Source of the DNA: Gemmatimonadota bacterium
Lineage (GTDB): Bacteria > Gemmatimonadota > Gemmatimonadetes > Gemmatimonadales > Gemmatimonadaceae
Assembly: GCA_016182795.1 (NCBI GenBank)
Contig: JACPFW010000010.1
Span: forward strand, 1 to 64,000
Length of the DNA stretch: 64,000 bases
Direction of reading: 5' to 3'
The stretch's first letter is position 1. Each line of letters starts with the position of its first letter. Below, piece by piece: positions 1 to 64,000 of this stretch. The notes under the pieces are model-generated. The model saw nothing but the letters and a program-made list of their open reading frames with translations, was not told the origin of the DNA and made no database searches. Position numbers and translations under genes: made by a program.

Positions 1-47
1 GGCGCGGGCTGCCGGCCCTGTGGTGTCCCCCCTGTCCGGAGGTGTCT

Positions 48-608
48 ATGACCGACCTGACCGCGTTGTGGCTCCCGATTCTGCTGTCCGCGGTGTTTGT
101 GTTCATCGCGAGTTCCGTGATTCACATGGTGACGCCGTGGCACAAGGGCGAGTACCCGAAGCTTCCCAACGAGGACGCCTTTCGCGCGGCGGTGGGACCG
201 CTGAACATCCCGCCCGGCGAGTACATGTATCCGCGGTGCGACACGATGGCGGAGATGAAGACGCCGGAGTTCAAGGCCAAGATTGACCGCGGGCCGGTGG
301 GCATGATCACCGTACGACCGAATGGCGAGATGGGCATGGGTCGCCAACTCTCGCTCTGGTTCGTGTACACGCTCGTCGTTTCTGTCTTTGCCGCGTACGT
401 GGCGGGGCGCGCACTGCCGAGCGGGTCGCATTACCTCACGGTCTTCCGGTTCGCCGGTGCCACCGCGTTTGCCGGCTACGCGCTCGGCCTGTGGCAGCAG
501 CACATCTGGTACTGGCGGTCGTTCCGCGCGACGTTCACGGCGACGATCGATGGGCTCATCTATGCCTGTCTGACGGCGGGAACGTTCGGCTGGCTCTGGC
601 CGCAGTAG
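48..608 (+). CDS. Polytopic membrane protein of unknown function
   Basis: I do not recognise this 186-residue protein. It has a hydrophobic N-terminal segment (about residues 5-27), a soluble stretch of about 70 residues with a proline-rich part and two cysteines, then three more hydrophobic segments near the C-terminus. It is probably a four-helix inner-membrane protein. I chose the ATG at 48 because a GGAGG lies just upstream at 38-42; an in-frame GTG at 42 is the alternative but overlaps that ribosome-binding site. The secreted amidohydrolase gene follows 38 nt later and may be co-transcribed. No function is assigned. Confidence 0.8.
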
Positions 609-646
609 TTCGTCGATAGCTCCCTTCATTACGAGGTGCGCCGGTG

Positions 647-1849
647 ATGATTCGTCGGATGGTGGTGATGTTCAGCGTTGCGGCGTCAGTGGCGGCCGCG
701 CAGGGTGGCGGCCCGCCGGGGGCGCGCGCGGGCACGACGATCAAGGATGGCGAGCAGTGCCCGCCGGGCATGACCGAAGTGCGGCCGCGGAACTGCCGCG
801 CGCCGGAGCTGCCGGCGCCGAGCATTCTCGATTATCGTCCGCGCTCGACGCTCGTGACGACTGAGCATCTGGTCCCAAAAGCCAAGTACCCGGCGATCGA
901 TTTCCACGGGCATCCGACGTCGCAGATGCAGAACGTTGAAGCGCTCGAGCAGATGGGGCGCGAGATGGACGCGCTTGGCATCGGCCTGATGCTGGCGGCC
1001 AACAACGTGAGCGGCGACGCACTGAAGCGGCAGAGTGCCGTGGTGGCCTCGAGCCCAAAAATGAAGGACCGGGTGCGGTTCCTGACCGGCATTGACCTGC
1101 GCAACGTCGGCCCCGGCTGGGCGGAGAGGGCCATCAGCCAGCTGGAGGCCGATGTGGCCGCGGGGGCGGTTGGGGTCGGCGAGATCGGCAAGGGGTTCGG
1201 TCTGTCGATCAAGAAGGCCGATGGCACCCGATTGAAGATCGACGATCCGGACCTCGATCCGATCTGGCAGGCGGCGGCGCGGCTCGACATTCCCGTGTTC
1301 ATTCACACGGCCGATCCGCAGGAATTCTGGGACGAGATCGACTACAAGAACGAGCGGTGGCTGGAGTTGGCGCTCTTCCCCGGACGGCGGTACCCCAAGG
1401 ACCGGTTCCCGTCGTTCGAACAGCTGATGACGGAGCGCGACAATCTGTTCAAGCGGAACCCGAAGACGCGCTTTGTGGCCGCGCACATGGGCTGGCACGC
1501 CAACGACCTGCCGCGGCTGGGCCGGATGTTTGACGCGATGCCCAACGTGTACGCCGAAGTGGGCGCCGTGCTCTACGACATTGGGCGCCAGCCGCGCGGC
1601 GCGCACGACTTCTTTGTGAAGTACCAGGACCGGCTGCTCTTCGGCAAGGACAGCTACCAGCCGGAAGAGTATCCGTATTACTGGCGTGTGTTCGAGACGC
1701 GCGACGAGTACTTCGACTATTACCGGCACTACCACGCGTTCTGGAAGCTGTACGGCATTGACCTGCCGGACAGTGTGCTGAAGAAGGTCTACTTCCAGAA
1801 CGCGTTGACGATCACACCGAGGATCTCGCGGAGTGGGTGGCCGAAGTAG
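647..1849 (+). CDS. Secreted amidohydrolase-family metal hydrolase
   Basis: A 400-residue protein with a short N-terminal hydrophobic segment ending in AAAQ, which looks like a Sec signal peptide, so it probably acts in the periplasm. The rest fits the amidohydrolase-2 (ACMSD-like) TIM-barrel family. An N-terminal HxH motif (AIDFHGHP), a mid-protein histidine (FIHTADP), a further histidine (AAHMGWH) and a late aspartate (FGKDS) match the usual metal-ligand positions. The substrate cannot be told from sequence. A GTG at 644 directly precedes the ATG at 647; GAGG at 633-636 serves either. The gene ends 9 bp from the convergent katG stop, leaving no room for a separate terminator. Confidence 0.85.
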   Translation: MIRRMVVMFSVAASVAAAQGGGPPGARAGTTIKDGEQCPPGMTEVRPRNCRAPELPAPSILDYRPRSTLVTTEHLVPKAKYPAIDFHGHPTSQMQNVEALEQMGREMDALGIGLMLAANNVSGDALKRQSAVVASSPKMKDRVRFLTGIDLRNVGPGWAERAISQLEADVAAGAVGVGEIGKGFGLSIKKADGTRLKIDDPDLDPIWQAAARLDIPVFIHTADPQEFWDEIDYKNERWLELALFPGRRYPKDRFPSFEQLMTERDNLFKRNPKTRFVAAHMGWHANDLPRLGRMFDAMPNVYAEVGAVLYDIGRQPRGAHDFFVKYQDRLLFGKDSYQPEEYPYYWRVFETRDEYFDYYRHYHAFWKLYGIDLPDSVLKKVYFQNALTITPRISRSGWPK

Positions 1850-1858
1850 TCGTCGCGG

Positions 1859-4550
<2,692 letters not shown>

Positions 4551-4583
4551 GTGAGTACGGACCCCCCAGCGAGGAGCACCGAC

Positions 4584-5069
4584 ATGGCGAAGCCGGCAAA
4601 GAACTCGATCTGCCTGTGGTACAATGGCGATGCCGAGGAGGCGGCGCGTTTCTACGCCGCGACGTTCCCCAATTCATTCGTCACCGCGGTGCACCGTGCG
4701 CCGGGCGACTATCCGTCCGGGCAGCAAGGCGATGTGATCACGGTCGAATTCAGCGTGATGGGTATTCCGTGTCTCGGGCTAAATGGCGGCCCGGCGTTCA
4801 AGCACAGCGAGGCGTTTTCGTTTCAGGTCTCCACCGCAGATCAGGCCGAGACCGATCGGTACTGGAACGCGATTGTCGGCAACGGCGGACAGGAGAGCGC
4901 CTGCGGCTGGTGCAAGGACAAATGGGGATTGTCGTGGCAGATCACGCCCGCCGTGTTGATGCAGGCGATTGCCGATCCGGATCGCGCCGCGGCGAAGCGT
5001 GCGTTTGAGGCGATGATGGAGATGCGGAAGATCGACATCGCGACCATCGTAGCGGCGAGGCGTGGATGA
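4584..5069 (+). CDS. VOC-family protein (PhnB/3-demethylubiquinone methyltransferase-like fold)
   Basis: A 161-residue protein of the vicinal oxygen chelate superfamily. The opening NSICLWYNGDAEEAARFYAATFPNS and the later GPAFKHSEAFSF and CGWCKDKWGLSWQ segments match the PhnB-like group, often annotated as 3-demethylubiquinone-9 3-methyltransferase without biochemical proof. I would not claim methyltransferase activity. The ATG at 4584 is chosen because GAGGAG at 4571-4576 is well placed; the frame is open back to a GTG at 4551 directly after the cupin stop. Confidence 0.88.
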   Translation: MAKPAKNSICLWYNGDAEEAARFYAATFPNSFVTAVHRAPGDYPSGQQGDVITVEFSVMGIPCLGLNGGPAFKHSEAFSFQVSTADQAETDRYWNAIVGNGGQESACGWCKDKWGLSWQITPAVLMQAIADPDRAAAKRAFEAMMEMRKIDIATIVAARRG

Positions 5070-5148
5070 AGGTGCGCGGGAGCTCGATGCCTGCTCTCGT
5101 GAACACCTGCCGGTATCCCGTCCGGCACTCCCGTGCTGACGGCTCGCC

Positions 5149-6354
5149 ATGAGCGACCTCGAGACGCTGTTTCGGTCGGAACTCGGCTATGTCGTGCTGC
5201 TCTTTGGGCTCTTCGTCGTTCCGCGAGTCCTGCAGCGCTGGCGGCTTCCCACGGCGATCACCAGCTTCGCGCTCGGTGCGGCGGGGAGCATCGGATATGG
5301 CTTGTTTCAGCACGACACGACGCTGCATCTGCTCGCGACCTTTGGCATCGTCGCGCTCTTCCTGTTCGCTGGACTGGAGGTGGACCTTAGCGCGCTGCGC
5401 AAGAACACCACGGTTCTGTCGCAGCACCTGCTGATCCGGATCGGACTCCTGGGCGCCGTGGCGCTAGCGGTGACGCGCGGCACCGGCATGGAGGTGCGTC
5501 CGTCGGCGCTGGTCGCGCTGGCGCTCCTCACGCCGTCGACGGGGTTCATTCTCGACTCGCTCGACGGGTTTGGCCTTGATCGCGGTCAGGCGTTCTGGGT
5601 GAAGAGCAAATCCATTGCCACCGAGCTGCTCGCGCTGCTGCTGCTGTTCGTGCTGCTCCAGTCGACGAGCTGGCAGCAGCTCGCGTTGGCGTCCGTGGCG
5701 CTGGCCGGCACGGTCGCGGTCTTGCCGACGGTCTTCCGGGTGTTCGCGCAGCGGGTTGCGCCGTACGCGCCCAAGTCGGAGTTCGCGTTTCTCTTGATGA
5801 TGGCGATCGTCGTCGCGTATGCGACCCGACAGTTGGGTGTGTACTACCTGGTTGGAGCATTCGTGGTTGGCATTGCCGCCCGGCGTTTCCGAGAGGCGCT
5901 GCCGGCCCTTGCTTCGGAACGGATGCTGCATGCGGTGGAGGTCTTTGCGTCGTTCTTCGCGCCGTTCTACTTCTTTGTCGCCGGCACGGAAATGCGCGCG
6001 GAGTACTTCTCGCTGACCGCCGTCATTGCCGGGGTCGCGGTTACGGCCATCATGGTGCCGCTGCGCGTTGGCGCGACGCTGCTGCACCGCCGGGCGGCAC
6101 TCGGCGAGACATGGCGACTGAGTTTGCGAGTCGCGGTGCCGATGACGCCCACGTTGGTCTTCACGCTGGTGATCGCGGCCATGCTGCGCGATCAGTTCGC
6201 CGCGGCGCCGTGGCTGTTTGGCGCGCTCATCCTCTACGCGATTCTCACGACCGTGCTGCCCGGATTCCTGCTTGGGACACCGGCCCCGACGTACGACGCG
6301 CCAGAATTGCCGGAGCCGGCAGCAACCGAGCAGGCGCCGGCGGGAAATTTGTGA
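5149..6354 (+). CDS. Cation:proton antiporter (CPA2/Kef-type)
   Basis: A 401-residue, almost wholly hydrophobic protein with about 12 predicted transmembrane helices. It resembles the membrane domain of Na+/H+ or K+/H+ exchangers of the CPA2 (KefB/GerN) family. The segment LFLFAGLEVDLSALRKN matches the family's helix-4/5 region, and LLTPSTGFILDSL the unwound helix. No C-terminal RCK/TrkA-N domain follows; the protein stops shortly after the last helix with a proline- and acid-rich tail. The exchanged ion cannot be deduced. The GNAT gene starts 22 nt after the stop. Confidence 0.88.
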   Translation: MSDLETLFRSELGYVVLLFGLFVVPRVLQRWRLPTAITSFALGAAGSIGYGLFQHDTTLHLLATFGIVALFLFAGLEVDLSALRKNTTVLSQHLLIRIGLLGAVALAVTRGTGMEVRPSALVALALLTPSTGFILDSLDGFGLDRGQAFWVKSKSIATELLALLLLFVLLQSTSWQQLALASVALAGTVAVLPTVFRVFAQRVAPYAPKSEFAFLLMMAIVVAYATRQLGVYYLVGAFVVGIAARRFREALPALASERMLHAVEVFASFFAPFYFFVAGTEMRAEYFSLTAVIAGVAVTAIMVPLRVGATLLHRRAALGETWRLSLRVAVPMTPTLVFTLVIAAMLRDQFAAAPWLFGALILYAILTTVLPGFLLGTPAPTYDAPELPEPAATEQAPAGNL

Positions 6355-6376
6355 CCGCTGCGCAGGTCGCCACGCC

Positions 6377-6922
6377 ATGACCATTACCATCCGGTTGGGC
6401 GAGCCGGCCGATGCCGCCGCGCTGGCCGCGCTGGCCGCGCGCACGTTCTTTGACACGTTTGCGGAGAGCTGCAGCGCGGAAGACATGGCGCAGCATCTCG
6501 CGGAGTCATACGGGACCTCGCAACAGGGCGGGGAACTCGCGGACCCGCGCACCGTGACGCTGCTCGTGCACGTTTATGATGCGCTTGCGGCGTACGCCCA
6601 GCTGCGGCGCGAACCGCCGCCGGCGTGCGTGCTAGGGGACGCTCCGCTTGAACTGTGGCGATTCTACGTTGCGAAAGAGTGGCATGGCCGGGGTATCGCG
6701 CAGGCGCTGATGGACCGGGTGATCGCGGAGGCCGGCAGACTGGGCGCGCGCACGCTCTGGCTTGGCGTGTGGGAGCACAACGAACGCGCGAAGGCGTTCT
6801 ACCGACGATGCGGCTTCGTCTCCGTCGGGACGCAGGTCTACCTGGTGGGTGCCGATCCTCAGACCGACTTCGTTCTGCGGCGGCCAGTCAACGACGCGTC
6901 TATCGAATGGCCACGCCGTTGA
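6377..6922 (+). CDS. GNAT-family N-acetyltransferase
   Basis: A 181-residue acetyltransferase of the GNAT fold. The acetyl-CoA-binding motif A is visible as FYVAKEWHGRGIAQALMD (R/Q-x-x-G-x-G/A pattern), followed by LWLGVWEHNERAKAFYRRCGF, typical of motif B and close to the RimI/YhhY-like group. The acceptor substrate is unknown. I start at the ATG at 6377; longer forms would extend into the antiporter gene in another frame. The last 23 nt overlap tail-to-tail with the 3' end of the TolC-type gene on the other strand. Confidence 0.88.
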   Translation: MTITIRLGEPADAAALAALAARTFFDTFAESCSAEDMAQHLAESYGTSQQGGELADPRTVTLLVHVYDALAAYAQLRREPPPACVLGDAPLELWRFYVAKEWHGRGIAQALMDRVIAEAGRLGARTLWLGVWEHNERAKAFYRRCGFVSVGTQVYLVGADPQTDFVLRRPVNDASIEWPRR

Positions 6923-8372
6923 CGAAGTCGTACAGGGTCGTTCGACGCAACTGGTAGTACGCGAGCCAGTAGGTACGCAGCGCCTGAACATACCCATTGA
7001 GCGCATCGTTCTTCTCGTTCTGCGCCAGATACAGGTTGTCGATGGCGATCTTGCCGATCACGTACCGATTGTAGGCCACTTCAAATCGCTTGGCGGCCAC
7101 CGTGTCGGACTTGGCGGCAATCGCGAGGCCGCGCCCCGCTTGGGCGAGCTGCAATGCCGCGAATCGCGCGTCGTGATCGAGTTGCGCGCGCGTCCGCTCC
7201 GAAGTTGCGGCGGCGCTCTCGCGGTCGGCGGCCGCGGCCCGCACCTGTGAACGGTGGGCCCCCCACTGCCACACGGGCATGCTCACCGAGACCGTCAATT
7301 GCTGGGCATCGAGGAGGTTCTTGTACGCGTCAGGCGCCCGCGATGCGGTCGCGTTGTATCCATAGCTCGCTTGCAGCGTTCCGCCGGCGCCGCTGTTCCA
7401 CCGGGCCTCGCGCACGGCGCGCTCGGCGGCGACCTCGGCGAGTTCGGCGTCGCTCATCGTCGAGCTGTTGCGGCGTGCTTCGCGCGCTGCGCGGGCCGTG
7501 TCCATGGGCACCATCGGAACCTGTGCGGTGGCCGCGATCGCCACGGGTGCGTCCGGCGGCAGGTTCACGACGATGCGGAACTGCGACACGGCGCGCTCGT
7601 ATGTGGTGCGCGCCGCGTCGAGCGCCGAGCGTGCACGCAGCAGGGCGAGCTCGCTCTGCAGCAGGTCGTTCTCGCCAATGCGGCCAACCTCGAACCGACC
7701 CTTGTTCAGCGTAAAAAGCGTGTCGTTGGTCGCCGCGTTGGCGGTGGCGTTGGCCAAGCCGAGGGTGGCACTGTGCAGGTCGAAGAACGCATTCGTCACG
7801 TTCAGCGCCACGTCCTCCATGGCTTCCAGGTATCGGCGCTCCGCGCTTGTGGCGCGCAACTCCTGCTGCGCCCGATCCCAGCGCTGCGCGTTGGCGCGAA
7901 GCAGGGGCTGGGAGATGCCGAACGAGAGCGGCGTGGACGACCAGGTGGTGATGCCGGTGGCACCCTTCACCTGCACCTGACTCAACGACGAACTCACATT
8001 GAGCGTGGTGTTGGTCCACGGCAGGCGCTGCACGATGTTGGCCGTGAGCGCGGACTGCGTCTGCTGCACGGCGCGGTACAGCGTATTGCCGTCAGGCTGG
8101 ACGACCGGTGTGATGGAGCGCAGGTACTGCGGCATCTGGCCGCCGATGCTCAACGACGGCAGGTACTGTGTGTTGAACAGCGCGTCGCGTGAACGGGCGG
8201 CGTTGCGCGCACCGCGAGCCGAGCGCGCCGACAGTCCGCGTTGCTGCGCGAGGCTGATGGCGTCCTGCAAGGTCATCGTCGGCGCGACCGGACGCTGCGC
8301 GCTGGCGTGCGAAGGGCCCGCCAAGGCCGCGGCGATCAGCACAGTCCACCAGCGCAGGGTGATGTCACTCAT
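6900..8372 (-). CDS. TolC-family outer-membrane efflux channel
   Basis: A 490-residue outer-membrane factor with an N-terminal signal peptide ending near SHASAQ. It has two long, alanine-rich repeats of coiled-coil helix and beta-strand, as in TolC/OprM channels (for example TLQDAISLAQQRGLSARSARG near the N-terminus and the DALNGYVQALRTYWLAYYQLRR end). It should form the trimeric exit duct for the adaptor and permease encoded just upstream. Its ATG lies inside the end of the permease gene (ATGAGTGA, 8-nt overlap), so translation is probably coupled. Transported compounds are unknown. Confidence 0.92.
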   Translation of the reverse strand: MSDITLRWWTVLIAAALAGPSHASAQRPVAPTMTLQDAISLAQQRGLSARSARGARNAARSRDALFNTQYLPSLSIGGQMPQYLRSITPVVQPDGNTLYRAVQQTQSALTANIVQRLPWTNTTLNVSSSLSQVQVKGATGITTWSSTPLSFGISQPLLRANAQRWDRAQQELRATSAERRYLEAMEDVALNVTNAFFDLHSATLGLANATANAATNDTLFTLNKGRFEVGRIGENDLLQSELALLRARSALDAARTTYERAVSQFRIVVNLPPDAPVAIAATAQVPMVPMDTARAAREARRNSSTMSDAELAEVAAERAVREARWNSGAGGTLQASYGYNATASRAPDAYKNLLDAQQLTVSVSMPVWQWGAHRSQVRAAAADRESAAATSERTRAQLDHDARFAALQLAQAGRGLAIAAKSDTVAAKRFEVAYNRYVIGKIAIDNLYLAQNEKNDALNGYVQALRTYWLAYYQLRRTTLYDFVNGVAIR

Positions 8373-9759
8373 AGCGGAGGCAAGTAATAGGATCCTGGCG
8401 CGCCGCGCGCTGCGCGGGAATGATACCGAACGCCAGACCGACGCTGAACGACACGCCGAATGCCACCACCACGGAGAGCGTCGAGACGATGGTGGTGATG
8501 TGGGCGATGCGCTCGATCGCGTAGCTGAACCCGCAGCCAAGCGCGATGCCGGCAACACCGCCAGCGACCGAGATGAGCACCGCTTCGGCGAGGAACTGGA
8601 AGAGGATATCGCGCTGGGTGGCGCCCATCGCCCGCCGCACGCCGATCTCCTTGATCCGTTCGAGGATGCTGGCGAGCATGATGTTCATGATGCCGATGCC
8701 GCCGACGATCAGTGAAATCGAGGCAATGGCGCCGAGCACGACATTGAAGATCGTGCGGGTGCGCTGCTCCTGCTTGAGGAGCAGTTCCGGCACGGTGACC
8801 TCGAAATCGACCACGCTGTTGTGGCGCCGGGCGAGCATGCGCTGCAGGACTTCCGCGACGACGGGAACCAGGCTCGCCTCCTCGACGCGGACGATGATGC
8901 GATCCAATTGGTTCATGTTGCGCTGCTCGGCCCGAACGTCGGGATCAGTCGACGCGTCGTCGCCATTGCCGACTTGCATTCGTGACGCGGCCTCGATCTC
9001 GGCTTGTGTCACGAGCGCACGGTTCCGATAGCGCAGCAGCATCGTGGATGCCGGCACGTAGACGTCCATATTGGCGTCGCGAATGCCGAGCCGCTGCGCG
9101 TTCTGTGCGTTCACTTTGCGGTCGGCGAGGACGCCGACAACGGTCAGCCAGTTCGGACCGACTTTGATCGTCTGTCCGATCGGATCCACCTGCGTGAAGA
9201 AGCGAGACTTGACGCCATAGCCGATGACCGCGACCAACAGGCCCTGATGCGCCTGGGTGCGCGTGAACGGCCCGCCTTCCGCGAACTCGAGATTCGTCAG
9301 GCGAAAGTATCCGGAGTCGACTCCCACCAGTTTCGCCGAGCGATGGCGACCCTCGCGCGTGACGAGCGAGTTGAGCACGATCTCGGCGCTCGCGTCGTCC
9401 ACGCTCGGGATGGTCCGGGCGATCGCCTGGGCGTCGAGATAGCGCAGTCCCGGCGAGAACTTCTTTGGCTCCGCCGGTTTATCGTCGTCGACCTGCCCCT
9501 CTTTCTGCTCGACGAGCGGTGCGATGATGATGTTATTGGTGCCGAGCAGGCGCATTTGCGCGAGGATCTCCTGCTCGGCGCCCTTGCCGATGGCGAGCAT
9601 GGCAATCACCGACGCGACCCCGAAGAGGATGCCGAGTGAGGTGAGCGCGGCGCGCATCTTGTTGTGCCCCACCGCCTCAACGGCGGTCCGCATGGAGAAG
9701 GCGACATGCGTGATGAACTGTGACCGAAGGTCGGCGAGCGTGATGCGCGGCGCGGTCAC
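8365..9759 (-). CDS. MacB-type ABC transporter permease (no ATPase domain)
   Basis: A 464-residue permease with the MacB/FtsX architecture. A first transmembrane helix (RAALTSLGILFGVASVIAMLAIG) is followed by a large MacB-PCD periplasmic domain (about residues 70-310) and three C-terminal helices containing VGGIGIMNIMLASI and ERIKEIGVRRAMGA, hallmark sequences of this family. Unlike E. coli MacB it has no fused N-terminal ATP-binding domain, and no separate ABC ATPase gene lies in the operon. The start is a GTG with GAGGAA upstream, 4 nt after the adaptor stop. It should be a mechanotransmission-type exporter or envelope machine with the neighbouring adaptor and channel. Confidence 0.92.
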   Translation of the reverse strand: MTAPRITLADLRSQFITHVAFSMRTAVEAVGHNKMRAALTSLGILFGVASVIAMLAIGKGAEQEILAQMRLLGTNNIIIAPLVEQKEGQVDDDKPAEPKKFSPGLRYLDAQAIARTIPSVDDASAEIVLNSLVTREGRHRSAKLVGVDSGYFRLTNLEFAEGGPFTRTQAHQGLLVAVIGYGVKSRFFTQVDPIGQTIKVGPNWLTVVGVLADRKVNAQNAQRLGIRDANMDVYVPASTMLLRYRNRALVTQAEIEAASRMQVGNGDDASTDPDVRAEQRNMNQLDRIIVRVEEASLVPVVAEVLQRMLARRHNSVVDFEVTVPELLLKQEQRTRTIFNVVLGAIASISLIVGGIGIMNIMLASILERIKEIGVRRAMGATQRDILFQFLAEAVLISVAGGVAGIALGCGFSYAIERIAHITTIVSTLSVVVAFGVSFSVGLAFGIIPAQRAARQDPITCLRYE

Positions 9760-9763
9760 GCGG

Positions 9764-11239
9764 TCAGTTCCTCACGGCGGCCGCCGCGGGCGGCCTGGCG
9801 GACGGCTTGGCGGACGGCTTGGCGGACGGCTTGGCGGACGGCTTGGCGGACGGCTTGGCGGGAAGCGTGGCCGGCGGCTTGGCCGGGGGCTTTGCGGCGG
9901 CTCCCGGTGACGCGTTGGCTTTGACGCGTCGGGCGGCGGTCCCGGTATCGCCAGTGGCCTGCGGCCGCCCGGCCGTGGAATTCTCGAGCCGGGTGATCCG
10001 CATCCGATCGTGATCAGGCGGCGGGGAGAGCAGCACGACGTCGTGTTCGGCGAGCCCGCGGGTGACGACCGCTTCCTCGTCGTTCACGGCCCCGGTCTCG
10101 ATCTCCTGCTTGGTGACGCGGCTGCCCGACCGCTTGAAGACGTACGGGACGCCGCTGTCGCTGGCCAGCGCCTCGAGCGGAATGTGCAGGGCATTCTTCG
10201 TCACCTGAGTTTCGATGGCATTCCCCGTCGTCATTCCCGGTCGCAGCGTGGTGTCGGGGGCGACGACGGTGATCTTCACCTCGAAGACCTTGGCGTCGGA
10301 GTTCGGCCGCTGCTCGCCGACATTGGCGACGGCGGCGACGACACCCGTGAGCCGCTTCGACGGATCGGCGTCGAGCGAGAGCGCCACTGGCTGGCCGACC
10401 GCGAGCTTTCGCACGTCGATCTCGTTGACGTACGTCACCGATTCCATTTGCGAGAGATCGGGGAGGGTGGCCACCGACGGGTTCCACGCCGATACCTGCG
10501 CGCCGACGGCGATCTTCTTGCCTTGCCAGTCACGTAGGTAGATCACCATGCCGGGCGCGGGCGCCGTGATGGTGAAGCCGGCCATGACGTCCTGCACGAT
10601 CTTCAGCCGGTTGCGCTGGCGCTCAAGGTCGGCGCCGACCTCGCGCATCTTCGCCTTCGCCTGCTCTTCCTTGGTCTTGTAATCGATGGAATCCTGCCGC
10701 AGCGCGCGGGTCGCCTTTTCGAGGTCGATGGCCGTCTGCCGCTGAATGCTGGGTGCCTCGAACTTGGACTGTTCACGCGCCAGCCGCTTTTCCTCGAGCG
10801 TCAGCACGGCGGTGTGAATCTCCTCGCGCGCCTTGGAGAGATTGAGCGTGGAGTCGAGCGATGCCTGTTCCCGCTGGGCCTCCGCTTTCTGCTGGGCCAG
10901 CGTGACATCATTGAGCGCCGAGGCCGCCGGTCCGCGGTCGAGCTCCGCCACAACGTCCCCTTCATCGACATGCGTCCCTTCGGGCACGATGGACAAGATC
11001 TTCACGCCATTGTACATGCCGGCCTGCTGCATGTTCTGCGGGCCGGTGATGTTCACGAATTTCGGCGCGCGCAGCTCCCCAGAGGTCGTGACGATCACCT
11101 TGAAGTCGCCGCGCTTTACGGTGGCCGTGAGGAGGTCGCCGCCCGGTGCCGGTCCGCGCAGGGTCATCCACGCGCCGGTCGCCGTCACGAGCACGAGGAG
11201 GGCGATCATCGCACGTCGATTCTTGAGCAGGCGATTCAT
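9764..11239 (-). CDS. HlyD/MacA-type periplasmic adaptor with KPSA-repeat tail
   Basis: A 491-residue membrane-fusion protein, first gene of the efflux operon. One N-terminal membrane anchor (about residues 10-27) is followed by a biotinyl-lipoyl-like half, a long alpha-helical hairpin rich in K, E, Q and R (about residues 105-225), the second lipoyl half (FTITAPAPGMVIYLRDW) and beta-barrel domains, as in MacA. The last 50 or so residues are an unusual low-complexity tail of Lys-Pro-Ser-Ala repeats. Start sites are uncertain because no clear Shine-Dalgarno precedes the ATG. It should join the MacB-type permease to the TolC-type channel. Confidence 0.9.
   Translation of the reverse strand: MNRLLKNRRAMIALLVLVTATGAWMTLRGPAPGGDLLTATVKRGDFKVIVTTSGELRAPKFVNITGPQNMQQAGMYNGVKILSIVPEGTHVDEGDVVAELDRGPAASALNDVTLAQQKAEAQREQASLDSTLNLSKAREEIHTAVLTLEEKRLAREQSKFEAPSIQRQTAIDLEKATRALRQDSIDYKTKEEQAKAKMREVGADLERQRNRLKIVQDVMAGFTITAPAPGMVIYLRDWQGKKIAVGAQVSAWNPSVATLPDLSQMESVTYVNEIDVRKLAVGQPVALSLDADPSKRLTGVVAAVANVGEQRPNSDAKVFEVKITVVAPDTTLRPGMTTGNAIETQVTKNALHIPLEALASDSGVPYVFKRSGSRVTKQEIETGAVNDEEAVVTRGLAEHDVVLLSPPPDHDRMRITRLENSTAGRPQATGDTGTAARRVKANASPGAAAKPPAKPPATLPAKPSAKPSAKPSAKPSAKPSARPPAAAAVRN
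9793..9862. repeat. 12-bp tandem repeat encoding Lys-Pro-Ser-Ala units
   Basis: Four perfect tandem copies of GCTTGGCGGACG (9805-9852), with degenerate copies on both sides, lie inside the 3' end of the adaptor gene. On the coding strand each unit gives four residues (K-P-S-A). The unit is a multiple of three, so copy-number change would lengthen or shorten the tail without a frameshift. Confidence 0.95.
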
Positions 11240-11535
11240 AAGCGATCACGGGAAGGGGAAGCGCGCGAATCAGCGCGCGCTCAACAATAACTGCGACGGG
11301 GTAAAGCCGCCATCACGCCACGTTACATAAAACCGGCACGACAACGCTGCCGGGTCAGGCGTCCAGTCATTGGACACCGGTCACGCGTATCTCGTTTGCT
11401 CCCTCAGACGGTATGTCCTGACGGCCACGATGGTCATAAACGCATCGTGACATTCCCATGAGGATTCAATGACGGGACAAAGCCGTGCGGCGCGCTCGTC
11501 GCGCGCACGGGGCCACCGGTCCCGCGGTGCGGAGC
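11240..11535. other. Intergenic region between the hydrogenase operon and the efflux operon
   Basis: This 296-bp stretch lies downstream of the hydrogenase small-subunit gene and upstream of the adaptor gene, both on the minus strand. It should hold the efflux promoter, but I cannot assign convincing -35/-10 boxes. A G+C-rich imperfect stem at about 11483-11510 (CCGTGCG-g-CGCG paired with CGCGCGCACGG, loop about 5 nt) could end the hydrogenase transcript; no U-tract follows it on the minus strand. No gene was seen. Confidence 0.5.
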
Positions 11536-12039
11536 TTAGCCCGCCCGCCGCAGGTGCGTCACGCCGGCCGCGAGTTCCTCGAGCGTTTCCTGCCGGAGAT
11601 GCTCCGGCGCCGCCTTCTTGGGGACGAGGCCCATGGCGACGGCGAGCGCGTAGAGGATGGCTTCGGGGCGCGGCGGGCAGCCGGGAATGAAGAAGTCCAC
11701 GTGGAAGGTCTCGTTAGCGCCGCCGGTCGTCGCGTACGAATCGAACCAGCTTCCGCCGCCCGCGGCACACGAACCCACGGCGACCACCAACTTGGGATCG
11801 GGCACGGCATCGATGAGCCGTTTGAGCGCCGGCGCGGCCTGCCGCGTGACCGGACCACTGACGAGAATCACATCGGCGTGCCGCGGCGAGCCGACCAGCC
11901 GGATGCCGAACCGCTCCGCGTCATAGTACGGCGTGAGCACGTCGATGACTTCGATGTCGCAGCCGTTGCACGCGCCGGCGTTCGCGTGGTAGACCCACAG
12001 CGACTTGGTGAAGGCCTTGCGGCAGAGTTCCTTGAGCAT
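11536..12039 (-). CDS. hyfI: [NiFe]-hydrogenase small subunit, group 4 (HyfI/HycG-like)
   Basis: A 167-residue subunit of the NuoB/hydrogenase small-subunit family carrying the proximal [4Fe-4S] cluster. Its four ligands are present: Cys24 and Cys27 (GACNGCDIE), Cys91 (VGSCAAGG) and Cys121 (IPGCPPRP). It has neither a Tat signal nor the medial and distal cluster domain of uptake hydrogenases, as expected for energy-converting group 4 enzymes, where it pairs with the large subunit on the cytoplasmic side. It is the last gene of the operon. I start it at the ATG at 12039, 5 nt after the stop of the HyfF-like gene. Confidence 0.93.
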   Translation of the reverse strand: MLKELCRKAFTKSLWVYHANAGACNGCDIEVIDVLTPYYDAERFGIRLVGSPRHADVILVSGPVTRQAAPALKRLIDAVPDPKLVVAVGSCAAGGGSWFDSYATTGGANETFHVDFFIPGCPPRPEAILYALAVAMGLVPKKAAPEHLRQETLEELAAGVTHLRRAG

Positions 12040-12044
12040 AGGAC

Positions 12045-13559
12045 TCACGAGCCTCCCAGCACGGCGAGCACGGTGGCCGCTCCATGGAGCGTGTCGTACG
12101 CGAGTGACGGCATCAGGCCGAGCAACAGGCAGAGCACGGCCACGGCAACCATCGGCGCCCACAGCGCGGCGGGCACCTCGCGCACCTCATCGAGCACCAG
12201 TCCATCCAGCGGAGGCGGCGCCCAGAAGACGCGAATCACGGGACGCACGACGGCCACCATGGTGAGCAGGCTGGTGAAGACCGCCACGCCGGCGGCCCAC
12301 CAGAGCCCCGAGTTGGCGAGCGCGAGGTAGATGGTGAACTTGCTCCAGAAGCCGTTGAACGGCGGGAAGCCCGCAATGGACAGGGCGCCGATCAGGAAGC
12401 AGGCGGCGGTGACCGGCATCTGGCGTGCGAGACCGCCGACCTGACTGATGCGGCGCACGCCCGTGGCGTACACCAGCGCGCCGGCGGCCATGAAGAGCAG
12501 GGCCTTGAACAGCGCGTGGTTCATCAGGTGGAAGAGCCCGCCATAGCAGCCCAGGTACGTACCGAGCGCGATGCCCGACAGTACATATCCCATCTGGCTC
12601 ACGGACGAGTAGGCGAGCAGGCGCTTGAGATCGTCCTGCGCCATGGCGAGCACCACGCCAACGACCATGGTGAGGCAACCGACGGCGACGGCGAACACGG
12701 TGAGCTGGGGAATGGCGGGGAAGAAGATGCTGACAGTGCGCGCCAGCGCGTAGAGCGCGACCTTGATCATCACGCCGGAGAGGAGCACGCTCACCGGCGC
12801 GGGCGCCTCCGCGTGCGCATCGGGGAGCCAGACGTGGAACGGCACGAGGCCGGCCTTCGAGCCGAATCCGATGATCAGCAGCGCCACCGCGGCGAGCGCC
12901 GTGGGACGTGGAATGAGGGGCGCGACATCGCGGATGCGGCTCAGCATAAGGGTATCGGCGCCGGTGAGTGTGCCGGTGGCGGCGCCGCCGGCGTAGACCA
13001 CCACGCAGCCAAGCAGGGCGAAGGTGATGCCGACGGTGAGCAGGATCAGGTATTTGTAGCCAGCCTCGAGCGCGCGGCGATTCCAGAAGAACGCCACCAG
13101 CAGCCCCGAGCTGAGCGTGGTGGCCTCAACCGCGACGTAGAGCATTACCACATTGTTGGTCACGACCGCCCACGACATCGTGCCGAGGAACATCAGGACC
13201 AACGCGTAGAAGACCGCCGGCCGCCGCTCGGGACCGCCCATGCCCGCGGTCTCCATCATCTGTCCGTGCGTCGAGTAGCGAATGGAGTAGACGACGGCAA
13301 TCAGGCCGATCACCCCGACGACGAGCATCATCAGGGCCGAGAGCGCATCGACGCGCAGCTCTTCGCCCCATGCGACGAGGATGTTGCCCGACGCGACACG
13401 CACGGCCACCACGACACCCACGACGGCGAGCAGGCCGGCGGTGACGAGGGCGACCAGTTCGCAATAGCGCCGCCGTCGCGTGCCGGTGGCGAGGAGCAGG
13501 CACCCGGCAATGACGGGGACCAGGCAGGCAATCGAGGGCAGCGAAGACGGCGTTACCAT
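12045..13559 (-). CDS. hyfF: Hydrogenase-4 antiporter-like membrane subunit (HyfF-like)
   Basis: A 504-residue protein with about 14 transmembrane helices, homologous to the Mrp/NuoN-type antiporter subunits. The conserved proton-path segment is visible as WLPDAHAEAPAPVSVLLSG followed by MIKVALYALAR, and LAYSSVSQMGYVLSGIALG marks the second channel. Its length and position next to the HyfE-like gene match E. coli HyfF. It should form one of three ion-translocating channels of the complex. The ATG lies inside the end of the HyfE-like gene (ATGGTAA, 7-nt overlap). Confidence 0.93.
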   Translation of the reverse strand: MVTPSSLPSIACLVPVIAGCLLLATGTRRRRYCELVALVTAGLLAVVGVVVAVRVASGNILVAWGEELRVDALSALMMLVVGVIGLIAVVYSIRYSTHGQMMETAGMGGPERRPAVFYALVLMFLGTMSWAVVTNNVVMLYVAVEATTLSSGLLVAFFWNRRALEAGYKYLILLTVGITFALLGCVVVYAGGAATGTLTGADTLMLSRIRDVAPLIPRPTALAAVALLIIGFGSKAGLVPFHVWLPDAHAEAPAPVSVLLSGVMIKVALYALARTVSIFFPAIPQLTVFAVAVGCLTMVVGVVLAMAQDDLKRLLAYSSVSQMGYVLSGIALGTYLGCYGGLFHLMNHALFKALLFMAAGALVYATGVRRISQVGGLARQMPVTAACFLIGALSIAGFPPFNGFWSKFTIYLALANSGLWWAAGVAVFTSLLTMVAVVRPVIRVFWAPPPLDGLVLDEVREVPAALWAPMVAVAVLCLLLGLMPSLAYDTLHGAATVLAVLGGS

Positions 13560-14227
13560 CGGAGCTCCCGAAGCCGGTACGTGTCAGTGGTGCCGAACTC
13601 GTGCACCAGTCCTTCGATGACGTAGAGCAGCAGGAAGACGGTGACCACCACTTCCGACGCGACGCCAAAGAGCGCCGTCTCCGGCAGACCCGGCGCAAAG
13701 CTCACGAGACCAAGGTGGATGCCGTTCTCGAGCAGGCAGAGTCCGATGACCGCCTTCACCGCGTCGCGGCGCGTGAGCAGCGCCCACAAGCCGAGGACAA
13801 ACACCGTGGAGGCTACCGCGAGATTGGTGCGGAGCACTTCGTCGTCGGCGAGCGCGCTGGGGACGAGGAGCGCTGCCTGGCCGTGCGTGAGCCGGAAGAA
13901 TGCGACCATCAGCACGGCAGCCACGAGAATGGACGGAGCGAAACCGACGAGCGGCTTCACCTCTTCGGTGCCGGTCTTGCGGATGTAGCGCAGGAGAAAC
14001 CACGGGATTAGCAGCGCCTTGGTCACCAGCGCGGTCGCGGCCCACCAGTACAGCGCGTGGTTCATGGCGGCAAAGGAGGCGAGCAGGGCGACGATGAGGA
14101 GCGCCTGAACCACATAGGCGACCACCGCCGCACGAAGCCGTCGGGTCTCGACCACAAGCACCGACGTGATGACGAGCGTCAGGCTCAGGGTGCGGATGAG
14201 CGAAACGGGGAGGAGGTCCGATATCAC
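13553..14227 (-). CDS. hyfE: Hydrogenase-4 membrane subunit HyfE-like
   Basis: A 224-residue, mainly hydrophobic protein with about seven helices, similar to HyfE, a fusion-like relative of the NuoK/MrpC subunits. The segment RDAVKAVIGLCLLENGIHLGLVSFAPG resembles the NuoK region, with an intramembrane Glu (LLENG) likely to take part in proton transfer. The GTG start overlaps the HyfH-like stop as GTGA. HyfE is found in hydrogenase-4 but not hydrogenase-3 of E. coli, which supports the larger Hyf-type assignment. Confidence 0.9.
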   Translation of the reverse strand: MISDLLPVSLIRTLSLTLVITSVLVVETRRLRAAVVAYVVQALLIVALLASFAAMNHALYWWAATALVTKALLIPWFLLRYIRKTGTEEVKPLVGFAPSILVAAVLMVAFFRLTHGQAALLVPSALADDEVLRTNLAVASTVFVLGLWALLTRRDAVKAVIGLCLLENGIHLGLVSFAPGLPETALFGVASEVVVTVFLLLYVIEGLVHEFGTTDTYRLRELRW

Positions 14228-14763
14228 GGCGTGGGTCTCCTCAGATCGACGGCCGAGGTGACACCATTGGGGGCCCACAGGTCGAGCAGGCCAGGCGCCG
14301 GTAGATCGGCGCCGGCGCGGGCGCACGACGTGTCGGCCCGAAACCCGCGAACAGGGAGCTGCTCCATGGACGTGGGCGGCGGGAAGCAGCGACCACACCG
14401 CTGACACGGACCCATGAAGACGTCAAGCGAGAGTTCGAGATCGTCCACCGTGTTGGTTGCGGTCTCGAACTCGAGCGTATGCGCGAGCGCGCCTTCGGGG
14501 CAAACCTCGGAGCAGCGTCCGCAGTAGGTGCAGCGGGCGAGCGAGAAATGCAGGGTGCGCACCATCGGCGCGTCGTCGCGGATGAGGATGACGCCCGAGG
14601 GGCAGACGGCGGCGCATCCGCCGCATCCGATGCACAGGTCAGCGTCGAGCGAGAGCTTGCCGCGGAATCCGGGCGCCGGATCGTGCGGCGCAAACGGATA
14701 CGGCAGGGTGACGCGTCCGGCCTGCACGCAGATGAGGGCTTCGCGGAGCTTGCTCAGGAGCAC
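14224..14763 (-). CDS. hyfH: Hydrogenase 4Fe-4S ferredoxin-like subunit (HyfH/HycF/NuoI-like)
   Basis: A 179-residue NuoI-like subunit expected to carry electrons between the peripheral modules and the small subunit. Two [4Fe-4S] motifs are complete: Cys44, 47, 50 and 54 (CIGCGGCAAVCP) and Cys78, 81, 84 and 88 (CTYCGRCSEVCP). A further group, Cys120, 123 and 126 (CQRCGRC) plus Cys147, could bind a third metal centre. The GTG start at 14763 has an AGGAGGT ribosome-binding site upstream, one of the clearest in the operon, and lies 10 nt beyond the HyfC-like stop. Confidence 0.92.
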   Translation of the reverse strand: MLLSKLREALICVQAGRVTLPYPFAPHDPAPGFRGKLSLDADLCIGCGGCAAVCPSGVILIRDDAPMVRTLHFSLARCTYCGRCSEVCPEGALAHTLEFETATNTVDDLELSLDVFMGPCQRCGRCFPPPTSMEQLPVRGFRADTSCARAGADLPAPGLLDLWAPNGVTSAVDLRRPTP

Positions 14764-14773
14764 GGTGCACCTC

Positions 14774-15691
14774 CTACATGCCGACGACGGCGAAGGCCAT
14801 CGCGGCGAGCGACGAGAGGGCGACGCGCAGATAGTATCCCATCGCCTGCTCGACCTTGAGACGCGGGTTCACGACGTCGACCACCGCGACCAGCACGAGC
14901 ACGACGAGCGCCTTGAGCAGCGCCAGCGGCGCGTCGGCCGCCAGCACGCCGGTGCGCGGCCACGGGAAGAACAGCTCAACGAGCAGGAGCGAGAAGACGA
15001 GCTGCCGGGCCCACATCGTCCAGCGAAACAGGGCGAGACGGGGACCGCTCTGCTCAACGAGCGGTCCACCCATGACCTCTTGGTCGGCCTCGGGGATATC
15101 GAATGGCAGCTTGCCGGCCTGCGCCTGCACCGCGAGAAAGAGCGCCACGCCGGCGAGCGTCATGCTGATGGTTGGGCCGTGCGCGGCGTTCCAGTCGGCG
15201 ATGCCAGCTACCGAGAGCGTGCCGGCCTTCATGGCGCCGACGACCAGTGTGACGGCCACCACCGGCTCCACCGAGAGCAGCGACATCATCTCCCGCGATC
15301 CGCCGACCGCGGCGTACGGGCTTCCGCTGGCGAACGCGGTGAGAATGAGCAGCACCGCGCTCATGCTGGCCACGTACACCACCCCAATGACGTCGCCGGC
15401 GAACGCGAGCGGCGGCGCGCCGCCAATGGGAATGATGGTGGCCAGCAGCAGCACCGATGCGAGCGCGGCGGCGGGCGCCACGGCGTACGCGGGGTGCTGC
15501 ACCGTCAGCAGATCCTCCTTGCCCAGCAGTTTCAGCGTGTCGAGGAAGGGCTGGAACACCGGCGGTCCCATGCGCGAATGCAGGGTGGCCTTCAACTTGC
15601 GCAGCAGGCCTTCATAGAGCGGTGACAGCAGAAGGACGAGCGCCACATTCAGAATGGCGAGGGCCGCAACTTTCAGGATGGTCGCGCTCAT
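14774..15691 (-). CDS. hyfC: Hydrogenase membrane subunit HyfC/HycD (NuoH-like)
   Basis: A 305-residue membrane protein with about eight helices, homologous to NuoH/HycD. The N-terminal SPLYEGLLRKLKATLHSRMGPP is the typical cytoplasmic loop that contacts the hydrogenase module, and IPEADQEVMGGPLVEQSGPR is the conserved acidic loop. The subunit anchors the catalytic module and links redox chemistry to ion movement. Its ATG overlaps the large-subunit stop by 4 nt (ATGA). Confidence 0.94.
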   Translation of the reverse strand: MSATILKVAALAILNVALVLLLSPLYEGLLRKLKATLHSRMGPPVFQPFLDTLKLLGKEDLLTVQHPAYAVAPAAALASVLLLATIIPIGGAPPLAFAGDVIGVVYVASMSAVLLILTAFASGSPYAAVGGSREMMSLLSVEPVVAVTLVVGAMKAGTLSVAGIADWNAAHGPTISMTLAGVALFLAVQAQAGKLPFDIPEADQEVMGGPLVEQSGPRLALFRWTMWARQLVFSLLLVELFFPWPRTGVLAADAPLALLKALVVLVLVAVVDVVNPRLKVEQAMGYYLRVALSSLAAMAFAVVGM

Positions 15692-17385
15692 AGGTCGTAT
15701 CCCCCGTCGCCGGTGGACGCCGACTGGGTCAGTGCCTGCAGTTCCTTGAGCGAGTAGACACGCACCCGGCCGTCACGGCAGTCCACGGTCTCCATGCGCT
15801 CGGTGCACGAGAAGCAGGGGTCGATGCTGCCAATGGTGATGGGGACGTCGGCGATGGACTGGCCGCGAATCATCGCCGGAATAGCCTGCAGGTTGGGGAA
15901 CGTTGGGGCGCGCACCCGCCACCGATACGGCCGGTTCACGCCGCCCGTCATGACGAAGTGAATGGCCTCGCCGCGCGGCGCCTCGACCGCGGACACGCCA
16001 ATGCGCCCGGCGGGAATCTCGTCGAACTCGGCGAGCACGGGTCCGGTGGGGAGGTTGTCGATCGCCTCCCGCACCAACCGAATGCTGTCGGCCAACTCAT
16101 CGAGACGCACAATGACGCGCGACCACGTGTCGCATCCGTCGGCGAGGCAGAGGTGCGGGGGAAGGTCGTCGTACGCCGCGTACGGATGGTCGAGCCGCGC
16201 ATCGATTGGCACGTTCGACGCGCGCGCCGGCGGTCCGACGACGCAGATCTCCCGCGCCCATTCCGTGGAAAGCGGTCCCACACCCTTGGTGCGGGCATGC
16301 AGGGTGCTGTCGTCCGTGATGGCCTTGCGCACGGCGATGGCTTCGCGCTCGACCGTGGCGAGGACGTCGCGAATCCTCGGCAGCTGGGCGTCGCTGATGT
16401 CGCGCCGCACGCCGCCCACCATGTTCATGCCATACGTCTTGCGGTTGCCGCTGATCTCCTCGGTCAGCCACATCACGGGCTCGCGGATGCGCCACGTCTG
16501 CATCAGCACGGTGTCGAATCCAATGATGTGCCCGGCGATGCCCAGCCACAGCAGGTGCGAGTGGATGCGCTCGAGTTCGAGCATGATGGTGCGGATGTAC
16601 GCCGCGCGACGCGGCACAACGATACCCGCGGCCTTTTCGGCGGCCTGGCAATAGCACGTGGAGTGAATGAAGCCGCAGATGCCGCAGATGCGCTCGGCGA
16701 GGAACGGGATGCGATCCCACGTGAGCACGCTGTCGCCGAGCTTCTCGATGCCGCGATGATTGTAGAAGCCGCGATAGTCGCAGCCCACCACCGTCTCGCC
16801 CTCGACGAACAGCCGAAAGCGCGCCGGCTCCTCGAGCACCGGGAAGAAGGGACCGATGGGAACCACGCTCGTTCCCTTGGGCGGCGACTTGAGTTCCGGA
16901 GCCGCGCCCTCCACCGACGGCGGCCGGTAGTTGTACGCGACGTCACGGCGCAGGGGATGCACCCCCTTGGGCCAGTCGTCGGGAAGCACGAGGCGACGCG
17001 GATCGGGATGCCCCACGGGCTCCACGCCGATCATGTCGTGGAATTCCTGCTCGGCCCACGCCGCGCCCGGAATGAGCGGCGTGATGGAATCGATGCGCGG
17101 ATCGCCCGCCGACACGGGGCAATCAATCGCGACGAACTGGTGCGCGTCGTCCATCGCGAAGAGATGGACAATGCCGTAGCCGCCGCCAAGCGGACGCTCG
17201 TCAATGCCGACGGTGACGAGGAATCGGGTGCCGAGTTCTTTCATGGTTGCGGTGGCGGTCCGCACGTCGGCCGGGTTCACGGACACCCAGAGGAGATCGG
17301 GCTCCAGCTCGCGGGCCACCAAGAGGCCGGCGCCGAGACGACTTGTCAGCAGGGTGACCGCCTCGGCGGTTGCGGTGGCGATCAT
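15688..17385 (-). CDS. hyfG: [NiFe]-hydrogenase large subunit, group 4 (HyfG/HycE-like, with NuoC-like N-domain)
   Basis: A 565-residue catalytic subunit. Residues about 1-155 form a NuoC-like (30-kDa) domain and the rest a NuoD/hydrogenase large-subunit domain; this fusion is normal for HycE/HyfG. Both Ni-binding cysteine pairs are intact: Cys234 and Cys237 (RICGICGFIHS) and Cys524 and Cys527 (DPCFSCTER). A 35-residue tail follows Arg530, matching the pro-peptide that an endopeptidase removes after nickel insertion in HycE. The enzyme should therefore be a functional hydrogenase rather than a complex I subunit. The ATG overlaps the preceding stop by 4 nt. Confidence 0.95.
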   Translation of the reverse strand: MIATATAEAVTLLTSRLGAGLLVARELEPDLLWVSVNPADVRTATATMKELGTRFLVTVGIDERPLGGGYGIVHLFAMDDAHQFVAIDCPVSAGDPRIDSITPLIPGAAWAEQEFHDMIGVEPVGHPDPRRLVLPDDWPKGVHPLRRDVAYNYRPPSVEGAAPELKSPPKGTSVVPIGPFFPVLEEPARFRLFVEGETVVGCDYRGFYNHRGIEKLGDSVLTWDRIPFLAERICGICGFIHSTCYCQAAEKAAGIVVPRRAAYIRTIMLELERIHSHLLWLGIAGHIIGFDTVLMQTWRIREPVMWLTEEISGNRKTYGMNMVGGVRRDISDAQLPRIRDVLATVEREAIAVRKAITDDSTLHARTKGVGPLSTEWAREICVVGPPARASNVPIDARLDHPYAAYDDLPPHLCLADGCDTWSRVIVRLDELADSIRLVREAIDNLPTGPVLAEFDEIPAGRIGVSAVEAPRGEAIHFVMTGGVNRPYRWRVRAPTFPNLQAIPAMIRGQSIADVPITIGSIDPCFSCTERMETVDCRDGRVRVYSLKELQALTQSASTGDGGYDL

Positions 17386-19421
17386 GGTGCGCCTCCGGTG
17401 ACGAGCAGAACCGTCAAGATCACCGCAACGGCGCCGATGATGATCCAGAGCAGGTAGACCTGCGGAATGCCCACGTGGGTGCGACTGACGCCGCGCACCG
17501 CGCCCTGCGTGCCACGCGCCAACGGCTGATAGAGCCAGTGGTCGAGGTCGAGGGTTCGGCGCAGAAAGTCCGGGAACTCGAATCGCACCACGGGCATGCG
17601 CGGATACATGCCGTGAAAGACGTCCTTGAATGGCCGATACAAACTGTCTGCCCGATAGCGCAGCTCCGCCGGATTCTCTTCCTCGCCGCACGCCCAGACG
17701 GGCACCCGGCGCGTCACGACCCCGCCGGCGCGCTGCAGGCCGACGTACGCGGCGATGCCGAGGATGAGCAGGACCGCGGTCAACGGCACCGGCGCCCACG
17801 ACGCGAGCGTGATGCCGTCTCGCGCCAACGCGAGCGTGGTGTTGGAACCACCGAGCAGGGACGCAAAGTCTGGCGCACCGATCATCGACGGCAGTCCGAC
17901 GATTGCCTGATGCACGAGGCGCAGCACCGCGAACGGCGCAAGTCCGACCACCAGACAGGCACCGGCGAGCACGTACTGCGGCGCGAGCATCGTGGCCGGG
18001 ACGTCACGAATGGGCGGCGCGCCCGCCGGCGTCACGACCGGCGCACCGAGGAAGGCGCCGGCGACGTACTTCACGAACGACGCCAGCGTGACGATGGAGA
18101 TGAACATCGCGACGAGTGCGGCCACTGGGAGCAGGAACGACGACTCGGCGCCGAGGATGCCAGTGGCGTACAGCAGCCATTTGCTGGTGAAGCCATTCAA
18201 CGGCGGCACGCCGGCGATAGCCAGCGAGGCCACTAGGGAGCAGGCCATCGTGCCGGCCATCACGCCGCCGAGTCCGCCGCCGAGCGCCGACAGGCTGCGC
18301 GAGCCGGTCCGATACTCCACCGCGCCGGCGCCAAGAAACAGGCACGGCTTGTAGAGGGAGTTGTTGATGAGGTGGAACAGACCGGCGACGAGGCCCAGGG
18401 TGCCGAGCAGCGGATCGGTTTGCATGAGCGCAATGCCGGCTCCCACGCCGAAGAACATGTAGCCGACCTGGCCGATGACGTGGTACGACATCAGGCGCTT
18501 GGCATCATCCTGCTTGAGGGCGCTGAGCGTTCCGGCGAAGAGCGAGGTCAGTCCGGCGACAGCGATGACAATGCCCCAAATCGTCGTGGCCGGGCCGAGC
18601 GGGAGCAGGTGCAGGAAGACGCGCAGCAAGCCGTAGATGCCGAGCTTGGTCATCGTGCCGCCGAAGGCAGCGGTCACACTCGTGGGCGCGGCGGTGTAGG
18701 CATCGGGCAGCCAGGTGCCCATCGGCAGGATGCCGGCCTTGGTGGCGAACCCGAAAAAGAAGAGGAAGAGCACCGCATGCCCAGTGACCGGCGCGGTGTC
18801 CAACAGTGTGGCGAGCGAGACGCGAATGGCCTCGAAGTCGAACGACCCGGCGCGACGCCACAGCACCAGCGCGGCGCCCATCAGGCCGAGCGCGGCGCCC
18901 TGATTCCAGACGAAGTACTTGAGGCCCGCACGATGCGCCTCCCGGCTCTCGCGTTCGAAAATCACGAGCACGAACGACGTCAGCGTCATCAGTTCCCAGA
19001 ACACCAGGAACCAGAAGAGGTCGGTGGTGACCACCGTGCCGCCGATGGCCAGGAAGAGGATCAGGAGCACGGGGTAGTACTTCGTCAGACCGTCCCGCAC
19101 GAAGCGCCCCATGTACTCCACCGAATAGAGCGTGGTGAGCAGGGCGATGGGGCCCGCGAGGCACAGGAAGACGGCGCTCAGCGGATCAACATGGATGCGC
19201 AGCGCCGCGCCGAGGGCGCGAATAGGGAGCGCGGAGACCTCCGGGTCACCGCCGCCGCGAAACGCGCGGACCGCGGACGCCACCATCAGGATGGCCGCAC
19301 CGCTGACGGCGACGACGCTCACCCAAGCGCCGCGGCGGCCGCGGCGCGCGGTGATCAACGCGCCGAGGGCGCCAGCGATGAGAAACGCGGCCGCGGCCTC
19401 AAGAAGGCGAAACGTGATCAT
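17382..19421 (-). CDS. hyfB: Hydrogenase-4 antiporter-like subunit B (HyfB/NuoL-like)
   Basis: A 679-residue membrane protein, close to the length of E. coli HyfB (672). About 16 helices are predicted. The antiporter signature is seen in LPDAYTAAPTSVTAAFGGTM and following TKLGIYGLLRV, and LMSYHVIGQVGYMFFGVGAG marks the second half. A long C-terminal extension with VWACGEEENPAELRYRADS and a last helix matches HyfB/HycC, where the lateral helix and final helix clamp the membrane arm. The start at 19421 gives ATGA overlap with the previous gene. Confidence 0.94.
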   Translation of the reverse strand: MITFRLLEAAAAFLIAGALGALITARRGRRGAWVSVVAVSGAAILMVASAVRAFRGGGDPEVSALPIRALGAALRIHVDPLSAVFLCLAGPIALLTTLYSVEYMGRFVRDGLTKYYPVLLILFLAIGGTVVTTDLFWFLVFWELMTLTSFVLVIFERESREAHRAGLKYFVWNQGAALGLMGAALVLWRRAGSFDFEAIRVSLATLLDTAPVTGHAVLFLFFFGFATKAGILPMGTWLPDAYTAAPTSVTAAFGGTMTKLGIYGLLRVFLHLLPLGPATTIWGIVIAVAGLTSLFAGTLSALKQDDAKRLMSYHVIGQVGYMFFGVGAGIALMQTDPLLGTLGLVAGLFHLINNSLYKPCLFLGAGAVEYRTGSRSLSALGGGLGGVMAGTMACSLVASLAIAGVPPLNGFTSKWLLYATGILGAESSFLLPVAALVAMFISIVTLASFVKYVAGAFLGAPVVTPAGAPPIRDVPATMLAPQYVLAGACLVVGLAPFAVLRLVHQAIVGLPSMIGAPDFASLLGGSNTTLALARDGITLASWAPVPLTAVLLILGIAAYVGLQRAGGVVTRRVPVWACGEEENPAELRYRADSLYRPFKDVFHGMYPRMPVVRFEFPDFLRRTLDLDHWLYQPLARGTQGAVRGVSRTHVGIPQVYLLWIIIGAVAVILTVLLVTGGAP

Positions 19422-20887
19422 GGCGCGATCCGATGGACGAGGGGAATGCCGATGACGGGCGCGATCAGGCACCCGAGCATCAGGACCCACAGCGCGGCCT
19501 TCATGCTGCGCGGCAGGAGAATGGGTTGCCGTTCCACCCCGGTTGGTGTCCACGGCCCGAGAAAGACCACTTGGCCGACGCGCAGCATCCAGCCGAACGC
19601 GACAAGGCTCTCGACGAGGACGAGGGTGACGATCACCGGGCCCATTGGACTGGGCAGTCGAATGGCGCCGGCGAGAATCATGAACTTGCTCCAGAAGCCG
19701 GCGAATGGTGGAATGCCGGTGACGGTCACCACGCCGATGAAGTACGCGGCGGCGGTGATGGGCATGACGCGCGCGACGCCGCGGAGCCGCGAAATGCTGC
19801 GCGAGCCGGTAATCCACGCCACGGCACCGACGCACAGGAACAGCGTCGCCTTGCCGAAGGCGTGGCAGATGATGTGCAGCACGCCGCCTTGCAGGCCGAC
19901 GGGCGAGCCCATCGCCCCGATGGCGACGCCAAGAAGTACGTAGCCCAAATGCGCGATCGTCGAGTACGCGAGCAGCCGCTTGAGATCGTCCTGCAGGAAA
20001 TAGAAGGACAGCGCGACGAGCATCGTAACGAACGCCATCACGGCCATCAGCAGTCCGACGCCGTGCGGGACCGCCCATCCGCTGCTCACGGCGCGGGCCA
20101 TCAAGAAGACCCCGGCCTTGACCATCGCCGCCGCGTGCAGGTACGCGCTGATCGGCGTCGGCGCCTCCATTGCGTCGGGCAGCCACGTGTGCAGCGGCAC
20201 CTGCGCCGCCTTGGCCCACGCGGCAACGAGCAGGAAGCCGTAGACCCAGCCCCGCAGGTTCTCGTTCATCCGCGACGGCGCGTCGAAGTCGAACGATCCG
20301 GTCTGCGCGAACATCACGAGCAGGGCGGCGATGAAGAACAGGCCGCCCGCGTGCGTCATGAGGATGGCCTTGAAGCCGACCCGCAGGCTGGTTGCACTTC
20401 TATAGAATGAGATCAGCGACCACGAGCAGACCGCCGTCAGTTCCCAGAACAGGAACAACTGCAGGAAGTTGGGCGCGGTGGCGACGCCGACCATGCTGGC
20501 CATGAAGGCGAGCAGCCAGAAGTAATAGCGTCCCTGATCCTCGGGCGTCCCGTGATGTTCCTGATTGTGCTCGGTGAGGTATCCGTGCGAATACAGCACG
20601 GTGAGGAAACCGATGATCGTGACGACGAGCAGCAGGATGGTCGCCAGCGGGTCGAGCAGGAGACCGAACAGACCAGCCCCAGCCTCACGCCCGAGCCACG
20701 GCAGGCCGCCGAGCCGAACGTCATAGCCCAACGGGAAGGCTGACCAGGCGGCCCAGATGGCGAGCAGCGCGGCCGCCAGCGCGGCGCGCACGGCGATGCC
20801 GCGTGATTCTTCCGCGCGCGCGTGGCCGGCCATCACGGCGCCGGCAACGGGGAGCAGGAGCACGAGACAGAGGATCACCGTCAGCAT
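19418..20887 (-). CDS. hyfD: Hydrogenase-4 antiporter-like subunit D (HyfD/NuoN-like)
   Basis: A 489-residue protein with about 14 helices, similar in length to E. coli HyfD (479). Antiporter features include WLPDAMEAPTPISAYLHAAA followed by MVKAGVFLMAR, and LLAYSTIAHLGYVLLGVAIG. It is the third Mrp-type subunit of this operon, giving a membrane arm as large as that of hydrogenase-4. The ATG at 20887 overlaps the maturation-protease stop (ATGCTGA); an upstream extension to 20962 would run further into the protease gene and is unlikely. Confidence 0.92.
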   Translation of the reverse strand: MLTVILCLVLLLPVAGAVMAGHARAEESRGIAVRAALAAALLAIWAAWSAFPLGYDVRLGGLPWLGREAGAGLFGLLLDPLATILLLVVTIIGFLTVLYSHGYLTEHNQEHHGTPEDQGRYYFWLLAFMASMVGVATAPNFLQLFLFWELTAVCSWSLISFYRSATSLRVGFKAILMTHAGGLFFIAALLVMFAQTGSFDFDAPSRMNENLRGWVYGFLLVAAWAKAAQVPLHTWLPDAMEAPTPISAYLHAAAMVKAGVFLMARAVSSGWAVPHGVGLLMAVMAFVTMLVALSFYFLQDDLKRLLAYSTIAHLGYVLLGVAIGAMGSPVGLQGGVLHIICHAFGKATLFLCVGAVAWITGSRSISRLRGVARVMPITAAAYFIGVVTVTGIPPFAGFWSKFMILAGAIRLPSPMGPVIVTLVLVESLVAFGWMLRVGQVVFLGPWTPTGVERQPILLPRSMKAALWVLMLGCLIAPVIGIPLVHRIAP

Positions 20888-21363
20888 GCCAGCGCCTCCT
20901 GCAACAGGGCCGTCAGATGGTCGGCCGACGCGGCGACCGGTTCGCTCATGGGCTCGCCCCATTCGAGCGAGGCGGGTTGCACGGCGAGGAGCAGCACGGC
21001 GGCGCCGGTCAGCCGTTCGATGAGCGACGCGGTGAGACGCAGCGGCGTGCGATGCGTGCAGGCGCCGGCGTCATCGAGTGTCGCGGCATCGAGCAAGGCC
21101 GACGACCCCGGCGATGCGCCGAGGTTGGCGGAGTCCACGAACAGCACGACATCGGGGCGGGCCGCGGTCACGACGCCGAGGAAATTTTCCGGGACGTCCT
21201 CGGCGTCCACCACGGTTAGTCCGCCGCGTCGCGCAAGCGGCCCGCGGCGGCACGCGTCAGCCAGGGCGCCGGCAATGCGGCACCCCACGCCGTCATCCGC
21301 ACGCAGGGGATTGCCGACGCCCACCACGGCGACGCGGCCTCGGAGACGGTCGGCGAGTCTCAC
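20881..21363 (-). CDS. Hydrogenase maturation endopeptidase (HycI/HyaD family)
   Basis: A 160-residue protein of the HycI/HyaD peptidase family, which trims the C-terminal tail of the large subunit after Ni-Fe site assembly. The nickel-recognition motif VGVGNPLRADDGVG is near the N-terminus, VDSANLG supplies the second acidic site, and a histidine follows in CTHRTPL. The substrate is very probably the large subunit encoded four kb downstream in the operon, which keeps its 35-residue tail. The GTG start forms GTGA with the diaphorase stop. No hypABCDEF assembly genes lie in this window. Confidence 0.88.
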   Translation of the reverse strand: MRLADRLRGRVAVVGVGNPLRADDGVGCRIAGALADACRRGPLARRGGLTVVDAEDVPENFLGVVTAARPDVVLFVDSANLGASPGSSALLDAATLDDAGACTHRTPLRLTASLIERLTGAAVLLLAVQPASLEWGEPMSEPVAASADHLTALLQEALAC

Positions 21364-22181
21364 TCCCACATCTCCTCGATCTCGCGCACGTTGTACACCG
21401 GGCCGTCGCGGCAGAGATAATGGTGCCCCACGCAGCAGTGATTGCACTTGCCAACTCCGCACTGCATCATGCGTTCGAGCGTCGAGATGACGTGCTCAGC
21501 CGCGAAGCCGCGCGCGAGCAGGTCCTTTACGACGAACTTGATCATGATCGGCGGACCGCAGACGTACGCGAGGCTCGTGTCGGGGCGCAGGTCCACCTGA
21601 TCGAAGAGCGTGGGGACCATCCCCACCGAGCCTTCCCACCCCGGCGCGCCGCGGTCGACCGTAACGCGCACCGTCACGTGGTCGCGCCGTTCCCACTCTC
21701 GCAGCTCGTCCTTGTACACGAGGTCCGCGGGCGTACGCGCGCCGTACAGAATGGTGATGTCGCCGAACTGGTCGCGCTCGTCGAGGACGTTCCAGATGAG
21801 GCTGCGGAGCGGCGGCAGCCCGATGCCGCCCGCCACGAATACGAGGTCGTGGCCTCGCGCGGCGTCGACGTCGAAACCATTGCCGCATGGGCCGCGCAGC
21901 CCAAGCTCAGCGCCCGGAGCCAGCGCGAACAGCGCGTCGGTAAGCCGTCCGCATTTGCGTACCGTCACCTCGACGCCGCCCGGGCGAGTGGGGCTCGACG
22001 CCAGGCAGAACGGCGCCTCACCGGTGCCGAACACCGAGAGTTCCAGAAACTGACCGGGGCGATACGAAAATCGTCCCTGTTCGGCGAAGTCGCGGAACCG
22101 AAGCGCGTAGGTGCGCACGTCCGGCGTCTCGTCGCGCTGGGTCAGAATGGTGGCGACGCTTGGCAGGAGGAGTTCAGGCAT
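21360..22181 (-). CDS. FAD/NAD(P)-binding diaphorase subunit (HydG/sulfhydrogenase gamma-like)
   Basis: A 273-residue ferredoxin-reductase-type protein. The FAD domain carries RPGQFLELSVFG (RxxS/Q-type flavin site) and GLRGPCGNGFDVD. The NAD(P) domain carries VFVAGGIGLPPLRSL and YVCGPPIMIKFV. A C-terminal [2Fe-2S] motif has Cys241, 246, 249 and 257. This is the layout of sulfhydrogenase gamma/dihydroorotate dehydrogenase electron-transfer subunits. It should exchange electrons between NAD(P)H and the HydB-like subunit. ATG 22181 is preferred over ATG 22196 because GGAGG lies 8 nt upstream; it overlaps the HydB-like stop by 8 nt. Confidence 0.9.
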   Translation of the reverse strand: MPELLLPSVATILTQRDETPDVRTYALRFRDFAEQGRFSYRPGQFLELSVFGTGEAPFCLASSPTRPGGVEVTVRKCGRLTDALFALAPGAELGLRGPCGNGFDVDAARGHDLVFVAGGIGLPPLRSLIWNVLDERDQFGDITILYGARTPADLVYKDELREWERRDHVTVRVTVDRGAPGWEGSVGMVPTLFDQVDLRPDTSLAYVCGPPIMIKFVVKDLLARGFAAEHVISTLERMMQCGVGKCNHCCVGHHYLCRDGPVYNVREIEEMWE

Positions 22182-23244
22182 GGATGCGTCCTCCATCCCA
22201 GGTGCCGTGTCGAATCGCCGCCACCACGGTGGGCATGTCGGTGGTGCCCATGCACGCCTTCACGCAGCGCCCGCAGCCCACGCAGCCCACGCGGCCATCG
22301 CGTCGGAAGTACTGGGCACTGACCTTGTGATGGAAACGTCGCTTGATGCGCTCCCGCGACGCGTGACGCGGATTATGCCCCGACGCCTCCATCGTGAACG
22401 CCGAGTACTGGCAGGAGTCCCAGAGCCGGCAACGCGTGGAGCAGCCATCGGTCGCTGGCGCGTCTGAGACGCTGAAGCAGTAGCAGGTGGGACACAGGTG
22501 CGTGCAGGCTCCGCATTCGAGGCACCACGGGCTCATCGCCTCCCAGAGTCCCTCGGCGACGCGGTGGGTGGAGATGCGGCGCATCGCCGACGCAAAATGA
22601 CACGTCTCGTCGCCGAAGCTCGCGAGTGCGGTCTGTTCGGCCGTCGTACGCCGCGCGCTGGCCTCTTCGTCGGCCGGGCGGAACAGGTGCGGTGACAGAT
22701 CGAGCAGGGCGCGGCCCTTGTCGGTACCCACCTCCACGTGCAAGGCGGTGCCAATATCGGTGAGCTGCAGGTCATAGTCCTTCCGCAAGAACGGGCCGGC
22801 GTCGGTGCACGGGCAGAAGCCGAGCGGACACGGCATGGTGCACGCGAGGGTGACGACCGTTAAGGCGGCGGCCCGGCGCTCGACGGTGTCGTCGGGCAGG
22901 TCGCGAGCGTACATCTGGCGCAAGAAGGCGAGCCCGGTGGCATCACAGCTCCGCACATTGAAGAGCACACGTTCCGCCGGGATCCTGGCGGCTTCTACGG
23001 CAACGTGACCATCGACCGTCTTGAAGTGGGCAAGCGGCTCGGTCTGCGGCAGCAGAAATTGTTTGAGCGGACCGAGCGGATTCTCAAAGGTCCACAACAC
23101 CTCGCCGGGTGACGTGATGCGGGCGAAGATCTCGTCGCCGTTGGCCGCGCGCGTCGGCGCGATTATTTCGCGCCGGTCGAGGATATGCGCCAGCCAATCG
23201 TGTACGTCGTGCTTTGCGATGACGCAGGCGGCATTCCTCTCCAC
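22174..23244 (-). CDS. Multi-cluster iron-sulfur subunit (HydB/sulfhydrogenase beta-like)
   Basis: A 356-residue 4Fe-4S dicluster protein similar to the beta subunit of archaeal sulfhydrogenase and to AsrA. The N-terminal half contains FNVRSCDATGLAFLRQMY, typical of the family. Cysteine groups then follow at 241/244/247/251 (CGACTHLCP), with extra Cys254, 256, 268, 272 and 278, and at 321/324/327/331 (CVGCGRCVKAC). It should pass electrons from the diaphorase toward the hydrogenase. The start is a GTG with AGGGGGAG upstream, 26 nt beyond the stop of the molybdopterin-fold gene. Confidence 0.9.
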   Translation of the reverse strand: MERNAACVIAKHDVHDWLAHILDRREIIAPTRAANGDEIFARITSPGEVLWTFENPLGPLKQFLLPQTEPLAHFKTVDGHVAVEAARIPAERVLFNVRSCDATGLAFLRQMYARDLPDDTVERRAAALTVVTLACTMPCPLGFCPCTDAGPFLRKDYDLQLTDIGTALHVEVGTDKGRALLDLSPHLFRPADEEASARRTTAEQTALASFGDETCHFASAMRRISTHRVAEGLWEAMSPWCLECGACTHLCPTCYCFSVSDAPATDGCSTRCRLWDSCQYSAFTMEASGHNPRHASRERIKRRFHHKVSAQYFRRDGRVGCVGCGRCVKACMGTTDMPTVVAAIRHGTWDGGRIHA

Positions 23245-23270
23245 GGATCGGCTCCCCCTTCGCTAATGCC

Positions 23271-25106
23271 TCAGACGCACGTGACGGAGACCTCGATGGC
23301 GGCCGCCGCTCCCGACACGGCCGCCAGCCGGTCGCGATGCGCGAACGGAACCATCAGCACACCCCGTTCCAACTCGTCACGCAGCGTGACGGGGACGTCC
23401 GCCTCGCCCATGCTCGAGTGCAACCGGACCCTCCATCCTTCGCGTACACCCAGCGAGCCGGCGTCATCGGCGTTCATCATCACGACACCGTTGGGGTACA
23501 GTCGCCGCGCCGACGCCGCGTCGCGACGCAGGATCGGCGACGCGGTCACCAACGCATCATCGGCCCAGTCGAACATCCCGTCGCGGCGCAGCAGCCAGCG
23601 GGGCGCGGCGTCCCTCGCCGGCGCGTCCGTTTCCGGGACAGGCGCCTCGTTCCGCATTGCATCAATCGACGGCACCGCGGTGCGGATGCCCTGTTCAACC
23701 GCCTCGAGTGTGCGCGGCGCAAAGCGGGCACCGAGTCCGTGGAGCAGGTCACTTAGCACCAACCACGCGGGCCGGACATTCGGCGGCGGATCGACGCACG
23801 GCCGCCAGCGCTGCACGCGTCCTTCGAGGTTGGTGAGCGTGCCCTCCTCCTCGCCGAACGCGGCGATGGGGAGGACCACATGCGCCGCCCTTGCGGTGGG
23901 GGTGGCGTAGCTGTCGAGTACAACGAGCGACGTCAGCGCGGCCAGTTGAGCGGCGGCGCGCGAGGGCCACGCGTCAAAGCTCAGCGGGTCGTCGGCGACG
24001 ACCACGAGTCCGGATACGGCGCCGAGCATCTCGGCGGCCGGGCGTCCCGTGGTGAAGCAGGGCTCGCCTCCCCAGAGCGTGCGCAGCCGGTCGCGCGCGC
24101 CGGCGTCGTCGAGGGGGAATCGACCGGGGAGCGCGTCCGGCACGGCGCCCATGTCGAGGGCGCCGCGGGTGTTGGCGCGGATCGGGAGCGGAAGCATGAG
24201 CGGTGCGCCCGCGCCCGACGCCACAAGGTCATCGGCAAAGCGAGTGACCTCTGCCGCCGTGGCTTGCAGGACCGCGGTGTCCGCATCGAATGGCGCAAGC
24301 ACGAACGCCGCGCGTCGAGCCGGCGCCATCAGCGCGGCCGCGCGCTCCAGCGCGCTGGGCGCGGCGCCAGCGGCCACCGCGTACGTCCCGCGCATTGTGT
24401 CGATCACCGTGCATCGCAGGGCGTGCAGGATGGGACGCCGCGCCTCGTCGTGCATCGCAAGCGATACCGAGGCCACGCGGCTTAACTTCGTGCGGCGACG
24501 ACCAAGCGTGATCAGATGACCACCGCGACGGAGGACGCGCAGGATGGCCATCGCCACACGGGGATGCGTCGTGGCCACGTCGCCCTCGACGAGCACCACG
24601 ACATCCGTCTGTTCCAGCCGCCGGAAATCGGTGTCGGGCGACGCCAGCTCTGATGTGCGAAGCCGCGGAGGGAGCAGCGCCTGATAGCCGTCGCGCAGGC
24701 CGGCATCCACGTGCCCGGTGCCGAGCGCTGAACGCGCGAGCGTGACCGCGAGAAAATTGGACTCGTTGGTCGCCCGCCCCGAGCCGAGCACTCCGAGAGG
24801 GCGGCCTTCGCGGCGGAGTGACGTCAGCGCCTGCACGGCGACCCCCAGCGCCTCATTCCACGACGCCGGACGCAGAGCGCCGCCCTCGCGCACCTGCGGG
24901 GTGAGGAGACGCTCGCTCCAACGCGTGGCATCCGACGCGGCCCACCCACGCGCGCACAGCCGTCCCTCGGAAACCGGGTGAGACTCGCTGGGCTCGACGC
25001 ATAAAAAGCCCTCACCGTCGCCTCGCAGGTGCATGCCGCACCCGCAAGCGCAGAAAGGGCAAACCGTCAGTGTATCCCGCAACCCCGAAACCTCTCGGGA
25101 AATCAT
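23271..25106 (-). CDS. Molybdopterin-oxidoreductase-fold protein lacking the catalytic Sec/Cys (FdhF/NuoG-like)
   Basis: A 611-residue member of the formate dehydrogenase alpha/NuoG family and first gene of the hydrogenase operon. The N-terminal [4Fe-4S] site is intact (Cys16, 19 and 23 in CPFCACGCGMHL; Cys51 in RLCARGW). The region equivalent to E. coli FdhF VDCCARVUHGP reads VDAGLRDGYQA: the metal-binding Sec/Cys becomes Gly140 and the active-site His becomes Tyr141. The electron-relay Lys after the fourth cysteine is Arg. Formate oxidation is therefore unlikely by the known mechanism; a NuoG-like wiring or scaffold role is more plausible. The ATG at 25106 is chosen; the frame is open to 25271. 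Confidence 0.85.
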   Translation of the reverse strand: MISREVSGLRDTLTVCPFCACGCGMHLRGDGEGFLCVEPSESHPVSEGRLCARGWAASDATRWSERLLTPQVREGGALRPASWNEALGVAVQALTSLRREGRPLGVLGSGRATNESNFLAVTLARSALGTGHVDAGLRDGYQALLPPRLRTSELASPDTDFRRLEQTDVVVLVEGDVATTHPRVAMAILRVLRRGGHLITLGRRRTKLSRVASVSLAMHDEARRPILHALRCTVIDTMRGTYAVAAGAAPSALERAAALMAPARRAAFVLAPFDADTAVLQATAAEVTRFADDLVASGAGAPLMLPLPIRANTRGALDMGAVPDALPGRFPLDDAGARDRLRTLWGGEPCFTTGRPAAEMLGAVSGLVVVADDPLSFDAWPSRAAAQLAALTSLVVLDSYATPTARAAHVVLPIAAFGEEEGTLTNLEGRVQRWRPCVDPPPNVRPAWLVLSDLLHGLGARFAPRTLEAVEQGIRTAVPSIDAMRNEAPVPETDAPARDAAPRWLLRRDGMFDWADDALVTASPILRRDAASARRLYPNGVVMMNADDAGSLGVREGWRVRLHSSMGEADVPVTLRDELERGVLMVPFAHRDRLAAVSGAAAAIEVSVTCV

Positions 25107-25202
25107 CGAGGATCCCTTGAAATGTCGCGCGCTGCAACTCCCGCCGCGCGCGCGGCATTGAGAAGATCGGGGGTGCCAGGGGGGATTGAGAACGTCTGTT
25201 GG

Positions 25203-25233
25203 GGTGGGCGGCCCACCTACCCCACGGGGTAGG
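25203..25233. promoter_or_regulatory. Two overlapping dyad symmetries upstream of the hydrogenase operon
   Basis: Between the regulator stop and the first hydrogenase-operon gene lie GGTGGGC-G-GCCCACC (25203-25217) and CCTACCCC-AC-GGGGTAGG (25216-25233), perfect 7-bp and 8-bp arms sharing two bases. They sit about 97-127 bp ahead of the start codon at 25106. They could be a regulator operator, or alternative hairpins in the leader or a terminator for the upstream gene. No U-tract follows. Confidence 0.5.
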
Positions 25234-25288
25234 CCAGGGCACCACACCCACTCACGCGGACGGGAACGCACCCCGTGACGCGCGGCGT

Positions 25289-25951
25289 CTACCCAGTGGG
25301 ACCTTCGGTGGCGGCGGCGCCTGTCTCGTGGGCGAATGCGTACGCGACGACCGCCGCCCGACGGTGCACGTGGAACTTTTCAAGGATGTTGCGCATGTGA
25401 AAGCGCACGGTGTTCTCGCTCAGCCCAAGCGACTCGGCCAGCTCGCGATTGGACGTTTGGCCGCTCGTCATTCGCGCCAGCATTTCATGTTCGCGCGGTG
25501 TGAGCGTCACGGGCCTGCGGGTATGGTTGCCGACGGCGGTGTCGGCATAGTGTTCGAGCAGACGAGTGGCGAGCGATGGTGACACGACGATCTCGCCCGC
25601 GGCGCACCGGTTGAGCAGGCTGCAGAACACGCCTTCATCCAGGTCGCGCGTGACGAAGCCACGCGCGCCAAAGGCCACCGCTTCGAGGAACAGGTCGTCG
25701 TCACTCGGTCCGGCGAGCACGACGACGGCGGTACGCGGCTGTGCCATCGAGATAACGCGGGCGGCGGCGAGCAGTTCCGCCGGGGCGCCGTGCAGGTCGA
25801 GCAGCACGAGATCGGGCTGCTGGCGCGCCGCCAGGTCAATGGCTTCGGCGCCGGAGTCCGCTTCGGCCACCACCTGATGTCCGTGTCCCTCGAGCAGGGA
25901 CCGGAGCGCCCGACGCACGAGCACCTGTTGGTCCGCGATGAGAATCTGCAC
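25289..25951 (-). CDS. NarL/LuxR-type response regulator with atypical receiver
   Basis: A 220-residue two-domain regulator. The receiver (about residues 1-115) keeps the phosphoacceptor Asp52 (LVLLDLHGAP), but the second acidic-pocket residue is Gln8 (IADQQ instead of DD), the switch Thr is Ala80 (VVVLAGPSD) and the conserved Lys is Arg102 (GFVTRD). The C-terminal LuxR helix-turn-helix (LTPREHEMLARMTSGQTSNR then ELAESLGLSENTVRFHMRNI) looks intact. No sensor kinase is nearby. It lies 183 bp upstream of the hydrogenase operon on the same strand, so it may control it. I start it at the GTG at 25951; the frame extends to 25993. Confidence 0.88.
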   Translation of the reverse strand: MQILIADQQVLVRRALRSLLEGHGHQVVAEADSGAEAIDLAARQQPDLVLLDLHGAPAELLAAARVISMAQPRTAVVVLAGPSDDDLFLEAVAFGARGFVTRDLDEGVFCSLLNRCAAGEIVVSPSLATRLLEHYADTAVGNHTRRPVTLTPREHEMLARMTSGQTSNRELAESLGLSENTVRFHMRNILEKFHVHRRAAVVAYAFAHETGAAATEGPTG

Positions 25952-26046
25952 GACGTGACCCCGCGCAAAATTCAGCAACGATGGGCGATGCAACGCGCCT
26001 CGCGAGGGCTCTCGTCCCCACGAGGCGCGCGTGTCGGCATCACCTG

Positions 26047-27690
26047 CTAGACGTAGCTCTTGTACACCGGCTCATACATATGCTCCCGCACGAGCGCCGC
26101 GACATCGCGCGGGCGCGGGATGTCAGCGAGCTTCCGCTCGAACGCCAGGTTTGCCACGACCTCCGCGATCTTGCCCGATACCTCGCGGATGCGCTGCAGG
26201 TCCGGGTATACGCAGCCGGACGCAAGGTCCGCCTCGGTCACCAGCGATGCGAGTGTCTTGGCGGCGACGAAGAACATCTCGTCGGTGACACGCCGGGCAT
26301 GGCTGGCAATGACGCCGAGACCGACGCCCGGGAAGACGTACGAGTTGTTGCCCTGTCCCGACACGTGCGTGACGCCCTTCAGCGTGAACGGCGGGAACGG
26401 GCTGCCGCTCGCGAAGATCGCGCGTCCGTCGGTCCACGTGTACGCCTGCTCGGCGGTGCACTCCGCCTTCGAGGTCGGATTCGACAGCGCGAAGATGAGC
26501 GGCCGCTTGTTCAGGCGCGCCATCGCCTTGACGATCGGCTCCGTGAACGCGGCCGGCTGGCCGGACACGCCGATCAGTGCCGTAGGCTTGAGCGCCTCGA
26601 CGGCGGCGAGCAGGTCGGGCATCGGCGCGTGGTCGTGCGCGTAGGGCAGCTTGTGCTCAGCCAGATCGGTGCGGTTCTTGGTGACCAGACCGTGGGAATC
26701 GACGAGCCAGCAGCGTTCACGCGCCGCCTGTTCCGTGAGGCCTTCGGCAACCAGCGCCCGTACGATGAGGTTGCAGATGCCCACGCCCGCCTCTCCAGCG
26801 CCGAAGAAGAGGAACTTCTTGTCCGTGAGCTTGCCGCCCGTGATGCGGAGCGACGAATAAAGACCCGACAGGGTGACGCCGGCCGTGCCCTGAATGTCGT
26901 CGTTGAACGTGCACACGCGGTCCTGATACTTGCGAAGCATCCGGAAGGCGTTGGTGTTGCCGAAGTCCTCAAACTGCAGGCAAGCCTTCGGGAAAACCTC
27001 CTGCACGGCTGTGACGAATTCCTCTACCAGTTCATCGTACTTCGGACCGCGCAGGCGGTCCTGCCCCAGGCCGAGGTAGAGCGGATCGTCGCGCAGTGTC
27101 TTGTTGTTGGTGCCGACATCGAGCATGATCGGGAGGCACTTGGTCGGGTCGATCCCCGCGCAGGCGGTATAGAGCGACAGCTTGCCGACGGGGATGCCCA
27201 TGCCGCAGGCGCCGAGGTCGCCGAGCCCGAGAATGCGCTCGCCGTCGGTGACGACGATCATCCGCACATCGTGCTGCGGCCAGTTGCGGAGCAGATCGGC
27301 CACGCGGCCGCGGTCATTGCTCGAAATGAACAAGCCCTGCGGGCGGCGGAAGATCAGCGCGTAACGCTGGCAGGCCAAGCCGACCGTCGGCGTGTAGATG
27401 ATCGGCATCAGCTCGAACATGTTGTCCATCACCACGCGATAGAACAGCGTGGCATTGCGCTCTTGCAGCGAGATGAGATACGTGTACTTGTCGAGGTCCG
27501 ACGCCTTGTGGCGGACGTTGCTCAGGACCTTGCTGCATTGCTGCTCGAGCGTGGTGACCTTGGGCGGCAGGAGTCCGCGCAGGCCGAGCGCATCGCGTTC
27601 CACTTCGGTGAAGCTGGTCCCTTTGTTCCGCAGTGGATCATGCAGAAGTGCGACGCCTTGTTCGCCCTGCAGATCGGTGGCGATAGTCAT
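26047..27690 (-). CDS. maeA: NAD(P)-dependent malic enzyme
   Basis: A 547-residue malic enzyme of the long (MaeA/eukaryotic) type, oxidatively decarboxylating malate to pyruvate. Diagnostic elements are YTPTVGLACQRYALIFRRP, the metal-binding FEDFGNTNAFRML, FNDDIQGTAGVTLSGL, the dinucleotide-binding FFGAGEAGVGICNL and FALSNPTSKAECTAEQAY. An Asp-containing LVDSHGLV follows the second strand of the Rossmann fold. Cofactor preference cannot be fixed by eye. GGAG precedes the ATG. The gene lies upstream of, and reads toward, the regulator and hydrogenase operon; its NAD(P)H could feed the diaphorase there, but that is inference. Confidence 0.94.
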   Translation of the reverse strand: MTIATDLQGEQGVALLHDPLRNKGTSFTEVERDALGLRGLLPPKVTTLEQQCSKVLSNVRHKASDLDKYTYLISLQERNATLFYRVVMDNMFELMPIIYTPTVGLACQRYALIFRRPQGLFISSNDRGRVADLLRNWPQHDVRMIVVTDGERILGLGDLGACGMGIPVGKLSLYTACAGIDPTKCLPIMLDVGTNNKTLRDDPLYLGLGQDRLRGPKYDELVEEFVTAVQEVFPKACLQFEDFGNTNAFRMLRKYQDRVCTFNDDIQGTAGVTLSGLYSSLRITGGKLTDKKFLFFGAGEAGVGICNLIVRALVAEGLTEQAARERCWLVDSHGLVTKNRTDLAEHKLPYAHDHAPMPDLLAAVEALKPTALIGVSGQPAAFTEPIVKAMARLNKRPLIFALSNPTSKAECTAEQAYTWTDGRAIFASGSPFPPFTLKGVTHVSGQGNNSYVFPGVGLGVIASHARRVTDEMFFVAAKTLASLVTEADLASGCVYPDLQRIREVSGKIAEVVANLAFERKLADIPRPRDVAALVREHMYEPVYKSYV

Positions 27691-27977
27691 ATAAGAGTCT
27701 CCGGTGTGGCTCAGGTGCAGATTGCTTGATAAGCCCTAAGCTAAGGTGCCACAGGCGTTTGCGTGTCGGGCAACTGCTTGGATACGCTTGGGGAACCTCC
27801 GACACGAAGCACGGCCGGATTCCTCACACGCCGCGACGTACGCTCCGACGATACACGCTCAGGAAATCGCTGACACGGTGCGCTCATACATGATCGATCC
27901 ACGACCAGCGCGTCCGCGTGATTGGTCCACTGCACGCCCCATTGCGAGACGGCGAGCGGTGCATTCGATTGAAGGCC
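27691..27977. promoter_or_regulatory. Divergent intergenic region upstream of malic enzyme and a zinc-ribbon gene
   Basis: This 287-bp region separates the divergent malic enzyme and zinc-ribbon genes and should contain a promoter for each. It is less G+C-rich than the flanking coding sequence near 27720-27745. I could not assign -35/-10 boxes with confidence, and I see no conserved small gene or RNA in it. Confidence 0.4.
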
Positions 27978-28502
27978 ATGCCTGTCTGCGACAAGTGTGG
28001 CAAGGAAAGCCATAATCTCCGGATGTGTCCGTTTTGTTTTGCGGAGTATCCGCAGCCGCGCGGCGGCGCGCGGCAGTCCGCCGCGTCGGCCATCACCAGC
28101 GGCGCGCTCGTTCTGAAGCTGTCACCTCCGGTCCGATGGGCCCTCTTGGCCGTCATCGTGCTGGTTGGCGTCTGGTATGTCTTCTCCGGTCGAGAGCGCA
28201 CCATCCCGACCGGCGTTGTGGTTGCCGATCTCGTTGCGGCTCCGATATCGCGCGGCGAGGCCGAGTCATTGCTTCGCCGGGTCAAGACCGAGGCGACCGT
28301 TGCGGACCGTGGCGGAGAGCTGACGGTGCGGTTCCCCACGGCGCTCTGGCCAGAACGCCGCGCCGGGCAGCTCGCTGCGGCGCAGCAGTTCGCGCGCGCG
28401 GTGCATGTGGTGGAGGGGCGCAAGCGCAACATCTCGTTCTTCGACCCCAGCGGCACGCTCTACGCCAAGGCAACGGCCGAAGGCGTCGTCATGGTGAAGT
28501 AG
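27978..28502 (+). CDS. Zinc-ribbon membrane protein of unknown function
   Basis: A 174-residue protein with an N-terminal zinc ribbon (MPVCDKCGKESHNLRMCPFC, two CxxC knuckles), a basic linker, one transmembrane helix (about residues 52-70, WALLAVIVLVGVWYVF) and a C-terminal soluble domain of about 100 residues that I do not recognise. GAAGG at 27971 supports the ATG at 27978; the frame is open further upstream to 27918. It is followed closely by trmO. Confidence 0.75.
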   Translation: MPVCDKCGKESHNLRMCPFCFAEYPQPRGGARQSAASAITSGALVLKLSPPVRWALLAVIVLVGVWYVFSGRERTIPTGVVVADLVAAPISRGEAESLLRRVKTEATVADRGGELTVRFPTALWPERRAGQLAAAQQFARAVHVVEGRKRNISFFDPSGTLYAKATAEGVVMVK

Positions 28503-28512
28503 CGGTCGCGTG

Positions 28513-28962
28513 ATGGTCACGCTCCGGGAGATCGGCATCGTACGGAGCCCCTACGCGGACACGGCGCAGGTTCCCAAGGGATGCGGTGCGCGTCACGACG
28601 CCGAAGGGATGCTCGAGATTCACGAAGCATTCGAGCCGGGCCTCACCGATATCGAGGGGTTCTCGCACCTGTACGTGCTCTGGCTGTTCGACCGGGCTGA
28701 GGGATACGACTTGCTGTCGCAGCCCCCGACCGCGGATCGTCCGCACGGCGTGTTCACCACGCGGTCACCGCGCCGGCCAAGCGCCATCGGTCTGACCGTC
28801 GTCGAACTGCTGCGACGTGACGGACCGCGGCTCGTGGTGCGTGGCGTGGACATGCTGGACGGCACGCCGATTGTGGACATCAAGCCGTATCTCTCCAACA
28901 TCCCCGCCGAGCGCCTGCGGCGCGGCTGGCTTGATGACGCGGAGCATCGCACCTCGTTCTAG
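28513..28962 (+). CDS. trmO: tRNA m6t6A37 methyltransferase TrmO (TsaA-like)
   Basis: A 149-residue protein with the TrmO/TsaA beta-barrel. It opens with the family-typical REIGIVRSPYADTAQVPKGC and carries IEGFSHLYVLWLFDRAEGYD, GVFTTRSPRRPSAIGLTVVE and DGTPIVDIKPYL. The E. coli enzyme methylates N6-threonylcarbamoyladenosine at tRNA position 37 using S-adenosylmethionine. This one is the short form without the C-terminal extension. A GTG at 28510 immediately precedes the ATG, so the exact start is uncertain. Confidence 0.92.
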   Translation: MVTLREIGIVRSPYADTAQVPKGCGARHDAEGMLEIHEAFEPGLTDIEGFSHLYVLWLFDRAEGYDLLSQPPTADRPHGVFTTRSPRRPSAIGLTVVELLRRDGPRLVVRGVDMLDGTPIVDIKPYLSNIPAERLRRGWLDDAEHRTSF

Positions 28963-29019
28963 CCGCGCTGTCCGTTGACCCCCCCCATGGTTGACGCGCC
29001 CGACGCGTCAGGAGCCGAC

Positions 29020-29598
29020 ATGCCGCAGTCACCCCAGCGAACGCTTGGCGCCTTCATGCTCGTGAGTGTGGACGGGTACTACTGCGACGCCAACGGCGAT
29101 ATGGGATTCGCCCACAAGGCGGCCGACGACGACGAGTGGAACGTGTTCGTGGGGCGCAACGCCAGCGGCGGCGGCGCCCTGCTGTTCGGCCGCGTGACGT
29201 ACGAGATGATGGCCGCGTGGTGGCCGAGTCCGATGGCCGCGCAGGCGATGCCCGCCGTTGCCGCGGGCATGAACGCGGCGCAGAAGATCGTCTTCTCGCG
29301 CACCCTGCGAACGGCAGACTGGAGCCACACCACGCTGGTGAACGACGACATGGTGGGGTTCGTGCGCCGGCTGAAAGCAGACCCCGGGCCGGACCTCACT
29401 CTCCTTGGCAGCGGGAGCATCGTCACGCAGTTGGCGGACGCTGGGCTCCTCGACCGCATCCAAGTGGTGGTGAATCCGGTCGCGCTCGGCGGAGGCAAGT
29501 CGCTGTTCGCCGGACTGACGTCGCGGCGGGAGCTGCGGCTCGAAGACTCGCGTACCTTCAAGAACGGCGCCGTCGTGTTGTGGTACGAAGTGCGGTAG
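29020..29598 (+). CDS. Dihydrofolate reductase-family protein (RibD C-terminal-like)
   Basis: A 192-residue protein of the DHFR/RibD-C superfamily. The N-terminal GAFMLVSVDGYYCDANGDMG, LLFGRVTYEMMAAWWP, the cofactor-binding LTLLGSGSIVTQLADAGLLD and the C-terminal ALGGGKSLF are characteristic of the YwjB/YyaP-like group. It is probably an NAD(P)H-dependent reductase, but the substrate is unknown and it is unlikely to be the cell's main DHFR. The ATG at 29020 has AGGAG five bases upstream; TTG 28975 or ATG 28987 would add an unconserved N-terminus. Confidence 0.87.
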   Translation: MPQSPQRTLGAFMLVSVDGYYCDANGDMGFAHKAADDDEWNVFVGRNASGGGALLFGRVTYEMMAAWWPSPMAAQAMPAVAAGMNAAQKIVFSRTLRTADWSHTTLVNDDMVGFVRRLKADPGPDLTLLGSGSIVTQLADAGLLDRIQVVVNPVALGGGKSLFAGLTSRRELRLEDSRTFKNGAVVLWYEVR

Positions 29599-29675
29599 CC
29601 GGTGGCGACGCGCCGCGACGGACGCCTTATTGAAGCAGAGTAGTATGCACTGCCGCACCCGACTGGAGTGTCACG

Positions 29676-29897
29676 ATGTCCGCACCATCTTGCCCCGCCT
29701 GCCGCACCCTCATGGAAGAGGGTTTCATGATCGATCAGGGCGACCACAGCACACCGTCGCAGAGCGAATGGGCGGAAGGTCCGCCCGAACGCTCGTTCTG
29801 GCGCGGATTGAACCTCAAGGGGAAAGAGCGGATTCCGGCAGTGACCTACCGATGCCCGCAGTGCGGCCTGCTGCAGTCGTACGCCCACAAGGTGTGA
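29676..29897 (+). CDS. Small zinc-ribbon protein
   Basis: A 73-residue protein with two CxxC knuckles, one near each end (CPACRT and CPQCGLLQSYA), expected to bind one Zn2+ ion. The middle is hydrophilic with a WRGLNLKGKER segment. Similar tiny proteins with a terminal CPxCG and aromatic tail are widespread and uncharacterised. GGAG precedes the ATG, and the stop overlaps the GTG start of the next gene (GTGTGA). Confidence 0.8.
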   Translation: MSAPSCPACRTLMEEGFMIDQGDHSTPSQSEWAEGPPERSFWRGLNLKGKERIPAVTYRCPQCGLLQSYAHKV

Positions 29898-31690
29898 GCA
29901 CGGCGCGCCGCCGGCTGAGGTCTGGCGTCAGGAGAGTCGGCGCGTTCGCGTGCGTGCTGTTGGCTGCCGCGTGTGCGGGGCGCTCGCACCGCGCGCAGAC
30001 GCTGGCGGGTTTTGCGCCGGCCGTCGGCGACGGCGAGTCCATTCGCGTGCTCGACATTTATCCTGGTGTGACGGCGACGCTCGTCGCCCCGAGAGACGTC
30101 GATATCACCCCGCCGGTTGAGCTGATTCTGTACGCGCTGCCCAACGGCAACTCGACCGCCGAGACGATGGGACGCGCAATGGCCGACAGCGTCGGGTGGC
30201 GGTACGACATACAGCACATCGGCGCCCAGACGCGGGCGCTTCGCGCCCGCGGCGTGCCGCAGGCGATCGTTGCGTACCTCGAGGCCGACGGCAAGAGCTG
30301 GCCGGCGTGGCGCGCGAAGCTCGGATATGATCGGGCCAACCGGCGCATCGTGGAGATCGTGGATCAGCTGCGGGTCGCCATCGGCTCGCCGCCGCGGCTC
30401 ACGGTGACGCTCACCGGGCACAGCGGGGGCGGCTCGTTCATGTTCGGTTTCATCGAGGGGCAGGATGTGCTTCCCGCCTGGCTCGATCGCATCGCGTTCC
30501 TCGACGCCAACTACAACTTCACGCCGGCGCACGGCCAAAAGCTGACGGTTTGGTTGCAGGGCGATCCACGGCGCCGCCTCGTGGTGCTTGCCTACGACGA
30601 CCGTGAGATCATGCTCGACGGCAAGAAGGTTGTGTCCGACTCCGGCGGCACGTGGCGCGCCACGCAGCGCATGATCGACTACATCTCGCGGTCCGGCGCG
30701 TTGGCGACGGACTCGCTCGGTCCGTTCATCCGCTCCCGCGCGCCGCAGATCGAATTGCTGCGGCATCCCAACCCTTCGAACGCGATTCTGCACACGGCGA
30801 TGATTGGCGACATGAACGGCTACCTGCACGCGATGCTCACCGGACGCGCGGGATATGATGGCGGCGCCACCGTGCTGATGCCGACGCGCGTGTACACGCC
30901 GTTCATCGAGGGGCCGGTGCGGCTGCCGCCCGCCGTACCGCCGGCGATCCCACCGCGCGCCGCCGGGGCGTTGACCGGCAGCGCATTCATTGAGAGCGTG
31001 GCGCACGCGGCGCGCGACGACCGCGAAGCCGCGGTGCGCCGCGAACTCCTCGCCGGCAACGTGCCGTCGTTCCTGCGCACGCTGCGCCGCGTGGAAGCGC
31101 GGGCGGTTGGCGCCGACGGAGTGGAGCACGTCGTCGCGTACGAGGTGATGCCCGATTACCTGGCCATTGGCTCGGACGAAGACTTCGTGCGCATGCCCAT
31201 GACGCCGTATACCGCGCAGGCGTTTGGCGACGCCTTCGGATTCGTCTTGCCAACGCGCAAGATGGTCAATGACATCTGGGCCGCCGCCCCGGTGCATGTG
31301 GAGCCTCGCCCGCTGACCCAGAATCGCGACTCGTCGCTGACGTTCCTCCAGCACCAGCGCATCATCGAGGAACAGCTCGCCGGTCAGCCGCGCGGCGTGT
31401 TCGTGGCGGGCATCAAGAAAGACGTCGTGGTGAGCAACACGCTGCTCATGCGGTCGAACCGGGTGGCCATCTACGGCTGGCATTATATGAATGGCAAGCC
31501 GATTCAGCCGGTGTACGCCGGGCATGTCGATTGGTATGTGGATTACAGCCACGGCATTCGGCCCGTGCGGCGCGGCATGTGGGTTGACGGTCGGCGCACA
31601 ACGTTCGAGGCCATTCTCGCCGACTCGACGATGCGCGCACTGCTGAGCGACGAGGGGGCGCTGGCGGTCACGCGCTACCCCACGCCGTAA
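29894..31690 (+). CDS. Exported protein with a serine-hydrolase-like GHSGGG motif
   Basis: I do not recognise the family of this 598-residue protein. The N-terminus is basic, then hydrophobic (FACVLLAAACAG), and could be a lipoprotein signal with Cys27 or an ordinary Sec signal. A nucleophile-elbow-like LTGHSGGGSFMFG places Ser177 where an alpha/beta-hydrolase serine would be; ILYALPNGNSTAETMG resembles the first strand. The C-terminal third includes GWHYMNGKPIQPVYAGH and HVDWYVDYSHGIRPVRR, rich in His, Tyr and Trp. It may be an envelope hydrolase. The GTG start overlaps the zinc-ribbon stop; an open frame extends to 29630 but would bury that gene. Confidence 0.72.
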   Translation: MSTARRRLRSGVRRVGAFACVLLAAACAGRSHRAQTLAGFAPAVGDGESIRVLDIYPGVTATLVAPRDVDITPPVELILYALPNGNSTAETMGRAMADSVGWRYDIQHIGAQTRALRARGVPQAIVAYLEADGKSWPAWRAKLGYDRANRRIVEIVDQLRVAIGSPPRLTVTLTGHSGGGSFMFGFIEGQDVLPAWLDRIAFLDANYNFTPAHGQKLTVWLQGDPRRRLVVLAYDDREIMLDGKKVVSDSGGTWRATQRMIDYISRSGALATDSLGPFIRSRAPQIELLRHPNPSNAILHTAMIGDMNGYLHAMLTGRAGYDGGATVLMPTRVYTPFIEGPVRLPPAVPPAIPPRAAGALTGSAFIESVAHAARDDREAAVRRELLAGNVPSFLRTLRRVEARAVGADGVEHVVAYEVMPDYLAIGSDEDFVRMPMTPYTAQAFGDAFGFVLPTRKMVNDIWAAAPVHVEPRPLTQNRDSSLTFLQHQRIIEEQLAGQPRGVFVAGIKKDVVVSNTLLMRSNRVAIYGWHYMNGKPIQPVYAGHVDWYVDYSHGIRPVRRGMWVDGRRTTFEAILADSTMRALLSDEGALAVTRYPTP

Positions 31691-31769
31691 GTCTGGGCGG
31701 TTTCTCCGGCTTGCCGGCCAGCCCCGGGTGGCGTATTCTCGGCGCTTCCCCCTGGCCGGAGAGTCCCCC

Positions 31770-32189
31770 GTGACACCGCCCCCAAAGTGGTACAAGCCCG
31801 TCGCCGTTGTGGCGCTGCTCTGGAACCTGCTCGGCTGTGCGGCCTACCTGCATGACGTGCGAATCTCGCCCGAAGATCTCGCCCAGATGAGCGCCGCGCA
31901 GCAGGCGATGTACAACTCGCGTCCGGCGTGGGGCGTGGCGGCCTCCGCATTCGCGGTCTGGTTCGGGGCCGCGGGGTCGTTGGGGCTTCTGCTCCGCCAG
32001 TGGTGGGCCCTGCCCGTGCTCGGCATCTCACTCCTCGGCGTCCTGGCGCAGGACGTCGGGATCCTCGTGCTGAGTGACGGTACCGAGGTCGGGGCGGCGA
32101 TGTGGGTGCTGCAGGGTCTCGTGCTCGCGGGGGCGGTGGCGCTCCTGTTCCTTGCGCGCACCGCGCGCTCGCGCGGCTGGATTGCCTGA
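31770..32189 (+). CDS. Four-helix membrane protein of unknown function
   Basis: A 139-residue protein with four predicted helices and short loops (PVAVVALLWNLLGCAAYLHD, ASAFAVWFGAAGSLGLLL, WWALPVLGISLLGVLAQD and LQGLVLAGAVALLFLART). Between helices 1 and 2 is a conserved-looking LAQMSAAQQAMYNSRPAWG loop, seen in many uncharacterised proteins with sugar-transporter-like names. GGAGAG upstream supports the GTG start at 31770. Confidence 0.75.
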   Translation: MTPPPKWYKPVAVVALLWNLLGCAAYLHDVRISPEDLAQMSAAQQAMYNSRPAWGVAASAFAVWFGAAGSLGLLLRQWWALPVLGISLLGVLAQDVGILVLSDGTEVGAAMWVLQGLVLAGAVALLFLARTARSRGWIA

Positions 32190-32242
32190 GCAGACACGCC
32201 GCGCGCTGAGCTCGCCTGAAGGCAAGGCTTTAGATTGCGGTC

Positions 32243-32815
32243 ATGGCTGACCGTGCCCGCATTCTCGTCATCGCCGCCACCCAGCGAGAGTTGATCGCTC
32301 CCGACGGGTGGCAGGCGATGCTGTGCGGGGTCGGCCCGGTGGAAGCGGCGGCCGCGACCGCGGCGGCGATTGCGCAGTTTCGCCCGTCGGCCGTGGTGCA
32401 TGTGGGGATCGCGGGCGCGCGGCGCGCGTGCGCGCTGGCGCCGGCGACATTGGTCATCGGGCGCGCGGCGCACTACTGCGATCTCGGGGTCACGGCCGAC
32501 TGGGCGCCGAACGTGGTGGACGGTACGCCGGCGCTAGTGGCAGCCGCCCAGCGCGCGCTGCCCGCGGCGGTGACGCTGCTCATCGGGACAACGGCACGAA
32601 TTGGCGGGAGCACCGCGTGCGACGTGGAAGCGATGGAGGGATTCGCGGTGCTGCGCGCCGCCGCGCTGGCGGGTGTTCCGGCTGTCGAGGTGCGGGCGAT
32701 CTCCAATGAGATTGAAGAGACCGATCGCGCCCGCTGGCACTTCGACGCCGCCTTCGCGGCGATCGCGGCGGCAACGCCACGCCTCGTGGATGAGGTTGCG
32801 CGATGCGTGAGCTGA
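32243..32815 (+). CDS. mqnB: Futalosine hydrolase MqnB
   Basis: A 190-residue nucleoside phosphorylase-like hydrolase of the MqnB group, which removes hypoxanthine from futalosine in the alternative menaquinone pathway. Features include VHVGIAGARRACALAPATLV, the catalytic-site stretch GSTACDVEAMEGFAVLRAA and VRAISNEIEETDRARWHFD. It is somewhat short for the family. The immediate overlap (13 nt) with mqnD confirms the function. It would act in the cytoplasm, downstream of MqnA, which is not in this window. Confidence 0.92.
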   Translation: MADRARILVIAATQRELIAPDGWQAMLCGVGPVEAAAATAAAIAQFRPSAVVHVGIAGARRACALAPATLVIGRAAHYCDLGVTADWAPNVVDGTPALVAAAQRALPAAVTLLIGTTARIGGSTACDVEAMEGFAVLRAAALAGVPAVEVRAISNEIEETDRARWHFDAAFAAIAAATPRLVDEVARCVS

Positions 32816-33585
32816 CCTTCGGCTACTCTCCGTGTCCCAACGATACGTTCGCCTTTCATGCGCTCACGCACGGGCTCGTTGAGGCGCCGTTTCGTGTGCG
32901 CCCCGTGCTGCTCGACATCGAGGAACTGAACCGCCGCGCGCACGACGGGGAGTTTGATCTCACGAAGCTCAGCGTTGGCGCGTTCGCAAGCGTGGGGAAG
33001 CGCTATCGCCTCCTGCGCAGTGGTGCGGCGCTCGGCCAGGGTGTGGGACCGTTGGTGGTCGCCCGCTCGTCGATACCGCTCGCCGACGCAATGCGTGGTC
33101 GAGTGGCGATTCCCGGCCGCGAAACGACCGCATTCCGTCTGCTGCGCCTTGCCGCGCCCGCGCGCGGCGAGGACGTGGAAATGCGGTACGACCGCATTCT
33201 TGCCGCGGTGCGCGACGGCGACGTGGACGCGGGACTCATCATTCACGAGAGCCGCTTCACCTACGCCGATCACGGACTCGTGAAGCTCATTGACCTCGGC
33301 GACTGGTGGGAGCACGAGACGGGACTGCCGGTGCCGCTGGCCGGTATCTGTGCACGCGCCGACCTCGACGACGCCACGGCGCACGCCGCCGAGCGCGCCA
33401 TTCGCGCGTCGGTGCAGCACGCGTTCGATCATCCCGAGGCCAGCCGCGCGTACGTGCGCGCGCACTCGCAGGAAATGTCGGACGCCGTGTGCGACGCGCA
33501 CATCGCGCTCTACGTGAACGCGCACAGCCTGGACATCGGCGACGACGGATTGCGCGCCATCGAGCGGCTGACCGCCAGCGCCTGA
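32803..33585 (+). CDS. mqnD: 1,4-dihydroxy-6-naphthoate synthase MqnD
   Basis: A 260-residue periplasmic-binding-protein-fold lyase that converts cyclic de-hypoxanthinyl futalosine to 1,4-dihydroxy-6-naphthoate. The family signature GYSPCPNDTFAFHAL is at residues 7-21, followed by DLTKLSVGAFASVGKRYRLL and GLIIHESRFTYADHGLVKL. Its start codon lies inside mqnB. With mqnB it shows that the organism makes menaquinone by the futalosine route, which suggests quinol-based respiration consistent with the membrane complexes here. Confidence 0.95.
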   Translation: MRELTFGYSPCPNDTFAFHALTHGLVEAPFRVRPVLLDIEELNRRAHDGEFDLTKLSVGAFASVGKRYRLLRSGAALGQGVGPLVVARSSIPLADAMRGRVAIPGRETTAFRLLRLAAPARGEDVEMRYDRILAAVRDGDVDAGLIIHESRFTYADHGLVKLIDLGDWWEHETGLPVPLAGICARADLDDATAHAAERAIRASVQHAFDHPEASRAYVRAHSQEMSDAVCDAHIALYVNAHSLDIGDDGLRAIERLTASA

Positions 33586-33693
33586 ACGGCGCCCGATTCG
33601 GGAACTCTCCGCGCGCATCCCGCGTCTGTTGCTCGCCGGCGCGCGAAGGTGTGCGCCGCGCGATGACCCCCCAATCAACAGGAGAGTAGGGCC

Positions 33694-34209
33694 ATGACGT
33701 CGATGAAGGTTGCATTTCTCGCTGCGGCCACGATGCTGACGACGAGCGCGGCAGGCGCCCAAATGGCGAACGTGCCGGAGCTCAAGGTGTCGGAGCAGAA
33801 TATCGTGCAGGTAGCGACGAGTGCGGGGTTCAATACGCTGGTCGCCGCGGTGAAGGCCGCCGGTCTGGTGGATGCGCTGTCGGGGACGGGGCCGTTCACC
33901 GTCTTCGCACCGACGGACGCTGCGTTCGCCAAGCTGCCGGCGGGCACGCTGGACGCGCTGCTGAAGGACCCGCAGCAGCTGGCCGCGATCCTCAAGTACC
34001 ATGTGGTCGCCGGCAAGGTGATGGCTGCGGACGTGATCGCCGCGAAGGAAGTGAAGCCGACCACGCTCCAGGGTGCGGCGCTGGACATCAAGGTGATGGG
34101 AAGCATGGTGCACGTGAACAACGCCATGGTCATCAAGGCTGATGTGGCGGCCTCAAACGGCGTGATCCACGTGATTGACACAGTGGTCCTGCCGCCGGCC
34201 GGCAAGTAA
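33694..34209 (+). CDS. Secreted fasciclin (FAS1)-domain protein
   Basis: A 171-residue protein with a Sec signal peptide ([20 protein letters not shown], cleavage near AGAQ) and a single FAS1 domain. The H1 motif is [17 protein letters not shown] and the H2 motif [14 protein letters not shown]. Such single-domain proteins are secreted or periplasmic and often adhesive or surface-associated; no enzymatic role is known. An AGGAGAG ribosome-binding site precedes the ATG. A hairpin follows 14 nt after the stop. Confidence 0.93.
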
Positions 34210-34222
34210 GCTGTTCCGCGTA

Positions 34223-34261
34223 AATGCCCCGGGGGCGCCAATCGGACGCTCCCGGGGCATT
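34223..34261 (+). terminator. Probable intrinsic terminator after the fasciclin gene
   Basis: An 11-bp stem (AATGCCCCGGG paired with CCCGGGGCATT) encloses a loop of about 17 nt, directly downstream of the fasciclin stop. The tail is only moderately T-rich (CGCTTGTTC), so termination strength is uncertain. Confidence 0.65.
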
Positions 34262-34293
34262 CGCTTGTTCAAGACGAGGGAACTGACGATTCG

Positions 34294-34329
34294 CCTGAAA
34301 CGTTAACTTTCAATCGCACTCCTTTCAGG
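34294..34329 (+). promoter_or_regulatory. Leader hairpin upstream of the TerC-family gene
   Basis: CCTGAAA (34294-34300) and TTTCAGG (34323-34329) form a 7-bp stem with a 22-nt loop, 18 nt before the TerC-family start codon. No clear Shine-Dalgarno is seen, so the hairpin could affect initiation. It does not match the yybP-ykoY manganese riboswitch by eye. Confidence 0.35.
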
Positions 34330-34347
34330 CCGATCACCTCCCCTCCG

Positions 34348-35325
34348 ATGACCGACCCTACGCACTCCGGCACCCCGTTGCTCTACTTCGGCTTCAGCGC
34401 GCTCGTCGTGCTGCTGTTGGCGGTGGATTTCGTCCTGCTGCGCGCGCAGGGAAGCCACAAGGTGTCGGTGAAAGAAGCCGCGCTGTGGTCCGTCGTCTGG
34501 GTGCTCGCGGCGGCGGCGTTCGGCGGCTGGTTCTGGTGGCATCTCAATGGGCAGTACGGCCCGGAGGTTGCGAACCTCAAGACGCTCCAGTACGCGACCG
34601 GCTACGTGATCGAGAAGGGGCTGGCGATCGAGAATGTCTTCGTGTGGATCACCATCTTCACGTATTTCTCGATTCCCGCCGAGCTGCAGAAGCGCGTGCT
34701 GCTGTGGGGCGTCGTCGGCGCCATCGCGCTGCGCGCGGGGCTCATCTACCTTGGCGCGGTCCTCATCCATCAGTTCACGTGGATCTTCTACGTGTTCGGG
34801 CTGTTCCTCGTGTTCACCGGCATCAAGATGTTCGTGGTGACGGGCAAGGAGAGCGACCTCGGCACCAATCCGCTGCTGCGCTGGCTGCGCGGCCATGTGC
34901 CGATCAGTCACGACCTGCACGGCGAGAAATTCTCGATTCTCGAGAACGGCAAGCGCGTATTCACGCCGCTCGCGCTCGTGCTCATGCTCGTCGAGGTCAG
35001 CGATGTGGTCTTCGCGGTGGACAGTATTCCCGCGATCTTTGCCGTGACCAGCGATCCATTCGTCGTCTTCACGGCCAATACGTTCGCCATTCTCGGCCTG
35101 CGCGCGATGTACTTTATGCTCGCCGACATGGCCGACCGGTTCCACTTGTTGGGCTACGGCCTGGCGGTCATCGTGACGCTGGTGGGCGTGAAGATGCTGG
35201 TCATGGACTTCTACAAGGTGCCGATCGTGTGGATGCTGGCGACAGTGGTCGTGGTGCTGGCGGTGTCGGTACTGGCGAGTTTGATGACCGGCCGACCGGG
35301 CAAGGCGCATGCCGCGCAACGTTGA
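34348..35325 (+). CDS. TerC/Alx-family integral membrane protein
   Basis: A 325-residue membrane protein with about eight or nine helices. The TerC-family signatures are AIENVFVWITIFTYF, VEVSDVVFAVDSIPAIFAVT (intramembrane acidic residues, likely metal-binding) and FVVFTANTFAILGLRAMYFM. Members include Alx (Mn2+ export) and TerC of tellurite-resistance clusters; the function is often Mn2+ handling at the Sec machinery. No ter genes are nearby, so metal homeostasis is likelier than tellurite resistance. The CYTH gene begins within its last 17 nt. Confidence 0.9.
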   Translation: MTDPTHSGTPLLYFGFSALVVLLLAVDFVLLRAQGSHKVSVKEAALWSVVWVLAAAAFGGWFWWHLNGQYGPEVANLKTLQYATGYVIEKGLAIENVFVWITIFTYFSIPAELQKRVLLWGVVGAIALRAGLIYLGAVLIHQFTWIFYVFGLFLVFTGIKMFVVTGKESDLGTNPLLRWLRGHVPISHDLHGEKFSILENGKRVFTPLALVLMLVEVSDVVFAVDSIPAIFAVTSDPFVVFTANTFAILGLRAMYFMLADMADRFHLLGYGLAVIVTLVGVKMLVMDFYKVPIVWMLATVVVVLAVSVLASLMTGRPGKAHAAQR

Positions 35326-35851
35326 GATCAAAGCCCGCATCGGAAGCATCGCCGCCGTCTCGGCGCGCGCGGCCGCGATCGCCGATTCCGGTCCCACCGA
35401 GATCGCCCAGGACGACACATTCTTTCCGTGCCCGGCGGGCCGGCTCAAGCTGCGGCAGTTCGCCGACGGCTCGGGTGAGCTGATCTTCTATCAGCGCGCC
35501 GACGCGCAGGGACCCAAGGAATCGTTCTACCTGCTCGCGCGCACCGCCGATGCCGACGCGCTGCGCACGGTGCTCTCACACGCGTACGGCACGGCAGGGC
35601 GCGTGGTGAAGCAGCGCACACTTTTCCTCGCCGGCCCCACACGCATTCACCTCGACCGCGTGCACGGCCTCGGCGAGTTCCTTGAGCTCGAAGTGGTCCT
35701 TGCCGACGAGGAGTCGGTAGAGCAGGGCGTGCAGACGGCGCATCGGGTGATGGCCTCGCTGGGGGTCGACGCGGCGCAACTGGTGGAGGGTGCCTACGTG
35801 GATTTGCTGCGGGAGGCCGCGCCAGCCGCTCAGTCGCGCTCGAGCGGGTGA
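35309..35851 (+). CDS. Class IV adenylate cyclase-like CYTH-domain protein
   Basis: A 180-residue CYTH-fold protein. The N-terminal NVEIKARI is the version of the ExExK motif common in the class IV cyclase (CyaB) group, and LKLRQFADGSGELIFYQRAD, VVKQRTLFL and HLDRVHGLGEFLELEVVL continue the tunnel-fold pattern of charged residues. Activity could be cAMP synthesis or, equally, triphosphate hydrolysis, since the family is mixed. The ATG overlaps the TerC-family gene by 17 nt. Confidence 0.85.
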   Translation: MPRNVEIKARIGSIAAVSARAAAIADSGPTEIAQDDTFFPCPAGRLKLRQFADGSGELIFYQRADAQGPKESFYLLARTADADALRTVLSHAYGTAGRVVKQRTLFLAGPTRIHLDRVHGLGEFLELEVVLADEESVEQGVQTAHRVMASLGVDAAQLVEGAYVDLLREAAPAAQSRSSG

Positions 35852-35918
35852 CGTACGCAATAGTCGTCCGGTCGTAGGACACTCAACACGACGCCACGCC
35901 GACGCGTAGTTTTGCGCG

Positions 35919-37871
35919 ATGCTCCCTCTGCTTCTCGCCCTGCAGGTCGTCGCGGCGCCCGACCCCGCGGCACCCGACGCACGGGCGGACTCGGCCGTCC
36001 GCACCCGCGTCGACAGCGCGATCGTCCGCTTCCAGCGCCAATGGCGGGACGCGTGGGAGGAATCGCAGGCGCAGCTGCTGCCTCAGGAAGCGAATGACTG
36101 GCCCACCGAGCGTCAGGTGCGGCTGCTGGCACTGCACTGCCACTTCGTCGCAACGAGTCCGAGACTCGGGCCGCATCTCATTGTGGGCACCGTGGCGGCG
36201 CAAGCCGCGTGCCCGATGTGGATTCCCGACGGTGCGTTGGCGATGCGCGACGAACGCCGCGGCATCGACGGCGCGCTCACCACAACACGCCGCTGGCGAG
36301 TGCGTGATCTACGGCACACGCTGCGGCAGATGCTGGACTCGGCGGCGGCTCGCCTACCCGGTGACGAGTGGATCGCCGCCCAGCGGCTGCGTTTCGCGAT
36401 CGACGACGGCGATAAGGAAGGTGCGGTGCAAGCCGCCGCGGCGTGCAGCCGGAACGAGGGATACTGCGCACTTCTGCGCGCGCACGTGTTGTACCGCGCC
36501 GGTCTGACCGCGTCCGCCGACTCCGCGTTTCTGGACGCGCTATCGCGCATGCCGGAGGAGGAGCGCTGCGCGTGGCGCGACGTCAGTGTTTTGCTGCCGG
36601 CGGAGTTGCGCCGCCAGTACGGCAGCACGCCGTGCGATGAACGCGACGAGTTCGAGGCGCAGTTCTGGATGTTGTCCGACCCGCTCTGGAGTGAACCGGG
36701 CAACGAACGGCGTGCCGAGCAGATGTCGCGCAAGGTGCTCGTCACCCAGCTGGCGCCGCTGGGCGAGGACGAACATCAGCGGTGGCGGCCGACCAAGGGC
36801 GGGGAAGCGGTGGCCGAGTCGCTGCTGCGGTACGGATGGCCGACGCAGTTCTATTGGGCCGGGAACGCGGTGGATGAGGCGCATGGCAACTGGCTCCTCA
36901 AGTCGGCCGGCGTCGACACGGCGCCGCCGTACGTGGTTCGGGAATACTCACGCGACCGCCTTCACACCGTACCCGCTGCACGCGCGCTGTTGGCGCCGAT
37001 GACCGCGATCGCGGACGACTGGACGCTGAATGGCGCGGCTAGCGACAACCGCTGGTGGCCCGTGGAGCATTTCGCGCGTGACGCGGGTCGTATTCAACAG
37101 CTCCCCGACGGGCAGCGCGCGATGCTCCGACGAGCGGCCGGCTCGCGCTTTGCCTTCGCCGTGGACCTTGATACGGCGCTCAGGGCGCACCTTGCCAAGA
37201 ACGGTGTTCAGGCCACGCTGTTCGAGGCGCATTTGCCCGACAGCGTGCAGGCGCTGGAACGCTCTGCCGTGCGCATCCAGCGTGCGCTGGTCGTCGATCA
37301 CCTATTCGCCGAAGGTCCCGCACTCGTGGGCGTCGAACTGCCCGGTGACCAGGGACGCGCCGCGGCACGCACGCGGTTCAGCGTGGAGATCGCGCCCGCG
37401 CTGAGCGCAGGCGACGGGGAGCGCGATGTGTCGCAGCCGGTGTTCGTCGATCCGCCGCCCGACGGCGGCGGGCTCGGCGCAGACGCGGCGATCGCGCGCA
37501 TGCTCGGCAGCACCACCCTCAGCCGGTTGCGGCGCATCGGGATCTACTGGGAGGCGTACGGCTTTGCGTCCTCCGACACCGTGGAGATCGCGCTCGCCCT
37601 CTCGCGCGAAGGAAAGCCCGGCATGTTCGAGCGCGTCGTCAGCGGCTTTGGCCTGTGGGGAGAAGAGGGCGGACGGGCCGACGTGCAATGGACCGAACTG
37701 CCGGGCAGTGGTCGAACGCTCACGCAGATGGAAGGAGACGTATCCGTCCAGATGCGCAGCGTCTCGCTCGACCTCCGCCGGCAGCGCGCCGGGCGCTATC
37801 GGTTGGATGTGTCGATGAAGACTCCGGGCGGGAGTGCGGTGGTGCGGTCGCGCGCGCTGACACTGCGATAG
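35919..37871 (+). CDS. Large secreted protein of unknown function (GWxTD-like)
   Basis: A 650-residue protein with a short N-terminal signal peptide (MLPLLLALQVVAAPDPA). The middle is helical and alanine-rich with paired cysteines, and resembles a TPR-type repeat region near residues 130-230. FWMLSDPLWSEPGNERRAEQ and LLRYGWPTQFYWAG resemble, but do not fully match, GWxTD-domain proteins known mainly from Acidobacteria and Gemmatimonadota. The C-terminal 150 residues look like an immunoglobulin-type beta domain ending SMKTPGGSAVVRSRALTLR. Function is unknown. Confidence 0.7.
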   Translation: MLPLLLALQVVAAPDPAAPDARADSAVRTRVDSAIVRFQRQWRDAWEESQAQLLPQEANDWPTERQVRLLALHCHFVATSPRLGPHLIVGTVAAQAACPMWIPDGALAMRDERRGIDGALTTTRRWRVRDLRHTLRQMLDSAAARLPGDEWIAAQRLRFAIDDGDKEGAVQAAAACSRNEGYCALLRAHVLYRAGLTASADSAFLDALSRMPEEERCAWRDVSVLLPAELRRQYGSTPCDERDEFEAQFWMLSDPLWSEPGNERRAEQMSRKVLVTQLAPLGEDEHQRWRPTKGGEAVAESLLRYGWPTQFYWAGNAVDEAHGNWLLKSAGVDTAPPYVVREYSRDRLHTVPAARALLAPMTAIADDWTLNGAASDNRWWPVEHFARDAGRIQQLPDGQRAMLRRAAGSRFAFAVDLDTALRAHLAKNGVQATLFEAHLPDSVQALERSAVRIQRALVVDHLFAEGPALVGVELPGDQGRAAARTRFSVEIAPALSAGDGERDVSQPVFVDPPPDGGGLGADAAIARMLGSTTLSRLRRIGIYWEAYGFASSDTVEIALALSREGKPGMFERVVSGFGLWGEEGGRADVQWTELPGSGRTLTQMEGDVSVQMRSVSLDLRRQRAGRYRLDVSMKTPGGSAVVRSRALTLR

Positions 37872-37891
37872 GGCGCGTTCGGCGCAGTCCG

Positions 37892-38482
37892 TTAGGGATT
37901 GTAGATCGGCCCCGACCGCGCCGCATACTGCTCGAGCACCGCGCGCGCGTCGGTCCGACAGACCTCGCGAACGATCTCGATGCCCGCGTGCGTCAGGTAG
38001 TCGTAGGACGCGGGGAATACGGGACCTTCGTCAAATCCAAGACGCATCGCGTCATCGCGGGTCGCGCCGCAGACCAGCCGTTTCACTCCGCTCCAGAGTG
38101 TCGCGCCGAGGCACATGGCGCACGGTTCGCATGAGGTGACGAGCTCGTGGCGCGACAGGTTGGGCGCCGAGAGGGTGAACGATCCGCGGCGCTGTTCCGC
38201 CAGCATCAGCGCCACCACCTCGGCGTGCAGCGACGAATTCCGCAGGCGGACGACGCTGTTCACGCCAACGCCAACCAGCTGACCGCTCTGTTGCTCGAAC
38301 ACGGCGGCGCCGAACGGTCCTCCGGTGCCGCGCTCCACATTCAGGCGGGACAGGGCGATCGCAAACCGCATGCGCTCCTCGTCGGTCGCGTAGCTGCGGC
38401 CCCAGTCTACCACCGACGCAACCCAATCGGGAAGCGTGACCACGACAGACGTCGCGGGGGAGGCGGGCATCGGCGCATCCAT
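37892..38482 (-). CDS. Nucleoside/base deaminase of the CMP/dCMP deaminase family
   Basis: A 196-residue zinc-dependent deaminase. The catalytic HAEVVAL (His and proton-shuttle Glu) and CEPCAMCLGATLWSG (two Zn-binding Cys) are intact, in the pattern of guanine and tRNA-adenosine deaminases. The C-terminal FDEGPVFPASYDYL is more like cytosine/guanine deaminase relatives than TadA. The substrate is not certain. I use the ATG at 38482 (MDAPMP); the frame extends to 38617 without conserved content. It is convergent with the large secreted gene, 20 nt apart. Confidence 0.87.
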   Translation of the reverse strand: MDAPMPASPATSVVVTLPDWVASVVDWGRSYATDEERMRFAIALSRLNVERGTGGPFGAAVFEQQSGQLVGVGVNSVVRLRNSSLHAEVVALMLAEQRRGSFTLSAPNLSRHELVTSCEPCAMCLGATLWSGVKRLVCGATRDDAMRLGFDEGPVFPASYDYLTHAGIEIVREVCRTDARAVLEQYAARSGPIYNP

Positions 38483-38548
38483 GCTCCAAGTATGACCACG
38501 CGGCCGCCGGATGCCAGTCCACGGTCTGCGGGGCCGCGGATGTGAAAC

Positions 38549-38565
38549 CGGTATGTGCAATACCG
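38549..38565. promoter_or_regulatory. Short dyad upstream of the phosphofructokinase gene
   Basis: CGGTAT-N5-ATACCG forms a perfect 6-bp inverted repeat in the 173-bp divergent region between the deaminase and phosphofructokinase genes. It could be an operator, but at this length chance is a real alternative. Confidence 0.3.
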
Positions 38566-38655
38566 ATTCTCCGTGCCCGTGGCAGTCCCTAAATTGCAAG
38601 GATACCGCCGGCACCATCGCCGCGGTGATTTCGACCCTGCAAGGACCCCGATTCC

Positions 38656-39861
38656 ATGGCCAGTATCAATAGCGGCAAGAAGCGCATAGCTATCCTCACC
38701 GGGGGCGGCGATGTCCCCGGGCTCAACCCAGCCATCCGCGCGGTCACGATTCGCGCGCTGCGCGAAGGGTGGGACGTCATAGGACTCCGTCGCGGCTGGG
38801 CCGGCGTGATGGAGATCGTCCGCGACCACCTGCACGACAACTCCAACAACTTCCAGTTCCTGTCCGAGGAAATCGTCAATCGCGCGGGCCGCACGGGCGG
38901 CACGTTCCTGCATACGTCGCGCACGCGGCCGAGCAGCGTGAAGGCCGACAACGTGCCGGCGCACCTCAAGAGCCAGTTCAATCAGCCGGTCAACGACCTC
39001 ACGCCCGAAGTGCTGAAGAACCTCGACTGGCTCGGCGTCGACTACCTCATTCCCATCGGTGGCGACGATACGCTGAGCTACGCGATGCGGATGCACCAGG
39101 AAGGGGTGAAGGTCATCGCCATCCCGAAGACGATGGACAATGACGTCCCCGGGACGGACTACTGCATTGGCTTCAGCACGTGCGTCACGCGTACCATTGA
39201 GATGGCGCACCGCTTGCGCACGTCGGCCGGCTCGCACGAACGCCTGCTCGTCATGGAAGTGTTCGGCCGCTACGCCGGCTTCACCGCCATGCTGCCGACG
39301 ATGGCCGGCGCGGCGACGCGCTGCGTGATTCCCGAGCATCCCTTCAGCTTCGACGTGCTCACCGAGATGCTGATGTACGACCGCAACCGCAATCCGTCGA
39401 AGTACGCAGTGGCGTTGGTGTCGGAGGGGGCGGTGCCGGAGGGCGGCCAGATGGTGTGGAAGAGCGACGTGAAGGATGCCTTTGGTCACGCGAAGCTCGG
39501 CGGCATCGGCGACCTCGTGTCGGATGAAGTGCAGAAGCGGACCGCGCAGTTCAACGGCGGCAAGGAAGTGCACATCATCAACCAGAAGCTCGGCTACCTG
39601 GTGCGCGGCGGCGATCCCGACGCCATGGACTCGATTGTTCCGATGGCGTACGGCAACCTCGCGCTCGACCTGCTGCTGCAGGGCGTCCACGGGCGGCTCG
39701 TGGTGGTGAAGAACGGCTGCTACGGCAACATCCCGCTGGATGTGGTGACGAGCACCAAGAAGGTCGTGGATGTCGATCGCTTCTACAACGTGGCGCGCTA
39801 TCGGCCATACTTCCACAGCTTCGATCTGGCCCCGCTGTTCATCATGACGAGCGAAGGATAG
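38656..39861 (+). CDS. pfp: 6-phosphofructokinase with PPi-type active-site residues
   Basis: A 401-residue group A phosphofructokinase (phosphorylates fructose 6-phosphate in glycolysis). The N-terminal ILTGGGDVPGLNPAIRAV is the nucleotide/PPi loop. Two residues that separate donor types point to pyrophosphate: Asp138 in IGGDDT (Gly in ATP enzymes) and Lys158 in IPKTMDND (Gly in the ATP-type PGTIDND). Catalytic Asp161 and Asp163 are present. It would then be reversible. AAGGA upstream fits the ATG. Confidence 0.9.
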   Translation: MASINSGKKRIAILTGGGDVPGLNPAIRAVTIRALREGWDVIGLRRGWAGVMEIVRDHLHDNSNNFQFLSEEIVNRAGRTGGTFLHTSRTRPSSVKADNVPAHLKSQFNQPVNDLTPEVLKNLDWLGVDYLIPIGGDDTLSYAMRMHQEGVKVIAIPKTMDNDVPGTDYCIGFSTCVTRTIEMAHRLRTSAGSHERLLVMEVFGRYAGFTAMLPTMAGAATRCVIPEHPFSFDVLTEMLMYDRNRNPSKYAVALVSEGAVPEGGQMVWKSDVKDAFGHAKLGGIGDLVSDEVQKRTAQFNGGKEVHIINQKLGYLVRGGDPDAMDSIVPMAYGNLALDLLLQGVHGRLVVVKNGCYGNIPLDVVTSTKKVVDVDRFYNVARYRPYFHSFDLAPLFIMTSEG

Positions 39862-39908
39862 GCGCGGCGTCGCTCACTTCGACGTGACGTCTTTCACGGG
39901 AGACTGCC

Positions 39909-40280
39909 ATGGCCACCGATGCCAGTTATGCAGCGTACGTGTGCGACCAGCTGCACGCCGCAGGCGGCATCAGCGCTCGCAAGATGTTTGGCGAATACGG
40001 GCTGTATCGGCACGGCAAGATCGTGGCCCTCATCGCCGATAATCAGCTGTTCGTGAAGCCGACGCCGGCTGGGGAAGCGGTGCTCGGCACACCGACTTTC
40101 GGACCGCCGTATCCGGGGGCCAAGCTGTTCTTCAACGTATCGGATCTGCTCGACGATCCGGAGTGGCTGGTTCGGTTGATTCTGGCCACCGACGAGGCGC
40201 TCCCCGCACCCAAGAAGAAGGCCGCCAAGAAGACCGTGGCCCAAAAGCCCGCTCCCAAGAAGCCGGCGCCCAAGAAGTAG
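39909..40280 (+). CDS. TfoX N-terminal-domain protein with lysine/proline-rich tail
   Basis: A 123-residue protein. Residues 1-97 form a TfoX/Sxy N-terminal domain (ISARKMFGEYGLYRHGKIVA, ADNQLFVKPTPAG), widespread in small proteins of unknown role and related to the competence regulator Sxy. The last 25 residues are a Lys/Pro/Ala repeat (PAPKKKAAKK, KPAPKKPAPKK) like histone H1 or bacterial nucleoid-protein tails, suggesting nucleic-acid contact. No TfoX C-terminal domain is present. Confidence 0.87.
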   Translation: MATDASYAAYVCDQLHAAGGISARKMFGEYGLYRHGKIVALIADNQLFVKPTPAGEAVLGTPTFGPPYPGAKLFFNVSDLLDDPEWLVRLILATDEALPAPKKKAAKKTVAQKPAPKKPAPKK

Positions 40281-40297
40281 GGGCGCCGGCGCGCCCC
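40280..40297. terminator. Bidirectional terminator-like hairpin
   Basis: GGGGCGC-CGGC-GCGCCCC, a 7-bp G+C stem with a 4-nt loop, fills the gap between the convergent TfoX-like and hydrolase-fusion genes. There is no T-run on either side. Confidence 0.45.
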
Positions 40298-40298
40298 G

Positions 40299-42284
40299 CT
40301 AGCGCAGCGGTATGTAGCAGACGTTGCTCGTGAGCATCATCATCACGAATACGAGGCACGTCACCATCGGCCCGAGGTACACCCGCCCGGTGAGGTTGAA
40401 GAACCACCGGTTGTATAGCGGCAGCAGGAACATCATCGGGATGATGCCGAACAGCAGGTTGGCAAACAGCCACTCAGCCGCCCAGTACACCCTGCCGGTG
40501 CTCACGAAGCTTGCGTACTGAATAGCGAGAATCAGCGCGAGCCCCACGGAGTTGCCGAGTCCGTTGATGAGCAGACTGCGCCATTCGGGCTGGTGGGCAA
40601 ACCGTCCGCCCGCGTTCACGCGCACCGAGTTGGCAAAATAGAAGATGAAGAACAGCGGCAGATACATGAGCGCCACCAGCAGCATGCGCCTGGGGAACGA
40701 CGCCGGCGCTGACACGAACAGGAATCTGAAGTCCGTGTGGAAGACGCCGTACGCCGTGAACAGCAGGGCAAAAAAGCCGCCGGCGATGAGCAGCGCGAGC
40801 AGCAGCGTGCGCCCCAGCTCACCCAATGAGGTGCCCAGACCAAGCATCTCGCGGGTCACGCCGCGCTTGCTGCTGAACCACCGATACGTTGCCCACACGA
40901 AGAGCAGGCCGAGCAGGCCGTTGGCAATCGCCCACAGCAGCACCGCGTTGTTGATGCGCTGTGGGAACCACCACGTCTGCTGCGCCGCGCTGGCGGTGGG
41001 GAAGACCGTGAACGTCAGCGTCACCATCGAGATGAACAGGAAGCAGGCCAGCAGGGCGCCCACCGTAAAGGTCACCCAATAGAGGATCGCCCCGGCGCGT
41101 CCGGGCTTGGGCAGGGCAGGGGGCACCGCCTTGGCCAGCGTGCTGAAGGCTGGCGTGCGGAGCAGGAGCGCACCGAACGGCACGAGGAAGAGCAGGCCAC
41201 CCACCAACGCCGCGAGCGTGAAGAGTTCCTTGAGCCACCAGAGCTGACTGGATGCCGGCTTGTCAGCGGGGAGACCGAACACCGTGGTAAAGTAGTCCAC
41301 CATGTGTCCAATGGACCGCGGGTCATACGGCAGCAACGGATGGATGTTCACCGTATTGTAGACCACCCGCATCGTGCGTGCCGTCGGGTCGCCATACACC
41401 TTGCCGATCTCAACGCTGCGCACCGCGCGGTCTTTGGGCAGGCCGGAGTTCACGAGCCGCAGCGCTTCGGGCGCGGTGCGCATGTCGGCGTTCTTCTGCA
41501 CGTTGCGGAACGCCCCTTCGTCGTAGAAGGCGTAGTCCATCGCGACGTTTGAACGCACGGGAGCGAGCACGCTGTCGGTGAGCGTCAGCACGTAGCCGCC
41601 AACGAAGACTGCGGCGAGCTTGCTCGGGGGCTTGGGCGCTGGCGCGATCGAGTCGGTCGTTGCGGCAGTCGCCCTTGGCTTCGTCGTGGCGGCTTTGCGG
41701 CTGGCGCCGCTGGAATCGCGCGCTGCCGCGTTGCGCCGTGCCGGACGCAGCTGGCGGCCGCCAAAATGCGACGCGGCCTGGATGACGGCATTGCCGCCGG
41801 CCGAGTAACCGGCTGCGCCGATCCGCGACTTGTCCACGAAGTTCAAGTTCGGGGTGCTCGCGGCGTATTCGACCATGGGAATCACGCCGTACCCTTCAAG
41901 CGTCGCGGATCGGCGTTGGCGAGACGCGCTCGATGCGCCCTGCGCGTACGGATCAATCGTGATCACCGCCATGCCGCGCCGTGCGAGCTCGATGGCATAG
42001 CTGTCGAGCGTCTCCTTGCTGCGCTCGAATCCGGGACACACCACCACCAGCGGCACGGGGTTCTTGCCCGTCGCGGTGATCGGCCGGAAGATATCGGCCG
42101 CCACCCACTGCCCGTCCTGCGTCGGCAGCGTGAAGCCGGTCACGTCCACGCGGCCGAAATCCGTCTTCACGAAGTACGCGCCGGCGCTCCCCACGGTGAC
42201 CAGCGCGAGTGAAATGGAGAGCAGGCGCAGGGAGCGGCGGCGCGGCTCGGCGGACAGCGCCGGCGGCAACGTTGGATCGGACAC
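40299..42284 (-). CDS. Alpha/beta-hydrolase fused to a polytopic membrane domain
   Basis: A 661-residue protein in two parts. After one N-terminal helix (about residues 20-36) comes an alpha/beta-hydrolase domain: VPLVVVCPGFERSKETL, the nucleophile elbow AAGYSAGGNAVIQA with Ser161, and VNIHPLLPYDP, which may hold the catalytic His. A basic Ala/Arg/Lys/Pro low-complexity insert (about residues 175-220) interrupts it. The C-terminal 300 residues carry about eight helices. It could be a membrane-bound acyl or peptide esterase; the function is unknown. GAGGGG precedes the GTG start at 42284. Confidence 0.8.
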   Translation of the reverse strand: MSDPTLPPALSAEPRRRSLRLLSISLALVTVGSAGAYFVKTDFGRVDVTGFTLPTQDGQWVAADIFRPITATGKNPVPLVVVCPGFERSKETLDSYAIELARRGMAVITIDPYAQGASSASRQRRSATLEGYGVIPMVEYAASTPNLNFVDKSRIGAAGYSAGGNAVIQAASHFGGRQLRPARRNAAARDSSGASRKAATTKPRATAATTDSIAPAPKPPSKLAAVFVGGYVLTLTDSVLAPVRSNVAMDYAFYDEGAFRNVQKNADMRTAPEALRLVNSGLPKDRAVRSVEIGKVYGDPTARTMRVVYNTVNIHPLLPYDPRSIGHMVDYFTTVFGLPADKPASSQLWWLKELFTLAALVGGLLFLVPFGALLLRTPAFSTLAKAVPPALPKPGRAGAILYWVTFTVGALLACFLFISMVTLTFTVFPTASAAQQTWWFPQRINNAVLLWAIANGLLGLLFVWATYRWFSSKRGVTREMLGLGTSLGELGRTLLLALLIAGGFFALLFTAYGVFHTDFRFLFVSAPASFPRRMLLVALMYLPLFFIFYFANSVRVNAGGRFAHQPEWRSLLINGLGNSVGLALILAIQYASFVSTGRVYWAAEWLFANLLFGIIPMMFLLPLYNRWFFNLTGRVYLGPMVTCLVFVMMMLTSNVCYIPLR

Positions 42285-42422
42285 AGTGCTTCCCCTCGTG
42301 AGATGGCGCGCGGTCGGGGGGCAGCAGATCACTCGTTGGCGGCGAATGGCCGTCCAGGCAATAGACGACATCGCTGTGCTCGAGCTATTCTACGCGACGT
42401 ACCGCTGAAGGGGGAGGTTGCC

Positions 42423-43121
42423 GTGCGCGACCACGAACAGGATGGAGCGGCTGATCCGCTGGGAACTGTGCGCGCCGGCTACGACCGCTGGGCCGCCGTG
42501 TACGATCACGATGCCAACCCGATGCAAGGACTCGAAGGGCCGCTGCTCCGCGCGGCCATTGGCGACGTGCGCGGTCTTCGTGCGCTCGACATCGGCTGCG
42601 GCACGGGACGTCACGCGCTCTGGCTGGCCGAGAACGGAGCGACGGTGACGGCCGTCGATTTCTCAGAGGGGATGCTGGCCGAGGCGCGTCGCAAACTCGG
42701 CGCGGATGCGGTGCGCTGGCTCCATCACGATCTCACACAGCCGCTTCCCGACGACGCATCGTTCGATCTCGCAGTCAGCGGGCTGGTGCTTGAGCACATC
42801 GCCGATCTCGACGCGTTCTTCACCGCGATGCGCGGTGCGCTGGTCCCTGGAGGGCGCGCCGTCGTCTCGGCGATGCATCCGGCGATGTTCCTCAAGGGAG
42901 CACAGGCCCGCTTCACCGATCCAACGAACGGCGAGCTGGTGCTCCCCGGCTCCGTGCCGCATTCGGTGGCGGCGTTCGTGATGGCCGCCCTGCACGCCGG
43001 CTTCGTGATTGACGATGTCACCGAACACACGCCGACGGCGGATGTGGTGATGCGATTCCCGCGCGCCGCCAAGTACGAAGGCTGGCCGATGCTCGTGCTG
43101 CTGATGCTGCGCACCAACTGA
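42423..43121 (+). CDS. Class I SAM-dependent methyltransferase
   Basis: A 232-residue methyltransferase of the UbiE/Coq5-like small-molecule type. Motif I is LDIGCGTGRHALWLAENGA, motif post-I VTAVDFSEGMLAEAR, motif II SFDLAVSGLVLEHI and motif III ALVPGGRAVVSAMHP. Substrate unknown. The GTG at 42423 follows a strong GGGGGAGG. It is divergent from the hydrolase fusion, with 138 bp between the start codons. Confidence 0.88.
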   Translation: MRDHEQDGAADPLGTVRAGYDRWAAVYDHDANPMQGLEGPLLRAAIGDVRGLRALDIGCGTGRHALWLAENGATVTAVDFSEGMLAEARRKLGADAVRWLHHDLTQPLPDDASFDLAVSGLVLEHIADLDAFFTAMRGALVPGGRAVVSAMHPAMFLKGAQARFTDPTNGELVLPGSVPHSVAAFVMAALHAGFVIDDVTEHTPTADVVMRFPRAAKYEGWPMLVLLMLRTN

Positions 43122-43170
43122 CAGGTGCGATTCGATCCCGCGCTCCACCAGTTGATTGCGATGGTAAAGG

Positions 43171-43200
43171 GGCGGCGGCGCTAACCCTCGCGCCGCCGCC
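43171..43200. terminator. Bidirectional transcription terminator between convergent genes
   Basis: A perfect 11-bp stem (GGCGGCGGCGC paired with GCGCCGCCGCC, loop TAACCCTC) lies midway between the methyltransferase and the thiolase, which converge. On the minus strand the stem is followed by CCCTTTACC; T-tracts are short on both sides. Confidence 0.75.
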
Positions 43201-43213
43201 TCATCGTGTCGCG

Positions 43214-44389
43214 CTAGTTTCCAAACACCTCAAAGATGCCGGCGGCGCCCATCCCGCCGCCGATGCACATCGTCACCATACCGTAGCCACCGCCGGTCTT
43301 TCCGAGCGCGTGCACAAGCTGCGTGGTGAGCTTGGCCCCGGTGGCGCCCAACGGATGTCCCAGCGCAATCGCGCCGCCGTTCACGTTGGTGCGTGAGGCA
43401 TCCATGCCGAGGTCCTGCATCACCGCGAGCCCCTGCACCGCGAAGGCCTCGTTGAGTTCGATCATCTTCACGTGATCGAGCGCCAATCCGGCCTTGGCCA
43501 ACGCCTTTGGCACTGCCGCGATAGGTCCGACGCCCATGATGTCGGGCGACACGCCGGCTACCGCAAAGCTGACAAATCGCGCCAGCGGCTTCAGACCAAG
43601 TTCACGCGCCTTATCCGCACTCATCAGCAGCACGGCGGCGGAGCCATCGGAAAGTGGCGACGAGTTGCCGGCCGTCGACACGCCGGTGGTGGAGAACGCC
43701 GGCTTCAACTTGGAGAGCCCTTCTATCGTCGCGTCGCCGCGCGGCATCTCGTCCACCGCGAACGGCACCGTCTCCACCGTCTTCTTCGTTCCCTTCCACG
43801 TCACCTTCTGCACGGGCACAGGGACGATCTCGTTCGCAAACGCCCCGCGCTGAATCGCGGCCACGGCCTTCTGCTGCGAGCCCAGCGCAAACCGATCGGC
43901 CTGCTCGCGCGTGATCCCCCAGCGCTTCGCTACACGCTCGGCGGTGTGGCCCATGCCGATGTTCGACTCGGTCATCTCGGGATGCAGGCGCGTGTGATAG
44001 CCGGACATCGGCACGGCGCTCATCATCTCAATGCCGCCGGCGATGGCGACATCGCACGTGCCCGTCATGATGCTCTGCGCCGCGAATGCCACGCTTTGCA
44101 GCCCCGACGAGCAGAAGCGATTGACCGTCGCCCCCGGCACTTCCACCGGGAAACCGGCGCGCAGCGCCGCGAGGCGCGCGACGTTCAGCCCCTGCGAGCC
44201 CTCGGGGAAGGCGCACCCCCACAGCACGTCGTCAATGAGCGCGGGATCCAGCTTCACGCGCGCGACGACGCCCTTCATCATCTCGGCGCTCAGGTCCACC
44301 GCATGCACGGTGGCCAGCGCCCCGTCCTTCTTGCCGCGAGCCACGGCGCTCCGCACCGCGCTCACGATCACTGCGTCCTTCAGTTGCAT
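43214..44389 (-). CDS. Acetyl-CoA acyltransferase (thiolase)
   Basis: A 391-residue thiolase, catalysing thiolytic cleavage of 3-ketoacyl-CoA in fatty-acid beta-oxidation. The acyl-enzyme cysteine is Cys93 ([10 protein letters not shown]), with His345 ([14 protein letters not shown]) and the proton-abstracting Cys375 (MCIGGGMG). [14 protein letters not shown] is the usual NEAF motif. It sits directly downstream of the HADH/ECH gene, 51 nt away, forming a two-gene degradative operon, the counterpart of FadBA or FadIJ. Confidence 0.94.
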
Positions 44390-44440
44390 CGTATCATCTC
44401 CCGGCGCGGCACGCCGCGCCCGCAGTCGTCGTGGTGTCGG

Positions 44441-46756
44441 TCAGTTGCGCAGCGGCTTGCCGGTCTCGAGCATGTACCGAATGCGCGCCTGCGTCTCCTT
44501 GGTGCCAAGCAGTCGCAGGAACCCTTCGCGCTCGAGTTCAATGAGGTCCATCTCGGTGACCTCGCGCGGCGGGCCGTCGCCGCCCGACAGCACCAGCGCC
44601 ACCTCGTGTCCAATGCGTACGTCGTGCGCCGACGCCATGCCACTCTCCTGGAACGAGAACAGGGCGTAGTCGAGGTTGGCCATCGCCTCGCGCCCGAGCG
44701 CGCGCATGGTCATCGACGGCTGCGGCACGTAGCCGGGGGCAAGATCAAGCACGCGCCGCTTGGCATCGCTCAGCAGCACGTCGCGATTCATCGAAATGCG
44801 ATCCGTGCCGCGCAGGTACCCGAGCTTTTGCGCCTCGTGCGCGCTGGTGCTCACCTGCGCCAGCGCAATGAGCTTGAAGGCGCGCTTGATTCCCTCAAAC
44901 GGGTCGGCCTCCTCATAGGCGGCCAACTCACGCGTGAACCGGAACGCCAGCTCCTTGGTGCCGCCGCCGCCAGGGAGCAGTCCAACGCCGGCTTCCACCA
45001 ACCCCATGTACAGTTCGGCGTGCGCCTGAACCGCATCGCAGTGCATCGAGAACTCGCACCCGCCGCCGAGGGTGAGCCCGAACGGCGCGGCCACCACCGG
45101 GAACGGTGCGCGCCGCAGGGCAAGCGACGTTTCCTGGAACGCACGAACGCCGGCTTCGAGCTTCTTCCAGTCGCCGCTCATCAGCGCCGGCGCCTGCTGC
45201 GCGAGGTTGGCCCCGGCCGTGAATGTGCGCGGATCGTCATTGCCGATCACAAGGCCGACGTACGCGCCTTTCGCCACGCGGTCGATCGTCTTGTGCATCA
45301 TCTCCACCACACCGACGCCCAGCGTGTTCATCTTGCCGCAGAACTCGAGGCACAGCACACCATCGCCGAGGTCGAGCACGCGTGCTTCCTTGTTCTCGTC
45401 CACCACCTTGCCGTCGGCGCGCAGGGCGCCGAGGTCGATCTTCCCGGCAATGCGCGGCATCGGGGCATAGCCGGCCGTGGTCACGATCTGCTCGGCGCTG
45501 CCGACGCCGGCGTAGAATCCCTTGGTCGCCTGTTTCAATAGCGCGGGCTCTGCGAACCCGTGCGCCTTGAACTGCGCCTTCAGCCAATCAAGACCCAACG
45601 CATCCATCACGCGGAAGGGGCCGACGTCCCACCCGTATCCCCACTCCAGCGCATGGTCGACGCCGGTGATGTCGTGCGCCAAATCGGGCGCCAAGCGCGC
45701 GGTATGGTATGCGACGATCGTCAGCATCTTGCGCAGGAAGTCGCCGTACTTGCCGGGGAGGTCGCGCGCCCTGGCGATGCGTTCGTTCACCGGCAGCTTG
45801 AGCAGCGCGTCGATCTCCGGCGTGGAGAGACGCACCTGCGGCACGTACTCCAGCGTGTGCCAGTCGAGCGTCTTGATCTCCTTGCCGACCTTCTTGTAGA
45901 AACCGCCGCCTGTCTTGTCGCCCAGCCAGCCCCGCTTGATGATCTCGTGCACCCACGTCGGGAGCGTGAAATCCTCGCCCGTCGCCTGCGACAGTCCGGC
46001 GCTCACGTGCGCGAGCACGTCGAGGCCGGAGAGATCGCCGGTGCGGAACGTCGCCGTCTTGGCGCGGCCGATCAGCTGACCGGTGAGGCCGTCCACCTCG
46101 TCAATGGTGAGGTCGAATTCCTCCATCAACTTGAACGTCGCGAACATCCCAAAGACGCCCAAACGGTTGGCGGCAAAGCCGGGGACATCCTTGCACAGGA
46201 CGATGCCCTTGCCCATGCACCGCTCGCTGAACTCACGCATCGTCTCGAGCGTCTCCGACGCCGTGTATGGCGTGGGGATGATCTCGAGCAAGTGCATGTA
46301 GCGCGGCGGATTAAAGAAGTGCGTGCCGAGGAAGTTCCGCTTGAACGCGTCGCTGCGCCCCTTGAGCAGGATCTCCATCGGGATGCCCGACGTGTTGGAC
46401 GTGACAATCGCGTGCGGCGCGATCTGTTCGAGCTTGGCGAACAGTTCCTGTTTGGGGTCAGGCTGCTCGATGATGACCTCGACAATCCAGTCGCAGTCGG
46501 CGAGCAGGGCGAGGTGATCGGCGGTGTTGCCGGTGGTCACGAGCGCCGCGCGCTCGGCATCCATGAATGCGGCCGGTTTCGCCTTGCGGGCCTTCTCGAG
46601 CCCCTTGCGGGCCGGCGCCGAGCGGTCAGGCGAGGCAGCGTCTTCGCTGCCGGGGATGTCGAGCAGGACGACGGGGAAGCCGGCGGAGGCGGCGAGGGCG
46701 GCAATGCCGCTCCCCATGACGCCGGCACCGACCACGCCCACTTTCGTGATGCGCAT
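44441..46756 (-). CDS. 3-hydroxyacyl-CoA dehydrogenase / enoyl-CoA hydratase fusion
   Basis: A 771-residue two-activity beta-oxidation enzyme. The dehydrogenase comes first: Rossmann VGVVGAGVMGSGIAALAASA, GTHFFNPPRYMHLLEIIPTP, VLCKDVPGFAANRLG. The crotonase-fold hydratase domain is C-terminal (about residues 460-700: FTAGANLAQQ oxyanion region, VEAGVGLLPGGGGTKELA with its catalytic Glu). That order is the reverse of E. coli FadB and is typical of a second common class. GAGGAG precedes the ATG at 46756; longer reading upstream is not supported. Confidence 0.93.
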   Translation of the reverse strand: MRITKVGVVGAGVMGSGIAALAASAGFPVVLLDIPGSEDAASPDRSAPARKGLEKARKAKPAAFMDAERAALVTTGNTADHLALLADCDWIVEVIIEQPDPKQELFAKLEQIAPHAIVTSNTSGIPMEILLKGRSDAFKRNFLGTHFFNPPRYMHLLEIIPTPYTASETLETMREFSERCMGKGIVLCKDVPGFAANRLGVFGMFATFKLMEEFDLTIDEVDGLTGQLIGRAKTATFRTGDLSGLDVLAHVSAGLSQATGEDFTLPTWVHEIIKRGWLGDKTGGGFYKKVGKEIKTLDWHTLEYVPQVRLSTPEIDALLKLPVNERIARARDLPGKYGDFLRKMLTIVAYHTARLAPDLAHDITGVDHALEWGYGWDVGPFRVMDALGLDWLKAQFKAHGFAEPALLKQATKGFYAGVGSAEQIVTTAGYAPMPRIAGKIDLGALRADGKVVDENKEARVLDLGDGVLCLEFCGKMNTLGVGVVEMMHKTIDRVAKGAYVGLVIGNDDPRTFTAGANLAQQAPALMSGDWKKLEAGVRAFQETSLALRRAPFPVVAAPFGLTLGGGCEFSMHCDAVQAHAELYMGLVEAGVGLLPGGGGTKELAFRFTRELAAYEEADPFEGIKRAFKLIALAQVSTSAHEAQKLGYLRGTDRISMNRDVLLSDAKRRVLDLAPGYVPQPSMTMRALGREAMANLDYALFSFQESGMASAHDVRIGHEVALVLSGGDGPPREVTEMDLIELEREGFLRLLGTKETQARIRYMLETGKPLRN

Positions 46757-46898
46757 CAGGGCTCCTCTTGGGGGGGCCTTCAGGATGAAGGCGCGGGTAG
46801 CAGTGCGTGCCGCGCCACCGACCAATCTACAGCGCCTCGCACGCGTCGGTCGAACACGGGCGGCGTGGCGCGTCGCGAGGGGATAACTTCCGACCACC

Positions 46899-47519
46899 AT
46901 GAAGATCCCCGCCACCAAGGCCCTGGCGCATCTGCGGCAGGCCGACCCGGTGATGGCCACCGTCATCGAGCGCGTCGGGCCGTGCCAGGCGCGCGCGCAC
47001 ATGGACGGGACGCACTTTGGCGCCGTGCTGCGGTCCATCGTGTACCAGCAGTTGAGCGGCAAGGCCGCCGCGACCATCCACGGCCGCGTGCTGGATTTGT
47101 ACGGCGGTGATGAACCGTCACCGCGCGCGCTGCTGCGCACCGACGACGCCGTGCTGCGCGCCGCGGGGCTGAGCGGCCAGAAGACGCGCTATGTGAAGGA
47201 CCTCGCGACGCACGCGACCTCGCGCCGCTTCCCGATCAATCGCCTGCACGAACTTGAAGACGACGAGGTGATCGCGACGCTCACGCAGGTGAAGGGCGTG
47301 GGACGGTGGACCGCGCAGATTTTCCTGATGTTCCGGCTTGGACGCCCCGACGTGCTCCCCGAACTCGATCTCGGCATCCAGAAGGGGATCCAGCGCGCGT
47401 ACGCCCTCCGGCGCCTGCCAAAGCCGGAGCAGGTGCTCAAACGCGGGCGGCCGTGGGCACCGTATCGCACGATCGCGAGTTGGTACCTGTGGAGACTGCT
47501 GGACTTGCCAGCGGACTAG
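46899..47519 (+). CDS. DNA-3-methyladenine glycosylase (AlkA/HhH-GPD family)
   Basis: A 206-residue base-excision-repair glycosylase. The helix-hairpin-helix is VKGVGRWTAQIFLMF (residues 131-145), and the catalytic Asp157 follows in LPELDLGIQ. SIVYQQLSGKAA is the characteristic AlkA-type substrate-side motif. It lacks the Ada or TATA-like N-terminal domain, as in the MAG1/AlkA short forms. It probably removes alkylated purines. It is divergent from the beta-oxidation operon and lies 21 nt before the next gene. Confidence 0.93.
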   Translation: MKIPATKALAHLRQADPVMATVIERVGPCQARAHMDGTHFGAVLRSIVYQQLSGKAAATIHGRVLDLYGGDEPSPRALLRTDDAVLRAAGLSGQKTRYVKDLATHATSRRFPINRLHELEDDEVIATLTQVKGVGRWTAQIFLMFRLGRPDVLPELDLGIQKGIQRAYALRRLPKPEQVLKRGRPWAPYRTIASWYLWRLLDLPAD

Positions 47520-47540
47520 ACGCGCACGGGGGCGAACGAG

Positions 47541-48425
47541 ATGCGGATCGGTATTGCGGGAGCGAGCGGACTGCTTGGACGCGAGTTGACCACGGCCCTG
47601 CGCGCGGCTGGCCACGCGGTGGTGCGGATCGGGCGCGGACGCGACAGCGACATCGTGTGGAACCCGGCCGCCAACCAGCTCGATGCGGCCTCCTGCGCGG
47701 GGATCGACGCGTTCGTCAATCTCGCGGGCGCCAGCGTCGGCGAGCGCTGGACCCCAGCCCACAAGCGCGCCATCCGTGAGAGCCGCGTGCAGGCAACGGC
47801 GCTCATTGCGCGCACGGCGGCGGCGCTCGCGCCAAGACCGCGTGTGCTCATCAACGCCTCGGCGGTTGGCATCTATGGCGATGCCGGCGACACCACCTGC
47901 GACGAAGCGACCCCCGCGGGGCGTGATTTTCTCTCCGACGTCGGCGTGGCCTGGGAGCGCGCGGCCGATCCGGCGCGTGCCGCCGGCATTCGCACCATTC
48001 ACCTGCGGCTCGGTGTCGTGCTCTCGCGACAGGGCGGCGCGCTGCCACGCATGCTTCCCGCCTTCAAGCTCGGCGCCGGCGGCTCCCTTGGCGGCGGCCG
48101 GCAGTGGATGAGTTGGGTGGCGCTCGAGGACGTGCTGGGCATCGTGCGCTTCGCGCTCGAGCACGACGAACTGAGCGGGCCAGTCAACGCCGTCGCGCCG
48201 ACGCCGGTGACGAACGCCGAGTTCACCCGCGCGCTCGCTCGTGCCGTGCATCGTCCGGCGCTCTTCCCCGTCCCCGCGCTGGCGCTCAAGTTGATGTTTG
48301 GCGAGATGGCCGAGGGCACGCTGCTGGTGTCGCAGCGGGTGGTCCCCCGACGCCTACTCGCGGCGGGCTACCCATTCCGCTTTCCCGATCTCGATTCGGC
48401 GCTGCGCGCCGCGGTGACCACATGA
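47541..48425 (+). CDS. TIGR01777-type SDR epimerase-like protein (YfcH-like)
   Basis: A 294-residue atypical short-chain dehydrogenase. GIAGASGLLGRELTTAL binds NAD(P), FVNLAGASVGERWTPAHKR and RVLINASAVGIYGDAGDT (with Tyr) match the TIGR01777 group, and the C-terminal VVPRRLLAAGYPFRFPDLDSAL is its DUF1731 tail. Such proteins are nucleoside-diphosphate-sugar epimerase relatives of unclear substrate. The stop overlaps the ATG of the phosphatase gene (ATGA). Confidence 0.9.
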   Translation: MRIGIAGASGLLGRELTTALRAAGHAVVRIGRGRDSDIVWNPAANQLDAASCAGIDAFVNLAGASVGERWTPAHKRAIRESRVQATALIARTAAALAPRPRVLINASAVGIYGDAGDTTCDEATPAGRDFLSDVGVAWERAADPARAAGIRTIHLRLGVVLSRQGGALPRMLPAFKLGAGGSLGGGRQWMSWVALEDVLGIVRFALEHDELSGPVNAVAPTPVTNAEFTRALARAVHRPALFPVPALALKLMFGEMAEGTLLVSQRVVPRRLLAAGYPFRFPDLDSALRAAVTT

Positions 48426-49234
48426 CGTCTGGCCCCGCCACCGACTTCCACAGCCATCTGATCCCGGGAGTCGATGACGGGGCCGCTGACCTCGCCGAGT
48501 CGCGGGCGGCCGTGGCAGCGATGGCGGCGGACGGCGTGGCGACCGCCATTGCCACACCGCACTTCGACGGCTCGCTGACGTTCACGCCCGATCTCGCCAA
48601 CGCGCGTCTCGCGCAGATTGACGCCGCCTATACCGCGCTCACCGCCGACGCCGACGTTCAGACGACGGGCGTGCGCGTGCTGCGCGGCGTGGAGTTGATG
48701 CTCGACGTGCCGGATCCCGATATCGGCGATCCTCGCCTGCGCCTGAACGGCGGGCGCTTTGTTCTCGTCGAGTTTCCGGCGCTGCAACTGCCGCCGTCCA
48801 ACGCCGATTTTGCGATTCGCTCGCTGCGCGAGAAGGGGTGGCAGCCGGTGCTCGCGCATCCCGAGCGGTACCGCAACGTCGACGATTCATTGGACTCGCT
48901 GCTCGCGCTCCGCTACGCGGGTGCATACCTCCAGCTCAACGCCGGCTCGTTGCTTGGCTTCCACGGTGACGGCGCGCGGCGCCGCGCCGCCGCGTTGCTG
49001 GCGCGCGGATGGATCGACTACGCCTCCAGCGACTATCACAGCCGCGGCATGCCGGCCGTGGCCGCGGCGCGCGCATCGCTCTCATCAAGCGGTGCGGCCG
49101 AGCAGGCAGAGCTGCTATTCAGCGAGAATCCCGCGCGCCTCGTCCGCGGCGACGCACCGATTCCCGTGGCGCCGCTTGCCGCGAGCGCGCGAACGCGGCG
49201 TTCGTGGTGGTCGCGGCTGCTGTGGCGGCGGTAG
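48422..49234 (+). CDS. CpsB/CapC-type tyrosine-protein phosphatase (PHP domain)
   Basis: A 270-residue PHP-fold manganese-dependent phosphatase of the CpsB/YwqE family. Metal ligands are visible in DFHSHLIPGVDDGA (His10, His12), ATPHFDG, ELMLD, AHPERYR and SSDYHSRG. These enzymes dephosphorylate the C-terminal tyrosines of BY-kinases and so control capsule or exopolysaccharide chain length. The probable partner is the kinase 3.7 kb downstream. It shares an ATGA overlap with the upstream epimerase-like gene. Confidence 0.92.
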   Translation: MTSGPATDFHSHLIPGVDDGAADLAESRAAVAAMAADGVATAIATPHFDGSLTFTPDLANARLAQIDAAYTALTADADVQTTGVRVLRGVELMLDVPDPDIGDPRLRLNGGRFVLVEFPALQLPPSNADFAIRSLREKGWQPVLAHPERYRNVDDSLDSLLALRYAGAYLQLNAGSLLGFHGDGARRRAAALLARGWIDYASSDYHSRGMPAVAAARASLSSSGAAEQAELLFSENPARLVRGDAPIPVAPLAASARTRRSWWSRLLWRR

Positions 49235-49251
49235 CGGAGGTTCGCTGAGAA

Positions 49252-49282
49252 TGCGCCGGCGTCCGCCGTCGCTACCGGCGCA
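49252..49282. terminator. Possible hairpin between convergent phosphatase and ATPase genes
   Basis: TGCGCCGG and CCGGCGCA (8-bp perfect arms, 15-nt loop) overlap the last codons of the ATPase gene. This could end both convergent transcripts; no T-run is present. Confidence 0.3.
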
Positions 49283-50450
49283 GGCCGCGCAGCTGCAGCT
49301 CGAAGTCGAGCGAGTTCGTGGCCAGCACCACCGCCACTTCGAACGACACGCGACCGGCGATGACCAGGTCGGCGAGGTGCTGATCGAACGTCTGCGTGCC
49401 GAACTGCGCGCGTCCCTCGGCGAGCACGGTGCGCAGCTCGCCCAGACGCCCGGGATCGCCAATGATTTCACGGACGCCGGGGTTCATGCACAGCAGTTCC
49501 GCGGCCAGCACGCGTCCCGACCCGTCCGCCCGCGGGAGCAGGCGCTGGGCAAGCGCGCACCGCAGCGACTCCGACAGCTGCAGGCGCACCTGATCCTGCG
49601 CTTCGGCGGAGAAATTGGCGAGCAGCGACTTGATGGCGGTGGTCACGTCATTCGCCTGCGTGCGGGCGATCACGAGCCGTCCCTGCTCCACGGCGCGGAA
49701 CGCCATCTCGATCATCTCCGGGCCCTGCAGCTCGCCGAGGACCACGACATCCGCATCCTGGTCGAGCGCGGCGCGCATGCCGGCCATATACGACTCGGTG
49801 TCGATGCCCACTTCACGCTGGGTCACCGAGCACTTGGCGCTCTTATGCAGGAACTCAATGGACGGTTCGACCGACACGATATGTCGGCGAGCCGGCGCGT
49901 GGTGGTTCAGATGGTTGATGATCGCGGCAAGCGTGCTCGTGCGTCCCGAACCGGGCACGCCGCTGATGAGCACGAGCCCAAACTCGGCGAGCACCGCGCG
50001 CCCCAGCGTCTGCGGCAGGCCGAGCGTCTCGAAGGTCGGGAGGATGTCTGGGATGACACGCATCACGACCATGTACGACGAACGCTGCTTCAGGATGCTG
50101 ATGCGGAACCGCGCGATGCCGGGGGCGCTCCACGGTCCCGTGTAGTCGTGCACCTCGTCCAGCGTGGGCGCGTTGGGCGCCGTGGCCAGCATGTGCATGG
50201 CGAGTTCGCGCGTGTCGAGCGCGCCGAGCACCGGTGTGTCGAGCGGAACGAGCTGGCCATGGATGCGGGCATACACCACGTCTCCGGCCCGGATGTGCAC
50301 ATCACTGGCGCTGCGCTGAATCGCCCCGGTCAAGAACTGACGCAGGCGTTCGACCTGTGCCGCGCTTCCACCAGGGCGGAATCGCCGTTCGTCACCAGGG
50401 GTCGGCGCGTCGTCAGTCTTCACGGTTGCGGGCATCTGCACGGAGAGCAT
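49272..50450 (-). CDS. Degenerate PilT-like secretion ATPase
   Basis: A 392-residue protein with the PilT/GspE fold: an N-terminal PAS-like domain (SASDVHIRAGDVVYARIHG) and a RecA-like domain. Key ATPase motifs deviate. The Walker A lysine is Arg170 (GVPGSGRTST), the Asp box reads VEPSIEFLH rather than IEDPIEF, Walker B is LGELQGPEMI rather than GEMRDLET, and the His box has become RLVIARTQAND. The sequence is otherwise full length. It may bind nucleotide weakly or regulate a partner ATPase. No other pilus genes are nearby. The start is uncertain (TTG 50459, ATG 50450 or ATG 50435). Confidence 0.85.
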   Translation of the reverse strand: MLSVQMPATVKTDDAPTPGDERRFRPGGSAAQVERLRQFLTGAIQRSASDVHIRAGDVVYARIHGQLVPLDTPVLGALDTRELAMHMLATAPNAPTLDEVHDYTGPWSAPGIARFRISILKQRSSYMVVMRVIPDILPTFETLGLPQTLGRAVLAEFGLVLISGVPGSGRTSTLAAIINHLNHHAPARRHIVSVEPSIEFLHKSAKCSVTQREVGIDTESYMAGMRAALDQDADVVVLGELQGPEMIEMAFRAVEQGRLVIARTQANDVTTAIKSLLANFSAEAQDQVRLQLSESLRCALAQRLLPRADGSGRVLAAELLCMNPGVREIIGDPGRLGELRTVLAEGRAQFGTQTFDQHLADLVIAGRVSFEVAVVLATNSLDFELQLRGLRR

Positions 50451-50763
50451 CCAAGACAACGGGGACGGTGCGTTCGCGCGAACGCGCTAAGCGAAGACGA
50501 CCAACGCCGGACCAAAGCCACTATGGGCAGCACCGTGCGCGAACTGTACGATTGTTGTATACTGGACGAAAGATAGACAATTACGTAACTTCTTGTCAAG
50601 GTAAAGTCCGCCTCGTACGGTGCACGGCATTTCCGACTGAAGTTGTTGGGAATTATGCATTTGGACCAGGTCGCCCATACCATAGATAAACCCAGCTGCG
50701 ACAGCAGGCGGCTCCACCACAGCACGACCTCCCCTCCATCCTTCCGCCGTCTCGCCACTCGCC
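50451..50763. promoter_or_regulatory. Divergent promoter region ahead of the exopolysaccharide operon
   Basis: This 313-bp non-coding region is clearly A+T-richer than its surroundings (about 50540-50700). Two weak sigma70-type candidates read rightward: TTGTCA (50593-50598) with TACGGT (50616-50621), 17-bp spacer, and TTGGAC (50661-50666) with TAGATA (50683-50688), 16-bp spacer. A palindrome TTACGTAA lies at 50581-50588. A leftward promoter for the PilT-like gene should lie here too but was not resolved. No gene is seen. Confidence 0.4.
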
Positions 50764-52239
50764 ATGACGACCCAAGCGCATCTGACTCGGCTCGAGCTGC
50801 GCCATCGCGCGCTCGATCTGCAGCGTCGGCGCTTTTGGCGTGAGCTTAGCTACGGCGCGATCATCGTCGCGGCCGACGTGCTGGCGCTGGCGATGATTTT
50901 CACGGCATTCGCGATGTTGCCGCTCGAGCGCTTTTACGCGCTCCTCAATCCGGACGGGCAGTCATTCCTGACAGGTCTGATTCCGCTCTCGCCGCCGGCA
51001 CTCGCCCGACGCCTGACGTCGCTGATCTTCTGCCTGATGGCGACGGGTGCGTACACGCAAACCGAGCGGCATGCCGTGCCGTGGCGCACGTTCATCGCGT
51101 TGCTGCTGGGTCTGGCGCTGCCGCGCTGGAACGAAGTGTGGGGACCCGGCGTGATGTCGCGCTGGATCGCCGTCGGCGTCGTGCTGCTCAGCAGCTGGGG
51201 CATCCTGCTCGTGCAGCGCCGGGCGTTGGCCCGGGCGCTGAGTCCCATTGATCCGCGCCGGCTCGATGCGGCGCGCACGCTGGTCGTCGGACCGGCCGCC
51301 GAGATCGAGCGACTGCGGCGCGACCGCGCGCAGGGCTTGGAGAGTCGCAGCATGCCCGCCGTGTACGAACTGACGGCGCGCTGGGGTGAGGCTGGCGGCG
51401 AGGGGATGCCCGAGTTGTACGACCGCGTCGCGGACGCCAACGCCGATGCCATCGTGCTCGTGGGCGCGGTCTCTGACGTCGTCCTGCAGAGCGTGATGAT
51501 CGCGGCGTCGAGCGCGGGAGCCCGCGTCTACGCTACGCGCCGCGAAGCGTTTCGCCAACTCGACGAACCGTCCTTTGTGCTGCGCCGGGCCGAACCGCTG
51601 ATGCTGCTGTCGCGGCCCGCGCTCGTGGGCTCGCAACTCGTCCTGAAACGCGTCATGGATCTGGTGGGGTCGGTCGTCGGCCTCGTCGTGCTGTCGCCCG
51701 TGCTGGTGCTGGTGGGCATCGTCATCAAGCTGACGTCCGCCGGACCCGTACTGTTCCGCCAGGTGCGGGTGGGACTCGGCGGCGATCCGTTTGTCTGCCT
51801 GAAGTTCCGCACGATGGTCGTGGATGCGGAGCAGCGGCTGGCCGCGGTGGCACAGGAGAATATTCACGATGCCCAGCAGCGCATCTTCAAGCTGCCCAAC
51901 GATCCGCGCCTGACGAGTGTCGGGCGGTTCCTGCGCCGGTCAAGTCTCGACGAACTGCCGCAGTTGTGGAACGTCGTGCGCGGCGAGATGTCGCTGGTGG
52001 GACCGCGGCCAGCCCTGCCGTCTGAGGTGCTGCGCTACGAATCGCATCATTTCGTGCGCTTCGAAGTGCTGCCCGGCATTACTGGGCCGTGGCAGGTGGG
52101 TGGCCGCAACGCGATACGTGATTTCGAGGATGTCGTGCGCCTCGAGTCGGCGTATGTGCGCGGCTGGACGCTGTGGCGCGACCTGGAGATTCTGGCGCGC
52201 ACGATTCCCGCCGTCGTTTCCATGAAAGGAGCATTCTGA
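50764..52239 (+). CDS. Undecaprenyl-phosphate sugar phosphotransferase (WbaP/WcaJ family)
   Basis: A 491-residue polyprenyl-phosphate hexose-1-phosphate transferase that starts the exopolysaccharide repeat unit on undecaprenyl phosphate. About four N-terminal helices (residues 28-150) and a Rossmann-like domain precede the catalytic C-terminal domain from about residue 288: the membrane segment KRVMDLVGSVVGLVVLSPVL, GPVLFRQVRVGLGGDPF, CLKFRTMVVDA and RRSSLDELPQLWNVVRGEMS then LVGPRPALP. The sugar, glucose or galactose, is not determinable. It heads the plus-strand operon. Confidence 0.93.
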   Translation: MTTQAHLTRLELRHRALDLQRRRFWRELSYGAIIVAADVLALAMIFTAFAMLPLERFYALLNPDGQSFLTGLIPLSPPALARRLTSLIFCLMATGAYTQTERHAVPWRTFIALLLGLALPRWNEVWGPGVMSRWIAVGVVLLSSWGILLVQRRALARALSPIDPRRLDAARTLVVGPAAEIERLRRDRAQGLESRSMPAVYELTARWGEAGGEGMPELYDRVADANADAIVLVGAVSDVVLQSVMIAASSAGARVYATRREAFRQLDEPSFVLRRAEPLMLLSRPALVGSQLVLKRVMDLVGSVVGLVVLSPVLVLVGIVIKLTSAGPVLFRQVRVGLGGDPFVCLKFRTMVVDAEQRLAAVAQENIHDAQQRIFKLPNDPRLTSVGRFLRRSSLDELPQLWNVVRGEMSLVGPRPALPSEVLRYESHHFVRFEVLPGITGPWQVGGRNAIRDFEDVVRLESAYVRGWTLWRDLEILARTIPAVVSMKGAF

Positions 52240-52305
52240 CCGGTGACCTCCCTTCCGCGCCAATCGTTCTTGTCTCGGATTCCTGTCCTCCAGACCGCCT
52301 TGCCG

Positions 52306-52971
52306 ATGAGTGCCCGACTTTTGTCGTTCCGACGCCTGCGTCTTCTGCTTCCCGTCGCGCTGGCTGTGCTTGCCGCCTGCGGATCGCGCGTGCCCACGGT
52401 GCTGGCGCCGCTGCCCGACCGTCCGTGGCTGGTCCTACCTGGCGACGAAGTCACGGTGCGCGTGTATCGCGAGCCGGATCTCACCGGGCAGTACATTGTG
52501 ACCGCCAAGGGCGATGTCTTCATTCCCGGTGTCGGTCGCATTCCGGCCGCCGGAATGACGGCGGACTCCATCTCGGCCGTCATCACGAGCGCGTACACGA
52601 GACGCATCAAGGATGCGATTGTCGATGTTGGTCTCGTGCGTAACCTGCCGGTCCTTGGGCAGGTCGTCAGCCCGGGCGTCTATCGGGCCGAGCCGACGAT
52701 GTCGGTGCAGCAGATCATTGCCAAGGCGGGCGGTGTGCGCGGGACGAGTCTGAAGATGCCGACGTATCTGCTGCAGAAGGGGAGCGATGGTTCGCGCTAC
52801 ACGCTGGCCGCAGATCTGCGGCTGGATCGCCTGGCGATCGATGCCGGCGATGCGCTGTTGGTGGTGAGTCCGTCGTGGGTTGAACGCACTGCACCGGGGA
52901 TCGCCACCCTGAACCAGTTCGCTGGCGCGCTGTCGATCATTCTGTCCATCCTCCTGATCTCCAAGAAATAG
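52306..52971 (+). CDS. Wza-like polysaccharide export lipoprotein
   Basis: A 221-residue export protein with a lipoprotein signal (ALAVLAACGS, lipid on Cys25), a Poly_export domain (LPGDEVTVRVYREPDLTGQY) and one SLBB domain (LGQVVSPGVYRAEPTMSVQQ). The C-terminus has a hydrophobic helix (LSIILSILLISKK), fitting the outer-membrane-spanning helix of Wza. It is shorter than Wza. ATG 52306 gives a classical signal peptide; GTG 52243 has the better Shine-Dalgarno (AAAGGAG) and would add 21 residues. Confidence 0.87.
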   Translation: MSARLLSFRRLRLLLPVALAVLAACGSRVPTVLAPLPDRPWLVLPGDEVTVRVYREPDLTGQYIVTAKGDVFIPGVGRIPAAGMTADSISAVITSAYTRRIKDAIVDVGLVRNLPVLGQVVSPGVYRAEPTMSVQQIIAKAGGVRGTSLKMPTYLLQKGSDGSRYTLAADLRLDRLAIDAGDALLVVSPSWVERTAPGIATLNQFAGALSIILSILLISKK

Positions 52972-52974
52972 ACC

Positions 52975-55338
52975 GTGGAACACCTACCAGTACTCGCGGA
53001 TCCGGGTGATGCAAACCAGGAGATTGATCTGCGCCGCGCGTGGCAAACGGTCGTGCGCAGCGCGTGGATCATCGTCATTTGCGTCGGCCTCGCGACGGCG
53101 GCGGCCATGCTGGCCGTCCGCCGCATCGACCCGGTCTTCACCGCGTCGGCCACGATCCGCATCGAGGAGAGAACCGCCGCGAGCACGCTGGCCATGTTCA
53201 GTCCGGACTACACGAACGTCCTGGCCACGGCGACGCAGATCCTGACCAGCCGCCAGCTCGCCTACGATGTGGTGGACTCCCTCGGCATGCGGCTGAGCCT
53301 GTACCAGCCGATCCGCCGGATCAAGAGCGAAGTGGTGCGCGCGGCCCAGATCAACGCCGATGCCCCGTCGCAGGCATACCGGCTGGACCGTGCCGGCCGC
53401 GGCCTGCGTGAACTGCGCCTGCTTCCCGGCGAGAAGCTGCTCGGCACCTTCCCCGACACGATGCCGATCCCGCTCGACGGCGGCTGGGTGCAGCTGGCGG
53501 GCGGCGCGTCGCGCTACGACCGCCTGGTGTTCACGGTGCATCCGCGCAACGATGTGGCCTCGGCGCTGCGCGACGCGATTGGCGTGTCGCAGCCCGGACG
53601 CGACGCCAACGTGCTGCGCATTTCGTACACCGGCCGTGATCCGGTCGAGGCGATGCTCGTGCCGAACGTGCTCGCCCGCTCGTACGTGCGGCGCCGCATC
53701 GACCTCGCGGCGAGCGGCGCGCGGTCGACGGTCGCGTATCTCCAGCGGCAGGTGGCGGTGGTCGGCGAGCAGCTTAGCGCGCAGGAAGCGCAGATTCGCG
53801 ACTATCTGCTCGCGCGCGGCGTGTCGAGCATCGACGGAAAGATTACGGACCTCGTGTCCGAGCTCAATCTCCTGCGCGGCAACATGACGACCATCACGCT
53901 GGAGCGTGATGCGATCGCGCGGGCCATCGCGCCGCTGCGGGAGTCCGGTCCGGAGGGCGCCGCCGAGTTCCTGCGCCGCGCGATGGCGACGCCGGAGTTC
54001 CTCGGCATCGCCACCGCCGAAGTGACCGCACTGCAGAACCTGCGGGCCGAACGCGACGCGCTCGTGCAGCGGCGCACGTCGGAAGATCCGGACGTCAAGG
54101 CGCTTGACGCCCGCATGGAGGATGTGAGACAGCGCATTCAGGATCGCGCTGCCGCGTTTCTGTCGCAGCGGGTGTCGCTGGTGGAGGATCGGCAGCGGCG
54201 CGTCGACTCGCTGCAGAAGCAGCTGGCGCAGATGCCGGAGGAGGCGATGGGGTTCCAGCGCCTCGATCGCGACCGCGCCGTGCTGCAGGAGACGATGCAG
54301 TTGGTGCAGTCGCGCCTGAAGGAAGCCGAGATTTCGGCGTCGGTGCCGGACTCGTCGGCGTCGGTGCTCGATGAAGCGGTGACCGCGGACATGCGGGCCA
54401 ACTCGTCGCAGACGTTGATCTTCGCCGTGGCGATCTTCTCCGGCCTGCTCGTCGGCATCGGGGTGGCATTCCTCCGTGACTGGCTGGACACGACGATTCA
54501 CGACGAGAGCGACCTGCGAGGCATCGTCGGCGTTCCGGTGGTCGGCATCATCCCGAACCTGCAGCAGCAGTCGCGCGCGGGGGCGTATCGATTGCCGCCA
54601 CCCGAGGCCGAAGTGCGGGCGGGCGCGGACCGCGGTGCGTCGGGCAGTTCGGCGCCCGGCTCCGCCCGCGAGTACCACACGCCGGCCGCGGAAGCGTATC
54701 GCGCGCTGCGCACCAACCTGAACTACCTGACTCCGCCGCGCGCCCCGCGCGTGATCGTGCTCACCAGCGCGCTGCCGGGCGACGGCAAGACGACGACCGC
54801 CGTCAACCTCGCCATCACGCTGGCGCAGCAGGGCCAGCGGGTGATCCTGATTGACGCCGAGACGCGGCGCGGCACGGTGCACGAGGCGTTTGGCATTCCG
54901 CCGGCTCCGGGCTTCTTCGACCTGATGTACGGACAGGCGTCGCCAGGCGAGTGCATTCGCCGCGTGTCGATGGAGACGGGCGGTACGGTGGACGTGCTGC
55001 CGCTGGGCAGTTCGCCCAGCGTGAATCCGGCCGACCTGCTGGTGGCCACGCGCCTGCAGCCGCTCTTCGACCGCCTGCGCCAGCAGTACGACTACGTCCT
55101 GCTGGACACGCCGCCGCTGAACCTTTTCACCGATGCCTCGCTCATCGCGGCCAGCGCCGACGCGCTGCTGCTGGTGGCGCGCTCCGACAAGACCGACCGC
55201 GACGAGCTGAAGTTCGCGGTGCAACAGCTGCGCAACGTGCGGGTGGTCCTCGCGGGCGCCGTGCTCAACGATGTCGAGCTGCGTCGCGGCTCGCGCTATC
55301 GGCAGGGGTACGGCTACTATTACGAATACGGCAGATAA
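52975..55338 (+). CDS. Wzc-like polysaccharide co-polymerase with BY-kinase domain
   Basis: A 787-residue inner-membrane protein that controls exopolysaccharide polymerisation and export. An N-terminal Wzz domain with helix (residues about 28-48), long periplasmic coiled coils and a second helix (about 480-500, TLIFAVAIFSGLLVGIGVAF) precede the cytoplasmic tyrosine kinase. Walker A is SALPGDGKTTTAVNL (about 598-612) and Walker B VLLDTPP; Walker A' reads LIDAETRRG instead of the usual IDADxRxP. The C-terminal RYRQGYGYYYEYGR supplies six phosphorylatable tyrosines. The GTG start follows the export gene by 3 nt. Confidence 0.93.
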   Translation: MEHLPVLADPGDANQEIDLRRAWQTVVRSAWIIVICVGLATAAAMLAVRRIDPVFTASATIRIEERTAASTLAMFSPDYTNVLATATQILTSRQLAYDVVDSLGMRLSLYQPIRRIKSEVVRAAQINADAPSQAYRLDRAGRGLRELRLLPGEKLLGTFPDTMPIPLDGGWVQLAGGASRYDRLVFTVHPRNDVASALRDAIGVSQPGRDANVLRISYTGRDPVEAMLVPNVLARSYVRRRIDLAASGARSTVAYLQRQVAVVGEQLSAQEAQIRDYLLARGVSSIDGKITDLVSELNLLRGNMTTITLERDAIARAIAPLRESGPEGAAEFLRRAMATPEFLGIATAEVTALQNLRAERDALVQRRTSEDPDVKALDARMEDVRQRIQDRAAAFLSQRVSLVEDRQRRVDSLQKQLAQMPEEAMGFQRLDRDRAVLQETMQLVQSRLKEAEISASVPDSSASVLDEAVTADMRANSSQTLIFAVAIFSGLLVGIGVAFLRDWLDTTIHDESDLRGIVGVPVVGIIPNLQQQSRAGAYRLPPPEAEVRAGADRGASGSSAPGSAREYHTPAAEAYRALRTNLNYLTPPRAPRVIVLTSALPGDGKTTTAVNLAITLAQQGQRVILIDAETRRGTVHEAFGIPPAPGFFDLMYGQASPGECIRRVSMETGGTVDVLPLGSSPSVNPADLLVATRLQPLFDRLRQQYDYVLLDTPPLNLFTDASLIAASADALLLVARSDKTDRDELKFAVQQLRNVRVVLAGAVLNDVELRRGSRYRQGYGYYYEYGR

Positions 55339-55355
55339 GGACCGGGAACGCGCCC

Positions 55356-56000
55356 ATGGCCACACATTCGGACCCTGTACAGCCGCAATCGGAGCTCGTC
55401 CCCGATATCTTCGATACGGGAACAGAGCGCCTGCCGTCGTCCGGCCAGTTCAGCGCGGCGACGATCTCGGGCGTGCTGCTGGCGGCGACCGAGGCGTTGG
55501 TGGCCCCGCTGATCTTCGGCAGCACGATGGTCGTCTCGATGCTCACGTGGTGGATTCTCGACGCCCCGTGGGCCGGCCGCCGCCGTCGGTCGTCGCATAC
55601 GCCGCGCAGATGGTATCTGCCGTCGCCGCGCGTCATCTACCTGAGCACGCTGATGATGATCGGGCTGTGGCTGTCCACGATGTTTGTCTTCCGGGCGAGC
55701 GATCCTGAGCTCGGCCCGGGATTCGGGGCGACCCTCCCGACGATGATGGGCGTCGATGTGAGCGTCCTGCAGAAGATCAACGGCATGCAGGGGCCGGTCG
55801 ACTCCGGGCCGGAGCGGGCGCTGCCCGTGTCGGACACGGGCGTGGCGCCTTTCTCGCTGTTTGCGCACGGTACTGCGTCGACGATCGCGGTGGCCCTGCT
55901 TGCCTACGCGTTCCAGTCGGTGCGTCGTCGTCTGCGGCGGGCCCGGCGGTCGCGCAGCCACGAGGAGCTTCGCCCGCGGCAGCATGGCGCGGCGCCCTAG
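55356..56000 (+). CDS. Membrane protein of unknown function in the exopolysaccharide operon
   Basis: I do not recognise this 214-residue protein. It has three hydrophobic segments (TISGVLLAATEALVAPLIFG onward, YLSTLMMIGLWLSTMFVF and TASTIAVALLAYAFQSV), a basic cytoplasmic loop after the first, a probably periplasmic Gly/Pro/Met-rich loop of about 60 residues after the second, and a very basic C-terminal tail. It sits between the co-polymerase and polymerase genes, so an assembly role is possible. Confidence 0.75.
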   Translation: MATHSDPVQPQSELVPDIFDTGTERLPSSGQFSAATISGVLLAATEALVAPLIFGSTMVVSMLTWWILDAPWAGRRRRSSHTPRRWYLPSPRVIYLSTLMMIGLWLSTMFVFRASDPELGPGFGATLPTMMGVDVSVLQKINGMQGPVDSGPERALPVSDTGVAPFSLFAHGTASTIAVALLAYAFQSVRRRLRRARRSRSHEELRPRQHGAAP

Positions 56001-56015
56001 CACGCCGGCGGCCTG

Positions 56016-57509
56016 ATGGACGCGGCGACGACAGCGCGCGTGGTCACGCCGACGGCGGATCGCGGCGGCGGCACACGGATGTCGGCGTCGACGGTCACGC
56101 TGATTCTTTTCGTCGCGGTGACGCTCTTTGGCGTGGCCGGCGTTGGCGGTCGCCTGTTCGCCCCCGTGTTTGTGGGCGCGGCGGCGGTGACGGGACTCAT
56201 CGCGTATTATCGCGCGCCAACGCGCTACCCGACCTTCGTCTACGCCCTCTGGTTCTTCACGCCGTGGGTGCGCCGGATGGTGGACATGCAGTACGGGTTC
56301 CAGCCGGCGAGTTTCGTGCTGATGGCGCCCGTCGTCGTGACGCTCATCGCGCTGCTGACGCTGGCCTACCGGGCGCGCGAGCTGCGCGGCGCGCTGATGT
56401 ATCCGTTCGTCTTCACCCTGGTGGGCGTGGGGTACTCCTATTTCGTGGGCGTCCTGAAGAACGGCATGCTGCCGGCGACCTACGCCCTGCTCACGTGGAT
56501 TGGGCCGATCGCGTTCGGTATGCACCTGATCCTCAACTGGCGCATCTTTCCGGCGCTGCGGAAGTCGTTCCTCGACTTTCTCCAGTGGGCCGTTCCGCTT
56601 CTCGGCGCGTACGGTATCTATCAGGTTGTCGCGCTGCCGAGCTGGGACCGCGTCTGGATGATCGCGGCCAATCTCGCGTCGATCGGCCCGCCGGTCCCGT
56701 TCGGGTTTCGCGCGTTCGGCACGCTGAACTCCCCCGGGCCGTTCTCCGTGGTGCTGCTGATGGGCATCCTCTTCCTGTTCGGGACGGCCCGGCGCGGCAT
56801 GACGCTCTCGCTAACGCTTGCCTTTCTGGCCCTGCTCCTGACACGCGTGCGGTCCGCCTGGGTCGCGATCGCCGTTGGGATGTTCGTAATCCAGATCTTT
56901 GGCCCGCTGCGCCGTACGCTGCGCAACTGGGTCTTCGTGCTGCTGATGGCCGGCATCGCCCTGCCGGTGCTTTCGCTCGATGTCTTCCGTGAATCCATCG
57001 CGGCGCGCCTCCTCTCGCTGACCGATCTCGAGGACGACAACTCTGTGCGGACGCGCATCATGCTGTCGCAGCTTGCGGTACAGTCGATCGGCGCGCGCGC
57101 GGAGGGGGAGGGACTCGGCGGGACGGGCGGCGGCACCAAGCTCCTGGCGAGCGGCGTCGAGAAGCAGGTGTCCATCGACAATGGCTTACTCGAGGTCTTC
57201 TACGTGATGGGGTGGCCGGGCGGATGCCTGATCATGCTCGGACTCATCGGTCAGTTGCTCACCCTGACACGGTTCCGCGATTTCCGGGGCGATCCATTTT
57301 CCACCTCGGCGCTGGCTACCGTCTGGTCCCTGCTGGCCGTGCTGCTGATCGGCGACATCTTCAGCGGCTCGACCGGCGCCGTCTTCTGGGGCGCCTACGG
57401 CTTTGCCTGCAGCGCGCACGCGTACAACTACTCCATTGGTCGTGGGCTGCGGTCGCAACGGCTCGTCCGGGAGTTCGGCGCCGAGATATCGTCAGCCCCG
57501 AGCGTGTAG
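56016..57509 (+). CDS. O-antigen ligase/polymerase-family membrane protein (Wzy-like)
   Basis: A 497-residue protein with about 12 helices and a large periplasmic loop, of the Wzy_C/WaaL family that polymerises or ligates glycan units. The characteristic segment is FLALLLTRVRSAWVAIAVGM with its Arg pair, followed by a loop with GEGLGGTGGGTKL. In a locus with Wzc- and Wza-like genes, polymerase is likelier than ligase. An internal ATG (56082, MSASTVT) is an alternative start. The next gene follows after one base. Confidence 0.88.
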   Translation: MDAATTARVVTPTADRGGGTRMSASTVTLILFVAVTLFGVAGVGGRLFAPVFVGAAAVTGLIAYYRAPTRYPTFVYALWFFTPWVRRMVDMQYGFQPASFVLMAPVVVTLIALLTLAYRARELRGALMYPFVFTLVGVGYSYFVGVLKNGMLPATYALLTWIGPIAFGMHLILNWRIFPALRKSFLDFLQWAVPLLGAYGIYQVVALPSWDRVWMIAANLASIGPPVPFGFRAFGTLNSPGPFSVVLLMGILFLFGTARRGMTLSLTLAFLALLLTRVRSAWVAIAVGMFVIQIFGPLRRTLRNWVFVLLMAGIALPVLSLDVFRESIAARLLSLTDLEDDNSVRTRIMLSQLAVQSIGARAEGEGLGGTGGGTKLLASGVEKQVSIDNGLLEVFYVMGWPGGCLIMLGLIGQLLTLTRFRDFRGDPFSTSALATVWSLLAVLLIGDIFSGSTGAVFWGAYGFACSAHAYNYSIGRGLRSQRLVREFGAEISSAPSV

Positions 57510-57510
57510 C

Positions 57511-58356
57511 ATGGCCCGCCCGGTGAGCCCCGCGCCGGTCGACGACAGGATTGCGCACAACGTGCAAGCCTACGACACGGTGGCCCGCACGTACGACGCC
57601 GAACACCCCGAGATCTTCAATGACGTGGAGCAGGCGCGGCTCGCGCAGGCGGCGCGCGATGCCGTGGCGCTCTGCGCGACGTCCGCTCCGGTGCGGGCGC
57701 TCGATGTCGGGTCGGGGACCGGCAACCTGACGGCGCAACTGCTGGCCGCCGGCGCCACGGTTGTCTCCGCCGACATCTCCACCGAGTGCCTGCGACTGGT
57801 GTCCGAGCGCTTCGAGTCCACCGGTCGGCACCGCACGCAGCAGATCGATGGCCGCTCGCTGGCGATCTTCGCCGACGGTTCGTTCGATCTCGTGGCCTGC
57901 TACTCGGTGCTGCACCACGTGCCTGATTACCTGTCGCTCGTCGAGGAGATGGCCCGGGTCGTTCGTCCAGGTGGCGTGCTCTACATCGATCACGAGCGGC
58001 ACGACGCGTCGTGGCACGACCCCGTGCGCGACCAGTTCATGCGCGAGGCGCGGGCGTTTCCTCCCAAGCACTGGAGCCGGTTCTTCCGACCGTACAACTA
58101 CTGGAAACGGATCCGTCCGCTCTTTGTGTGGCAGCGATGGTTCGACCGTCGATGGATGCCAGAGGGCGATTTGCACATCTGGCCGGACGATCACATTGAG
58201 TGGGCGAAGGTCGAGGCCCGCGCCCAGGCGCACGGAGTGACGCGGGTCGCGGTGCGGGACTACCTGCTGTACGACGAGCACTTCGACCGCGGCGTGTGGG
58301 AGCGCTGGCAGGGCCGCCTGACGGACTATCGTATGTGGGTGGGACGAAAGGCATGA
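57511..58356 (+). CDS. SAM-dependent methyltransferase of the exopolysaccharide locus
   Basis: A 281-residue class I methyltransferase. Motif I is ALDVGSGTGNLTAQLLAAGA, followed by VVSADISTECLRLV, SFDLVACYSVLHHVPDYLS and VVRPGGVLYIDHERHD. The second half holds a Trp-, His- and Arg-rich stretch (about residues 170-260) seen in sugar or lipid modifying relatives. It may O-methylate a sugar of the repeat unit. The stop overlaps the next ATG (ATGA). Confidence 0.88.
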   Translation: MARPVSPAPVDDRIAHNVQAYDTVARTYDAEHPEIFNDVEQARLAQAARDAVALCATSAPVRALDVGSGTGNLTAQLLAAGATVVSADISTECLRLVSERFESTGRHRTQQIDGRSLAIFADGSFDLVACYSVLHHVPDYLSLVEEMARVVRPGGVLYIDHERHDASWHDPVRDQFMREARAFPPKHWSRFFRPYNYWKRIRPLFVWQRWFDRRWMPEGDLHIWPDDHIEWAKVEARAQAHGVTRVAVRDYLLYDEHFDRGVWERWQGRLTDYRMWVGRKA

Positions 58357-59504
58357 GTGATGCCAGCGTGCGTGTGCGTGTTGCCCTGCCGTGCACCGGG
58401 CTCGGCCGGCAGCAGCGCGGGTTCGAGCGATTCACGCGCGAACTGCATGAGGCGTTGCGTGGTGCTTCGGGACTCGACCTGACGGTGTATGGCGGCGGAA
58501 CGTTGGAGGCGGATGAGCGGGCGGCCTGGAGCCTGCCCCGCAACTCTGCCGCCGCCGCGGCCGTGGGGCGCGTCCTCGGACGCGATCCATATTTCGTGGA
58601 GCAAATCAGCTTCTTCGGCGGTTTCCTGCCGCACTTGCTCGCATGGCGCCCACACCTCATCTACTTCGCCGACCTGAACTTCGGCAATGCCTGCTGGCAC
58701 TGGCGCCGCGTCACCGGCCAGCGCTACCGCCTGCTGTTCTACAACGGTGGCGCGACGACGATGCCGTACACGCGGTGCGACCGCGTGCAGCAGTTGACGC
58801 CTGAACACTTTGCGGCCGCCGTACAGCGGGGCGAAGCACCGCAACGGATGTTCGTCCTGCCGCACGGGGCGCGCATCCCGACGGCGCTGGCCCCTCGCGA
58901 TCCGGCGCGGGTGGCCGCAGTGCGGCGCGCGTTCGGTGCGCCTGCCGGTCGGCCGCTCTTGCTAAGCGTCGGGCTGCTGGACCGCTCGATCAAGCGCATG
59001 GATGCGCTCATCACCGCCGTAGCGGCCATGGACGCGCCGCGCCCATTCCTGGCGCTCCTTGGACAGGAGACGGAGGAGACCGCGGCGGTGCGACAACTGG
59101 CGCACGAGCGATTGCCGGATGGATGCTATGTTGGAACCTGGGCGGCCTCGAGGATGCCGGAGGCATACGAAGCGGCCGACGCGTTTGCGCTGCTCTCGCT
59201 GCGTGAAGGGTTTGGACTCGCCTATGTAGAGGCGCTCGCGGCGGGCCTGCCGATCGTGGCACATGAGACAGCCGGCACTCGTTACGTGCTGGGCGCGCAC
59301 GCCTGGCTTGGCGACACGCGTGACCCCGCCGCGACCGTCGCACTCCTCGGCGCGGCGTTGCGCGCCCCCTCCGACGAGACGGCGCGTCGCACCCGACATG
59401 CCGCGGCGCGCGACCGGTTCTCCTGGGGCGTCCTCGCCCCACAGTACGCGGCGATGCTGCGCGAAGAAGCCGAGGGCGGCACGCAACGGGACATGACGCC
59501 ATGA
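58353..59504 (+). CDS. GT4-type glycosyltransferase
   Basis: A 383-residue GT-B glycosyltransferase. The C-terminal nucleotide-sugar domain shows LLSVGLLDRSIKRMDALITA, PEAYEAADAFALLSLREGFG and LAYVEALAAGLPIVAHETAG, the EGFGxxxxEA signature of GT4. The N-terminal half includes GLGRQQRGFERFTRELHEAL, an acceptor-side glycine-rich loop. The acceptor and sugar are unknown. Its end lies in a triple ATGACGCC repeat. Confidence 0.9.
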   Translation: MSDASVRVRVALPCTGLGRQQRGFERFTRELHEALRGASGLDLTVYGGGTLEADERAAWSLPRNSAAAAAVGRVLGRDPYFVEQISFFGGFLPHLLAWRPHLIYFADLNFGNACWHWRRVTGQRYRLLFYNGGATTMPYTRCDRVQQLTPEHFAAAVQRGEAPQRMFVLPHGARIPTALAPRDPARVAAVRRAFGAPAGRPLLLSVGLLDRSIKRMDALITAVAAMDAPRPFLALLGQETEETAAVRQLAHERLPDGCYVGTWAASRMPEAYEAADAFALLSLREGFGLAYVEALAAGLPIVAHETAGTRYVLGAHAWLGDTRDPAATVALLGAALRAPSDETARRTRHAAARDRFSWGVLAPQYAAMLREEAEGGTQRDMTP

Positions 59505-59516
59505 CGCCATGACGCC
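59493..59516 (+). repeat. Three tandem ATGACGCC units across a gene junction
   Basis: ATGACGCC is repeated exactly three times. The first copy is within the last codons of the GT4 gene, the second supplies its TGA stop, and the third supplies the ATG of the next gene. Each unit carries an ATG and an overlapping TGA. Confidence 0.9.
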
Positions 59517-60378
59517 AGCGCCGCTCTGGTCGGTTGTCGTCCCCACGTGCGACCGGCGCCGTGAACTCGGTGCGTGTCTCGCGCGGCTTGCCCCGGGCGC
59601 GCAGAGCCTCGATGCCGCGCGGTACGAAGTCATTGTGACGGACGACGGCGACTTTGACGCCACGGAGGCGTGGCTGCGAACCGAATGCCCGTGGGCGCGT
59701 CACGTCCGCGGCCCGCGGCGCGGGCCGGCGGCCAACCGCAACGCTGGTGCGCGGGCGGCGACGGGTGAGTGGCTCGTCTTTGCCGACGACGACATTGTGC
59801 CATCAACTGGCTGGCTGGCCGCGTACGCGGCTGTGATCGCCTCCACGGTGCGCGCCGACGTTTTGGAAGGGCGCACCACCTGTGAACGCGGCCTGCACAG
59901 CCCGCGTGTGCACGCGCCGCAGAACAACACGGGCGGCGTGCTGTGGTCGTGCAACTTCGCCATCCGTCGCGCGGTCTTCGTGTCTGTCGCCGGATTCGAC
60001 GAGGGGTTTGCGTTCCCCCACATGGAGGATGCCGACCTGCGCGAGCGCCTGCGCGCGGCGGGGCACATCATCACGTGGGTCCCCGAGGCCATCGTCGATC
60101 ACCCGCCCCGCCGGCTGCCCTCGGGCCGAACGCTGGGCGCGTATCGTGAGGCCGAGGTGCGGTTCCTCTACAAGTATGGCGCGCCGCGGCCCGTGCGCGG
60201 GCGGTTGATGCGCGACATCGCGGCCAGTCGGCTCGTCAATATTCGCTCCTGCCCTAAGCGTCTCGACTCGCTGCTCGCGCTCTGGGCGCTCGCGGCGGAG
60301 TTGTGGCACGTGGCGCGGCACGGCGCGGCGTGGGAGCGGGCCAGCGCACGGGAATTTCCGGCAGGGCCCGGCGCATGA
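59509..60378 (+). CDS. GT2-family glycosyltransferase
   Basis: A 289-residue GT-A glycosyltransferase. It begins WSVVVPTCDRRRELGACLAR and carries the nucleotide-sugar/metal motif LVFADDDIVPSTGWLA, ending with WSCNFAIRRAVFVSVAGFDE and EDADLRERLRAAG, typical of GT2. The C-terminal region is amphipathic and may associate with the membrane. It starts 4 nt after the GT4 stop, within the ATGACGCC repeats, and overlaps the following GT2 gene by 4 nt. Confidence 0.9.
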   Translation: MTPAPLWSVVVPTCDRRRELGACLARLAPGAQSLDAARYEVIVTDDGDFDATEAWLRTECPWARHVRGPRRGPAANRNAGARAATGEWLVFADDDIVPSTGWLAAYAAVIASTVRADVLEGRTTCERGLHSPRVHAPQNNTGGVLWSCNFAIRRAVFVSVAGFDEGFAFPHMEDADLRERLRAAGHIITWVPEAIVDHPPRRLPSGRTLGAYREAEVRFLYKYGAPRPVRGRLMRDIAASRLVNIRSCPKRLDSLLALWALAAELWHVARHGAAWERASAREFPAGPGA

Positions 60379-61331
60379 CATCCCGCGTGAGCGTGCTGGT
60401 ACCGAGCTATCGCCGGCCGGAGTCGCTGGCGCGCTGCCTCGCCGCGTTGGCGGCGCAGGAGCGGGTGCCCGACGAAGTGGTGGTCGGCGTGCGCGCCGGA
60501 GACACCGAGACCGTGAAGGCCGCGCACACCGCAGGCGACGGCGGGCTGAACGTGCGCACGGCAATCGCAACGGAAGACGGCGTTATCGCGGCCATGCAGG
60601 CCGCGCTGGATGCGGCCACCGGCGATGTCATCGCGCTCACCGACGATGACGCGCGGCCGCGACGCGCCTGGATCAGCGGCCTGCTGGCGCACCTTGAGTC
60701 GGCGTCAAACGTGGGCGGCGCGGGTGGACGCGACTGGCAGCCGTATGAGCGGGGCGACGTCGCCCGCGTCGGCATCGTGCAGTGGTTTGGCCGCGTCATC
60801 GGCAATCATCATCTGGGCGCCGGCGCCGCCCGAGACGTCGACGTGCTCAAAGGAGTCAACTGCGCCTTTCGCGCCCCGCTGCTGCGCGCGGTGGGATTCG
60901 ATCACCGGTTGCGCGGTACCGGGGCGCAGCTGCACTGGGAACTCGGCGTCTGCCTGCCGCTGCGCCGCGCGGGATGGCGGCTGATCTACGATCCGTCGGT
61001 CGCCGTGGATCACGATGTGGCGCCGCGGCACGCCGGCGATGCCCTGCATCGCGGCGTGTTCGCCGTGGCGCCGCTCGTAGACGCGGTGCACAACGAAACC
61101 GTCGCCGTGATCGAAGGGCGGGGACGCGCCTGGCGCGCCGGCTATCTGGCGTGGGCACTGCTCGTGGGGACCGGCGAAGCCCCGGGCGCGGCGCAATGCG
61201 CGCGGCTGCTGCTGCGGGGCGATTCTCTCGTGTGGCACCGCTGGCGTTCCGCCGTCGCCGGTCGACGCCTGGGAGCGGCCACCGCGCGTCACCGGCCGCG
61301 CGCGCCGACCGTGCCGTGCCCCCCGACATGA
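60375..61331 (+). CDS. GT2-family glycosyltransferase
   Basis: A 318-residue GT-A glycosyltransferase. VSVLVPSYRRPESLARCLAA opens the fold, VIALTDDDARPRRAWISGL is the DxD region, and LKGVNCAFRAPLLRAVGFD and WELGVCLPLRRAGWRLIYDP complete the acceptor/catalytic half. It is a paralogue in type of the preceding gene but not a close duplicate. The last 40 residues are Arg/Ala/Pro-rich and hydrophilic. Confidence 0.9.
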   Translation: MTSRVSVLVPSYRRPESLARCLAALAAQERVPDEVVVGVRAGDTETVKAAHTAGDGGLNVRTAIATEDGVIAAMQAALDAATGDVIALTDDDARPRRAWISGLLAHLESASNVGGAGGRDWQPYERGDVARVGIVQWFGRVIGNHHLGAGAARDVDVLKGVNCAFRAPLLRAVGFDHRLRGTGAQLHWELGVCLPLRRAGWRLIYDPSVAVDHDVAPRHAGDALHRGVFAVAPLVDAVHNETVAVIEGRGRAWRAGYLAWALLVGTGEAPGAAQCARLLLRGDSLVWHRWRSAVAGRRLGAATARHRPRAPTVPCPPT

Positions 61332-61380
61332 TGGCAGAGCATTCCGCCGGGCCCGCGCTCGGCGCAACTTCCGGGTGTCC

Positions 61381-62502
61381 ATGAGCTTCTCGCTCGCCTT
61401 CATCGCGCACGAGGTGCACCGCCACGGTGGCCAGGAACGCGCGGCCGCCGAGGTGCTGTCGCGCCTCGCGCGACGCATTCCCGTCACCGTCATTGCGGCG
61501 CGCTGCGAGCTGCCGGATGCGCCGGTGGTGTGGCACCGCGTGCCGCCCGCGCCGCGCCCGCTCGTGGCCGGCGCCTACCTGTTCGCGCGCTCAGCGCGCG
61601 CGGCCGAGCGCCGCGCGGGGTGCACCCTTACCAATTGCATTGGCGCGTCGGCCTTTGACGCCGACGTGATTACGGCGCAGTACTGCCACGCGGCGTTCAC
61701 GGCGCGCTTTGGCGGACTGCGCGGCGGAAGCGCGGTGGGGCGCGCCTGGCAGCGCATGGCGCAGCAGGTCTTCGTGCGGCAGGAGCGGCACGCGTACGGG
61801 TCGCGGCGCCTCCGGCGCGTGATTGCCGTGTCGCGGGGCACCGCCCGCGAACTGCACGAGTTCTACGGCGTGCCGGAGTCCGTCATCTCGGTTGTGCCCA
61901 ACGGCGTGGATCATGCGCTCTTTCGCCCGACTCCCGACGATGCGGCCAAGCGCGCGCTTCGCGCATCGCTTGGACTCGACGCGGACGCGTGCGTCGCGCT
62001 GTTTTGCGGGGGCGATTGGGAACGCAAGGGACTGCGCGACGCCATCGACGCGGTGGCGGGCCAGCGCGATCTTCTGCTCTGCGTCGTGGGACGCGGCGAC
62101 GAAGCGGCCATGCGCGCCCACGCCACCGCGCGAGGAGCGCTCGCGCAGGTGCGCTTTGTGGGCAAGACCACCACGCCGGAACGCTGGTACGCTGCGGCCG
62201 ACCTGCTCCTGCACCCGTCGCGCTACGAAGCCTTCTCGCTCGTGACGCTCGAGGCGGCGGCGAGCGGACTGCCCATTCTCGCGCATGCGATCAACGGCAC
62301 GGAGGAACTCGTTGCATCCGGCGTGAACGGCTATCTGGTGCCGTTTGGCGGTGAGGCTCTGCGCGAACCGCTGCTGCGCCTGCGCGACGATGCGGACACG
62401 CGCCGCGCGATGTCGGTGGCCGCGGTCGAGCGGTCGCGCCGCTACGCGTGGGACCGCGTGGCGGCCGAATACTTCGACGTGCTCGCCGGAGCAGCCACGT
62501 GA
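61381..62502 (+). CDS. GT4-type glycosyltransferase
   Basis: A 373-residue GT-B glycosyltransferase. The N-terminal domain starts IAHEVHRHGGQERAAAEVLS, a donor/acceptor loop common in WaaG-like enzymes; the C-terminal domain has VVPNGVDHALFRP, LFCGGDWERKGLRDAIDA and HPSRYEAFSLVTLEAAASGL, the EAFxxVxxEA signature. It probably adds a hexose to the repeat unit. GTG 61375 two codons upstream is an alternative start. Confidence 0.9.
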   Translation: MSFSLAFIAHEVHRHGGQERAAAEVLSRLARRIPVTVIAARCELPDAPVVWHRVPPAPRPLVAGAYLFARSARAAERRAGCTLTNCIGASAFDADVITAQYCHAAFTARFGGLRGGSAVGRAWQRMAQQVFVRQERHAYGSRRLRRVIAVSRGTARELHEFYGVPESVISVVPNGVDHALFRPTPDDAAKRALRASLGLDADACVALFCGGDWERKGLRDAIDAVAGQRDLLLCVVGRGDEAAMRAHATARGALAQVRFVGKTTTPERWYAAADLLLHPSRYEAFSLVTLEAAASGLPILAHAINGTEELVASGVNGYLVPFGGEALREPLLRLRDDADTRRAMSVAAVERSRRYAWDRVAAEYFDVLAGAAT

Positions 62503-62522
62503 TCACTCGCCGAGCCTGAGCC

Positions 62523-64000
62523 ATGTGCGCCATCTGCGGCCTCCTACGACCGGGCGCTTCGGGCGACCGCGCGCGCGTGGAAGCGGCCAACGCGCGGATG
62601 GTGCACCGCGGTCCCGACGACGGCGGCGTGTGGGCCGGTGAGGGAATCTGCCTCGGGGCGCGACGGCTTGCCATTCAGGACCTGTCCGCCGCCGGCCATC
62701 AGCCGATGGCGAGCGACGACGGGCGGCACGTCATTGTCTTCAACGGCGAGATCTACAACTTCACGCGCCTGCGCGCGGCACTGGGATCGGCCGTGGCATG
62801 CCGCGGCCACTCAGACACCGAGGTGATGCTGCACGCGGTGCGCACGTGGGGCTTTGACGAGACCATCCGGCGCGCCCACGGACAGTTCGCCCTCGCGGTG
62901 TGGGACAGCGACCGCCGCATCCTGCGCGCCGCGCGCGACCGCGCCGGCAAGAAGCCGTTCTTCTACGCGCACGACGGCGGTCGGTTCGCATTTGCGTCCA
63001 CGTTGAACGCGCTGCTCGAGCTGCTGCCACAGCGGCCGGCCGTCGATCCGCGCGCCGTCGATGCCTTTCTCACCTATCACGCAGTGCCGGCGCCGATGTC
63101 CATCTGGCGCGGCATTGCGGCGCTTCCCCCGGCCCACACGCTCACCTTCGATGCCGCCGCCGGCGTCTGCCGGATCGAGCGCTACTGGGATGTGTCGTAC
63201 GCCGCCAAGACGTCGATGGATGAAGGCGAGGTGCTGGACGAAGTCGAACGCATCGCGCGCCGCGCGGTTGAGGATCGACTCGTCGCCGACCGCACCGTCG
63301 GCGTCTTCCTGTCGGGCGGCGTCGATTCGTCGCTCATCACCGCGCTCGCCGCGCAGCGCGCGGGCACGCCGGTGGAGGCGATTGCCGTCGGCTTCGACGA
63401 GTCGGAGTTCGACGAGCGGCCGTTCGCGCGGCGGGTCGCGCAACACCTCGGCGTGCGACTGCACGAGCGGCTCCTGCGGCCCAACGTCGTGCGCGATCTG
63501 CCGGAGATCATCTGGCACTACGGCCAGCCGCTTGCCGACGTCTCGATCGTGCCGAGCCACCTGCTCGCGCGCGAGGCGCATGGCACGATGGTGGTGGCGC
63601 TGAACGGCGACGGCGGCGATGAACTGTTCGGCGGATACTCCCGCCCGCTGGTCGCGCGCGCTGCCCATCTGTATCGCGGGGTCGTCCCGGCCGCACTGCG
63701 GCGGCTTGCCGACACGGCGCTGCGCGGCCAGACGAGTGGACCGCTGAAGCGCGCGATGCTGCTGGCGCGCGCCGGCCGCGCGAGCGCGGCGGAGTCGTTC
63801 ACCTACGACCGCGGCTTTCGGACGACGCGCGCGCAGGCCTACGCGCCGGCGCTGCTCCACGCGGTGGACGGATTCGACCCCGACGCGCTGTATCAGGAGG
63901 TGTGGCAGCGCGCCGACGGCATGGACGACGCCGACCGCGCGCTCTACGGAGACTTCTGCACGTACCTGCCCGACCAGCTGCTGGCGAAGGCCGACGTCGC
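62523..64000 (+). CDS. asnB: Asparagine synthetase (glutamine-hydrolysing), partial at window end
   Basis: At least 492 residues are encoded; the 3' end lies beyond the window. The N-terminal Ntn glutaminase domain starts MCAICGLLRPG with the catalytic Cys2, and has MVHRGPDDGG and VFNGEIYNF. The synthetase domain carries the ATP PP-loop FLSGGVDSSLITALAA and NGDGGDELFGGYSRP. AsnB homologues inside polysaccharide loci often amidate sugar carboxylates or act on a lipid-linked intermediate rather than making free asparagine. Its place here, last in the visible operon after the glycosyltransferases, fits that role but does not prove it. Confidence 0.93.
   Translation, partial: MCAICGLLRPGASGDRARVEAANARMVHRGPDDGGVWAGEGICLGARRLAIQDLSAAGHQPMASDDGRHVIVFNGEIYNFTRLRAALGSAVACRGHSDTEVMLHAVRTWGFDETIRRAHGQFALAVWDSDRRILRAARDRAGKKPFFYAHDGGRFAFASTLNALLELLPQRPAVDPRAVDAFLTYHAVPAPMSIWRGIAALPPAHTLTFDAAAGVCRIERYWDVSYAAKTSMDEGEVLDEVERIARRAVEDRLVADRTVGVFLSGGVDSSLITALAAQRAGTPVEAIAVGFDESEFDERPFARRVAQHLGVRLHERLLRPNVVRDLPEIIWHYGQPLADVSIVPSHLLAREAHGTMVVALNGDGGDELFGGYSRPLVARAAHLYRGVVPAALRRLADTALRGQTSGPLKRAMLLARAGRASAAESFTYDRGFRTTRAQAYAPALLHAVDGFDPDALYQEVWQRADGMDDADRALYGDFCTYLPDQLLAKADV

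Follow-up and report, generated by a model that had tools for sequence, protein, structure and literature searches.

We propose that a twelve-gene operon from a soil-type bacterium known only from a metagenome encodes a membrane-bound, ion-translocating [NiFe] hydrogenase with NAD(H), most likely NADH, as its soluble partner. This reading, which we consider probable, rests on gene content and residue conservation, and no activity has been proven. The operon runs on the minus strand from position 25106 down to 11536 of the 64,000-nucleotide stretch of DNA analysed (the window); all coordinates below are window positions on that strand. The gene set, the cofactor ligands, an intact Ni site, the channel residues, a lost formate site and the conserved linkage of the genes were read from the sequence itself. 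The set is conserved in several other uncultured lineages, and a similar one has been noted once before, in Saganbacteria RX5A (PMC6349859).

As the original prediction had it, the twelve ORFs share the minus strand and most do overlap their neighbours: 8 of the 11 junctions overlap by 4–10 nt, and the remaining gaps are 5, 10 and 26 nt. The eight Hyf-type subunits and the maturation protease claimed for the operon were recovered in a Pfam and NCBIfam scan of its proteins, except that HyfF was identified by alignment with Escherichia coli HyfF and HyfE was named from its place in the operon and its relatives. HyfD scored above the equivalog cut-off, and the scan also returned HyfB-, HyfG/NuoCD-, NuoH/HyfC-, HyfH-, NuoB/HyfI- and HycI-like proteins, together with the HydB-, HydG- and FdhF/NuoG-like proteins that had likewise been predicted. 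There is no HyfA/HycB-like gene within the operon, and a promoter scan found no sigma-70-like site. A LuxR-type response regulator gene with Response_reg and GerE domains (25289..25993), a possible regulator, is located 182 bp upstream of the first gene; a similar LuxR-type gene occupies the same place in the nearest relative, L033.

The arrangement of the operon is far beyond chance. An identical 12-gene order was found in about 25 relatives and recurs in other phyla, and HydB and HydG are both present in 39 of the 45 relatives whose loci extend far enough upstream to be informative, all of them MAGs. Absence of the peripheral genes from syntenic operons would have refuted a functional link; instead, HydB, HydG and the Mo-fold gene stay in the operon across phyla. 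Caldithrix abyssi was considered as a cultured carrier and dropped, as its paper reports no group 4 hydrogenase.

The hydrogenase large subunit G (15688..17385), a NuoC/NuoD fusion, has both CxxC Ni-ligand motifs intact (ERICGIC and DPCFSC, all Cys codons) and an intact HycE-like C-terminal tail, which the HycI-type maturation protease D of the same operon (20881..21369; TIGR00072 above cut-off, start uncertain) is predicted to trim. Its partners are the HyfI/NuoB-like small subunit L (11536..12039); the HyfH-like subunit I (14224..14763), with two [4Fe-4S] motifs and a conserved CxxCxxC; the HyfC/NuoH-like subunit H (14774..15691); the HyfE-like membrane subunit J (13553..14227); and three antiporter-like subunits, the HyfD-like E (19418..20887; NF005097 above cut-off, with residue support), the HyfB-like F (17382..19421; profile and residue comparison) and the HyfF-like K (12045..13559). 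The charged channel residues of the three antiporter-like subunits and of HyfC are conserved and mostly common to E. coli Hyf. The operon meets the criteria for [NiFe] group 4, namely a NuoD-like large subunit with both Ni motifs and NuoH-, antiporter- and NuoB/NuoI-like partners with channel residues, and the presence of the Ni-coordinating cysteines rules out the hydrogenase-related complex Ehr. In the large-subunit tree, a long branch leads to four group 4a references that group with 100/100 support; the operon relatives lie outside this group and are not shown to be one clade; the test for the operon family as a clade apart from group 4a gave p-AU 0.476. The source genome also encodes HypD, which counts in favour of our main reading, and a separate HoxF/U/Y/H-like soluble hydrogenase, which counts against it.

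The HydB-like Fe-S protein B (22174..23244; Fer4_22) and the HydG-like FAD/NAD(P)/[2Fe-2S] protein C (21360..22181, start possibly 22196) find their best PDB matches in the β and γ subunits, respectively, of Pyrococcus furiosus sulfhydrogenase 1, with the cysteines conserved, and both also match AsrA/AsrB. Asp176 of C is invariant (41/41), and the equivalent residue is Asp in the NADH-using PyrK. Since the NADPH-using Pyrococcus sulfhydrogenase 1 has Thr at this position, NADH is predicted to be the likelier partner of C over NADPH. In cytochrome b5 reductase, the D239T substitution moved the preference from NADH to NADPH (PMC5817062). The Asp rule is borrowed from other flavoprotein families, the equivalence of C Asp176 and cytochrome b5 reductase Asp239 was not aligned, and methane monooxygenase reductase lacks a visible Asp there in the published alignment.

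In the proposed complex, NADH would reduce the FAD and [2Fe-2S] cluster of C; electrons would then move via the Fe-S clusters in B onto the [4Fe-4S] cluster of subunit A, from there over the clusters in I and L, and finally reach the NiFe site in G for the interconversion of protons and H2. A, which has the formate-dehydrogenase fold but not the active site, would act as both wire and scaffold, the role that NuoG has in complex I, and the redox step would drive, or be driven by, ion movement via E, F, K, H and J. Assembly into one complex, the electron path, the NADH preference, ion coupling and NADH-dependent H2 evolution or uptake are all inferred. The original prediction of an NAD(P)H:H+ oxidoreductase coupled to ion transport draws support from the Ni ligands, the channel residues, the flavin/NAD/[2Fe-2S] and Fe-S motifs and synteny, with activity still unproven; no biochemistry was found in the literature for such an enzyme, and there are no expression data. 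The potential is about −280 mV for NADH and, under standard conditions, −414 mV for H2. Transfer from NADH to H2 is uphill, so that H2 evolution would require low H2 or an ion gradient, with high H2 favouring uptake; the direction remains unproven, as sequence does not decide it.

The same energetics bear against our main reading: the NADH/H2 gap is small for a pump arm with three antiporter-like subunits, which a lower-potential donor, ferredoxin for example, would suit better. The operon might then encode a ferredoxin-linked energy-converting hydrogenase, or one using ferredoxin and NADH together, in which A-B-C form a docking or confurcating module, near the Mbh-like role that has been suggested for the comparable set in Saganbacteria (PMC6349859). 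The numerous Fe-S clusters in B and I suit this reading, which we nonetheless regard as unlikely: sulfhydrogenase 1, the closest kin of B and C, is an NADPH-linked enzyme, the operon encodes only one flavin protein, and simple ferredoxin-linked group 4 enzymes have no need of A-B-C.

Subunit A (23271..25106) has the FdhF/NuoG fold and one [4Fe-4S] site. The four [4Fe-4S] cysteines are kept in 37/38 A-type proteins, and the Cys/Sec-His pair of the formate site is absent in 35/38. In the A of this operon, Gly-Tyr occupies the Cys/Sec140-His141 positions, there is no Cys between residues 51 and 232, and the criterion for a catalytic formate dehydrogenase (Cys/Sec-His-Arg) is not met. L050 and L051 have the full catalytic triad in A, together with HycB, and no HydB/HydG; loss of the formate site set against HydB/HydG presence involves few independent events, with too few independent pairs for the sign test. 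A PHROGs scan of A was uninformative. A formate hydrogenlyase, in which A oxidises formate and passes the electrons to the hydrogenase, is the reading given to the hyf operon of SbA1 Acidobacteria by Hausmann et al. in 2018 (PMC6018796). A does score highest among formate dehydrogenases, and FdhD is encoded in the source genome. This identity is quite improbable here and was rejected on the active-site columns and the absent partner genes: neither HycB, HycH nor a formate transporter adjoins the operon, and the two NAD-type subunits would be left unexplained. An SbA1 contig (L037) carries the same twelve genes and is very probably the operon named in that study, because it holds the only HyfG-level match in that genome; its A is without the aligned catalytic residues, and the loss of the active site argues against the formate hydrogenlyase label there too. 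That A-B-C form a separate soluble enzyme, such as an AsrAB-like sulfur reductase merely sharing the hydrogenase transcript, is hardly credible: the AsrA/AsrB matches and the absence of physical data allow it, but the operon has no AsrC-like catalytic subunit, A has no catalytic site and the linkage is kept across phyla.

The N-terminal Ni-ligand codons of G are TGC/TGC, while in 16 of 55 family members an in-frame TGA falls exactly at one or both of these cysteines, with the frame open on both sides. These codons are probably selenocysteine, putatively in about three independent lineages. The apparently split NuoC and NuoD genes of the 16 relatives were ruled out, being two ORFs joined by the in-frame TGA at a Ni ligand; in L075 the second-motif stretch is masked Ns rather than a lost motif. 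Sequencing error is unlikely because the TGAs are confined to the two Ni-ligand codons across 16 genomes, drawn from several studies, and the other operon genes are mostly single ORFs; on the same evidence, genome-wide TGA recoding is not supported. A putative SECIS-like hairpin, conserved 3′ of the TGA, forms 6–8 of 8 pairs in TGA members versus mostly 2 in Cys members, with one compensatory change, covariation of 42/500 and modest folding z-scores; an Rfam scan gave no SECIS match. A tRNA-Sec of at least 68 bits was found in 11/16 TGA genomes, SelB above cut-off in 11/16 and either in 13/16. Sec machinery is also common in Cys genomes (SelB p 0.23), and its presence does not separate the two.

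To our knowledge, the electrons for characterised group 4 hydrogenases come from ferredoxin, formate or CO. If conserved NADH-linked forms exist as well, they would connect H2 metabolism, at an ion pump, with the cell's principal electron carrier and would offer a present-day counterpart to how complex I arose. Carriers of the operon are easily misread as H2 producers that use formate, which probably does not serve as the substrate. If TGA encodes selenocysteine, the family would include naturally occurring [NiFeSe] sites whose selenium occupies ligand positions not known to carry it, doubly substituted ones included, bearing on why nature otherwise puts selenium at one ligand only; gene callers taking TGA as a stop would split, and hence hide, these large subunits. 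We advance only tentatively, at slightly less than even confidence, the joint claim that ion-pumping NADH:proton oxidoreductases of this kind form a widespread class not yet characterised, a second independently assembled complex I analogue with a formate-dehydrogenase subunit turned to wiring, and that one or both N-terminal Ni ligands are Sec in about three lineages, which would be the first group 4 NiFeSe enzymes and the first Sec in that motif.

Among known systems, P. furiosus sulfhydrogenase 1 (group 3b) has β and γ subunits homologous to B and C, but it is soluble, with other catalytic subunits and Thr where C has Asp; B and C are the only subunits of group 3b kind in the operon, the criterion for HydA/HydD catalytic subunits not being met. 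Known [NiFeSe] hydrogenases carry Sec in the C-terminal motif, whereas the Sec predicted in relatives lies in the N-terminal motif, sometimes twice. Replacement of a Ni-ligand Cys by Sec, predicted in the 16 relatives, is the point of likeness to these enzymes, which HydDB places in groups 1a, 3a and 3c, with no NiFeSe variant listed in group 4. The Saganbacteria RX5A set, called an enigmatic group 4 hydrogenase in 2019, similarly combines hydrogenase and antiporter-like subunits with an unclassifiable molybdopterin oxidoreductase and the HydB/HydG homologues AsrA and AsrB; it differs in an additional cooF-like gene and its proposed Mbh-like role, a comparison of gene content only, without sequences (PMC6349859). 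E. coli Hyf/Hyc formate hydrogenlyase ([NiFe] group 4a) shares the eight core subunits in kind, the Ni motifs, the HycE-type tail and the HycI-type protease, with about 43% large-subunit identity, whereas the operon described here has no HycB/HyfA or HycH, adds HydB and HydG, has lost the formate site and follows the order D-B-G-C-H-E-F-I. Unlike respiratory complex I, the operon has no NuoE/NuoF NADH module, its Ni ligands are present and protons rather than quinone are the expected acceptor; it shares with complex I the modular plan, the pumping arm and a Mo-fold subunit, NuoG in complex I, that has no Mo site.

The operon at 11536-25106 on the minus strand is a real, conserved and uncharacterised variant of the group 4 hydrogenases, most likely NADH-linked, and the variant has a probable selenocysteine branch. 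The twelve same-strand genes of the original prediction are all present and its description of them was accurate. From the promoter side, these minus-strand genes encode an FdhF/NuoG-fold protein (A, 23271-25106), HydB-like (B) and HydG-like (C) proteins, a HycI-type protease (D), HyfD (E), HyfB (F), the large subunit, a NuoC/NuoD fusion (G), HyfC/NuoH (H), HyfH (I), HyfE (J), HyfF (K) and HyfI/NuoB (L, 11536-12039). Eight of the 11 gene junctions overlap by 4-10 nt, the remaining gaps being 5, 10 and 26 nt. G retains both Ni-ligand motifs, the N-terminal ERICGIC and the C-terminal DPCFSC, and its closest solved relative is HycE (453 bits). The tail that follows DPCFSCTER is common to E. coli HycE and G, which agrees with the presence of protease D in the operon; HypD is encoded elsewhere in the genome. 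Across 41-51 sequences E, F, K and H keep their charged residues, most of which are found in E. coli Hyf too, so that the ion-moving arm looks functional, as far as can be judged from sequence. The HyfH-like subunit I (14224-14763, minus strand) has an extra conserved CxxCxxC (C120, C123, C126), which could be a further metal site.

A single scan of GTDB genomes yielded 56 loci, all from MAGs, carrying Gemmatimonadota, Acidobacteriota, Armatimonadota, KSB1, Calditrichota, Aminicenantes, delta-/proteobacterial and other labels; the scan relied on two exact peptide patterns, so isolates were possibly overlooked. The identical A-to-L order on one strand is found in about 25 loci, including two from Gemmatimonadota fetched later. 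Only 7 of 394 genomes in the window's own class have the operon, as does just one of 10 genus-mates searched, a scarcity that suggests transfer or loss. The large-subunit region is present in two partial copies in L046 and L047 (CP070815.1), which resemble broken halves or misassemblies; a complete operon (L077) lies on the same chromosome.

A has a predicted FdhF fold (mean pLDDT 78; TM 0.78 to 1aa6); NuoG matches too. Of 38 aligned copies, 37 retain the four Fe-S cysteines. Just three of these copies (L050, L051 and L058) combine Cys/Sec140 with His141 at the formate site, and of the three only L050 and L051 complete the triad with Arg333; the stretch between residues 51 and 232 of the window protein is free of Cys. 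HydB and HydG are encoded in 39 of the 45 loci with enough upstream sequence, the exceptions being L034, L046, L047, L050, L051 and L062. L050 and L051 instead encode a HycB-like protein, and theirs is a formate hydrogenlyase plan; L058 has HydB/HydG, and its A carries Cys-His with Ile in place of Arg. This pattern comprises few independent events and is beyond statistical testing. A HycB-like gene adjoins the hydrogenase only in L050, L051 and L062 among the fetched loci. On plasmids of Azospirillum and Rhodovastum, formate hydrogenlyase operons are accompanied by HycH, a formate transporter and FdhD, none of which was found in the fetched loci with those genes as queries; FdhD of the window's genome is encoded away from the operon.

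An NADH-linked enzyme is the reading we prefer. B and C are nearest to the beta and gamma subunits, respectively, of P. furiosus sulfhydrogenase 1, with 15 conserved cysteines in B and all four [2Fe-2S] cysteines in C. All 41 aligned sequences, one of them a second HydG in L040 whose type is unassigned, have Asp at position 176 of C. The matching residue in the printed alignments is Asp in NADH-linked PyrK and Thr in the NADPH-linked sulfhydrogenase 1 gamma subunit; methane monooxygenase reductase lacks the Asp. Judged by the motif, this position presumably corresponds to D239 in cytochrome b5 reductase, and a preference of C for NADH is therefore only inferred. In cytochrome b5 reductase, D239T moves use from NADH to NADPH (PMC5817062). 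A, B and C are inferred to assemble on the Hyf arm, and the electron path through the complex and its ion coupling are likewise inferred. With potentials of about -280 mV for NADH and -414 mV for H2, as given in PMC9304861, electron transfer from NADH to H2 is uphill at standard H2; the complex would thus evolve H2 when H2 is low or at the expense of an ion gradient, and would take it up when H2 is high.

A LuxR-type response regulator (25289-25993, minus strand) lies directly upstream of the operon, and a similar gene holds the equivalent place in L033 (1334-1990). Sigma-54 response regulators are near the operon in L064 and L085. Directly downstream of the operon in KSB1-type loci lies a gene for an [FeFe]-hydrogenase-domain protein (L071:16010-17974; also L072, L078, L081, L085 and L087), which has a histidine kinase domain in all but the contig-cut L072; these are likely H2 sensors, consistent with H2-responsive control of the operon in such loci. 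The window's genome also encodes a HoxF/HoxU/HoxY/HoxH-like soluble hydrogenase, probably group 3d (contig C26; L104, about 6574-11268), and a second complex I/Hyf-like set (contig C38, 40968-42329; L027), which is an Ehr-like complex, neither CxxC Ni motif being seen in its large subunit.

Of 55 readable members, the window counted, 16 have TGA in the N-terminal motif, precisely on one or both of its Ni-ligand codons. Ten read ERICGI-U, where U is the in-frame TGA (L064:10546, L069:10715, L071:10712, L072:10706, L074:1089, L075:2053, L078:10700, L081:10724, L085:10697 and L087:1357), one reads ERI-U-GIC (L052:10667) and five read ERI-U-GI-U (L056:2182-2193, L057:8853-8864, L063:10667-10678, L066:10691-10702 and L067:10685-10696). 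Split large-subunit genes were ruled out in these relatives, an in-frame TGA being found instead; readthrough yields a full-length protein with one TGA (L071) or two (L057). Nor is TGA a sense codon in general, because nearly all remaining operon genes are single ORFs (F is split in two in L064). We consider it quite likely that these codons are read as selenocysteine. A conserved hairpin, CACAGTAC-loop-GTACTGT, lies directly 3' of the TGA, forming 6-8 of 8 pairs in TGA members versus mostly 2 in Cys members, and the Ser codon within it is AGT/AGC in 16 of 16 versus 9 of 39 (Fisher p 7e-8, with sequences rather than events counted). The loop has an early G, about 17 nt past the TGA, and agrees with the bacterial SECIS pattern. 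L066 shows a single compensatory change, from T-A to C-G. The covariation is weak, being attained by 42 of 500 shuffles, folding energies improve only modestly over shuffles and the hairpin has no Rfam match. Among the 16 TGA genomes, tRNA-Sec of at least 68 bits is found in 11, SelB above cut-off in 11 and at least one of them in 13, with neither clearly seen for L056, L074 and L085; such machinery is frequent in genomes with a Cys-coded motif as well, and hence permits selenocysteine without proving it. About three changes would account for the trait on the tree. Both codons are TGC in the window itself, and the probable selenocysteine thus belongs to the family and not to the window.

In NiFeSe hydrogenases the natural selenocysteine is known from the C-terminal motif. 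HydDB lists NiFeSe variants for groups 1a, 3a and 3c only, and lists 4f and 4g as putative. In a tree to which Mbh, Ech and an AOR-linked hydrogenase were added as outsiders, the group 4a sequences (E. coli and alphaproteobacterial) make up a long-branched clade with 100/100 support; relatives of the window lie outside that clade, spread without resolution, which proves neither 4a membership nor separateness. The SbA1 acidobacterial locus L037 is the only HyfG-level match in its genome and is therefore very probably the operon that Hausmann et al. 2018 (PMC6018796) call formate hydrogenlyase; in its A, the Cys/Sec, His and Arg columns hold Ile, Cys and Leu, respectively, which counts against that annotation. 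The group 4 hydrogenase of Saganbacteria RX5A, called enigmatic by Matheus Carnevali et al. 2019 (PMC6349859), comes with antiporter-like subunits, an unclassifiable molybdopterin oxidoreductase, cooF, asrA and asrB, and agrees in kind with the window set, a likeness judged from gene content alone.
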